Part shown: one piece after another, positions 1 to 33,124 of the stretch | How positions within the stretch are numbered: position 1 is the stretch's first letter | Layout: every line of letters begins with the position of its first letter | Made by a program: the position numbers and the translations under genes | The notes under the pieces: model-generated | What the model was told of the DNA's origin: nothing | Seen by the model: only the letters and a program-made list of their open reading frames with translations | Database searches by the model: none | Source of the DNA: a virus | Length of the DNA stretch: 33,124 nt | IMG/VR virus record: IMGVR_UViG_3300009365_003806 | Span: 1 to 33,124 of that record | Direction: 5' to 3' (one strand)

Positions 1-236
1 TCAAGTATACGCGCTCTCTGCTTCGAGATGGGGTGTTCGCAGCCCGATCGGAATCCCGGCCATCGCTTTTAGGCTCCGGAGATCCCTGCTTGAACTCTCC
101 GCGTCTCTGGTCAACAGCACTCTCTGAGTTAACGGCCCTGTTCCCACTGCACCCCGCTCTGGAGTTTGGGCGTCACGATGTGAACTCGGCATGTCCGGCT
201 CATGTAGTTAGGAGACAGCTCGTTCACGCGAGATCC

Positions 237-1166
237 TCAATCGGATAGCTGCCCGCCCCTCATGATCTCATCCTTCAAGTCTTCAATCAGCGATATCTCA
301 ACATCGGCCAGGAGGCTGTTCGAGTTCCGAAGCCGTTCTCGATTCTTTTGTGCGTTTTGCCAGGTTGCATCCGAGATAGCTCCCCGTCTCCTCATTCGCT
401 TGATCAAAGCGTATGCTGATGGCGGCTTCTTGCCTTGAACAGTGTCGCGAAGCAATGAGCCATAGCTTCGTTCCATGAACATGCGTTCGCAGTATGGAGC
501 GGCCAACACGTGCATCAGATCCACGAGATCGTTCGCGTTTGGCCTTACTGAGTCACTCATGATGTAGCGGTAGTAGTACGTATAGTAGAAGGTAAAAAAG
601 GCAGGGAAGTGTGCGGAGCTACATTCCTCAGGCGGGATACTGATTTTGAACCACTTCTTAGCGTAGGTGTTCACACGGTCCCAAATGAATGCCCCCAGAT
701 CTCGTTCGTCAATCTTGGCTCCAACGTCTGGTGATACTTTGACCTCAAAGCCCTCCTCTCGAACGCGTCTGTCGGCGGTAGCGGCTTCATGGATTTTCTC
801 GGAGCTTCCCAGTATTGGAAGAGAGCTGGCGTCAATCGGTTGAACACCCAAAGCATTGAAGGGCACTCGTTCAACGTTTAGAAAGTTGCTGAGATCCGCA
901 TACCAGAAACGCTCGATATCAGCGACGAGATAGAGTAATGCGTCGCCTAGACACCTTTCCAGCTCACGTAGAATCCTCGGAGCGGCTGAGAGCTCTGCTA
1001 TAACGGGAGACGTGAGTAAGACGTGACGTCCACTGAACATGCTCGATATTTCTGAGCCCCAGCCTTCCTCACGGAACTTTGCTAACTCCGAGTAGCAACA
1101 AGTGTCCAAGAACCACCACTTGCTGAATTCTCCATTCAGTGTCACGTAATCAGCCTGCAAGCACAC
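237..1166 (-). CDS. PIN-like domain protein
   Basis: Soluble protein of 309 aa, probably a metal-dependent RNase of the PIN fold. The visible signs are an early hydrophobic strand ending in an acidic residue (FLDTCCYSEL, Asp21), a second acidic position in PVIAEL (Glu58), and a late helix with NDLVDLMHVLAAPYCE (Asp213, Asp216, His219) followed by MERSYG. This is the usual order of acidic residues in PIN-like proteins of the type that end in a D-x-x-H-x-x-x-x-PYC strand. The start is GTG at 1166; a TTG at 1160 has a better spaced GAGAGG and is possible. The gene overlaps the end of the upstream membrane-protein gene by 17 bp, so the two are probably translated together. The nuclease assignment comes from motif order, not from an alignment; target and role are unknown. 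Confidence 0.62.
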   Translation of the reverse strand: MCLQADYVTLNGEFSKWWFLDTCCYSELAKFREEGWGSEISSMFSGRHVLLTSPVIAELSAAPRILRELERCLGDALLYLVADIERFWYADLSNFLNVERVPFNALGVQPIDASSLPILGSSEKIHEAATADRRVREEGFEVKVSPDVGAKIDERDLGAFIWDRVNTYAKKWFKISIPPEECSSAHFPAFFTFYYTYYYRYIMSDSVRPNANDLVDLMHVLAAPYCERMFMERSYGSLLRDTVQGKKPPSAYALIKRMRRRGAISDATWQNAQKNRERLRNSNSLLADVEISLIEDLKDEIMRGGQLSD

Positions 1167-1920
1167 CTCTCATCCAACGCCAAGCCTTAACTGCAAAGAC
1201 TCCTGGCAGTTGAGCGACTAACCCAACTATGAAAGCGATGAGAGCAATCAGCCAAGTAGAGTTCAGGAGCAAGATCATCACAACAGTCGCAATGACTCCA
1301 ATCAGCGCACCTACAACTGCCGCCTTGGGCTGGTCGACTCCAAGTATCTGAGCCTGTGGCGTTCTATACCTGATCTTCACACCCTTGTGCACGACGTCGA
1401 GCCAAATGCTCAGATTAGAATCATCAACCGCCGAATGAAGATACGTGATACGGACCGACTGATCTCGGTTGAGCACAGGCACGTGGTACTCTCTCCGCTT
1501 TGATAGAAGTTCTAACTGAGTTTCAGTCCAAATTCCATCTGGGCCAACGCGCAGCTTCTCCCGATAGCTATGAGTCCACTCAAGGCTTCGTGTCGTTCCA
1601 AGTATCTCCGTCCGTTCTGAGAGTAGGCGGGTGTTTTGCGAGAAGGCAGTTACTTCAAGGTTCTCGAGATCTCGTACGCTGTGATTGGTTAGCTCAACAG
1701 TAGACAAATACAGGTTCGGGACTTCGTTTCCATTCCACGTTACCACCACAGATCCGAATACTTCGTCCTCGGTAGTTTGTCCCACCTTCAAGTGGTTTAC
1801 GAAGTATGTAAGCATCACCTGCTTGTTCAGGATGCGTTGTGCGATGACCGCACCTAGTATTCCCAAGACGAACGTGACGGTGCCGACGAAGTATGTGTTC
1901 TCAAGGACTGGCATATCCAT
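1150..1920 (-). CDS. membrane protein with one N-terminal and two C-terminal segments
   Basis: Protein of 256 aa with a hydrophobic segment at about residues 9-28 and two more at about 200-219 and 223-245. Between them lies a soluble, strand-rich region of about 160 residues. No family is recognised. Two in-frame ATG codons (1920 and 1914) are available; an AAGGGAG-like site lies about 10 bases before the first. The gene overlaps the PIN-like gene downstream by 17 bp, which suggests a membrane anchor or sensor paired with a nuclease. That pairing is inferred from the overlap alone. It lies outside or at the edge of the phage-like module and may belong to the host side of an integration junction. 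Confidence 0.7.
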   Translation of the reverse strand: MDMPVLENTYFVGTVTFVLGILGAVIAQRILNKQVMLTYFVNHLKVGQTTEDEVFGSVVVTWNGNEVPNLYLSTVELTNHSVRDLENLEVTAFSQNTRLLSERTEILGTTRSLEWTHSYREKLRVGPDGIWTETQLELLSKRREYHVPVLNRDQSVRITYLHSAVDDSNLSIWLDVVHKGVKIRYRTPQAQILGVDQPKAAVVGALIGVIATVVMILLLNSTWLIALIAFIVGLVAQLPGVFAVKAWRWMRGVLAG

Positions 1921-2148
1921 TTGGCGTTCGACTCCCTTACATGTAAATGCTCCGGCCTCGTGGCGGAGTACTCAGTGCGTTATTCACTGCAAGGACTGAT
2001 TGACGCAATTGCGATAGTGCTCGATTTCATCTGACGCTTCGAACTCCCACGGCGTAGATAAACACAAACCCAGATTCCCGTATGGCCAGGCAGCGAGTCA
2101 ATAGTCTTGCAGGGGTTGCTGCTGGCGCGTCCATGATTGAGGCCTACG

Positions 2149-2364
2149 ATGCCCAGCTCACCAGGTACCCCTGTCGAACAACATCCTGATAAACGCTGTC
2201 AGGAAGTTGCTGCACTTCTCAGCAAAGGGATTCTCCGCGCATACAACAGCCGGCAGCCAAGGCAGATTTTGGAAAAGCCTGAGCACGCCGATCACCTTCT
2301 TAAGAGTCGTCAGAAAGCCCTTGATGTGTCTGGTCAGTCACGCCCTCATGTGCCCCCTGGTTAG
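2149..2364 (+). CDS. possible small protein upstream of the recombinase module
   Basis: Possible 71-aa protein beginning MPSSPGTPVEQ and ending RPHVPPG. It reads continuously, has a plausible helical stretch (EVAALLSKGILRAY), and sits 30 bp before the DUF2924 gene in the same direction. Small proteins with this kind of helix and an HVP-like tail are, as I recall, common just before DUF2924/recombinase pairs. That recollection is the main support. No strong ribosome binding site is seen, and a TTG at 2137 is an alternative start. Function unknown; it could be a non-coding stretch. Confidence 0.4.
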   Translation: MPSSPGTPVEQHPDKRCQEVAALLSKGILRAYNSRQPRQILEKPEHADHLLKSRQKALDVSGQSRPHVPPG

Positions 2365-2394
2365 CTTGGGGTCAGAAATCGAGAGGGGGCAAGC

Positions 2395-2904
2395 ATGTCA
2401 CTCAATATCGGTAAGGAGCATTCCGCATTGACCGGAACGTCGGTCTCTGACCTCAGGAAGCGTTACGCCGAAGTCTTCGGCGAGGGCACCACCTCCCGAC
2501 ACAAGCAGTTCCTAATCCGGCGCATCCTCTGGCGCTTGCAGGCAAGCCGCGAAGGTGGGCTGTCGGAGCGGGCTCGGCATCGCGCCCGAGAGCTCGCGGC
2601 CACCTCAGACGTGCGTCTGACCGCGCCGAAAGCTAAACCAGCAGCCCAAGGAGAGGTCACCAGGGTCTCGGCTATCAAGATCTCCCACGACGACCGCCTT
2701 CCCATGCTGGGAGCCGTCATCACGCGTCCGTACAAGGGACGGACTATCGAGGTTCGGGTGCTACCCCGGGGCTTCGAGTACGAAGGCACTGTCTACCGAA
2801 CCTTAAGTGCCGTGGCCCGTGAGGTTACCGGAACACATTGGAATGGGTATCACTTCTTCAAGCTCGGGAAGAAAGGCCGGGGGCGTGGCGATGGAGACGC
2901 CTAA
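2395..2904 (+). CDS. DUF2924 family protein
   Basis: Basic 169-aa protein of the DUF2924 family. Visible features are an N-terminal helical part with DLRKRYAEVFGE and FLIRRILWRLQA (about residues 19-51), a basic linker, and a C-terminal part with GRTIEVRVLPRGFEYEG, YRTLSAVAREVTGTHWNGY and FFKL (about 115-162). These C-terminal motifs are typical of the family, which usually lies directly before a serine recombinase. The role is unknown but the linkage suggests DNA binding or help in recombination. The start ATG follows GAGAGGGGG. The gene overlaps the recombinase start by 14 bp, so the two are likely coupled. Confidence 0.88.
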   Translation: MSLNIGKEHSALTGTSVSDLRKRYAEVFGEGTTSRHKQFLIRRILWRLQASREGGLSERARHRARELAATSDVRLTAPKAKPAAQGEVTRVSAIKISHDDRLPMLGAVITRPYKGRTIEVRVLPRGFEYEGTVYRTLSAVAREVTGTHWNGYHFFKLGKKGRGRGDGDA

Positions 2905-4438
2905 GACGACGACGATTCGATGCGCGATCTACACTCGCAAGAGCACCGAGGAAGGCCTCGATCAGGACTTCAACAGCCTGGACGCTCAGCGAGAAGCCGC
3001 TGAGGCTTTCATCGCAAGCCAGCGCGCTGAAGGTTGGGTCTGTCTCCCCGAGCACTATGATGACGGTGGCTTCACGGGCGGGAACATGGATCGCCCAGCG
3101 CTCAAGCGGCTCATGGCAGACATTGAAGATGGTCAGATTGACTGTGTGATCGTCTACAAGGTCGATCGCATGTCCCGGAGCCTTCTCGACTTCTCCAGGA
3201 TCATGGGAGCTCTGGAAGAACGCGGGGTCTCCTTTGTCTCAGTCACCCAGCAGTTCAACACGACCAGCTCTATGGGACGGCTTACTCTGAACATCTTGCT
3301 TTCCTTCGCCCAGTTCGAGCGGGAGCTCATTTCTGAACGGACGCGCGATAAGATCGCGGCCACGCGACGGAAGGGGAAGTGGTCTGGTGGACGTCCCGTC
3401 CTCGGCTTCGATGTGGATCCGGGTGGCGGCCGCCTACTCGTCAACGAGGATGAGGCGGCCAGAGTCAGGGCCATCTTCGAGCTCTACCAGGAGCAGGGCT
3501 CCCTGATCGCGACAATCCGCGAGATGGACGCCCGGGGCTGGACGAACAAGCGGTGGACAACGAAAGCGGGACGCGAGATCGGCGGGCGACCCTATAACAA
3601 GCATAGCCTCCACAGCCTACTGACCAATGTACTCTACCTTGGGAAGGTTACATACAAGGGCGAGATCTATGAAGGTGAGCAGCCCGCTCTAGTCAGCGAG
3701 GAGGCCTTTCAGGCTGTGCATCAGTTGCTGAAGCGCAATGGGGCAACTGGTGGGCGAGAAGTTCGCAATCGGTTTGGAGCGGTGCTGAAGGGACTACTGA
3801 ACTGCGCCCCCTGCAGCGCGGCAATGGTCCCTACCCACACCACTAAGGGGGACCGGCGGTATCGGTACTACGTCTGTTCTTCCGCGCAGAAGCGAGGCTG
3901 GCACACTTGCCCATCAAAGTCGATTCCGGCCCAGGAGATCGAGCGCTTCGTCGTCGATCAGATCCGGGACATCGGAAAGGATCCTGAGCTCATAGCGGAG
4001 ACCATCCGGGAGGTGCACCGGGAGACGACAGCAAAGACCAACGAGCTAAAGCGCGAGGAGCGGCTAGCACTCCGGGACCTGGAGAAGACCGGCGGCGAGA
4101 TCCGAAAGCTGTCCGGGCTCCTTGGATCGGAGATGTCAGCCACCGCGAGGCTGGCCGACCTTCAGGAAAGAGTCCAGCGGGGAGAGGAGCGGCTAACGCA
4201 GATCCGGGGGGAGCTGCAGCGCTTGGATCAGGATCTTCCGGACGGCGAGGGGGTCGCTCTCGCGCTGACGTCCTTCGACGAAGTTTGGGAGATGCTGACG
4301 CCTCGTGAGCAAGCCCGCATCCTCCACCTCCTGGTCCAGCGCATCGACTATGACGGGGACAAGGGGACCGTCTCGGTCACCTTTCACCCATCGGGCTTCG
4401 GGCTGGTGCATGGCGACGCGGCGGAGTCAACGGCATGA
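2891..4438 (+). CDS. large serine recombinase (site-specific integrase)
   Basis: Recombinase of 515 aa that would integrate and excise the element by a serine-DNA intermediate. The resolvase-type catalytic domain covers about residues 8-150: YTRKST holds the nucleophile Ser18, followed by SLDAQREAAEAF, DRMSRSLLDF and ERELISERTRDKI. A recombinase domain follows (about 160-280, with GGRPYNKHSLHSLL and VLYLGKVTY). A zinc ribbon comes next (about 303-340, CAPC and CSSAQKRGWHTC), and then a charged coiled coil (about 365-440). The ATG at 2891 is preferred to an in-frame ATG at 2807, because the latter adds 28 residues before the conserved strand and lies inside the DUF2924 gene. The next gene overlaps by 4 bp. 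Attachment sites were not found. Confidence 0.95.
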   Translation: METPKTTTIRCAIYTRKSTEEGLDQDFNSLDAQREAAEAFIASQRAEGWVCLPEHYDDGGFTGGNMDRPALKRLMADIEDGQIDCVIVYKVDRMSRSLLDFSRIMGALEERGVSFVSVTQQFNTTSSMGRLTLNILLSFAQFERELISERTRDKIAATRRKGKWSGGRPVLGFDVDPGGGRLLVNEDEAARVRAIFELYQEQGSLIATIREMDARGWTNKRWTTKAGREIGGRPYNKHSLHSLLTNVLYLGKVTYKGEIYEGEQPALVSEEAFQAVHQLLKRNGATGGREVRNRFGAVLKGLLNCAPCSAAMVPTHTTKGDRRYRYYVCSSAQKRGWHTCPSKSIPAQEIERFVVDQIRDIGKDPELIAETIREVHRETTAKTNELKREERLALRDLEKTGGEIRKLSGLLGSEMSATARLADLQERVQRGEERLTQIRGELQRLDQDLPDGEGVALALTSFDEVWEMLTPREQARILHLLVQRIDYDGDKGTVSVTFHPSGFGLVHGDAAESTA

Positions 4439-4857
4439 GCAAGGGCCTCACCGTCACCAAATCTGTGCACTTCGGTCGCGCTCGGAAGGGCAGGAAGGTC
4501 ATCAAGGAGGGGGCCGCCCCAGCTCTCCCTACTCATGGCAGATTGCCTAGGATCTCGAGGTTGATGGCCCTGGCGATCCACATGGAAGAGCTCATCCAGA
4601 AGGGCGAGGTTGAGAACTACGCGGAGCTAGCTTGTCTTGCCCATGTGACCCGAGCCCGGATCACCCAGATCATGAACCTTCTCCATCTCGCACCTGACAT
4701 CCAGGAGGAGATTCTCTTCTTGCCTCGAGTAAGTGGTGCTCGCGAATCGGTTCAGGAGAAGAGCATCCGGCCGATTGCAGTGGTCCCAGATTGGCGGAAA
4801 CAGCGGAAGCTGTGGGCGGAGTTGAGAGTTGCCACTTGTTCTGCCAGTCCAGTGTGA
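4435..4857 (+). CDS. small HTH protein of the recombinase module
   Basis: Basic 140-aa protein that starts inside the recombinase stop codon (ATGA overlap). A helix-turn-helix is visible at about residues 57-90 (YAELACLAHVTRARITQIMN followed by LLHLAPDIQEEIL), similar to the HTH of ParB-like proteins. The family regularly follows DUF2924 and serine recombinase genes, so it probably acts in the same process, for example as a DNA-binding accessory or directionality factor. The overlap supports co-translation. The exact role is inference. Confidence 0.85.
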   Translation: MSKGLTVTKSVHFGRARKGRKVIKEGAAPALPTHGRLPRISRLMALAIHMEELIQKGEVENYAELACLAHVTRARITQIMNLLHLAPDIQEEILFLPRVSGARESVQEKSIRPIAVVPDWRKQRKLWAELRVATCSASPV

Positions 4858-5004
4858 TTTTGGGGCTAGGGTCTCTCCGAACCGATAAGAACGCATCTAG
4901 ACAACTACACCCCCTCTAGGTGAGAATCGCATAATACCCGCAGTTAAGAGTCTGCGGTCGAGGATTAGCGTAGCCGTGTGGGCATAACCAAGTTGAGGGG
5001 AAAC

Positions 5005-5241
5005 ATGGCCGAGAGTACGAGAAAACAATCCAACGTCAGGCCAGCGGTGCAAACCGATCGCGGCGGCCGAGGAGGCGATGGCACAAGGGCAGGAACTCAG
5101 CAACCGTCGACGGCAGACTGCTTGGCCGCACTTGCTAACACCTCAGGCTCTAGTGATGGCAATGCTTCCGCAAGTGTTGGTGGAGGAGACAGTTCTAGTG
5201 CGCAACAGGCAGGGGATGCCAAAGCCTCCAAGGTAAAGTAG
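5005..5241 (+). CDS. small low-complexity protein, unknown
   Basis: Possible 78-aa protein beginning MAESTRKQSN, rich in Ser, Gly, Ala and charged residues, with no hydrophobic segment and no known motif. The ATG at 5005 has GAGGGG four bases upstream; a GTG at 4978 in frame is less likely. Its stop codon is embedded in the ribosome binding site of the next gene, which supports a two-gene transcript. The composition is that of a disordered protein. No function can be assigned. Confidence 0.5.
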   Translation: MAESTRKQSNVRPAVQTDRGGRGGDGTRAGTQQPSTADCLAALANTSGSSDGNASASVGGGDSSSAQQAGDAKASKVK

Positions 5242-5249
5242 GAGATCCC

Positions 5250-6140
5250 TTGCTAGGGATATTCCCTTGCTTTGACGCGAGCAGTCGTAGTTTTGATGAG
5301 TTTAGCTGTGACGCATACCATCAGATCTCTAAGGCTGGCGCGAAGCACGCCCTGTTTTTCATCATCGGAGACCCTGCTCGCAGTGATGCTCAATACTCTG
5401 AACTGCGTTCGGCTGAACAGGAGAAGCGGGATAAGAAAGCCAGCACGGAGTTCAAGGAAGACCACCGTACATCCAGATCAGAGGCGAACCTGCGGATGGA
5501 GCAGGCGTTGATTTGCCTCGATTTATTCAATGTGAACACGGTGAACCTGCCAGGATTCCTCTTCGTGAAGGGGCAGGAGCGAGTTGGCTATTTGCCTATC
5601 CCTAGAGCGTGGTTCGAAACGGAGACCTCTCGAACGGTATTCATAGACGTGTTCTGTTCATGGCTAGGGAGCGATGAAGCCGTAAAGGTCGCATCTGTAG
5701 ACTTAAACCACCATGATATTGGAACCCGTCTCGGGGAGATGCTGGACAACCTCACCGATTCGATGACTCATAGGCTGGAAACCCTCAGCCAAAGAGGCGG
5801 AATCAATCCAGCCAAGAACACTCAGTTGTCGGACTCAAGTCGTCGCCGTAGCACTTTGATACACAAGAAGCGTGGGCCCCGCGCTATCACTATGGATGCC
5901 CTGCAAAGAGCGCTCATTCAACACATTCGAGCAGCTCAGGATAAGCTTTGGGCGGACCATGCGCTCGGGAGGCCGCTGGAGCTGCTCCCTCGCCCAACCA
6001 AACAACAGCTCGCAGCGGAGATCGGCGTTCACAAGTCGTCGGTGACACGTGCGTTTAATGACGAGAATGCTTACCTCCTACGATCTCTATGGAATCTCGC
6101 AGCCGATCTTGGTCGCGTGATGGATTATGGCCGCCGCTGA
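5250..6140 (+). CDS. unknown protein with C-terminal HTH
   Basis: Protein of 296 aa. The TTG start at 5250 follows AGGAG by five bases, and this site overlaps the stop of the gene before it. The first 180 residues show no recognised domain. The last 65 contain a helix-turn-helix-like stretch (TKQQLAAEIGVHKSSVTRAF), so it probably binds DNA and may regulate the element. A basic linker (SSRRRSTLIHKKRGPRA) joins the two parts. It lies between the integration module and the replication module, where phage-like elements often keep regulators. This role is inference. Confidence 0.72.
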   Translation: MLGIFPCFDASSRSFDEFSCDAYHQISKAGAKHALFFIIGDPARSDAQYSELRSAEQEKRDKKASTEFKEDHRTSRSEANLRMEQALICLDLFNVNTVNLPGFLFVKGQERVGYLPIPRAWFETETSRTVFIDVFCSWLGSDEAVKVASVDLNHHDIGTRLGEMLDNLTDSMTHRLETLSQRGGINPAKNTQLSDSSRRRSTLIHKKRGPRAITMDALQRALIQHIRAAQDKLWADHALGRPLELLPRPTKQQLAAEIGVHKSSVTRAFNDENAYLLRSLWNLAADLGRVMDYGRR

Positions 6141-6321
6141 TCTCACTTCTCCTGTTTTTCTGCAACTGCAATCCGAGGGGTAGGAAGCTGTATCTCATTG
6201 CCAAATAGCAACCTGCCGATTCGCCCCCTGAGATCACATCCGCATTAGTGCAACTCCGCCAATGGGTGTAGCCAAGCGCATCCCGCGCTGGGCGTCGATG
6301 AACACCTCAAGGAGGAACACG

Positions 6322-6647
6322 ATGCAAGAGCACAGCAAGTCCGACCTATCCCGGCCTAGAGCAGCCCTGATTGAGTTGATGCAGCGCATCAACTTCGGAA
6401 CGATCGAGCTGCTACCCATCCGCCACGGGGAGCCCGTCCTCGATCCCCCCCCCGCACTGTCTGTGATCTGAAGTTCTGCGCCGATTCCGGTCCACGACCG
6501 GAGGCGCACCTCTCCGACTTCATCCTGAAGGATCAGATTCTCGAACTGCACGAGGCCTTCGACAGTCTGGGCGACGGCACCGTTCGCTGCCTAGAGGTCA
6601 AGCACGGCCTGCCGTTCAGGATGCAGATCGAGGGGGAGGTCAAGTAG
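6322..6647 (+). pseudogene. small conserved gene split at a run of nine C
   Basis: A strong AAGGAGG lies 7 bases before ATG 6322. The first frame reads MQEHSKSDLSRPRAALIELM and on to GEPVLDPPP, then stops at 6469-6471. The next frame (-1) continues from the C run (6445-6453) as RTVCDLKFCADSGPRPEA and runs with coding character, including DFILKDQILELHEAFDSLGD and VKHGLPFRMQ, to TAG 6645-6647. Joined, the product is about 108 aa and reads like one gene. The break is either a sequencing error in the homopolymer, a true mutation, a phase-variable tract, or -1 ribosomal slippage on C CCC CCC. Function unknown; it lies just before the sigma-like gene. Confidence 0.65.
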
Positions 6648-6711
6648 GGGCACGAACCGGGCTTCAGGCCCACACCAGACCAACTCGTACACCGGACATT
6701 TAGCTGACCAC

Positions 6712-6800
6712 ACGGTGGAGGCGGATGTGGGTGTCGCCGACACGGCGGCCCTACATGCCTCCACCGTTCTGATTCCAGACGCTCGTCGAGCGACACCCAC
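6712..6800 (+). promoter_or_regulatory. structured leader with two interleaved inverted repeats
   Basis: Two perfect inverted repeats interlock here. Arm A, ACGGTGGAGGC (6712-6722), pairs with 6757-6767. Arm B, GTGGGTGTCG (6727-6736), pairs with CGACACCCAC (6791-6800); with one bulge this second pairing extends to 6741 and 6785. Within hairpin A, ATGTGGG (6725-6731) and CGCCG (6735-6739) can also pair inside the loop, so B competes with the inner part of A. The region ends 15 bases before the AAGGAG of the sigma-like gene. It could be an RNA switch or pseudoknot, or a DNA target for a regulator. Function is inference. Confidence 0.55.
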
Positions 6801-6829
6801 GCCCCTCTCCCAGCCAAGGAGAGGCGTCG

Positions 6830-7417
6830 ATGGAGAAGTCATCGTCGAGCGTTATCACGGAGTACATGGAAAACATGATTCAGGTCCGGACCAGGCAGCT
6901 TATTGGGAGATACGGCTACACTCGTGCCGACCGAGAAGACTTAGTCCAAACACTCAAGGCCGATCTGATCGAGCGGCTACATCGATATGACCCGATGAAG
7001 GCTAGTCTTGACACTTTCGCAGCTCGGGTCATCGACAACTGTGTATCAACACTCATCCGATACAAGTGTCAGCAGTGTCGAGACTACGAGCGCGAGGATG
7101 GTTCGCTTGACGATCCTTTGGATGACCGAGAGCCAAACGGGATCACGCGAGTTGCCTCTCTTTCTCAGGAGCTACGCGACTACTACGCGGGGCAATTGAG
7201 AAGTCCCGCAATCGACCAACTTGACCTGTTAGTCGACGTCTCCGTCACCATTCGCGAACTCCCGCCATTCCTTAAGAAGGTAGCATTCATGCTGTCACAG
7301 AAGTCTGTGGCAGAGGTCGCGCGTGAACTCAACATCCCCAGAAGCACTCTCTACGACAGAGGGATCAAGCCGCTCCGACGCATTTTAGAGGACCGCAGCC
7401 TTCGAGAATACTTGTAG
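6830..7417 (+). CDS. RNA polymerase sigma-70-like factor
   Basis: Protein of 195 aa that would bind core RNA polymerase and direct it to the element's own promoters. Region 2 is visible at about residues 30-95 (ADREDLVQTLKADLIERLHR, then DTFAARVIDNCVSTLIRY), and region 4 at about 140-190 (IRELPPFLKKVAFML, then SVAEVARELNIPRSTLYDRG). It has the length and arrangement of a small ECF-like or phage sigma factor. The ATG follows AAGGAGAGG. Its 5' leader holds two competing inverted repeats. Its place immediately before the replication genes suggests that it switches on that operon. It could also act only as an HTH regulator. Confidence 0.8.
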   Translation: MEKSSSSVITEYMENMIQVRTRQLIGRYGYTRADREDLVQTLKADLIERLHRYDPMKASLDTFAARVIDNCVSTLIRYKCQQCRDYEREDGSLDDPLDDREPNGITRVASLSQELRDYYAGQLRSPAIDQLDLLVDVSVTIRELPPFLKKVAFMLSQKSVAEVARELNIPRSTLYDRGIKPLRRILEDRSLREYL

Positions 7418-7491
7418 CGGACCGACAGCTGCCGTCAAGGCCGCGTAAGTAACTGAATGCAACGCGAACCACCCTTCAGACTGGGGATGTC

Positions 7492-7848
7492 ATGGTCAAA
7501 GAGCTAGTCCGCTACTCGTTCAAAGATGCTCTGCCTGCCGCAGCGATCGAGAACGTTTTGATCCTCGCCATCATCGCAACCGAGAGCCTCTACGGCGAGT
7601 CCAGCGTCAGATTGGATATCGCCTACTACTTCGATCCCGAGGGCAGGACCTGCGTGATCCGGTCGAGTTCGAAGGTAGGAAGTGACCTATGCAAGCTCTT
7701 CACGGGGCTCGCTACTCGCGAGTTCGGAGAAGCGGCGTTCAGTGTCCAGCGGATTGAGCCCAGCGAGGCCGCCGAGATGCACCTAGAGCGCAAGGCTAGT
7801 CCTTCTGGCCGTGGGCAGACTACAGAGGCGCAAGGAGAGCGGGCATGA
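7492..7848 (+). CDS. conserved small protein of the replication module
   Basis: Protein of 118 aa beginning MVKELVRYSF. The middle reads like a folded domain (LLIL-type helix IENVLILAIIATESLYGE, then VRLDIAYYFDPEGRTCVI and FTGLATREFGEAAFSV), followed by a charged, probably disordered tail. I recognise it only as a type of small protein seen ahead of phage exonuclease genes. No catalytic motif is visible. It overlaps the exonuclease start by 4 bp (ATGA), which places it at the head of the replication operon. Confidence 0.75.
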   Translation: MVKELVRYSFKDALPAAAIENVLILAIIATESLYGESSVRLDIAYYFDPEGRTCVIRSSSKVGSDLCKLFTGLATREFGEAAFSVQRIEPSEAAEMHLERKASPSGRGQTTEAQGERA

Positions 7849-8687
7849 AGGGCCAGTTCGGGTCTAAGTCCTGTGAGAGTCGGAATTGGGAAGCTGTGAT
7901 CCGGCACCTCATCAACGAGCCAGCAGAGGAATACCATGCCCAGGCCGGACGTTTCCTCAGCAGCCACCGGCTAGCTGATTTCAGGCATGCGCCCTTGCTG
8001 TTCCGGAAGAAGGAGCTAGGGCAAGTGATGGACGTAGACCGTCCCGCCTACGAGATCGGCCGTGCAACCCATACCCTAGTTCTGGAGGGTCGCCAGGCAT
8101 ACTCGGAGCAGTACGCGGTTGGCGGCCCCGTCAATCCAAAGACCGGTAAGCTATACGGCTCTCGCACGAAGGCCTTCGAAGCCTGGGCAGAAGCGCAAGG
8201 AAAGTCGGTCCTTACGGATGAGCAGGCTGCACTCGTAGAGAATCTCAAGGCCGGCGTCGACGCCCATGATCGCGCCCCCGTCCTGCTAGAAGCTGGCGTC
8301 CCCGAAGGTGTCCTGCGCGTGGAGTATTGCGGCGTGGATTGCCAGGCCCGGTTCGACTTCATCAATCCTGAGTATGGCCTTGTCGACCTCAAGACCTGCG
8401 ACAACCTGGACTACTTGGAATCCGACGCCCGTAAGTTCGGCTACGTCTACCAGCTAGCCTTCTATCGCGCCGTGGTTGAGGCTGCCACGGACATGAAACT
8501 CCCTGTCTTCATAGTTGCTGTGGAAAAGCGAGAGCCCTTTCGCTGCGGCGTCTGGGAGGTCGGGAGGGATGTCCTTGGGATTGCTCAGCGCGAGAACGAA
8601 GGAGCCATCGCAAGGCTCAAGGACTGCCGGAAACGTGATGTGTGGCCCACCGGCTATGAGGGGCTTCGCACCCTCGACTGGATCTGA
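7845..8687 (+). CDS. PD-(D/E)XK exonuclease (RecE/DUF3799-like)
   Basis: Nuclease of 280 aa resembling the C-terminal domain of RecE (exonuclease VIII), which resects double-stranded DNA ends for strand annealing. The catalytic pattern is present: IGRATHTLVLEG (His76, Glu81), QARFDFINPEYGLVDLKT (Asp171, Asp181 and Lys183) and the helix YVYQLAFYRAVVE (Gln203). An N-terminal motif (EEYHAQAGRFLSSH) matches the family start. The length equals the core domain, with none of the long N-terminal extension of E. coli RecE. Its partner in annealing is probably the ATPase encoded next. Confidence 0.9.
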   Translation: MKGQFGSKSCESRNWEAVIRHLINEPAEEYHAQAGRFLSSHRLADFRHAPLLFRKKELGQVMDVDRPAYEIGRATHTLVLEGRQAYSEQYAVGGPVNPKTGKLYGSRTKAFEAWAEAQGKSVLTDEQAALVENLKAGVDAHDRAPVLLEAGVPEGVLRVEYCGVDCQARFDFINPEYGLVDLKTCDNLDYLESDARKFGYVYQLAFYRAVVEAATDMKLPVFIVAVEKREPFRCGVWEVGRDVLGIAQRENEGAIARLKDCRKRDVWPTGYEGLRTLDWI

Positions 8688-8743
8688 TGCCTGTTGCAGT
8701 TGCCGGGCAAGTGACGGTCTGACTCATGCAGGGAGTATGAAAC

Positions 8744-9523
8744 ATGGACCTACTGAAGCAGGTGATGAGCGGACGAAGTCCCGCCCCGCGTCGCTTGATG
8801 CTCTACGGGACTCACGGCATCGGGAAGTCAACCTTCGCGGCGATGGCCCCCGAGCCGATCTTCATCCAGACCGAGGACGGCCTGGGTGAGATCGACTGTG
8901 CCAAGTTCCCCCTCGCCACCTCCTTTGATGTGTCCATGCAGGCCCTCTCGGAGCTCTATTCCGGGAAGCATGCCTATCAGACGGTGGTGGTGGACACGCT
9001 CGATTGGCTTGAGCGATTGATCTGGGCTGAGGTCTGCCGCCAGCGTAACGTCGAGAGCATCGAGGACATCGGCTACGCCAAGGGCTACGTCTTCGCGCTG
9101 ACTCATTGGCGAGAGTTCCTCGAGGGACTAGCTGCCCTGCGTAGCGAGCGCGGTATGACCGTGATCCTCCTAGCCCACGCCCGCATCGAGCGTTTCGAGA
9201 ATCCCGAGACCGAATCCTACGACCGCTATGTGCCCCGTCTTCACCGGCTCGCCTCTCAGGTGATCCAGGAGTGGTGCGACGAAGTGCTCTTCGCCGCGTT
9301 CCAGGTCTTCACGAAGCAGACAGACGAGGGCTTCAGTCGCAAACGGACGCAGGGCATTGGTACGGGGGCGCGCATCGTTCGTACAGTCGAACGCCCATCC
9401 CACATGGCCAAGAACCGGTTAGGCCTCCCCGACGAGCTGCCGTTGGATTGGGCTGCCTACGCCCAGTACTTCCAGGCCCAGATAGAGAACAAATCACCTT
9501 CTACCAAGAAACAAGGAGCGTAG
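8744..9523 (+). CDS. phage P-loop ATPase (AAA_24 / Sak4-like)
   Basis: RecA-fold ATPase of 259 aa of the phage nucleotide-binding protein type (PF13479). Walker A is YGTHGIGKSTF (Gly22-Ser29) and Walker B is TVVVDTLDW (Asp84). Later motifs are VILLAHARIE and a lysine/arginine-rich end. Members of this group include Sak4, a single-strand annealing protein that works with a single-stranded DNA binding protein. The surrounding exonuclease, DUF669 and RusA genes fit that role in recombination-dependent replication. AGGGAG precedes the ATG by 8 bases. Annealing activity is inferred. Confidence 0.9.
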   Translation: MDLLKQVMSGRSPAPRRLMLYGTHGIGKSTFAAMAPEPIFIQTEDGLGEIDCAKFPLATSFDVSMQALSELYSGKHAYQTVVVDTLDWLERLIWAEVCRQRNVESIEDIGYAKGYVFALTHWREFLEGLAALRSERGMTVILLAHARIERFENPETESYDRYVPRLHRLASQVIQEWCDEVLFAAFQVFTKQTDEGFSRKRTQGIGTGARIVRTVERPSHMAKNRLGLPDELPLDWAAYAQYFQAQIENKSPSTKKQGA

Positions 9524-9528
9524 CAGCT

Positions 9529-9984
9529 ATGGCAAACCTGTCAGGCTTTGATGCCAATACCGTGGACCCGGCTGGGGACTTCGAGCCTCTACCCGCTGGC
9601 AAGTACTTAGGCCTCATCACCGACTCGGAGATGAAGCCGACTAAGAGCGGCACGGGTCAGTACCTTCAGATCACCTTCCAGGTGATCGATGGACCTTTCC
9701 AGGGGCGCCTGCTCTGGTCGCGGCTGAACCTGCACAATCCCAGCCAGCTTGCCGTGCAGATTGCCCAGAGCGAGCTCTCGGCCATCTGCCGGGCGGTGGG
9801 AGTCATGCAGCCCAAGGATTCGGTCGAGTTACACAACCTGCCGCTTCAGATCACGGTGAAGTGCAAGAAGCGGGAGGACACGGGGGACGTTGTCAACGAG
9901 ATCAAGGGCTACTCCAAGAAGCCGGCTACGGCCAGCGAGCCTCCGCAGGAGACGGGGAACACCCCTCCCTGGGCCAGACGATGA
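9529..9984 (+). CDS. DUF669 protein, probable single-stranded DNA binding protein
   Basis: Protein of 151 aa of the DUF669 family, found in phage recombination modules next to Sak4-like ATPases. Typical signs are the start MANLSGFDANTVDP, then FEPLPAGKYLGLITDSE, TGQYLQITFQVIDGPFQG and LLWSRLNLHNPS, followed by LSAICRAVG. The C-terminal tail is short and variable, ending TPPWARR. The likely role is to cover single-stranded DNA and load the annealing ATPase. The ATG at 9529 was chosen because the family begins there; an in-frame upstream extension lies inside the ATPase gene. It overlaps the RusA gene by 4 bp. Confidence 0.88.
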   Translation: MANLSGFDANTVDPAGDFEPLPAGKYLGLITDSEMKPTKSGTGQYLQITFQVIDGPFQGRLLWSRLNLHNPSQLAVQIAQSELSAICRAVGVMQPKDSVELHNLPLQITVKCKKREDTGDVVNEIKGYSKKPATASEPPQETGNTPPWARR

Positions 9985-10334
9985 CGGTCATCACGCTTCC
10001 CTACCCGCCTTCGGTTAACCACTACTACCGGCGGGTCGGTCCCCGGACGCTTATCAGTAGAGCTGGTCGGCGATACCGTGAGCGTGTGGTGGCCGCATTG
10101 GCGGCCCTCAAGGTGCCGACCATGGATGGCCGGTTGCATCTAGAGATCGAGTTCTACCCGCCTGACCGTCGGCGCCGCGACATCGACAACGTGCAGAAAG
10201 CGCTCTTGGATGCGCTGCAGCACGGAGGGCTCTACGAGGATGATAGCCAGGTCGTCGAGCTCAGAGCACGCAAGTGTGATCCACTACCCAATGGCGCAGT
10301 CTTCGTCTACGTGGAGGCCGCGTCCGGTGATTGA
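9981..10334 (+). CDS. rusA: RusA-like Holliday junction resolvase
   Basis: Endonuclease of 117 aa that cuts Holliday junctions made during replication and recombination. The family start LPYPPSVNHYYRR is followed by RAGRRYRERV. The acidic metal site is complete: RRRRDIDNVQKALLDAL gives Asp67 and Asp69, and LYEDDSQV gives Asp87/Asp88. The length matches E. coli RusA (120 aa). The ATG overlaps the DUF669 stop, and the helicase gene starts before this gene stops, so all three are translationally coupled. Confidence 0.95.
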   Translation: MTVITLPYPPSVNHYYRRVGPRTLISRAGRRYRERVVAALAALKVPTMDGRLHLEIEFYPPDRRRRDIDNVQKALLDALQHGGLYEDDSQVVELRARKCDPLPNGAVFVYVEAASGD

Positions 10335-12024
10335 GCTCCGTCCCTACCAGCGGGAAGCCGTTGATGCCATCTATGGGCACCTACGGTCTCGTGATGACAA
10401 TCCCTGCGTGGTGATTCCAACTGGTGGGGGGAAGACACCGGTGATGGCCACATTATGCCGTGACGCGGTCCAGCGGTGGCAGGGCAGGGTGCTCATCCTC
10501 GCTCACGTGAAAGAGCTGCTGGAACAGGCAGTGGAGAAGGTCCACCAAGTAGATCCGGATCTCTGGCATCAGACGGGGATCTACTCAGCTGGTCTGCGGA
10601 GTCGAGACACCGACAAGCCGATCATCATCGCGGGGATTCAGTCGGTCTACAGGCGAGCCTGCGAACTCGATGCCTTCGACCTAGTCATCATCGACGAGGC
10701 CCACATGATCCCGCCCGAAGGTGACGGGCGCTACCGGACCTATCTGGCCGATGCGGTGAAGGTCAATCCGAACCTGCGCGTGATCGGCTTGACGGCTACC
10801 CCCTTCCGGATGAAGAGCGGTCTGCTCTGCTCGCCCGAGGGCGTCCTAAACCACGTTTGCTACGAGATTGGGGTGCGTGAGCTGATCGTCCAGGGCTTCC
10901 TTTGTCCGCTGGTTACGAAGAGCGGCGCTGAGCCGCTAGACACCTCGGGCCTGCACGTTCGGGCTGGGGAGTTTGTTGCCGGTGAGGTCGAAGCTCTCAT
11001 GGACACCGAGGAACGAATCCAAGCAGCCTGTCAGGAGATCGTCGAGCAGGCCGAAGGCCGCCAATCGGTATTGATCTTCACCAGCGGCGTGCAACACGGG
11101 GAGCATGTGGCTGCGGCCTTGCGAGCGGAGGCAGGCGCAGAGGTCGGAGCCGTCTTTGGCGAAACCCAGACTTCCGAGCGTAACGATGTTCTCGACCGGT
11201 TCAAGGCTGAGCAGCTCAAGTACTTGGTCAACGTCAATGTGCTGACCACCGGCTTCGATGCCCCAAACATCGACTGCATCGCCATGCTCCGGCCGACCCT
11301 CTCACCGGGGCTCTACTACCAGATGGTCGGACGGGGTTTCAGGCCCAACCCTGGCAAGGACGACTGCCTCGTCCTCGACTTCGGCGGCAATGTCCTGCGC
11401 CATGGACCCGTTGATGCGATCAGGATCGACGAAAAGGAGCGCAGCCGGGCAGGAGAAGCCCCGGCCAAGCAGTGTCCCGAGTGCAGAAGTCTCGTAGCAA
11501 CGGGCTACGCCCTCTGTCCTGACTGCGGGTTTTCTTTCCCTCCTCCGGAGCGGGAGGCCCATGACCCTACAGCTTCCACGGCCGGGATCCTGAGCGACCA
11601 GGTCGAGATCGAGGAGTATCAGGTTCAGTCGGTCTTCTACTCAGTGCACCACAAGCGAGGCGCATCTGATGATGCCCCCAAAACACTTCGAGTCGAATAC
11701 CAGGTAGGCCTCGGGCAGGTGCAGTCCGAGTGGATCTGTTTTGAACACATGGGCTGGCCGCGGGCAAATGCTCGCTCTTGGTGGCGGCAGCGCTCAAAGG
11801 CCCTGGTTCCAGAGACGTCGAGTGAAGCTGAAGTCCTCGCCAGTACGGGTGCACTATGCGAAACACGCTCGATCATCGTGCGCACCGCGGTGGGGGACAA
11901 GTACCCCACGATCATCGGTTACGTGTTAGGGGAGAAGCCCTCGTGGCGCGAACCGGGGGAAGACGACGATGATGATTCCACGTCTGTCATCCCTGCATTT
12001 GATGACGAGGATCTACCGTTTTGA
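10327..12024 (+). CDS. SF2 DEAD/DEAH helicase with zinc finger
   Basis: Helicase of 565 aa that probably unwinds DNA in replication or recombination. Seen in order: Q-like start ELRPYQREAVDAI, Walker A PTGGGKTPVM (31-40), DEAH box LVIIDEAHMIPP (Asp122-His125), motif III LTATPFRM (155-162), motif V-like NVLTTGFDAPNID, and motif VI MVGRGFRPNPGK (about 337). A four-cysteine finger (CPEC and CPDC) follows at about 382-400. The acidic C-terminus ends DDDDDSTSV and DDEDLPF, a tail reminiscent of single-stranded DNA binding proteins. The GTG at 10327 is chosen because it starts one residue before the conserved motif and overlaps RusA; a much longer frame begins upstream but lies within RusA. Confidence 0.93.
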   Translation: MIELRPYQREAVDAIYGHLRSRDDNPCVVIPTGGGKTPVMATLCRDAVQRWQGRVLILAHVKELLEQAVEKVHQVDPDLWHQTGIYSAGLRSRDTDKPIIIAGIQSVYRRACELDAFDLVIIDEAHMIPPEGDGRYRTYLADAVKVNPNLRVIGLTATPFRMKSGLLCSPEGVLNHVCYEIGVRELIVQGFLCPLVTKSGAEPLDTSGLHVRAGEFVAGEVEALMDTEERIQAACQEIVEQAEGRQSVLIFTSGVQHGEHVAAALRAEAGAEVGAVFGETQTSERNDVLDRFKAEQLKYLVNVNVLTTGFDAPNIDCIAMLRPTLSPGLYYQMVGRGFRPNPGKDDCLVLDFGGNVLRHGPVDAIRIDEKERSRAGEAPAKQCPECRSLVATGYALCPDCGFSFPPPEREAHDPTASTAGILSDQVEIEEYQVQSVFYSVHHKRGASDDAPKTLRVEYQVGLGQVQSEWICFEHMGWPRANARSWWRQRSKALVPETSSEAEVLASTGALCETRSIIVRTAVGDKYPTIIGYVLGEKPSWREPGEDDDDDSTSVIPAFDDEDLPF

Positions 12025-12468
12025 GTGCGGCTTGGATTGCCTTGCCTGTGCTTCGCGGACGCTGCTACGCGTGGCCTCATCAATGGCGACGACCTTTGGC
12101 TCTATCTGAAACTCCTTGGCGAATTTGCCCATCCAGGACTTCCCCAGAAAGTGCAGAGCCTCGGGATCGGACACTAAGACGATCTTGCGGCATTTGGTGC
12201 CGAGTAGCCTTTCGACAAGCAGCAGCTTGCACATGTCTGCCATCACTTTTTTTCGATGGCCAGGCTTCGTCTTACCCTGGTGTGACCATGCTTCGACGCA
12301 GATGGGGATCTCACCGTCGAGAAAACCGTCCGGTTGGACCGGTAGATAATCTGGAGCTGGGCAGAAGGTCACGCCAAGTTCCGCCTCGAGTGCGGCGAGC
12401 ATTAGAGGCTCGGCAGCACGTTGCTCACTGCTATCGCTGGCGTGCTTCTTAGGTGGAGGTGGATTCAT
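12013..12468 (-). CDS. restriction-endonuclease-like small protein, antisense to its neighbours
   Basis: Protein of 151 aa encoded against the direction of the surrounding operon. A PD-(D/E)XK-like pattern can be read: VQPDGFLDGEIPICVEAWSH (Asp and Glu separated by one strand), QGKTKPGHRKKVMADMCKLL, then KIVLVSDPEALHFLGKSW and VVAID. Related uncharacterised proteins with a VE-x-x-x-H-x-G-x-x-x-G-x-x-x-KV motif are, to my knowledge, common in bacteria. Its end overlaps the helicase gene by 12 bp and its start lies 1 bp from the primase start on the other strand. It is probably a real accessory gene. Activity is unproven. Confidence 0.68.
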   Translation of the reverse strand: MNPPPPKKHASDSSEQRAAEPLMLAALEAELGVTFCPAPDYLPVQPDGFLDGEIPICVEAWSHQGKTKPGHRKKVMADMCKLLLVERLLGTKCRKIVLVSDPEALHFLGKSWMGKFAKEFQIEPKVVAIDEATRSSVREAQARQSKPHSKR

Positions 12469-12469
12469 C

Positions 12470-14608
12470 GTGGGTGACAGCCTACTCGAACTGAATGCTC
12501 TTGGGAAGGCTGCGTTGCGATATGCCGAGCTCGGCTACCCAGTATTCCCTTGTCGGCCTGGGGAGAAACGACCCCTCACACGTCACGGCTTCAAGGACGC
12601 GACCACGAACCCGACCGAGATCGAATCATGGTGGACCCAGAATCCCAGCGCCAATATCGGCCTGGCTACGGCTGGGCTTCTGGTGATCGACATCGATGGC
12701 GCAGACAATCCGTGGCCGGATGATCCCGCCCTTGCCGCCGACATGACGCAGTGCCCGGTGGCCCGCACACCTCGAGGAGGGCGGCATTGCCTATTCCGGC
12801 AGCTGGAGGGCAGGATCTGGGCTAGCACAGCCGGGAAGCTCGCCCCCAGCGTCGACACCCGTGCAGACGGGGGTTACATCGTGGCCCCGCCTTCAGTGGT
12901 CGGCGAGGTCGCCTACCACTGGGAGCGAAACCTGGATGTTACAGGGGATGGCTTACCTGAACCCCCGCCTTGGTTGGTAGAGCTCCTCGACGGTTCCGGT
13001 GAGCTCCGCCTGCAGAGTGGCCAGTCTCGGCCGAGCCCGCCCGCTGGGCGGGCCACAGGGGGGCTAGGAGGCCCCGAAGTGGCCGATCCGGGATCGAGTG
13101 CTCCCCTGATACCAGCAGGCCAGCGCAACGCCATGATGGCCCGCTATGCGGGGGCGATGCGGCGAGTCGGTATGACCCGGGAGGAGATCCTAGCTGGCCT
13201 GGAGCGTGCAAACCGAGACCGCTGCCAGCCGATACTCCCTGCGGCCGAGGTGGCCCGGGTGGCTGCCAGCATCGCCCGATACGAGCCGGTGGAGACTGGG
13301 CTCGAGGGCCGTGTGGCCTGTCCTGCGACCGAGGAACCGTCGCCCATGCCTATCGATCCTGGACCGATCCCGGCCGAGCTGCTTCGGGTGCCGGGTTTTA
13401 TCTCAGAGGTCATGGACCATTGCCTGGCCACGGCGCCGTATCCGAACGAGGTCATGGCGTTCGCTGGGGCCCTGGCCCTTCAAGCAGTCCTGGCCGGGCG
13501 GAAGGTACGAGATCCGGCCGACAATCGCACGAACCTCTACCTGCTTGGTCTGGCTCATTCGTCGGCCGGTAAAGATCACCCGCGGAAGCTCAACCAGGAG
13601 ATTCTCCACACAGTGGGTCTCGCAGACCAAATCGGTGGCCGTTTCGCCTCGGGAGAGGGTATCCAGGACGCGCTCCACTCCGAGCCTTGTATGCTCTTCC
13701 AGACCGACGAGATCGATGGCATGCTGCAGTCGATCAACAAGGCCCGCGACGCTCGGCACGAGAACATCATGGGCTCGTTGCTGATGTTGTACTCGGCGGC
13801 GAACTCCATCTTCCCTATGCGCAGGAAGGCGGGGCAAGGCTCTGGGGGAGCCATCGATCAACCCTGCCTTGTGCTCTTCGGCACAGCGATCCCGAACCAC
13901 TACTACGAAGCTCTCTCCGAGCGAATGCTGACCAATGGCTTCTTCGCTCGGATGATCGTCCTAGAGGCTGGCAGGCGGCCACCGGGGCAGGAGCCGAAGG
14001 TAAAGGCCCTCCCTCCGCGGTTGATCGAGACCGCGATTTGGTGGGCGGACTTCAAGCCGGGGGCGGGGAACCTCCAGATCTGGCATCCAGAGCCAAAGGT
14101 CGTACAGGTGACCCGGGAGGGGGCCTCAATACTTAAAGAGGTCCGCCTAGAAGCAGAATCGGAATACTCCGAAACCGAAGGCGATGACGACGCTGCAGGC
14201 ACTGCAGTCTGGGGCAGGGTACCTGAGCACGTCCGCAAGCTGGCTCTCCTCTACGCCATCAGCGAAAGCCATGAGGATCCAGTCATCGGGGAGGAAGCAA
14301 CGACCTGGGCCCGGCGGTTTGTCTTACACCAGGTCCGCCGGATGTTGGCAATGATGCAGTCCCATGTCGCAGCTAATCCCTTCCATGCCGACTGCCTCAA
14401 GGTGCTAGGGAAGCTCCGTGCTGCACCAGGCTGCGAGCTACCTCACAGCGTCCTACTCAAACGGATGAAGCTAGACGCGAAGGCCTTCGCTGCGGTCATC
14501 GAAACGCTTGAGCAGCGTGGCGACATCCAGCTCCGCACCGAGCAGACCGATGGTCGACCTCGCGACCTATACTCCCTGGCCAGTGCACCTGCTGATCACC
14601 AGAGGTGA
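12470..14608 (+). CDS. bifunctional primase-polymerase / DUF3987 helicase-like protein
   Basis: Replication protein of 712 aa. The N-terminal prim-pol domain (about residues 8-165) shows GYPVFPCRPGEKRPL, the metal site VIDIDG (Asp74, Asp76), and TPRGGRH (His106), so it can make primers. The C-terminal DUF3987 domain (about 300-690) has a P-loop-like AHSSAGKDHPRKL, LFQTDEIDGMLQSI (Walker B-like), and FGTAIPNHYYEALSERML. Such fusions act as replication initiators in phages and plasmids. The GTG start follows GGAGGT by 9 bases. A tract of repeated GGGGTGAA sites begins 32 bp after the stop and may be its binding region. It is the last plus-strand gene of the module. Confidence 0.93.
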   Translation: MGDSLLELNALGKAALRYAELGYPVFPCRPGEKRPLTRHGFKDATTNPTEIESWWTQNPSANIGLATAGLLVIDIDGADNPWPDDPALAADMTQCPVARTPRGGRHCLFRQLEGRIWASTAGKLAPSVDTRADGGYIVAPPSVVGEVAYHWERNLDVTGDGLPEPPPWLVELLDGSGELRLQSGQSRPSPPAGRATGGLGGPEVADPGSSAPLIPAGQRNAMMARYAGAMRRVGMTREEILAGLERANRDRCQPILPAAEVARVAASIARYEPVETGLEGRVACPATEEPSPMPIDPGPIPAELLRVPGFISEVMDHCLATAPYPNEVMAFAGALALQAVLAGRKVRDPADNRTNLYLLGLAHSSAGKDHPRKLNQEILHTVGLADQIGGRFASGEGIQDALHSEPCMLFQTDEIDGMLQSINKARDARHENIMGSLLMLYSAANSIFPMRRKAGQGSGGAIDQPCLVLFGTAIPNHYYEALSERMLTNGFFARMIVLEAGRRPPGQEPKVKALPPRLIETAIWWADFKPGAGNLQIWHPEPKVVQVTREGASILKEVRLEAESEYSETEGDDDAAGTAVWGRVPEHVRKLALLYAISESHEDPVIGEEATTWARRFVLHQVRRMLAMMQSHVAANPFHADCLKVLGKLRAAPGCELPHSVLLKRMKLDAKAFAAVIETLEQRGDIQLRTEQTDGRPRDLYSLASAPADHQR

Positions 14609-14639
14609 AGTAAGGGGCACTGATTGAGGGCTCTCCTCC

Positions 14640-14901
14640 GGGGTGAAAGAAGCAGCGCTGCAATATTCGTAATGTACTCCGAATCTTAGGGATGGCACTT
14701 CTTTCCATCTTTCACCCCCTCGCGTGTGGAATTGGTCATGGGGGTGAAGAAAGGCGAAGCCAGAAATCTGTAAGCAAGTAGATAGTAGTTAGATATCTCT
14801 CTCTTCCCTTACTTCTCTCCTTCACCCCATCTCGCAATCCCCTGCTCCGTTCCCCCTCATATGTGTGGGCATGCGCGAGGGGGGTGAAAGAAGAAAGAAG
14901 G
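14640..14901. repeat. five alternating GGGGTGAA sites, candidate origin
   Basis: This non-coding tract of about 300 bp holds five copies of a GGGGTGAA(A)GAA motif in alternating direction: plus 14640-14652, minus 14709-14719, plus 14740-14754, minus 14820-14828, plus 14879-14901. A degenerate AGGTGAAG overlaps the primase stop at 14601. An AT-richer stretch (14765-14800) lies between the third and fourth sites. Directed repeats plus an easily melted tract beside a primase-helicase gene is the usual plan of an origin of the iteron type. The alternating orientation could also form hairpins or serve as a terminator or operator. No gene is seen here. Confidence 0.5.
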
Positions 14902-14907
14902 ATTGGG

Positions 14908-15498
14908 CTACCAAAGAGGGGGCAAGCGCTCGAAACTCGAGTCGATGTACATGCCAGAGAACGCAGCTAGATTCTGAATCGCCTCGTCGTAGGTCTCCAT
15001 TGAGAAGCCACCAATATCTCCCCCTGTCACATCCCTAAATGCGCTGTGCCTACTCATCCCTGTTAACCCGCAAGCAAACCAAGGCAAGACGAGTTCGCTA
15101 GCTGTCACGTAGTAGACGAAAGACAGCTCGACCTCAGCGACTTCTCCGTTGTCTCCGTTCTGTGCATCTTCGATCATCTGCTGGAACAGGCTGAATTCCA
15201 GTTTCGCGCAGGTGGGGCCAGCTGACTCAAGTATCTCTGCCAGCCTTGGGTTGACTGTCTCGATCATGATCTTGTTGCGAACAGCAGCTACATGATCCAA
15301 GGCATCTTTGAACGATGAGAACTTCTTCTCACCTGCGAAGAAATCGCGGCAGTGAAGGTCCCATGTGAATTGGGTACCATATAGCTCATAGAATAAGTTC
15401 TGAATGACTTTACTCGGATACTCTCCCCTCGAATACCTGCTCCGCCACTCATGCAGTTGGGCAGTTCTCCTTGAAATGGTACCTTCAACATCCCACAT
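14908..15498 (-). CDS. hypothetical protein
   Basis: Soluble protein of 196 aa with no recognised family. Helical segments alternate with conserved-looking aromatic residues (HEWRSRYSRGEYP, YELYGTQFTWDLHCRDFF, AELVLP-type strand SELVLPWFACGL). No catalytic motif or membrane segment is evident. GGAG lies 7 bases before the ATG. It follows the 165-aa gene by 72 bp in the same direction and probably shares its promoter. Genes placed directly after the terminase in a phage would encode the portal; this one does not resemble a portal. Confidence 0.68.
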   Translation of the reverse strand: MWDVEGTISRRTAQLHEWRSRYSRGEYPSKVIQNLFYELYGTQFTWDLHCRDFFAGEKKFSSFKDALDHVAAVRNKIMIETVNPRLAEILESAGPTCAKLEFSLFQQMIEDAQNGDNGEVAEVELSFVYYVTASELVLPWFACGLTGMSRHSAFRDVTGGDIGGFSMETYDEAIQNLAAFSGMYIDSSFERLPPLW

Positions 15499-15570
15499 AG
15501 ATTCGCTCCAGGGTTATGGCATTCTCCACTCGTGGCCTGATTGAGTGAAACTAGGCATCTTCTCGCTGGG

Positions 15571-16068
15571 CTAGTCCCTTTGTAGACCTTCGATCATCAT
15601 CCACCAAAATGCACGGAAGCGCCTGTCTCCCATGAAGTAGGCGTTTCGAGGGAACACTCGAGCTCTTACCTGTCGAGATAGTCTCTCGGCGAAATCATCA
15701 TCCTCAAGATTGACTCGTGGGCTTACGATGTAATCCCCTTCGTCGATCTCGATCGCTATCTCACACAGGTATGCTTCTCGGGGAGAGTCGATGATATCTG
15801 AAAACTCGACGCCAAGCATTTCCGCGAAGTGCAGGTGAGGAGTGGTGCTAGAATCGAAGGGAGGTCCATGTCCGCATGTGGGATCTAGCTTCCGTGTGTC
15901 ATGCATTCTGAACCCGTCCGCTCGCTTGTTCTCGCGATAAAGGTTGAGTCCCAGCTGATCCTCGAAGGAGCTAACGAGATCTTCTAGGCTCCTCCTCAGT
16001 ACAACGCTGAATGGCTCAGGCCGAACGAATGGTGGCGGCTGCCTCAGCAAGTCACGCAAGTCTCCCAT
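15571..16068 (-). CDS. hypothetical protein
   Basis: Protein of 165 aa beginning MGDLRDLLRQPPPFV. It appears as a compact alpha/beta protein with an acidic segment (IAIEIDEGDYIVSP, LEDDDFAERL) and a C-terminus FRAFWWMMIEGLQRD. No family is recognised. The ATG at 16068 follows GGGAGGA closely and is preferred to a TTG at 16083. A promoter-like sequence with a central palindrome lies 70 bp upstream. It forms a likely two-gene unit with the 196-aa gene, separate from the terminase operon. A toxin-antitoxin or other two-part system is possible but nothing in the sequence proves it. Confidence 0.68.
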   Translation of the reverse strand: MGDLRDLLRQPPPFVRPEPFSVVLRRSLEDLVSSFEDQLGLNLYRENKRADGFRMHDTRKLDPTCGHGPPFDSSTTPHLHFAEMLGVEFSDIIDSPREAYLCEIAIEIDEGDYIVSPRVNLEDDDFAERLSRQVRARVFPRNAYFMGDRRFRAFWWMMIEGLQRD

Positions 16069-16134
16069 GGTTCCTCCCGTCAATCAGAGGTTGGATCGAA
16101 CCTCGTCTGCTAATCGACATCATAACAAAAACAG

Positions 16135-16163
16135 ATGCTATCATGCGCGCATGTACAAGACAA
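16135..16163 (-). promoter_or_regulatory. promoter-like sequence with palindrome in the spacer
   Basis: On the minus strand, TTGTCT (16163-16158) and TAGCAT (16140-16135) are separated by 17 bases. The perfect 12-bp palindrome CATGCGCGCATG (16142-16153) lies in this spacer, where a repressor would block RNA polymerase. A small hairpin (GAGGTT/AACCTC, 16088-16105) follows in the leader of the 165-aa gene. The promoter match is moderate. Confidence 0.35.
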
Positions 16164-16324
16164 GTGAGTCTGTAATGGCGCTGCGCAGGGGCCCAGTCGT
16201 AGGAGTATGTGAGCAGTTGGGATCCAGGGAGGAAGAGCGGAAAAAAGCGGGGCAGGTGGATACACTGCCTCAAAGCAAGTGCCCGTGACCACTGGCTTTT
16301 CAGGGCGGGTGTATACGGAATGCC

Positions 16325-18169
16325 TTACCACTCACGCCAGGAGTTCACCCATCCCACACGCATTCGAGGCTTGCTAGTCGGCGGCTTCTTTAGTCCACCT
16401 TCTTCGCCGGCGAGCTTCGTCGCACGGTCTTGAAGTGATCCTACGAATTTCGGGCCTAGGATGTAGAGAGCCGCAAGGCAGTAGACCTCTAGATCAAGGG
16501 CCTCATTGCGCGCTCGAGTCTTGATCCACTCGCGTACCGTGCCCTTGTTCTTCACCCACTTCCGAACTGCTTTCTCTGCCGTCAACTGGGCGACGTACTC
16601 GTCATCGATCCAGTCTGGCAGGTGGCAATACCCCGGACCTGGTGTGCCGATTTGCAGCCGCGAGTAGACAATCTCCTTGGCGGTGTCCACGCACAGGGTG
16701 AATAGCTTGGCTCGGTATCGATTGTTTGTCGTAGGCCGGGCCACGACAGGTTTGCCCTTTTCCGACCCTCCACGTACGGCAAACACCCATCGTCGTAGCC
16801 GAGCCCTGCAGAACCGATAGACTTGCTCTGAGTGATGGCCTCCGCTATCGATTGCCACGCATGAAATGTGGACTTTCTTTCCACTCTCGTGGGTGAACTT
16901 CTGCAGCAGGAACTCGTCGAGCTCATGCCACACCTTGTCCCTTCCGGGATCTCCATGAAACTGAGAGAAGGCGATCAGCCAGGACTCCTCCTTCGCGCCA
17001 TAGCCTTTGACCGCGCACTCCAACCGGTCCCCCTGGACGTCGACTGAAGCCACAAGGACGCCCACGCCGTTGGGGACCTCAGCCGGATAGCGCTCCGCCC
17101 TGGCGAGCAGGCTTCCAGGTTCCACCGAATCGCCGCGTTCCTCCCAGCTCTCTCCTAGGACGCTGTTGACCCAGTTCTTGAGGCGCATCGGATTCTCTTT
17201 CGCCTCGAGGAACTCCGATACAGTGGCCGACCAGGGTAGCCAGCCCAGAGGGGAGTAGAGGCTCGAGAGGTGGAAGCCAATGGTCTCACCATTGCCCTTG
17301 GCCGTGGGGCGCCATTCGCCCTGGGCTAGCATCTGGACCTTATAGCGCTCCTCGATCAGAGCCTCGCACTGGACGCAAGCGAGCTGGGCCGTCTTCGGAT
17401 CGTCATTCTCCCAGCGAATATTCTCCCAGCGGATCCAATCATAGTGGCCACAATGTGGGCAGGGCACGTAGTAGCGCCGCTGGTCCGACAGGAGAAACTC
17501 CCGTTCGATCCGGGAAATGCCCTTGATCGTCGGCGTCGAGACGAGGAAGATCTTCCGGCGGGCAAAGCTGGGGCCGCTGGTCCTTTTTTCAGCCAGAGCG
17601 ATAGGGTCTCCTTGGCCGTCCACATCGCCCGGGTACTCGTCAATCTCGTCGCAGAAGAGCCATCGGATGGGCATCGACTTGACACCCGTGGCGGAGTTGG
17701 AGCCCGTCAGGAAGAGCACCCCTCCAGGGAACTCCTTGATCAGGAGACTGTTGCCCCCATCCCGCGCTCTAGCCTCCTTTACCAGCGCTTGCAGGACAGG
17801 TGTCGTCGAGATCATGGGATCGAGCCGCTGGCGGCTGAAGCGCCGGGCCTCGTCGACCGTGGGCCGGAGCACGAGGATTGGCCCTGGCGCGTGATGCATG
17901 ACATAACCGAGCCAATTGTTTCCGGCCTCGGTGCCCCCGAGCTGGGAACCCTTGATGAAGACCACACGCCGCGCCGGCGAGCGAGGGCCCAGGGCGTCCA
18001 TGATCTCGCGCAGGTAGGGGGTCGTTGCAGTCCGCCAGTGCAGGGCTGCCTGGCCCGAGCGGTTGCCCATGATTCGGTGTTCATCGGCCCACTCACTTAC
18101 CGATAAATCAGGCTCAGGACGCCAGCCGTCGCGATAGGCGGTCTCGTAGACCTCATGCCCCATCAGCAT
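16325..18169 (-). CDS. phage terminase large subunit (GpA family)
   Basis: DNA-packaging motor of 614 aa, homologous in type to lambda GpA (PF05876). ATPase domain: KGSQLGGTEAG (Walker A-like, 73-83), LFCDEIDEYPGDVDGQG (Walker B, Asp174-Glu175) and FLVSTPT (coupling). A zinc finger follows (CPHC and CVQC). Nuclease domain: VASVDVQGDRLE, VAIDSGGHHSEQVY and NEALDLEVYCLAALY supply the acidic metal residues. The ATG at 18169, with GGAG 7 bases before it, overlaps the small subunit gene by 17 bp; a TTG at 18208 is an alternative. Unlike a normal prophage, no portal gene follows. Confidence 0.93.
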   Translation of the reverse strand: MLMGHEVYETAYRDGWRPEPDLSVSEWADEHRIMGNRSGQAALHWRTATTPYLREIMDALGPRSPARRVVFIKGSQLGGTEAGNNWLGYVMHHAPGPILVLRPTVDEARRFSRQRLDPMISTTPVLQALVKEARARDGGNSLLIKEFPGGVLFLTGSNSATGVKSMPIRWLFCDEIDEYPGDVDGQGDPIALAEKRTSGPSFARRKIFLVSTPTIKGISRIEREFLLSDQRRYYVPCPHCGHYDWIRWENIRWENDDPKTAQLACVQCEALIEERYKVQMLAQGEWRPTAKGNGETIGFHLSSLYSPLGWLPWSATVSEFLEAKENPMRLKNWVNSVLGESWEERGDSVEPGSLLARAERYPAEVPNGVGVLVASVDVQGDRLECAVKGYGAKEESWLIAFSQFHGDPGRDKVWHELDEFLLQKFTHESGKKVHISCVAIDSGGHHSEQVYRFCRARLRRWVFAVRGGSEKGKPVVARPTTNNRYRAKLFTLCVDTAKEIVYSRLQIGTPGPGYCHLPDWIDDEYVAQLTAEKAVRKWVKNKGTVREWIKTRARNEALDLEVYCLAALYILGPKFVGSLQDRATKLAGEEGGLKKPPTSKPRMRVGWVNSWREW

Positions 18170-18701
18170 CGGCGATCTCCATGCAGATTCGTTCGACTTC
18201 TTCGGCAAGTATCTTGTGGACTTCAGTTGGGTCCTGGGTTGCGGCCAAAGCTGTCGCGAGCCGGTCTGGTAGGGCGGTCAACTGATCCCTCGCTTTTCTG
18301 GCCAATCCGAAGGCCGCGAGCCGGACCTCGTCAGCCCGTACCAGCTCTCCTCGCTTGCGATCGAGCTCAAGCTTGACCAGCTGAGCCTGGTAGACCTCGC
18401 GGGCCGCTCTGGCCTTGGCGTAGCCTGATGCTGTCCCACCGTCACTGGCCGGATCCTCCGGGAGCGCCATGGGTTCGGTCGGTGCTCCGGGCGTCCGGGT
18501 GCGTTTGGGCTGACCGGTGATACGGTTCCGTGGCTTACTCTGGTCAGTGTTCTCCTGCCACTCACGATCGGCCTGGACGGGATCGATCTTGCCGTCCACG
18601 GTCGAGATTCGCCCCGACTTGATGGCGCGTTGAACGGCAGTGTGTGAGATGCCTCGCCGGCGGGCGTACTCGCGCTGCGAGATGAGTCCGCTCGCTGCCA
18701 C
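18153..18701 (-). CDS. phage terminase small subunit (Nu1-like)
   Basis: Protein of 182 aa that recognises phage DNA for packaging. An N-terminal winged helix/HTH is visible (LISQREYARRRGISHTAVQR, then AIKSGRI, residues 6-32). A linker rich in Pro/Thr is followed by a helical C-terminal part (YAKARAAREVYQAQLVKLE, residues 93-150) that would bind the large subunit. The GTG start lies two bases after the stop codon of the methyltransferase gene, and the 3' end overlaps the large subunit, so the three genes are one operon. Identification rests on domain plan and position. Confidence 0.88.
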   Translation of the reverse strand: MAASGLISQREYARRRGISHTAVQRAIKSGRISTVDGKIDPVQADREWQENTDQSKPRNRITGQPKRTRTPGAPTEPMALPEDPASDGGTASGYAKARAAREVYQAQLVKLELDRKRGELVRADEVRLAAFGLARKARDQLTALPDRLATALAATQDPTEVHKILAEEVERICMEIADADGA

Positions 18702-18703
18702 AC

Positions 18704-20173
18704 CTAGTTTCCTCGCGCAGCTACTCGCTCGGTAGCCACGTCATCGTAGGAGACTCCCGAGGCTTCTAAGGTTGCTTGCTGACCCGTTTCAGTCTGCCAA
18801 CGCTGGATGATGACGTCGCAATAAGCGGGATCGAGCTCAATCAGGAATCCACGCCGGCTAGTTCGCTCGGCGGCGATCAACGTGCTACCACTGCCGCCGA
18901 AGAGGTCGAGCACGTGCTCACCAGGTTTGGACGAGTACTGGATGGCCCTCACGGCCAACTCGACGGGCTTCTCGGTGAGGTGGACCATGCTCTGGGGATT
19001 GACCTTCTTCACTGACCAGACATCGACCGCGTTGCTCGGGCCGTAGAACTTGTGGGCAGCGCCTTCTTTCCAGCCGTAGAAGCACCACTCATGGTTGCCC
19101 ATGAAGTCCTTCCGGGTCAGGACCGGGTGCTCCTTGACCCAGATGACAGCCTGGCTGAAGTAGAGCCCATTGGACTTGAGGACGGGAGGGTAGTTGGCGC
19201 AGTTGGCGTAGCCGCCCCAGATGTAGAAGGCCCGTCCCGGCTCCAACACACGGGCCAGATTCCCGAACCAGGACTGCAGGAGTTCGTCGAAGGCCTCGGG
19301 AGTGACGAAGTCATTGGCCAAGGGACGGTCCTTGGGGCGCATCTTCCCTGCAGCCCGAGCCTTGCCTTTGCGGCGGGCAGTAGTGCGCCCTCGGGCGGGC
19401 GTCTCTTGGTCATCGGTGGCTTCGCTGGTTCCCTGGGTTGCCGGGAAGCTCGACAAGCCCGCCGCGATGGCGTTGTTGGAGCGAGGCTCGACCTTGACGT
19501 TGTAGGGCGGGTCCGTGTTGACGAGATGGATGGTGGCCCCGCTCAGCAAGCGGTCCACGGCGCCTGGGTTCCCCGAATCGTCACAGAGCAGACGGTGGTC
19601 GCCCAGGATCCAGAGGTCACCGGCCTGGCTGACGGGATCCTCGGGTGGTTCAGGGGCCTGTGCCTCCTCGGTAGTCTCCTCCTCGATGAGCGATCCCAGC
19701 TCGTCCAAATCGAAACCCGTCAGCTCCAGGTTGAAGTCCAGGTCGTCCAGGGCCTGCATTTCCTCGGCAAGCAGCTCCTCGTCCCAGCCTGCATCGAGAG
19801 CCAGGCGGTTGTCTGCGATCACGTAGGCACGCTTCTGCGCCTCGGTCAGGTGGGAGAGCTCGATCGCAGGGACGAAGGATATCCCGAGCTCCCTGGCTGC
19901 CAAGAGACGCCCGTGGCCGGCGATGATGCCCAAATCGCTGTCGACTAGGATGGGATTGGTCCAGCCGTACTCCAGCAGACTCGCTGCTATCTTCCTGATT
20001 TGCTCGGGGGTATGGGTACGGGGATTTCGCTCGTAGGGCTTGAGCTGGTCAATGGGCCAGTAGCCCAGCTCACTCGGTAGCTTCACAGTGGGTACAGACA
20101 TATCATCACTAGCCTGAGCGGATGAGCTATCGATTCCCTTGGCACGGGTGGAACGGTCGGCAACTTGTTTCAT
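18704..20173 (-). CDS. ParB-domain DNA methyltransferase
   Basis: Fusion of 489 aa. A ParB/Srx-like domain spans about residues 38-125 (LKPYERNPRTHTPEQIRKIA, then DLGIIAGHGRLLAAREL). A beta-type amino-methyltransferase follows: catalytic NTDPPYNVK (221-224), a long basic insert at about 235-285, then HLTEKPVEL and the SAM-binding DLFGGSGSTLIA (about 436-447). It would methylate adenine N6 or cytosine N4. Genes of this type often stand just before terminase genes in phages, where methylation protects DNA or marks packaging sites. GGGAGAAG precedes the ATG. It heads the packaging operon. Confidence 0.92.
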   Translation of the reverse strand: MKQVADRSTRAKGIDSSSAQASDDMSVPTVKLPSELGYWPIDQLKPYERNPRTHTPEQIRKIAASLLEYGWTNPILVDSDLGIIAGHGRLLAARELGISFVPAIELSHLTEAQKRAYVIADNRLALDAGWDEELLAEEMQALDDLDFNLELTGFDLDELGSLIEEETTEEAQAPEPPEDPVSQAGDLWILGDHRLLCDDSGNPGAVDRLLSGATIHLVNTDPPYNVKVEPRSNNAIAAGLSSFPATQGTSEATDDQETPARGRTTARRKGKARAAGKMRPKDRPLANDFVTPEAFDELLQSWFGNLARVLEPGRAFYIWGGYANCANYPPVLKSNGLYFSQAVIWVKEHPVLTRKDFMGNHEWCFYGWKEGAAHKFYGPSNAVDVWSVKKVNPQSMVHLTEKPVELAVRAIQYSSKPGEHVLDLFGGSGSTLIAAERTSRRGFLIELDPAYCDVIIQRWQTETGQQATLEASGVSYDDVATERVAARGN

Positions 20174-20682
20174 GCTTCTCCCACTATCGAAAACCGGCGC
20201 GCCGCGTCACCCGCTGTGAATCGCCACAGGAGGACCCGTGGAAGTCCTGGGTTGAATTCGTCATGTACTTAGGGCACGATTTGGATGCAACAAGCCATCG
20301 TCCCATGTGTTTACATACTCTTTGAGGACTCGAAGCGTCGGCTTTGATTTGCATTTGATGGTTTTTTGGGCAGCTTGGACTGTAGTGAAGCCCCAATATG
20401 AAGACTTAGGCGACCCTCCAGTTGATCTTTACTGTCGTGGCAAGGCGTGGCCGGCTAACGGTTCGCCGATGGCGGGCTATCAACACGCATGAGCTATCCC
20501 GGGGTTGACCAACCCCCTTTGCGGGTTTCCCTTACACGCCAACCGGGCAATAGACGTTGCGGCGCTGCTTTAGGAGGGCGTCCTGATAACAGAGTTATCG
20601 TCGTGAAAGCAGGTGTTTCAGGATGCTGATGGCTCAAATCTGAGACCTTCGGACTAAAGAGGGAATAGCAATTGGGGCTGAG
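20174..20682. other. 509-bp divergent intergenic region
   Basis: No convincing gene. It separates the packaging operon (minus) from the 143-aa gene (plus), so it should hold promoters for both, but I see no clear -35/-10 pair. It contains a strong palindrome (20501-20516) and a GATAAC/GTTATC hairpin with a 3-base loop (20585-20599). A minus-strand reading frame at 20494-20895 crosses the real gene and is judged spurious. Confidence 0.5.
20501..20516. repeat. palindrome GGGGTTGACCAACCCC
   Basis: Seven-base arms, GGGGTTG and CAACCCC, around two bases. A further AACCC...GGGTT pairing overlaps it (20511-20527), so a small cluster of hairpins can form. It may be an operator, or part of a dispersed repeat of the host genome. 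Only one copy was seen in the window. Confidence 0.45.
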
Positions 20683-21114
20683 ATGAATGTGAAGTGGATG
20701 ACGAATGAGGTAGATCCTAGAGACTTCGAGCTTCAATGCCCGGTCTGCGGTGCTAGTGTTGTTCCTTCCCCTCAGATGTACTGCAGCCATGTTGTGTTCG
20801 TGTACCTCGAACCGTCTATAGATGACCCGGGTTTTGATTTCGTCGTACAGACTTTTGCCAGCAAGTATCTTGATGCTCTGGTGCGTGCGATTCAAATGGG
20901 GGAGATAGAAGATTCCCTGAGCTTAGAGTCCCAAGTCGAGTTTCTTCAGGCAGAGCTTCCTTCGTTTAACAGACAGGGAGTCAAGCTATACCGGAAAATA
21001 GTATCTGACAGCATGTTTGTTTCGAGTAATCCAACAGTCTACGAAACACAAGTTTTAAACCTGCGCGATCCTACACGGGTAATTGTTGCATTTGAAACTG
21101 CAGAAAATGAATGA
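20683..21114 (+). CDS. small protein with zinc-ribbon-like start
   Basis: Protein of 143 aa with the N-terminal pattern CPVCGASVVPSPQMYCSH (residues 19-36), which suggests a zinc-binding knuckle. The rest reads as a mixed alpha/beta domain and is acidic. GGGG lies 6 bases before the ATG. It is a lone plus-strand gene that converges on the HKD gene, with a 63-bp gap containing no obvious terminator. No family is recognised and no function is proposed. Confidence 0.7.
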   Translation: MNVKWMTNEVDPRDFELQCPVCGASVVPSPQMYCSHVVFVYLEPSIDDPGFDFVVQTFASKYLDALVRAIQMGEIEDSLSLESQVEFLQAELPSFNRQGVKLYRKIVSDSMFVSSNPTVYETQVLNLRDPTRVIVAFETAENE

Positions 21115-21177
21115 GGTCACTCGGGAGCTATCGAGATCTGGAGCTTTGCTAAGTAGGCAGGTTCCTCAAACTGAAGA

Positions 21178-23805
21178 TTAAACCCCATAGGCTCTACCGA
21201 CATCGGAGATAAGGCTGTGTAGCTCGGACCGCACAGCATCTGAGAGTTGGTCGCTATAGGCATCAACGAGTGGACCAAGGGGGACGAGGAAGCTGGAGAC
21301 GAACTGTCGTCTGGACTCGTCACCTTGTAGCTTGCGTACGGAGATCTTGTCCTTTGGACGATCCGTGCTGGCGGGCTGTTCACACACACACCACCCCGCA
21401 CTTCCCTGCCAAGTGATTGTCCCAGGCTCAACCTTCCATGCTTTTAGGCGGCTCCGAAGGGCTTGAGTAGGGCTGTCACCAACCACCTTCTCAAAGGCTG
21501 CAATGGCCGCCCCGCGCCTTTGAACTTGAACCCACCATGTATCGAGCATGGCCACTTCACCCTCGTACTGGGTGTGTTGAATCAGTTGGCGAAGTTCCTT
21601 GCCTATGCGCTCCAGAGATGCACCCCGCCATACCCATGGGTGATGCGCCGCTGACACGGCACAGGTGAGGTCGAAACACACGAGGTCTTGCCCATCACCT
21701 TCCTGGTGTGCAGCCAGGCCCCAAGCCGCCAGGGCTGCAGCAAGCCGAGGTGTAGCTAGAGCCTCCCTAAAGGCATCGGGGTTGGTTTCTAGCTCCAAGC
21801 GGGTAGTAAGCTCTCCTCGCACATCGTCTGAGTGACCGCTGAAGAACATGGCTCGCCATGCCTTCTGACTAGTCGTGAAGAAGTCCTGGCCCCTCATCCA
21901 ACCTTGCTGGCGACCCACCCGAAGCAGAAGCGCTAGCATAATGATGGCTCGTCGTATGTCTGCGGGACTCCTCTCGCCGATGAACTCCGGGTCAGATAGC
22001 AGGTCGAGCATCTGTTGCAGAACAGCCAGTGCACGCTTCTGGCATCTCGCAGACTTGCCTGATGTGATGCCCTGTTGAGGCGGCGGAGGAGGTGGTGGGG
22101 GATCCAACTCGCCCTCATCTTCCGCAAGGCCATTTGAGTCCAGATCACTCGGATCATCCTCATCGTTCCAGGCATCTAGGCGATCGACTCCATCTTCGCC
22201 ACGACTCCATTCGATGAGGAGAGAGAGGGTCGAGCTAACGACATCATCTTCTGCTTTCGCGGCCGAACCGATTGAGGAGTGGGGCAAAAAAAAGGACGAG
22301 AGAAACACATCCTCTTCGTGCCAGGTCTTCGGGGCTGAATCATCAAGTTGCTTTGGCGGGGATCCCCCTCCTCCTTGCGAGGTTGGGATCGCAATCTCCT
22401 CGAAGGCGGCATCCACTAAATCAGCCCAAACCTCAATGGTCCAATGGGCTTTCTGCTGGTTTTGGTAGACAAGGTCGATGAGGCGACGACGCGCAGCGGA
22501 GCCTCGTAGGAGGGCCTCGACATCAACCCAAAACTCGGGTGTAGACCATTCCTTATCGTGCAAGAGTCCAAGCACTCGAACCCGGCTCGGGGGAGATTCG
22601 AGGTGGGCGAGGAGTTCGCCACTCTCTTGGACGTGTGTCGGGACCACTGTACCGTCCACTTCAATGTACCTTGCATCAAAGTCGGCGTGTGCGCTAACGG
22701 CGACAAGTAGCGTGCCCATGTCATAGCGTGCGGCAAGTACAACAGGATCGCGATGCTTGGCCTCCTCATCCTCGTTGTCTTCTGGCGCTTCAGGGATCTC
22801 GAGTGATCTTTTGTGCACTTCAAGTTCGGCCAGAAGGGACTCGGTCAGGTTGTTGGCGTCGCCTTCGATGACGGCTACTAGCTCCGCGTTTCCAGCAGTC
22901 CCTGAGACCGTCAGCGCCGCTCTTGAGCAGTTCGCGCTTCCTACGATTGCAGTGCCTCGATCTCCCCTGGTGGCAAGTATCCACTTCGCATGCAACCGTG
23001 CCCGTTTTCGCTCCCCTTCTTCATCGGTGTGGAAGTAATCCGCGGGTCGTGCTTGAACGAAAGCAGGCCAAACGGCTAGGGCCGCAGGTAAGAGGTTCGT
23101 CGATGACTCCTGTGTAAGGACCTCGACTTGAGCAGCACCGGTCTCTTCAATGAGTCTTAGGAGAGCCTTACCCTCAGCATCGAAGTATGGGCTGCACACG
23201 GTCATCGCTGAGCCATGGATGCGCCCATGCAGCCGCGTGAGTAGCGACTCCCCTTCGCCTAGACGTCCAACGAGGTGGGCAGGCTCGGGCAATGGGTTGG
23301 CCCATCCACGGCTGGTAGGGTCAAACATAGCTGCTATCTCTCCGCGCAGTGTGTCTGCGAGAGGTAGGCGATCAAGAAGTGCATCTACATAGGCCTTGAA
23401 GGCCGCGATAGCACCACCCTCTCCGTCTGAAGTCTGGAATCGGGCCCAGATCTCGCCATTCTCACACCAGCCTCCGAAAGTGAGATTGCCGCTACCTACA
23501 AACAGAGTCGCACCGTCTGGAGACGCTAGGAAGATGGCCTTGGGGTGGAAACGTCCTCCTGAAGCTAGTGCTACCGGGACAAGTCGATAGCGCTCACCAA
23601 GGCCGACGATGTAGTCAGATTGCTGGGCAAAGGACGAGGCGGCACGCTCGGCATCTGCAAATACTGTCAAGGCGGGATTCCCAGCAGCCTTCAGCGCGCG
23701 CAAGACAAGGTGTTGCGTGAAGATGAAGTCAATGTCGTGGGTTAAGACTAAGGCATGTGTGATGCCCTGCAGCTCCTCAATCTCGTGTAGGACGCTGCTT
23801 CTCAT
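21178..23805 (-). CDS. double-HKD phospholipase D-like protein
   Basis: Protein of 875 aa with two HKD motifs of the PLD nuclease superfamily. The first is FHPKAIFLASPDGATLFVGS (His87, Lys89) continuing GSGN (104-107). The second is LHAKWILATRGDRGTAIVGS (His272, Lys274) continuing GSAN (289-292). Both motifs in one chain form one active site for phosphodiester cleavage. A middle region of about 300 residues and a linker with eight prolines (about 574-581) lead to a helical C-terminal domain of about 290 residues that I do not recognise. The ATG overlaps the stop of the upstream gene (ATGA), so the two work together. Likely a nuclease of a defence system; an ordinary lipid phospholipase is unlikely in this setting. 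Confidence 0.85.
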   Translation of the reverse strand: MRSSVLHEIEELQGITHALVLTHDIDFIFTQHLVLRALKAAGNPALTVFADAERAASSFAQQSDYIVGLGERYRLVPVALASGGRFHPKAIFLASPDGATLFVGSGNLTFGGWCENGEIWARFQTSDGEGGAIAAFKAYVDALLDRLPLADTLRGEIAAMFDPTSRGWANPLPEPAHLVGRLGEGESLLTRLHGRIHGSAMTVCSPYFDAEGKALLRLIEETGAAQVEVLTQESSTNLLPAALAVWPAFVQARPADYFHTDEEGERKRARLHAKWILATRGDRGTAIVGSANCSRAALTVSGTAGNAELVAVIEGDANNLTESLLAELEVHKRSLEIPEAPEDNEDEEAKHRDPVVLAARYDMGTLLVAVSAHADFDARYIEVDGTVVPTHVQESGELLAHLESPPSRVRVLGLLHDKEWSTPEFWVDVEALLRGSAARRRLIDLVYQNQQKAHWTIEVWADLVDAAFEEIAIPTSQGGGGSPPKQLDDSAPKTWHEEDVFLSSFFLPHSSIGSAAKAEDDVVSSTLSLLIEWSRGEDGVDRLDAWNDEDDPSDLDSNGLAEDEGELDPPPPPPPPQQGITSGKSARCQKRALAVLQQMLDLLSDPEFIGERSPADIRRAIIMLALLLRVGRQQGWMRGQDFFTTSQKAWRAMFFSGHSDDVRGELTTRLELETNPDAFREALATPRLAAALAAWGLAAHQEGDGQDLVCFDLTCAVSAAHHPWVWRGASLERIGKELRQLIQHTQYEGEVAMLDTWWVQVQRRGAAIAAFEKVVGDSPTQALRSRLKAWKVEPGTITWQGSAGWCVCEQPASTDRPKDKISVRKLQGDESRRQFVSSFLVPLGPLVDAYSDQLSDAVRSELHSLISDVGRAYGV

Positions 23806-25328
23806 GTAAACACCCCGTGAGCCCAGTCAATTCCAGTCCTGGTCGGCTGGAAGCCTCCTTGGGTCGAGCGGAGGTGCCCAATGTCCGCCATCACCTGGAG
23901 CACTGACGCTAGCCTTGTCAGGGAAAAGCCAGCTTTCGTCTTGGTTCCCGTTGGTACTAGGGAGTCTCCGCGGGGAAAGAAGCGAAGCGAGTTTGCCTGC
24001 CGTTGGGACATTTTCCGCATGGTGTGACGCAGATGCCTCGCTGCAACTACCGAGTGCATCAGTCTAGCTGTCAACTCAGCAGCAGAGCCATCAGCCTTCT
24101 CCAATAGGGCGAATGTGTCCTCCATCGCCTGATGATCGCGGACCTTTACGACTCCCGACTGTCGTAGCTGGCAAGACTGGTGTTCAATCGCCGCGAGGAG
24201 TGATAGCGCCGCCACCAATTGCCAAGCAGCGGGTAGGCCGGCAAGGTCACGTTTGGGTGGTGTCTGAAGGAATGCATCGGGACGAACACGATCCTGGAAG
24301 GTTGCCCAGGGTTCGGATAGGTCGATCGGCTGATCGTCGATCTCAGCCTCAATGGCCTTAGGGGGGCGCTGCCCCTGCAGATCCCTTGCGAGGTTGGTGA
24401 TCACCTCAGGAACCCCTGTCCCTCGGTTTGGCTCAAGGGAGTTGGTTAGAGCTGCAAGTAGCAGCTCAAGAGCGAAGTGTACTCTTTTGCGGAGCGCAAC
24501 CTCGCCCCATAGCAGACCGATATCTCGCTTCACTTGGTTCGATACAAGGTCAGCGTATGCAAGGTCGACCAATCCATCCGCGTCGGTACTCTGCCTCTGA
24601 AGCTGGTCGATTACCCAAGCGCGTGTCGCACTGAAACGACCCACTCGGCTGCTACTGGTCGCTTCCGCGGGTTCATCTAGGGCCTCAAGTAGAGCATGCT
24701 GCTCTTTAGGAGTGGACCGAAGTCGGTTTAGCGACAGATGCGGGCGTAGGCTGTCGAGCTGTTCGGATGCTAGGCCTTCCCCTGAAAACAACAGCTCCTC
24801 AGTGCTGGGGGGGATAGCCATGTATTGCACTAGGGCCTGGCCCCTTGGGGTCAGTGCAAGAGGGCCGCTCTCTTGAACCTGCTTGAGGAGCCCAAAGGCT
24901 TGAATGGGGGAGCTGTAGGCGTTGAGTACACCAGGGCGTCTTGACGGCGGGAAGTGTGCAGATCCGGAAGAGGCCAGGGAGTCGAGTTCAGTGCGGTAGA
25001 CATCACCACCTATGATGCCGGTGAAGCTTCCCTCTTCTTGGTCAAGCTCATCTGCTTGTGTGGCGGCTGCGATTAGAAACTCTAGCCGTGAGAGCAGCGC
25101 ATTCTGCTCATCGTCGTCTAAATGAAGGATGCCATCGCCTTCGCTGAGGAGCCGTTTGTACAGGACTGTCAGAGCCCACGTTACAAGAGTGATGTACCGT
25201 GCGCGTGGCGCAACCGTCGTAAGCCCGCCAACCAGCTGGACCTCTAGATTCTGGTCGAGCTGACGAACTCCGAGGATATCAAGCCCGGCGATAGTCTCTC
25301 GATATCGATCATTCCAGCTTAGCTTCAT
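23802..25328 (-). CDS. partner protein of the HKD nuclease, unknown
   Basis: Protein of 508 aa beginning MKLSWNDRYRETIAGLDILG. An early motif, LTTVAPRARYITLVTWALT, resembles the RARYxSxxxW motif I associate with some uncharacterised proteins near restriction and defence genes. Most of the chain is helical and the end has a winged-helix look (LASVLQVMADIGHLRSTQGG, FQPTRTGIDWAHG). The ATG at 25328 is preferred to a GTG at 25364, which has no ribosome binding site. The 4-bp overlap with the HKD gene indicates a two-gene operon. Probably the sensor or DNA-binding half of that system; this is inference. Confidence 0.75.
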   Translation of the reverse strand: MKLSWNDRYRETIAGLDILGVRQLDQNLEVQLVGGLTTVAPRARYITLVTWALTVLYKRLLSEGDGILHLDDDEQNALLSRLEFLIAAATQADELDQEEGSFTGIIGGDVYRTELDSLASSGSAHFPPSRRPGVLNAYSSPIQAFGLLKQVQESGPLALTPRGQALVQYMAIPPSTEELLFSGEGLASEQLDSLRPHLSLNRLRSTPKEQHALLEALDEPAEATSSSRVGRFSATRAWVIDQLQRQSTDADGLVDLAYADLVSNQVKRDIGLLWGEVALRKRVHFALELLLAALTNSLEPNRGTGVPEVITNLARDLQGQRPPKAIEAEIDDQPIDLSEPWATFQDRVRPDAFLQTPPKRDLAGLPAAWQLVAALSLLAAIEHQSCQLRQSGVVKVRDHQAMEDTFALLEKADGSAAELTARLMHSVVAARHLRHTMRKMSQRQANSLRFFPRGDSLVPTGTKTKAGFSLTRLASVLQVMADIGHLRSTQGGFQPTRTGIDWAHGVFT

Positions 25329-25539
25329 TTCACCATTGGATTCCCATGGGGATGGTGGATTCACAGAGTTGGCTAGTCGGATGCAAGCGCTGACTCAGAC
25401 TACCCCGGGAAAGATCTTCAGCTGCTCAATGAGCTCGCCGACCGCGATATCAGGCGTATGCATCCTCCATGACTTGGCTTGTTGTCGATCCCAACATGGA
25501 TCACATGCGGGCAGGATAGCACAAATACAGTGTATCAGA

Positions 25540-26898
25540 TTAGCGCAACTTTGGGAGGGCCGGCTTCCGGACAGACTGTCCAGCTCGAACGCGAGCCCAG
25601 TATCCTCGGGGCGGTACAGGGATCCGAAGCTTTCGACATGCCTTGCCTAGGGCAACGCCTGAGATGCCATACGCCTTCGCGACCTTCTGGACGGGATTCT
25701 TCCACACTTCGGCATAGAGGGTCTCTCGATCGTACCGGTTCATGAGGCGTTCAACCTCGTTTCTTCGGCGCTCTCGCACGCTGATCGGCTTTCGAATGAT
25801 CCCAAGGCTGATCAAGCGCTGTTGCATTCTTGAGGTCCGAGTCAGTTCCGCGAAAGTATCGGGATCGCAAACTGCCGGTTTCTTCAGGTGAGAGAAAATG
25901 CGCCGGATATCATAGTCATCGAACTTGAGTAAGGAGCGTCTTATCCCGGCAAGCCTCTCTGCATCAGCCTCTGCCCACTGGACTCCACTCTCTAGGATTG
26001 TCTCTGCGCCCCAACTTGGCCCTCGACCTGGCCAGGGCATGAAATGCCATGAATAGATGGAGGTTAGGTCAAGTGGGGGTTGCATCGAGAGGAGGTAGTG
26101 AACAACCGAGCCCGAGCTTGCATAGCGATACAGGTTGTCAAAATTGTCCTGATCTGGGTCTGGATGAAGACGTTTTAGGATGCCAAGGTTGCCTGTCTTC
26201 GCCGCTTCCTCCATTGCCGTCCATCCGCTTTGCTCATCATCTTCAAGGTCATCTTCCTCGGGGAAGCCGAAGCGTGGATCGGGCGCGTAGGTGTGTGGAT
26301 TGGCACCGGCCCAGAGGCAGAGGCTGACTCCTTTCTCGTTCTCTTCGCGAACATGGCAGCCAAGGGCGATGTTAAGCTCGCCCTGGATCTTGGGCTCCCC
26401 AGGACTATGACGCTTCACAAAGCCGAGAAGCGGCCGATTCGACGGGGTCTCGCCGAGGTACATGCCCAGGGTGTGGTATTCAGTGAAGTCACATCCTGCT
26501 AGCCAGAAGCGCTCATAGAGCTCTGAGTTGTACGTGTTTAGTACCGTAAAGGTGTCCGCACTCCTGACGTCCGCCCCCCACGCGATCAGTAGGTCAACTA
26601 GATCCCACCGCCTTAAGCCGAGTGCGGAATCCAACGGGGTTGACGAGTCTTTGGCTATCGAGTAGCCGCTCGATAGCAGGAGATAAGTGAGAGAGTGCTG
26701 CCCGCTTTGAACTGCTATTTGTAGGGCGGATCTAAGTCTCTTCTCTCTCTGGATGGCGTTTGGGGCTAGCTGGAGAGGGTTGCCTTGAGATATCCATCGC
26801 TCCACGTCATACAACCGTCCCTCAGAGCACATCGCAAGCAATGGGCGAAGGTCATCTTGCGATTGGGCGAGCGTGCAATCTGGCACAATGGACCTCAA
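25540..26898 (-). CDS. ankyrin-like protein with C-terminal HTH
   Basis: Protein of 452 aa. The N-terminal half has ankyrin-like repeats (LRSALQIAVQSGQHSLTYLL, LDSALGLRRWDLVDLLIAWG, GWTAMEEAAKTGNLGILKRL). The last 60 residues carry RETLYAEVWKNPVQKVAKAY and GISGVALGKACRKLRIPVPP followed by RGYWARV. This is a DNA-binding-like motif found at the ends of several uncharacterised bacterial proteins. Protein-protein contact and DNA binding are thus combined in one chain. The start is uncertain (TTG 26898 or GTG 26886), with GGAG close to the TTG. It is encoded upstream of the HKD pair but 211 bp apart, so co-transcription is possible. Confidence 0.78.
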   Translation of the reverse strand: MRSIVPDCTLAQSQDDLRPLLAMCSEGRLYDVERWISQGNPLQLAPNAIQREKRLRSALQIAVQSGQHSLTYLLLSSGYSIAKDSSTPLDSALGLRRWDLVDLLIAWGADVRSADTFTVLNTYNSELYERFWLAGCDFTEYHTLGMYLGETPSNRPLLGFVKRHSPGEPKIQGELNIALGCHVREENEKGVSLCLWAGANPHTYAPDPRFGFPEEDDLEDDEQSGWTAMEEAAKTGNLGILKRLHPDPDQDNFDNLYRYASSGSVVHYLLSMQPPLDLTSIYSWHFMPWPGRGPSWGAETILESGVQWAEADAERLAGIRRSLLKFDDYDIRRIFSHLKKPAVCDPDTFAELTRTSRMQQRLISLGIIRKPISVRERRRNEVERLMNRYDRETLYAEVWKNPVQKVAKAYGISGVALGKACRKLRIPVPPRGYWARVRAGQSVRKPALPKLR

Positions 26899-27396
26899 GG
26901 CTCCACAGGTGTGCTAGCGCACCGATTCTATTCCCATTCCAGGGCTAGGAGGATGCCACGGCCTGGAATCCAGTGCAAACGGATATCCCGCTAGGGGATG
27001 AGTGCAATTGCGTCATAAAGCCATTTGAAGGCGGTGGGCTGGTATGGCCGCCATGTCAGTCCTGGACACATGACGCCGGGTCCCAGGACTTGCTGATAGG
27101 GGGAAAGGGGTGTAGTGTTAGCAATCCTCGCTTCAGAGGGTGTGTGATCGAAAGACATCCAGGGCAGTATTCAGGCGAAAGAAAGAGCCTGGGGCATGGA
27201 AGCGGTAGATAGTACAGCTGCTTTCATTTCCGCTAAGGCGACTGAAATCTATGTAGTTGGATGCGGGTTGCCAATGCTTCCATCAGCCGACATAGGGTGC
27301 GAGGTTAAGCTCTCTGCCATCCTTTACCATGGCTGAATTCGCCAATGTCCGATAGCGAATACTGTAGTGGAATCACGATGAGCTAGGAGCACCAAG
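26899..27396. other. 498-bp divergent region with a hairpin cluster
   Basis: No supported gene; a 79-codon frame (26973-27212) has poor coding character. Three inverted repeats lie close together: ATTCCAGG/CCTGGAAT (26936-26943 and 26962-26969), ATCCC/GGGAT (26985-26989 and 26995-26999), and AGTCCTGGAC with GTCCCAGGACT (27058-27067 and 27080-27090, one bulge). The region must contain promoters for the methyltransferases and the ankyrin gene. A non-coding RNA is possible. Confidence 0.45.
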
Positions 27397-28317
27397 ATGA
27401 CGCCTAAGAGCAAACCGACCGTTGTAGAGGAGCAAGTAGCGGCAGGGAGCAAGGGGAAAGAGGCAGCCGCAGATGAAGCCCAAGTTCATCCTCGAAACCA
27501 ACTGAATGATTTGACAGCCAAGCGTTGGATTGCTGAAACAGTTTCAGTTTGGCACCAGCAGGGATTAGGGGCGAAACATCCCGATGCTCAGATTGAACGC
27601 CAGCATCCAGCGCCATTTTCATTCACCGATGTTAGCAGATTGATCCGGTTCTTTACCAAGAGCGGAGGTGTTGTACTCGATCCGTTCGTTGGTGTCGGCT
27701 CGACTCTGAAAGCATGTGCGCTTGATGGGCGGAAGGGAATCGGCATCGAGCTTAACCCGCGATTCGCGGATCTATCGCGTGAGCGGCTGGCAAAGGAAGT
27801 AAAGGACCTCTTTGCCAGCTCGGAGGAGCAAGAGGTTCTAGTTGGGGATGCCAGGGATCATGTGAAACGAATCCCAGATGCGAGCGTCGATTTCGTCGTA
27901 ACAAGCCCCCCGTACTGGTCCATTCTCAAAAAGAAGGACCATAAGGCAAACCAAGAGCGAGTAGCGAACGACCTAACCACGGATTATGGGGAAGATTCGC
28001 GAGATCTCGGAGTCATTGAGGAGTACCCAGCGTTCCTATCTGAGCTTAGCGACATCCTCGAAGATTGCGCGAGGACTCTGAAGCCTGGAAAGTATATGAA
28101 TCTCATCGTTAGTGACTTTAGGCATAAGTCGCGGTATGTGATGTTCCATTCCGACCTGGCTCAGGCAATGGAAGAGCGCGGCCTAGAGATGAAGGGCCTC
28201 AAGGTTCTCTACCAGAGGCACAAGAAGGTTTACCCTTATGGCTACCCCTACTCTTATGTCCCGAACATCCATAACCAGTTCATCCTCATCCTCCAGAAAC
28301 CGAAAGAAAAGAAGTGA
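27397..28317 (+). CDS. DNA methyltransferase 1 (motif I before SPPY)
   Basis: Protein of 306 aa that transfers a methyl group from SAM to an amino group in DNA. The SAM motif LDPFVGVGSTLKAC (94-107) comes before the catalytic TSPPYWSI (169-176), with IGIELNPRF as motif II. This order differs from that of the next gene. The SPPY form is common in cytosine-N4 enzymes and also occurs in adenine-N6 enzymes, so the base is not decided. A family-like N-terminus (QLNDLTAKRWIAETVSVW) follows a lysine/alanine-rich extension. AGGAG lies 8 bases before the ATG. It overlaps the second methyltransferase by 4 bp (GTGA). Probably the protective part of the neighbouring nuclease system. Confidence 0.9.
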   Translation: MTPKSKPTVVEEQVAAGSKGKEAAADEAQVHPRNQLNDLTAKRWIAETVSVWHQQGLGAKHPDAQIERQHPAPFSFTDVSRLIRFFTKSGGVVLDPFVGVGSTLKACALDGRKGIGIELNPRFADLSRERLAKEVKDLFASSEEQEVLVGDARDHVKRIPDASVDFVVTSPPYWSILKKKDHKANQERVANDLTTDYGEDSRDLGVIEEYPAFLSELSDILEDCARTLKPGKYMNLIVSDFRHKSRYVMFHSDLAQAMEERGLEMKGLKVLYQRHKKVYPYGYPYSYVPNIHNQFILILQKPKEKK

Positions 28318-29123
28318 AGTCGCAGATCATCCTAGGAGATTGCGTCGCGGGGATGCAGGCCCTGGAAAGCAATTCTATCAATCTCATCGTGGCAGACCCC
28401 CCCTATAACCTGGACAAAGACTTTGGGGCATGGAAGGAGTCTGAGCGCCGAGATAGCTGGCGCGAATGGATGAATGTCTGGCTTACTGAGGCAAAGCGCC
28501 TCTTGTCTAAGCGAGGCAACATCTTCGTGTACGGCATCCACCGCCACCAATGCTGGGTGCAATGCATGATGTATGATCTAGGACTTGAGTATCGTAGGCA
28601 GATTATATGGTATTACGAGAACGGGTTTGCGGGGTATCAGCGCAGCTTGAATGCTTTTTACGAGCCTCTATTGTGGTTTTCCAAGACTGGTGACTACATC
28701 TACCATCCAGTGAGAGAGCCGTACAAGAGCCAAGAAAGGCTTAAACACAAGATCACTAAAAATGGAAAGGTGTGGAAGCCTCATCCGGATGGTCGCATGG
28801 CAGGTGATGTCTGGGCCTTCCCTACATTGGCGGGAAGAAGATTCCGCGATGAAAAGGTCGACCACCCGACACAAAAGCCTCTCTCGATCTCTCGTCGACT
28901 TGTGAAGCACTTCTCCGACCCAGGTGATACGGTGCTTGTGCCCTTCGTCGGAAGTGGTAGCGAGTGCGTTGCGGCTGTCCTGGAAGGTCGAGGCTACCTC
29001 GGGTTTGAGCTTAACTCGGAATACATAGAGATCGCTCACAACCGATTGGACAATGCCATCAAAGAGCGGGCTGAGCAGCTCACTTCAGCGGAGAGTACGC
29101 TCCAGGATAAGGCTCAGCAATAG
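28314..29123 (+). CDS. DNA methyltransferase 2 (DPPY before FVGSGS, beta type)
   Basis: Protein of 269 aa with the beta-class order: catalytic VADPPYNLDKDF (Asp28-Tyr31) first, then DHPTQKPLSI (183-192) and the SAM motif LVPFVGSGSECVAA (208-221). DPPY and the HPTQKP motif favour adenine-N6. GTG start within the stop of methyltransferase 1. The 3' end overlaps the iron-sulfur nuclease gene on the other strand by 44 bp. Two different methyltransferases in tandem are usual where the recognition sequence is asymmetric and each strand needs its own enzyme. The target is unknown. Confidence 0.93.
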   Translation: MKSQIILGDCVAGMQALESNSINLIVADPPYNLDKDFGAWKESERRDSWREWMNVWLTEAKRLLSKRGNIFVYGIHRHQCWVQCMMYDLGLEYRRQIIWYYENGFAGYQRSLNAFYEPLLWFSKTGDYIYHPVREPYKSQERLKHKITKNGKVWKPHPDGRMAGDVWAFPTLAGRRFRDEKVDHPTQKPLSISRRLVKHFSDPGDTVLVPFVGSGSECVAAVLEGRGYLGFELNSEYIEIAHNRLDNAIKERAEQLTSAESTLQDKAQQ

Positions 29124-30123
29124 GATCTAAAGATGGAACCAGGTGCTTCATTGACGCTGAAAGATCTGAGGCGGCCTGTGAAGTCGAAAACAACTCGTCG
29201 CCGAACTCCGTAATTCGGACAAAGTGCATTGCTAGAACAGCTAAGGCGCCTAACGAAACAGTACGGCATCGTAGTCCAAGTACTTGCTCGATATCATCTA
29301 CCACGCTGTAGTACTCTGAGCGTTCATTCGGTAGAGATAGAACGCAGCTTATGGGCAAGATTCCTGGGGCAGGAATGTCGAAGCGATTGTGGAGAACAGC
29401 GACATCCTCCAGCAACGCTCGAGGTGATTCTAGGGAAGTGGCGGCTTTAAGCTCGATCTCAAGCACTCCACTCACTTCTGTAGAAATGCCAATTACACCG
29501 TCCATACGAATATTCGTGTCGCCTGCTCTTCGGATTCGGCAGGGCACACCGCATGCAATGAACAAGCTACGCACTAGTAGTGACTTTGTGCGGTCGTTTA
29601 GCTTTCCGATTGCAGCAGGCAGAGATCTCAAACTCTCCGCATTGGGGGAGGCTATTCTGCCCGTTCGAACTGGATCAGGGTGAGGAGACGTCGTTTGTCT
29701 GCCTATAGAGATGCCGCTTGGATCTGATGTTTCAATAGAAGCAAGTCCGAACTCATTGGCAGACAGCGCACCAAATGGGCAGAGGGCGATGCAGGCTCCA
29801 CAGCCTATGCAGAGATCACGGTCAATATCGATAAAGTCGTGTTCTTCGTTCCAGGAAATCGCCTCTGTTGGGCATACGTGAGTAGAAGGGTCGCCTGGAA
29901 AGCTGGCTAGTGCGTCATGTAGGGTAAAGGCGCTCGGGGGGAGGCGCATGCATGGAGAGTCAAAGCATCCAAGGCACGTTCCTAAACCCGTAGTGCCACA
30001 TTCCAATCGTACTGTGACTGGTGCAGAGCCATCTCCATAGTCGAGAGAGGTCACTGCTGAGAGATAGTCCTTTTTCCTGCCAGCGGGAGCTGTTGCCTTT
30101 TGGTGCGGTATGACTTCAGCCAT
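29080..30123 (-). CDS. ferredoxin domain fused to a PD-(D/E)XK nuclease-like domain
   Basis: Protein of 347 aa. The N-terminal half resembles a two-cluster [4Fe-4S] ferredoxin: CLGCFDSPC (Cys50, 53, 58) with VCPTEAI (Cys84), and CIGCGACIALCPFGAL (Cys105, 108, 111, 115); Cys42 is extra. After a linker (about 135-170) comes a nuclease-like domain with RMDGVIG (Asp208) and VLEIELKAA (Glu224, Lys226). It ends in LPNERSEYYSVVDDIEQVL and LGALAVLAMHF. The same tail occurs in the neighbouring 569-aa protein. The ATG at 30123 overlaps that gene by 8 bp and is preferred to a start at 30174. Clusters might be structural, redox-sensing or regulatory. Nuclease activity is inferred. Confidence 0.85.
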   Translation of the reverse strand: MAEVIPHQKATAPAGRKKDYLSAVTSLDYGDGSAPVTVRLECGTTGLGTCLGCFDSPCMRLPPSAFTLHDALASFPGDPSTHVCPTEAISWNEEHDFIDIDRDLCIGCGACIALCPFGALSANEFGLASIETSDPSGISIGRQTTSPHPDPVRTGRIASPNAESLRSLPAAIGKLNDRTKSLLVRSLFIACGVPCRIRRAGDTNIRMDGVIGISTEVSGVLEIELKAATSLESPRALLEDVAVLHNRFDIPAPGILPISCVLSLPNERSEYYSVVDDIEQVLGLRCRTVSLGALAVLAMHFVRITEFGDELFSTSQAASDLSASMKHLVPSLDPIAEPYPGAYSPLK

Positions 30124-31825
30124 GCAAGAATCCCCGTAGTTGCTTGAGTTGATTGCTTTCAACAGTATCACCACTTGACACAGATTGAATTGCGAGAGCT
30201 GCTAAAGCGCCTAGATCAATGACACCGATGCTAATGCTAAATGCGGAGTGAATATCATCAATCAGCATCGCCATATCTCCCCGCTCATTGGGAGCCTTGA
30301 ACCCGATGATTAGAGTGGAGCTGTTTCTGTCTGTGGGCATCCCACCTCGGGATAGTAGAATTACCTTGTTTTCTAAGGCTTGCCGGATGGCTTTGGTCGA
30401 CAGGTATTCCTCCTCAGTTGGAGACTTTATTTCGATTGGCAATGTAACACCGTCAACGGTGGCGTAGGCATCCCATCGTTGGTAGTTCACGCCTGGGCGT
30501 GATGTTTCGCAGTTGAATCCAAGTAGCCGGATTAGATTGGCGACGAGAGGGTAAAATACTGCCTGGGTATCGTCCTGATGTCTGGCCACGAAGGCCTTGG
30601 CTGCATCCTGCGGGTTGCTCTGCTGGGCAATAAGGATGGTGAGTTCATCCTTCAGCGGGCGTAGGTTTTCATCGTCTGGGGGGACTGGCTGCCGCACAAG
30701 AATAGGCCGAATGATGAGATGATCCCGGGAGTCTCGGCCTGTCACACTACCTGGCCGAACATCTGCCGGGGCAGCTTGCTGGCCAGGGGCCTCTGTTGGG
30801 AAGATTGCACCTATTCTCTCCAAAGATATGGACTGGAAAGGCGAGAATAGGACTAGTGCATCACGAGGTATAGCGAGCCGGTCTTTTGCAGAGCTTAGGG
30901 CCGGTGTGAGGTCCTCTAGTAGGGTCTGAATAGATTCCACTTGGAATCCAGATCGATGGAGCATTGAGAAGTGCGCATGGATCGCCAAAGCTTCTTGCTC
31001 GTCCGCGGGAAGAGATTCAAAATCCTCGACTCGAACATCAGCAGCATCGACTACCAGTTGAGCGAGGCGTTGTCCCTTTTCAGTCAGCTGGTGTACTTCG
31101 AACGAGCCACGCTCGTGGGTGTAATCTCTTCGGACTTTTATGGTCCACCCCATGTCACGCATCGTGCCTATTGGCCACCGGGTGTAGTTCTTGAGAGTGT
31201 TGGGCTGAATCCCACATTCATCGCTAATGCGCTCAAGCCCTTCCTGGACATCGCTCCTGCTGCGCCGCAGCCTGCTCACCAGTTCGCAAAGACGCGGAAT
31301 CGTATCTGCCGGCCTATCCGAGGGAACACTCAGCGGGCCGATGATCATTTCATCGCGCGATAGAGTAAAGTCGCAGGCGAGCATGGTTTTTAGGAGAAGG
31401 GCGAAAGGGCGAATCTGCTGCTCGCTGCGATTGCTTATGATTCGACTGGGGTGAGAAATGCCTAGCATAGTCTCGCTGAATATCCGCGAGTAGTACGGGC
31501 CAGCTTCGACGACCTGGTGGCCTAGCAGTGTGAATGTGTAGTTAAGGGCGCGGCCTTCAATCGGGTGAAGCCAGCCCAGGGTCCTGAACAGCTCAGTGTA
31601 CATTTTGAGCTGGTTAAACAAGGGATCACGGCTTCTGTCTAAGCGCCGCGATCTATCCATGGCTTTAGTGCCCATATGGCCAGATGAAGTTGCCAAATTG
31701 GCTTCAACCGCAGCGAGTACGAAGTCGTCATTGTCAACGACATGGCCGCTGAAACGTTGGAGAGCTGCTGCAAACACTGCAACGAAGGTCGGTATGCTCG
31801 AGCCAGGATTGGGAAATCTCAACAT
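30116..31825 (-). CDS. restriction-endonuclease-like protein with PD-(D/E)XK domain
   Basis: Protein of 569 aa beginning MLRFPNPGSSIPTFVAVFAA. The N-terminal two thirds are helical, with winged-helix-like parts (PLFNQLKMYTELFRTLGWLH; MRDMGWTIKVRRDY), and probably recognise DNA. The C-terminal domain holds YQRWDAYATVDGVTLPIEIK (Asp452, Glu465, Lys467), a PD-(D/E)XK site, then APNERGDMAMLIDDI and IDLGALAALAIQ, matching the tail of the iron-sulfur protein. Start chosen at ATG 31825 with AGAGGA upstream; TTG 31912 and ATG 31891 would add up to 29 residues. It is the first gene of the nuclease operon. Likely the sequence-recognising restriction subunit. Confidence 0.83.
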   Translation of the reverse strand: MLRFPNPGSSIPTFVAVFAAALQRFSGHVVDNDDFVLAAVEANLATSSGHMGTKAMDRSRRLDRSRDPLFNQLKMYTELFRTLGWLHPIEGRALNYTFTLLGHQVVEAGPYYSRIFSETMLGISHPSRIISNRSEQQIRPFALLLKTMLACDFTLSRDEMIIGPLSVPSDRPADTIPRLCELVSRLRRSRSDVQEGLERISDECGIQPNTLKNYTRWPIGTMRDMGWTIKVRRDYTHERGSFEVHQLTEKGQRLAQLVVDAADVRVEDFESLPADEQEALAIHAHFSMLHRSGFQVESIQTLLEDLTPALSSAKDRLAIPRDALVLFSPFQSISLERIGAIFPTEAPGQQAAPADVRPGSVTGRDSRDHLIIRPILVRQPVPPDDENLRPLKDELTILIAQQSNPQDAAKAFVARHQDDTQAVFYPLVANLIRLLGFNCETSRPGVNYQRWDAYATVDGVTLPIEIKSPTEEEYLSTKAIRQALENKVILLSRGGMPTDRNSSTLIIGFKAPNERGDMAMLIDDIHSAFSISIGVIDLGALAALAIQSVSSGDTVESNQLKQLRGFLHG

Positions 31826-32182
31826 ATAGGAGCATCCTCTTGAGAATGGCAGGCTTAGCCCATCCGCCGTAGGCGCAAAGCCTTTCGGCATGCGATCGTG
31901 TCGATGCGCCAAGTGTATTAAACGCTAGCCAGGCATGCTACTATAGAGTCGCTCGAAGAAGAGGCCGACTCAGTATGGAGTGATGAGCGAAAATCCCATA
32001 TTGCTTCACGGTATTGCGGATGACAATCAATGAGGCGCTATCAATGTCTTGCCCATAGGGTGGGCCGTGCTTGAGTAGAATCTCATTCGAGGTGCCACAG
32101 GCTTCCCTGGGTAAAAATCTCTATGTGTTCAGAAGGTTGAGGAAATCAATGTGTGAATGATGGAGTGTAAGCTGACGTGTGC
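31826..32182. other. 357-bp intergenic region
   Basis: Lies upstream of the nuclease operon and after the acidic 313-aa gene, so it should hold the nuclease promoter. No convincing promoter pair, repeat or terminator was seen; short A/T-rich boxes (CTATAG, TTTAATA around 31913-31945) are too weak to call. No gene is seen. Confidence 0.4.
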
Positions 32183-33124
32183 TCAGAAACGTGAAGTCAA
32201 GTTGTCGCAAATCGCACTTAGCCTCGTGTTTATGAGGTTGATAGCCTTCAGGATGGCAGGGAGATCCTTTCTCTTGCAGTAGAATTCCAGCGGAGATCCG
32301 CTATGACCAGGCGCATCCCCACCCCAGGAATGCTGCTCAATCTCGACTGCACTGAAACTGCCCAAGAGAGAGCTGCCGTTCAAAGAGTCTGAGTATTGGC
32401 ACTCTAGAGAAGTCTGAATCTCGGCGATGTCCTTCTCCGTGAGATGCTCTAGCCCCTCAACTCCTGCTAGCACTTCCGCCATTTGCGCTGGATGGGGTTC
32501 TTCGTAGTCGATGCCGTACGCCTCGATTGCATCCTCATCGAATAGCGATCGCAAGTGTGACGCCAGATCATCAATTGGGTCGTAGCACCAAGCCGTGTAA
32601 TCCGAATCGCAGTCACCTAGGCAGATGACCTCGTCCGGCCCTGTTGAGTAGACAGTCGTATCTTCAAGTGATGCATAGTCGTCGTTGTGTGAGGTTTTAC
32701 TGAGATAGAGTACTTTGTCTGGGCTTGAGCTGAAGGCGACCTCCACAGTAAGGCAGTCATAGGTCCAATCTTCTGCCTCTGAATCTGGTTCGAATGTCAA
32801 CTCAAGTACATCGTAGTTGTACCGCTCCGTTTCGGCGTTGATTCCAGTCTTAGCGAGTCGTGTATGGAATGTCGCGAAGGGCTGGAAGTGGTCCAATGCA
32901 TCGGCAATGGCGGATACCTTCTCAGATGCAGATGCGTTTTTAAAAGCCAACGCATGCAGCTCGCCAGAGTCTGAGACAAAGCTGAACATGTCGGGGTGGT
33001 GTCCATCTTCTAGGAAGGCAAGGCGGGCCAGCTCGTTCATCCAGGCGCCAAGGTTGACGGCCGAGTCACGCTTCTTGTCTGGATTCCATTCAGGCCGATC
33101 AGGGGGAGTCTCAAACATGTTCAT
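32183..33124 (-). CDS. acidic protein, unknown, at window edge
   Basis: At least 313 aa; the reading frame begins with ATG at the last bases of the window (33124; a second ATG at 33118), so the true start could lie outside. The chain is strongly acidic (for example YDPIDDLASHL, LFDEDAIEAYGIDYEEPHP) with a weakly basic end (KRKDLPAILKAINLI). No domain or motif is recognised and no membrane segment is present. It is followed by the nuclease operon in the same direction 357 bp away and may be unrelated to it. Confidence 0.7.
   Translation of the reverse strand: MNMFETPPDRPEWNPDKKRDSAVNLGAWMNELARLAFLEDGHHPDMFSFVSDSGELHALAFKNASASEKVSAIADALDHFQPFATFHTRLAKTGINAETERYNYDVLELTFEPDSEAEDWTYDCLTVEVAFSSSPDKVLYLSKTSHNDDYASLEDTTVYSTGPDEVICLGDCDSDYTAWCYDPIDDLASHLRSLFDEDAIEAYGIDYEEPHPAQMAEVLAGVEGLEHLTEKDIAEIQTSLECQYSDSLNGSSLLGSFSAVEIEQHSWGGDAPGHSGSPLEFYCKRKDLPAILKAINLINTRLSAICDNLTSRF

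What the first reader, a model, noticed from the sequence alone, without database searches (positions are those of the whole stretch)
21178..25328. Two-gene candidate defence system: 508-aa protein and double-HKD nuclease
A 4-bp overlap couples a mostly helical protein of unknown family to an 875-aa protein with two complete HKD motifs and a large unrecognised C-terminal domain joined by a polyproline linker. PLD-type nucleases occur in DISARM, in several restriction enzymes (BfiI, NgoFVII) and other systems, but this pairing does not match DISARM, which needs a methyltransferase and helicase genes. It lies in a row of cargo genes next to a restriction-like locus.
Basis: partly seen in the sequence, partly recalled or inferred. 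Interest (0 to 1): 0.62.

Follow-up and report, generated by a model that had tools for sequence, protein, structure and literature searches.

The report
Two-gene phage-borne nuclease defence module
A bacterial virus carries two overlapping genes, a DNA-binding-like helical protein and a PLD-type nuclease, that recur side by side in bacteria of many phyla, often beside restriction systems, and look like an unnamed cousin of the Azaca anti-phage system that works without Azaca's helicase.

Summary
The pair is real. It lies on the minus strand: A (P0001, 508 aa) overlaps B (P0002, 875 aa) by 4 bp (ATGA). It sits in the cargo region of a temperate phage. Profiles built without the window's proteins find A (E 3e-27) and B (E 3e-63). 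The pair recurs as a coupled two-gene module in Pseudomonadota, Bacteroidota, Balneolota, Myxococcota, Acidobacteriota, Gemmatimonadota and Actinomycetota: 73 of 80 genome loci carry both genes side by side. In 337 sampled alphaproteobacterial genomes A and B occur in exactly the same four, adjacent. About a quarter of loci adjoin or interrupt type I restriction operons. B is a two-lobed PLD phosphodiesterase (Tdp1/PLD3 fold). HxK, GSxN and Glu are conserved in both lobes, but the 'D' of HKD is missing in both. A is helical with winged-helix elements and has no clear PDB match.

Closest named system: Azaca. A resembles only the first ~110 residues of ZacA, B only the PLD part of ZacB, and ZacC is absent from 40 of 41 carrier genomes. 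So it is a new variant rather than Azaca, DISARM or PDC-M27. Best model: A senses or binds DNA and restrains or directs nuclease B. Defence and DNA cleavage are inferred, not shown.

The parts
23802..25328 (-). Gene A (P0001, 508 aa): helical, winged-helix-containing partner; putative sensor / DNA-binding subunit
21178..23805 (-). Gene B (P0002, 875 aa): double-lobed PLD-superfamily nuclease with large C-terminal region
23802..23805 (-). ATGA overlap of A stop and B start (translational coupling; overlaps of 4, 8, 11, 14 or 23 bp in most relatives)
24966..25289 (-). A residues 14-121: only part shared with ZacA (GLDxLG ... LVxGxTxVxxRARY motif)
24828..24932 (-). A residues 133-167: helix followed by two short strands and a helix, possible internal winged helix
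23808..23912 (-). A residues 473-507: C-terminal helix-strand-strand-helix, winged-helix-like element
22771..23805 (-). B residues 1-345: two-lobed PLD phosphodiesterase domain (Tdp1/PLD3 fold)
23452..23550 (-). B motif 1: FHPK (86-89) ... GSGN (104-107) ... E118
22882..22995 (-). B motif 2: LHAK (271-274) ... GSAN (289-292) ... N306, E308
22561..22740 (-). B residues 356-415: predicted beta-strand domain after the PLD domain
22078..22101 (-). B residues 569-576: eight prolines inside a predicted disordered linker (541-581)
21181..22062 (-). B residues 582-875: mostly helical C-terminal region with a small strand-rich part (797-836); low model confidence

Best explanation
A two-gene, NTPase-free anti-invader nuclease module carried as cargo by a temperate phage. 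[quoted passage not shown] A is made in step with B, binds it, and through its N-terminal ZacA-like domain and winged helices recognises invading DNA (a structure, an end or a modification), keeping B inactive until then. The phage would gain protection of its host against competing phages. Shown: gene coupling, fold of B's catalytic domain (predicted), invariant catalytic residues, A-B co-occurrence, defence-linked neighbourhoods, relation to ZacA/ZacB. Inferred: A-B complex, DNA as substrate, sensing and restraint by A, anti-phage effect.
For: 73 of 80 genome loci found with A carry B immediately downstream, mostly overlapping by 4-23 bp. A and B occur in exactly the same 4 of 337 alphaproteobacterial genomes, adjacent. 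Catalytic H, S, N and E invariant in both lobes in 51/51 B. B 1-345 matches Tdp1 (Z 24.4, 315 residues) and the PLD3/PLD4 exonucleases, plus SauUSI and NgoAVII restriction nucleases. Type I RM genes lie within six genes in 21 of 86 loci, needing at least 16 changes on the A tree; HsdM-type genes near 18 loci against about 0.6 expected from 78 HsdM_N hits in 226 Mb. In six loci an HsdR gene follows directly at +1; the hsdS-hsdR slot is a documented site for embedded defence pairs (TgvAB, PMC11411939; DarTG2, PMC12255303). Related phages carry SIR2, Schlafen, GmrSD_N, PIN and other defence-type genes around the same parB-MTase/terminase block. All 7 first B match ZacB and all 6 first A match ZacA of Azaca.
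Against: No activity data for any member. About three quarters of loci have no type I RM neighbour. The window pair is very divergent (A end branch 5.2). A's winged-helix matches are weak (Z 8.2 over 78 residues; Z 7.9 to Nt.BspD6I over 207 residues at 5.4 A). B's C-terminal half is poorly modelled. PLD folds also include lipases, Tdp1-type repair enzymes and RNases.
Confidence: 0.62

Rival explanations
1. Nuclease with a helicase or translocase supplied in trans: the pair is an accessory effector that uses a nearby type I HsdR, an SNF2 helicase or a host motor, replacing ZacC of Azaca.
For: HsdR directly downstream at +1 in six loci; SNF2-type genes near 8 loci; ATP-dependent PLD nucleases such as CglI/NgoAVII need their helicase partner to cut DNA (PMC4267653).
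Against: Many loci, including this phage locus, have no motor gene next to the pair; HsdR/SNF2 association is scattered on the tree.
Confidence: 0.2
2. PrrC-like guard: a suicide nuclease held inactive by A (or by the RM complex) and released when a phage inhibits restriction.
For: Position between hsdS and hsdR in some loci, as known for embedded systems (PMC11411939, PMC12255303); a PLD partner of Argonaute is toxic on its own (PMC11442185).
Against: Only a minority of loci are inside type I operons; no type I RM genes were seen in the phage record.
Confidence: 0.1
3. DNA repair or phage DNA-processing enzyme (Tdp1-like removal of protein-DNA adducts) rather than defence.
For: Best structural match of B is Tdp1, which also uses HKN rather than HKD motifs (motif of Tdp1 from general knowledge).
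Against: Patchy distribution of roughly 1% of genomes, mobile and restriction-rich neighbourhoods, kinship with the defence proteins ZacA/ZacB; not found in the phage contigs related to this one by terminase.
Confidence: 0.05

Closest known systems
Azaca (ZacA-ZacB-ZacC)
   Same: Order A then B; B's whole PLD region aligns with ZacB (hhalign probability 98.8); A residues 14-121 share the ZacA N-terminal motif.
   Different: No ZacC in 40 of 41 carrier genomes nor in this record; A lacks the DUF6361 full-length match that true ZacA gives; A is about 500-560 aa against ~400, B mostly 810-955 aa against ~600.
DISARM (DrmC)
   Same: A PLD-type nuclease gene; partial profile match.
   Different: No DrmB-type MZB/DUF1998 protein in the record; DrmC match far below the curated cut-off; no DISARM operon.
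PADLOC candidate PDC-M27
   Same: PDC-M27B profile matches part of the PLD region; 6 of 7 B match it.
   Different: No A matches a PDC-M27 partner profile; ZacB is the better match.
Argonaute-PLD (APAP, AgaP; PMC11442185)
   Same: Two-gene system with a PLD protein; AgaP alone is toxic and thought to be restrained by its partner.
   Different: A is all-helical with no Argonaute match; B has two lobes with intact GSxN.
PLD restriction enzymes (BfiI, NgoAVII, CglI, SauUSI)
   Same: HxK-type PLD nuclease; structural match of B to SauUSI and NgoAVII.
   Different: BfiI and NgoAVII have one PLD domain per chain and form the site by dimerising (PMC4267653), with a recognition domain and, in NgoAVII/CglI, a helicase; here both repeats are in one chain and the partner is A.

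Membership tests
Azaca | ZacB-like PLD protein | tested here: met
   ZacB profile E 3.5e-22 over residues 35-350; 7 of 7 B match; only the PLD region aligns
Azaca | ZacA (DUF6361) protein over its full length | tested here: not met
   0 of 59 A match DUF6361, while true ZacA match over the full length; only the N-terminal ~110 residues resemble ZacA
Azaca | ZacC helicase as third gene | tested here: not met
   absent from the record and from 40 of 41 carrier genomes; in G009 it lies on another contig than the pair
DISARM | DrmC nuclease above the curated cut-off | tested here: not met
   34.4 bits against 133
DISARM | DrmB/DUF1998 (MZB) with helicase and methyltransferase in one operon | tested here: not met
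   no MZB match in the 33-kb record, which may be a fragment; no helicase next to the pair
PDC-M27 | PDC-M27 partner of the PLD protein | tested here: not met
   no A of 55 matches a PDC-M27 profile at E 0.01
PLD superfamily nuclease | two HxK...GSxN half-sites in a PLD fold | tested here: met
   invariant residues, fold match Z 24.4
PLD superfamily nuclease | canonical HxKx4D motif | tested here: not met
   D position is A94 and T279 and variable in the family
Anti-phage defence system | measured protection against phage | not testable with these tools
   needs cloning and plaque assays

The most novel reading that the evidence does not exclude
A widespread, still unnamed two-gene immune system in which a winged-helix protein of a fold not seen in the PDB, without any ATPase or methyltransferase, licenses a two-lobed Tdp1-like PLD nuclease against invading DNA. 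It would be the minimal core from which (or into which) the three-gene Azaca system evolved, and it is traded between phages, plasmids and the hsdS-hsdR slot of type I restriction operons.
Probability: 0.35. Interest if true: 0.7.

Novelty: new variant of a known kind. Interest (0 to 1): 0.5.

Why it matters
If it defends, it gives a two-component version, with no NTPase of its own, of a defence type (Azaca) whose mechanism is listed as unknown (PMC10482375), small enough to purify and test. It would also show what the helicase-free core can do and why phages carry it. A's family has no Pfam entry and its predicted fold has no clear PDB match, so a structure would be new information.

Tried and rejected
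DISARM (cut-off and MZB tests). Full Azaca. PDC-M27. Pfam on 59 A members: nothing consistent. PDB by sequence: A none of note; B only weak hits, SauUSI entry 7clg E 0.0017 and an unrelated chaperonin. Foldseek of A against PDB and viral models: nothing at E 1e-3. VIA-align of A: winged helices and Nt.BspD6I/PaqCI recognition domains only at levels that can arise by common arrangement. Relatives of B in 50,697 phage records: none; of A in plasmids: none by simple tblastn. Idea that the two neighbouring methyltransferases are part of the system: not supported, since relatives have no such constant neighbours. A viral scan with a B alignment failed for lack of conserved stretches; with A it found two more viral contigs that carry the pair. 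Literature searches for DUF6361, PDC-M27 and ZacB gave no description of a two-gene version, but the library lacks most subscription papers. Tree placement of the window's B against ZacB: it falls with two-gene members, but the AU test does not reject joining it to ZacB (p 0.14).

Full report
Observation. The window is a 33,124-base viral record. On its minus strand, gene A (25328..23802, 508 aa) overlaps gene B (23805..21178, 875 aa) by four bases (ATGA). One point is corrected: neither motif is a complete HKD. The motif has H, K, GSxN and a later Glu, but the D five residues after K is A94 and T279, and that column is not conserved as D in the family.

It is a real, old gene pair. PADLOC gave ZacB for B (E 3.5e-22) and a weak ZacA for A (E 0.0017). 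Plasmid tblastn with B found 26 records; of the six whose context I read, five have the intact same arrangement and in Roseomonas the A gene is split. A scan of bacterial and archaeal genomes with an alignment of A gave 80 loci, 73 with B next door, usually overlapping by 4, 8, 11, 14 or 23 bp; in a few of these one of the two reading frames is shortened or cut by the contig end. Profiles built without the window find A over residues 4-502 (E 2.8e-27) and B over 2-650 (E 3e-63); 7000 shuffled sequences stay above E 0.5. In a less biased draw, A occurs in 2 of 321 gammaproteobacterial genomes and 4 of 337 alphaproteobacterial genomes, the group centre counted in each, and B is always adjacent. 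Searching the same 337 with B returns only the same four. Two further viral contigs carry the pair.

Anatomy. B residues 1-345 form a two-lobed PLD domain modelled with high confidence, matching Tdp1 (Z 24.4 over 315 residues) and the exonucleases PLD3/PLD4, and more locally SauUSI and NgoAVII. H87, S105, N107, E118, H272, K274, G289, S290, N292, N306 and E308 are invariant in 51 sequences, K89 in 50. A strand-rich domain (356-415), a disordered proline-rich linker and a poorly modelled helical C-terminal half follow. A is modelled well (pLDDT 86.3, pTM 0.87): helical, with a C-terminal helix-strand-strand-helix and a similar internal element. Foldseek finds nothing in PDB or viral models at E 1e-3, and VIA-align gives only winged-helix-level matches.

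Context. Type I restriction genes lie within six genes of the pair in 21 of 86 loci, requiring at least 16 changes on the A tree, so the association arose repeatedly. HsdM-type genes are near 18 loci; from 78 HsdM_N hits in about 226 Mb of carrier genomes one expects about 0.6. This is an estimate, because the two counts use different detection. In several loci the pair stands just before hsdR or between hsdS and hsdR, a slot already known to hold embedded defence pairs (PMC11411939, PMC12255303). Pfam hits of near neighbours are led by ResIII, SWI2/SNF2, HSDR_N and Methylase_S. In the window, the phage has a serine integrase, recombination and replication genes, and a terminase block. Forty viral contigs share the terminase, and around the parB-MTase/terminase block relatives carry different cargo: SIR2, Schlafen, GmrSD_N, REase-ARP, PIN, DUF4365-TPR. 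The pair is thus one exchangeable cargo item at a place where this phage family keeps defence-type genes.

Relation to Azaca. I fetched four true Azaca loci via ZacC. Their ZacA is DUF6361 over its full length in the three tested; none of 59 A matches DUF6361, and only the N-terminal part aligns. ZacB aligns with B over the PLD region only. Of 41 carrier genomes, 40 have no strong full ZacC match; the 41st (G009) has it on another contig. In a tree of PLD regions, B members including the window are separated from ZacB by a 100/100 branch, though the long window branch cannot be placed firmly (AU p 0.14). So the pair is related to, but fails the definition of, Azaca. DISARM and PDC-M27 also fail.

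Mechanism. Most likely a two-subunit nuclease: A recognises invading DNA and restrains B; B cuts by the PLD two-histidine chemistry without metal or NTP. Predicted fold, invariant residues and coupling are shown; the complex, the substrate, sensing and the anti-phage effect are inferred. The lack of a constant methyltransferase partner in relatives suggests that self is spared by DNA structure or by targeting modified DNA, as in type IV restriction (inference). A helicase used in trans and a guard role for the RM system remain open rivals.

Limits. No wet data; host of the phage unknown; distribution of the family is sampled, not exhaustive; the PADLOC copy is of 2023 and the paper library is incomplete, so a recent name for this pair cannot be excluded. 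The description of Azaca as ZacA-ZacB-ZacC rests on PADLOC's model names, the loci read here and my own knowledge of the original report, which was not in the library.

Noticed in passing
window 27397-31912: Type II restriction-like locus: two N6/N4 methyltransferases (+), a 598-aa protein (30116-31912, -) with a C-terminal PIEIKS nuclease-like motif, and a 364-aa protein (29080-30174, -) with a 4Fe-4S ferredoxin domain plus a VLEIELK stretch whose C-terminus resembles that of its neighbour. An iron-sulphur partner of a restriction enzyme would be unusual.
   Followed up: partly
L098, L102, L107, L111, L116 around parB-MTase/terminase; window 14908-33124: Phages sharing this terminase keep different defence-type genes (SIR2, Schlafen AlbA_2, GmrSD_N, REase-ARP, PIN, phosphorylase-like, DUF4365-TPR) on both sides of the parB-MTase/terS/terL block: a phage cargo hot spot.
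   Followed up: partly
window 25540-26898 (-): 452-aa ankyrin-repeat protein directly upstream of A on the same strand; possibly co-transcribed.
   Followed up: no
window 18704-20173 (-): ParB-methyltransferase fusion next to the terminase, conserved in the related phages.
   Followed up: no
L009 9273-9950 and the matching genes of L010 and L011: A PIN7-domain protein of 226 aa precedes the pair in three Pseudomonas-type loci.
   Followed up: no

What the first reader, a model, noticed from the sequence alone, without database searches (positions are those of the whole stretch)
27397..31825. Candidate restriction-modification system with an iron-sulfur nuclease subunit
Two methyltransferases of different motif order converge on two overlapping genes whose proteins both carry a PD-(D/E)XK-like domain. 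One of these, 347 aa, also has an N-terminal domain with eight cysteines in the spacing of a two-[4Fe-4S] ferredoxin. Two methyltransferases plus two nuclease subunits is the plan of heterodimeric enzymes such as BbvCI, which cut asymmetric sites, one strand per subunit. I know of no described restriction enzyme with a bacterial-type ferredoxin domain; Cas4 and AddB bind a cluster in a different fold. Cleavage could depend on redox state or on electron input. The sequence shows motifs and layout; function is inference.
Basis: partly seen in the sequence, partly recalled or inferred. Interest (0 to 1): 0.88.

Follow-up and report, generated by a model that had tools for sequence, protein, structure and literature searches.

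The report
Two-subunit restriction enzyme with iron-sulfur domain
A phage-borne restriction-modification system, found with its four genes together in dozens of unrelated bacteria, has a second-strand cutting subunit carrying a ferredoxin domain predicted to hold two iron-sulfur clusters, a combination I found no description of.

Summary
At 27397-31825 two methyltransferases (M1, M2) converge on two overlapping nuclease genes: R1 (569 aa) and R2 (347 aa, N-terminal eight-cysteine ferredoxin). The same four genes occur together in 56 loci from about 15 phyla and several phages. All eight cysteines are invariant in 49 aligned ferredoxin-bearing R2 proteins as little as 24% identical to the window's. 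R1's predicted fold matches the nickase subunit of the heterodimeric Type IIS/IIT enzyme BspD6I over its full length. No Pfam, NCBIfam or PADLOC family covers R1 or the R2 nuclease. A ferredoxin-less sister clade carries the same set. Rooting on R1 indicates one ancient gain of the ferredoxin and one later loss. Both kinds share methyltransferases up to 75-81% identical, so the ferredoxin probably does not set target specificity. Best reading: R1 finds the site and nicks one strand, R2 cuts the other, and the two-cluster domain is a structural element R2 needs. Redox gating remains possible and untested. Novelty: a new variant of a known kind.

The parts
27397..28317 (+). M1: DNA methyltransferase, 306 aa, motif order I then IV (DPFVGVGS ... 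TSPPYW); SPPYW suggests but does not prove N4-cytosine
   Evidence: PF01555 E=1.1e-25, PADLOC MTase_II; ribosome-binding-like AGGAG 5' of ATG
28314..29123 (+). M2: DNA methyltransferase, 269 aa, motif order IV then I (DPPYN ... VPFVGSGS); related to m6A enzymes
   Evidence: PF01555 E=5.1e-47; NCBIfam adenine-specific MTase PRK11524 3e-41, below the equivalog cut-off
29080..30123 (-). R2: small nuclease subunit, 347 aa, ferredoxin domain fused to FokI/BspD6I-like nuclease domain
   Evidence: (pLDDT 93.3, pTM 0.92); orthologues
29719..30081 (-). R2 ferredoxin domain (about residues 15-135): C50 C53 C58 C84 C105 C108 C111 C115; by ferredoxin rule cluster I = 50/53/58/115, cluster II = 84/105/108/111
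   Evidence: Pfam Fer4 families; eight Cys invariant in 49/49; cluster assignment inferred
29083..29595 (-). R2 nuclease domain (about residues 177-347); D208, E222-x-E224, R235
   Evidence: D208, E222, R235 49/49 and E224 48/49; homologous to R1 C-terminus; FokI/BspD6I folds
30116..31825 (-). R1: large nuclease subunit, 569 aa from ATG at 31825; N-terminal recognition region plus C-terminal nuclease
   Evidence: predicted fold pLDDT 89.7; Nt.BspD6I E=4e-9 and FokI E=2e-7 over the full length
30185..30613 (-). R1 nuclease domain with D452...E465-x-K467 (569-aa numbering)
   Evidence: all three invariant in 54 R1 sequences (listed there as D451, E464, K466)

Best explanation
This is a heterodimeric Type IIS/IIT restriction-modification system on the BspD6I/BtsI plan, carried by a phage or prophage. 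M1 and M2 each protect one strand of an asymmetric site (inferred; one probably makes m4C, the other m6A). R1 recognises the site through its N-terminal domains and nicks one strand with its D/E-x-K domain (fold predicted, activity inferred). R2, a paralogue of R1's catalytic domain with a D/E-x-E site, joins DNA-bound R1 and cuts the other strand (inferred from the family). R2 carries a ferredoxin domain predicted to bind two [4Fe-4S] clusters, packed rigidly on the nuclease. My commitment for the clusters, about 0.5: a structural and assembly element, so that R2 folds and docks only when loaded. Restriction then needs iron-sulfur biogenesis, and loss of the clusters would leave only R1's nicking.
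For: Four-gene set in 56 loci, with R1-R2 adjacent and on one strand in all. Fold of R1: Nt.BspD6I then FokI, the only matches below 1e-3; R2 nuclease: FokI, BspD6I large, and weakly BspD6I small subunit 2p14. R1/R2 catalytic domains homologous. Active-site residues invariant or nearly so in both subunits. All eight Cys in 49/49 R2, purifying selection on the ferredoxin part in the pairs where it can be measured (dN/dS 0.15-0.29), and ferredoxin and nuclease distances covary (Mantel r 0.74), so both were inherited together. pTM 0.92 with high pLDDT through the linker argues for rigid packing. Ferredoxin-less orthologues use the same gene set and closely related MTases (L013 vs L064 M1 75%, M2 81%, R1 30%, R2 33%), so the domain is an addition to the nuclease and unlikely to set specificity. 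Type IIT plan (large subunit recognises and nicks, small subunit cuts the second strand, two MTases): PMC4081073, PMC2909958, PMC6261011.
Against: No activity, site or cluster has been measured. R1 has no detectable sequence similarity to BspD6I, and Foldseek TM-scores are low (0.29-0.36 for BspD6I), so the domain arrangement differs. R2 lacks a conserved catalytic lysine. The structural role of the clusters rests on a monomer model without PAE, complex or metals. The ferredoxin part is mostly acidic (mean -5.4), which fits electron-carrier ferredoxins as well. Ferredoxin-less enzymes show that the nuclease plan does not strictly need it.
Confidence: 0.8

Rival explanations
1. Same system, but the clusters are a redox, oxygen or iron sensor: the cluster state switches R2 on or off, so that the enzyme is a nickase in one state and a double-strand cutter in the other.
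For: Two full sets of ligands are invariant; 2x[4Fe-4S] ferredoxin domains are usually redox-active; the mostly acidic domain resembles electron carriers. The one nested loss is in Prochlorococcus, an organism of iron-poor, oxygenated water (single long-branch case).
Against: Ferredoxin-bearing systems are in both aerobic lineages (Roseobacteraceae, Rubritepida) and anaerobic ones (Clostridia, Anaerolineae), and the ferredoxin-less clade also spans both (lifestyles from general knowledge). No dedicated reductase gene is part of the conserved set.
Confidence: 0.25
2. R2 is a catalytically weak or dead scaffold: the ferredoxin-nuclease protein docks on R1 and DNA, and R1 does the cutting, for instance as a dimer.
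For: The K of (D/E)XK is replaced by E in 48 of 49 ferredoxin-bearing R2 and in all seven ferredoxin-less R2.
Against: D208, E222 and E224 are kept in 48-49 of 49, and D...E-x-E also in all ferredoxin-less R2. E-x-E is a working active site in BamHI (general knowledge). Dead domains rarely keep catalytic acids.
Confidence: 0.1
3. The cysteines bind zinc or one cluster only, giving a plain structural metal site without iron-sulfur chemistry.
For: Metal content cannot be seen in sequence; the first cysteine group is not canonical.
Against: CxxCGxCxxxCP followed by G-A-I/L is the signature of 4Fe-4S ferredoxin half-sites, and many Pfam 4Fe-4S models and solved ferredoxins match. All eight ligands are kept.
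Confidence: 0.05
4. M1/M2 and R1/R2 are unrelated neighbours, and R2 is a redox or repair protein caught beside an RM system.
For: The ferredoxin domain resembles metabolic ferredoxins.
Against: R1-R2 adjacency in all 56 complete loci with M1-M2 always next to them, in four different gene orders, about 15 phyla.
Confidence: 0.02

Closest known systems
R.BspD6I / BstNBI (heterodimeric Type IIS/IIT; PDB 2ewf and 2p14)
   Same: Large recognition-plus-nickase subunit and small catalytic subunit; R1 fold best match over full length; R2 nuclease matches the large-subunit catalytic domain and, weakly, the small subunit 2p14
   Different: No detectable sequence similarity; the small subunit is 186 aa (PMC4081073) with no iron-sulfur domain
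BtsI and BsrDI (Type IIT, two subunits plus two methyltransferases)
   Same: Four-gene content M1, M2, large and small nuclease subunit (PMC2909958, PMC4081073)
   Different: No ferredoxin domain described; sequence relationship not tested here
BbvCI
   Same: Two different nuclease subunits, asymmetric site
   Different: BbvCI was not among the fold matches shown; here the subunits are unequal and only R1 carries a recognition region
Cas4 and AddB iron-sulfur nucleases
   Same: PD-(D/E)XK-type nuclease with an iron-sulfur cluster held by four cysteines (Cas4: PMC4176176; AddB from general knowledge)
   Different: Single cluster built into a RecB-like nuclease; here a separate two-cluster ferredoxin domain on a FokI/BspD6I-like fold
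PAPS-reductase-like proteins of type-4 BREX (BrxP) and some Ssp systems (SspD)
   Same: Anti-phage system protein with a ferredoxin-type 4Fe-4S region (PMC12839542); weak PADLOC BrxP hit to the ferredoxin part, E=0.03
   Different: DNA-modification enzymes, not nucleases
ABCE1/Rli1 and archaeal RNA polymerase subunit D (precedents for structural ferredoxin domains, from general knowledge)
   Same: Ferredoxin-like iron-sulfur domain in a non-metabolic nucleic-acid protein; weak NCBIfam RLI hit
   Different: No nuclease; only the ferredoxin part is comparable

Membership tests
Type IIT/IIS heterodimeric restriction-modification (BspD6I/BtsI plan) | Two different catalytic subunits, one larger | tested here: met
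   569 and 347 aa; both catalytic domains present and paralogous
Type IIT/IIS heterodimeric restriction-modification (BspD6I/BtsI plan) | Large subunit with recognition domain plus nuclease domain | tested here: met
   Full-length fold match to Nt.BspD6I, E=4e-9; by fold only, low TM-score
Type IIT/IIS heterodimeric restriction-modification (BspD6I/BtsI plan) | Two methyltransferases, one per strand | tested here: met
   Two MTases in every complete locus; which strand each modifies is not testable here
Type IIT/IIS heterodimeric restriction-modification (BspD6I/BtsI plan) | Asymmetric site; large subunit alone nicks; small subunit inactive alone | not testable with these tools
   Needs biochemistry and methylomes
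BspD6I sequence family | Detectable sequence homology to BspD6I | tested here: not met
   The A9 profile found no restriction enzyme among PDB sequences; so it works like BspD6I but is not shown to belong to its sequence family
2[4Fe-4S] ferredoxin domain | Eight cysteine ligands, CxxCxxCxxxCP half-sites | tested here: met
   Eight invariant in 49/49; first half-site non-canonical (CxxCx4C, usually 24-25 residues, CP)
2[4Fe-4S] ferredoxin domain | Two clusters actually bound | not testable with these tools
   Needs spectroscopy
PD-(D/E)XK nuclease superfamily (R2) | D...(D/E)-x-K active site | tested here: not met
   D208...E222-x-E224 instead of K; fold met
PD-(D/E)XK nuclease superfamily (R1) | D...(D/E)-x-K active site | tested here: met
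   D452, E465, K467 invariant in 54
BbvCI family | Two similar subunits that both read the site | tested here: inconclusive
   Subunits are unequal and BbvCI is not among the 50 fold matches shown for either; no direct comparison was made
Cas4/AddB iron-sulfur nucleases | Single cluster embedded in a RecB-like nuclease fold | tested here: not met
   Separate eight-cysteine ferredoxin domain; Cas4/AddB not among the fold matches shown

The most novel reading that the evidence does not exclude
A widespread class of restriction enzymes in which second-strand cleavage is switched by the redox or loading state of two iron-sulfur clusters, so that the enzyme changes between nickase and double-strand cutter according to the cell's iron, oxygen or infection state.
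Probability: 0.25. Interest if true: 0.92.

Novelty: new variant of a known kind. Interest (0 to 1): 0.77.

Why it matters
Iron-sulfur clusters have been found in many DNA enzymes, and whether they are structural or redox switches is still argued. Here nature offers matched pairs: the same four-gene restriction system with and without the ferredoxin domain, sometimes with methyltransferases 75-81% identical and so probably the same target. That makes the question directly testable by a simple cleavage assay. It also adds an uncatalogued restriction family, missing from Pfam, NCBIfam and PADLOC, that spans about 15 phyla and phages, and a possible source of natural nickases.

Tried and rejected
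BbvCI as model: replaced by BspD6I after fold search. R2 as an ordinary (D/E)XK site: rejected, K not conserved. Ferredoxin as specificity determinant: disfavoured, because MTases of ferredoxin-less and ferredoxin-bearing systems intermix on trees. Chance neighbours: rejected. Electron-carrier versus DNA-binding by charge: inconclusive, net charge -15 to +4. Plasmid searches with the window's R1 and R2 and with two other R1, and phage-record searches with two other R1, found nothing. The R1 profile against PDB sequences gave no restriction enzyme. BFVD gave no protein with the whole architecture among the matches shown. Literature searches for an iron-sulfur restriction enzyme returned only Dnd/Ssp, Cas4, BREX and unrelated papers as judged by titles and abstracts, and word searches in three RM reviews found no account of one; the library is open-access only, so absence is not proof. 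Complex prediction was not possible.
Full report
OBSERVATION. The four genes are present and intact at 27397-31825. M1 and M2 overlap by 4 nt and run rightward. R1 and R2 overlap by 8 nt and run leftward. M2 and R2 converge. Both MTases belong to PF01555, with different motif order. R2 matches several Pfam 4Fe-4S families above their curated cut-offs. R1 has no Pfam, NCBIfam or PADLOC family, nor do its relatives share a Pfam family. The ferredoxin-less R2 of L012 has no NCBIfam family.

CONTEXT. The window is an IMG/VR virus record. It holds a serine integrase, a sigma-like factor, Sak4 annealing protein, helicase, primase, both terminase subunits and a ParB-methyltransferase, so it is phage DNA. 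Other phage contigs carry the set too: L006, where the cassette lies between portal-like and terminase-like genes; L003, between lysis-like genes and an integrase; and L004, near a terminase-like gene. Gene names in those three contigs are my reading of the translations.

RELATIVES. Viral-contig scans gave four further contigs with the ferredoxin type (those of L003, L004, L006 and L007) and two with a ferredoxin-less R2 (L012, L013). One scan of genome contigs with the R1 profile gave 58 loci. Profiles run over these and the viral loci gave 56 loci holding all four genes, 49 with ferredoxin and 7 without; R1 and R2 are adjacent and co-directional in all, while the MTase pair takes four positions relative to them. 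Of loci without a complete R2, most are cut by a contig end (L027 and L036 still show part of a ferredoxin-type R2), and L081 and L082 hold only a short R1. Carriers span about 15 phyla, among them Bacillota, Pseudomonadota, Chloroflexota, Actinomycetota, Nitrospinota, Poribacteria and one archaeal MAG; many are MAGs, so single assignments are unsure.

FERREDOXIN. In 49 aligned ferredoxin-type R2 proteins (24-48% identical to the window's) all eight cysteines are invariant, with nearly fixed spacing. Where synonymous change is not saturated, the ferredoxin part shows dN/dS of 0.15-0.29, so it is under purifying selection though mostly looser than the nuclease. Distances in the two parts correlate (r 0.74, 0 of 2000 permutations), as expected if they were fused once and inherited together. 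By analogy with 2[4Fe-4S] ferredoxins I assign cluster I to C50, C53, C58, C115 and cluster II to C84, C105, C108, C111; this is inference.

NUCLEASES. AlphaFold2 models are confident (R2 pLDDT 93.3, pTM 0.92; R1 pLDDT 89.7, pTM 0.63). R1's only PDB matches below 1e-3 are Nt.BspD6I and FokI, each aligned over the whole chain, but with low TM-scores. R2's nuclease matches FokI and the BspD6I large subunit, and weakly the BspD6I small subunit 2p14. R1 404-546 and R2 163-302 align by profile at 97.8% probability. R1 keeps D...E-x-K in all 54. The ferredoxin-less R2 proteins also have D...E-x-E. E-x-E active sites are known, for example in BamHI (general knowledge), so I take R2 as catalytic.

EVOLUTION. 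On the R1 tree six ferredoxin-less systems form one clade (100), and a seventh, from a Prochlorococcus single-cell genome, lies inside the ferredoxin group. Rooting the R2 nuclease tree on its paralogue in R1 makes ferredoxin-bearing R2 one group (100), with the ferredoxin-less ones at the base and Prochlorococcus nested. The simplest reading is one ancient gain and one loss; L050 is a long branch, so its placement is unsure. The MTases tell a different story: ferredoxin-less systems mix with ferredoxin-bearing ones on M1 and M2 trees. L013 (without) and L064 share M1 at 75% and M2 at 81%, but R1 at 30% and R2 at 33%. Since MTase and nuclease must read the same site, the two kinds probably cut the same or similar sites, and the ferredoxin is unlikely to define the target.

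MECHANISM. Shown: gene set, domain content, predicted folds, conserved residues, history. Inferred: M1 and M2 protect the two strands of an asymmetric site; R1 recognises and nicks; R2 cuts the other strand. This is the plan described for BtsI, BsrDI and BspD6I, where the small subunit lacks specificity and acts only with the large one, and where two MTases are usual (PMC4081073; PMC2909958; PMC6261011). For the clusters I commit to a structural and assembly role (about 0.5): the domain is packed rigidly with the nuclease in the model and is present in both aerobic and anaerobic lineages. In BspD6I assays a 12-fold excess of small subunit was added to form the heterodimer; a domain that strengthens docking would be useful. 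Redox or iron gating (0.25) is not excluded; both readings predict that apo-R2 fails to cut the second strand.

NOVELTY. I found no report of a restriction enzyme with a ferredoxin domain in the open-access literature, and word searches in three RM reviews found none. I could not search REBASE or subscription journals. As a system it is a heterodimeric Type II RM, hence a new variant of a known kind rather than a new category.

Noticed in passing
window 21178-25364 (-): A two-gene pair: an 875-aa PLD-domain protein matching PADLOC ZacB (E=3.5e-22) and DrmC models, and a 520-aa partner with a weak ZacA hit (0.0017); probably a second defence system beside the RM genes.
   Followed up: no
window 25540-26898 (-): 452-aa ankyrin-repeat protein next to the defence genes.
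   Followed up: no
window 1-33124: Phage replication and both terminase genes are recognised, but no capsid, portal or tail gene was found among the proteins scanned; the record may be a fragment or a satellite-like element.
   Followed up: partly
L006 2299-10851: The RM cassette sits between the phage portal-like and large-terminase-like genes, i.e. inside the packaging/head module.
   Followed up: partly
L004 9316-10515 (-): A reverse-transcriptase-like gene lies between the RM genes and a phage terminase-like gene; possibly a defence or diversity-generating RT.
   Followed up: no
L050 9718-10284: Prochlorococcus single-cell genome: the R2 lacks the ferredoxin domain although it groups inside the ferredoxin clade; suggestive for an organism of iron-poor sea water, but one long-branch case.
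   Followed up: partly
L034 and L040: Poribacterial systems have M1 and M2 on very long branches outside the two MTase classes while R1/R2 are ordinary, hinting at MTase exchange and perhaps a new target.
   Followed up: no
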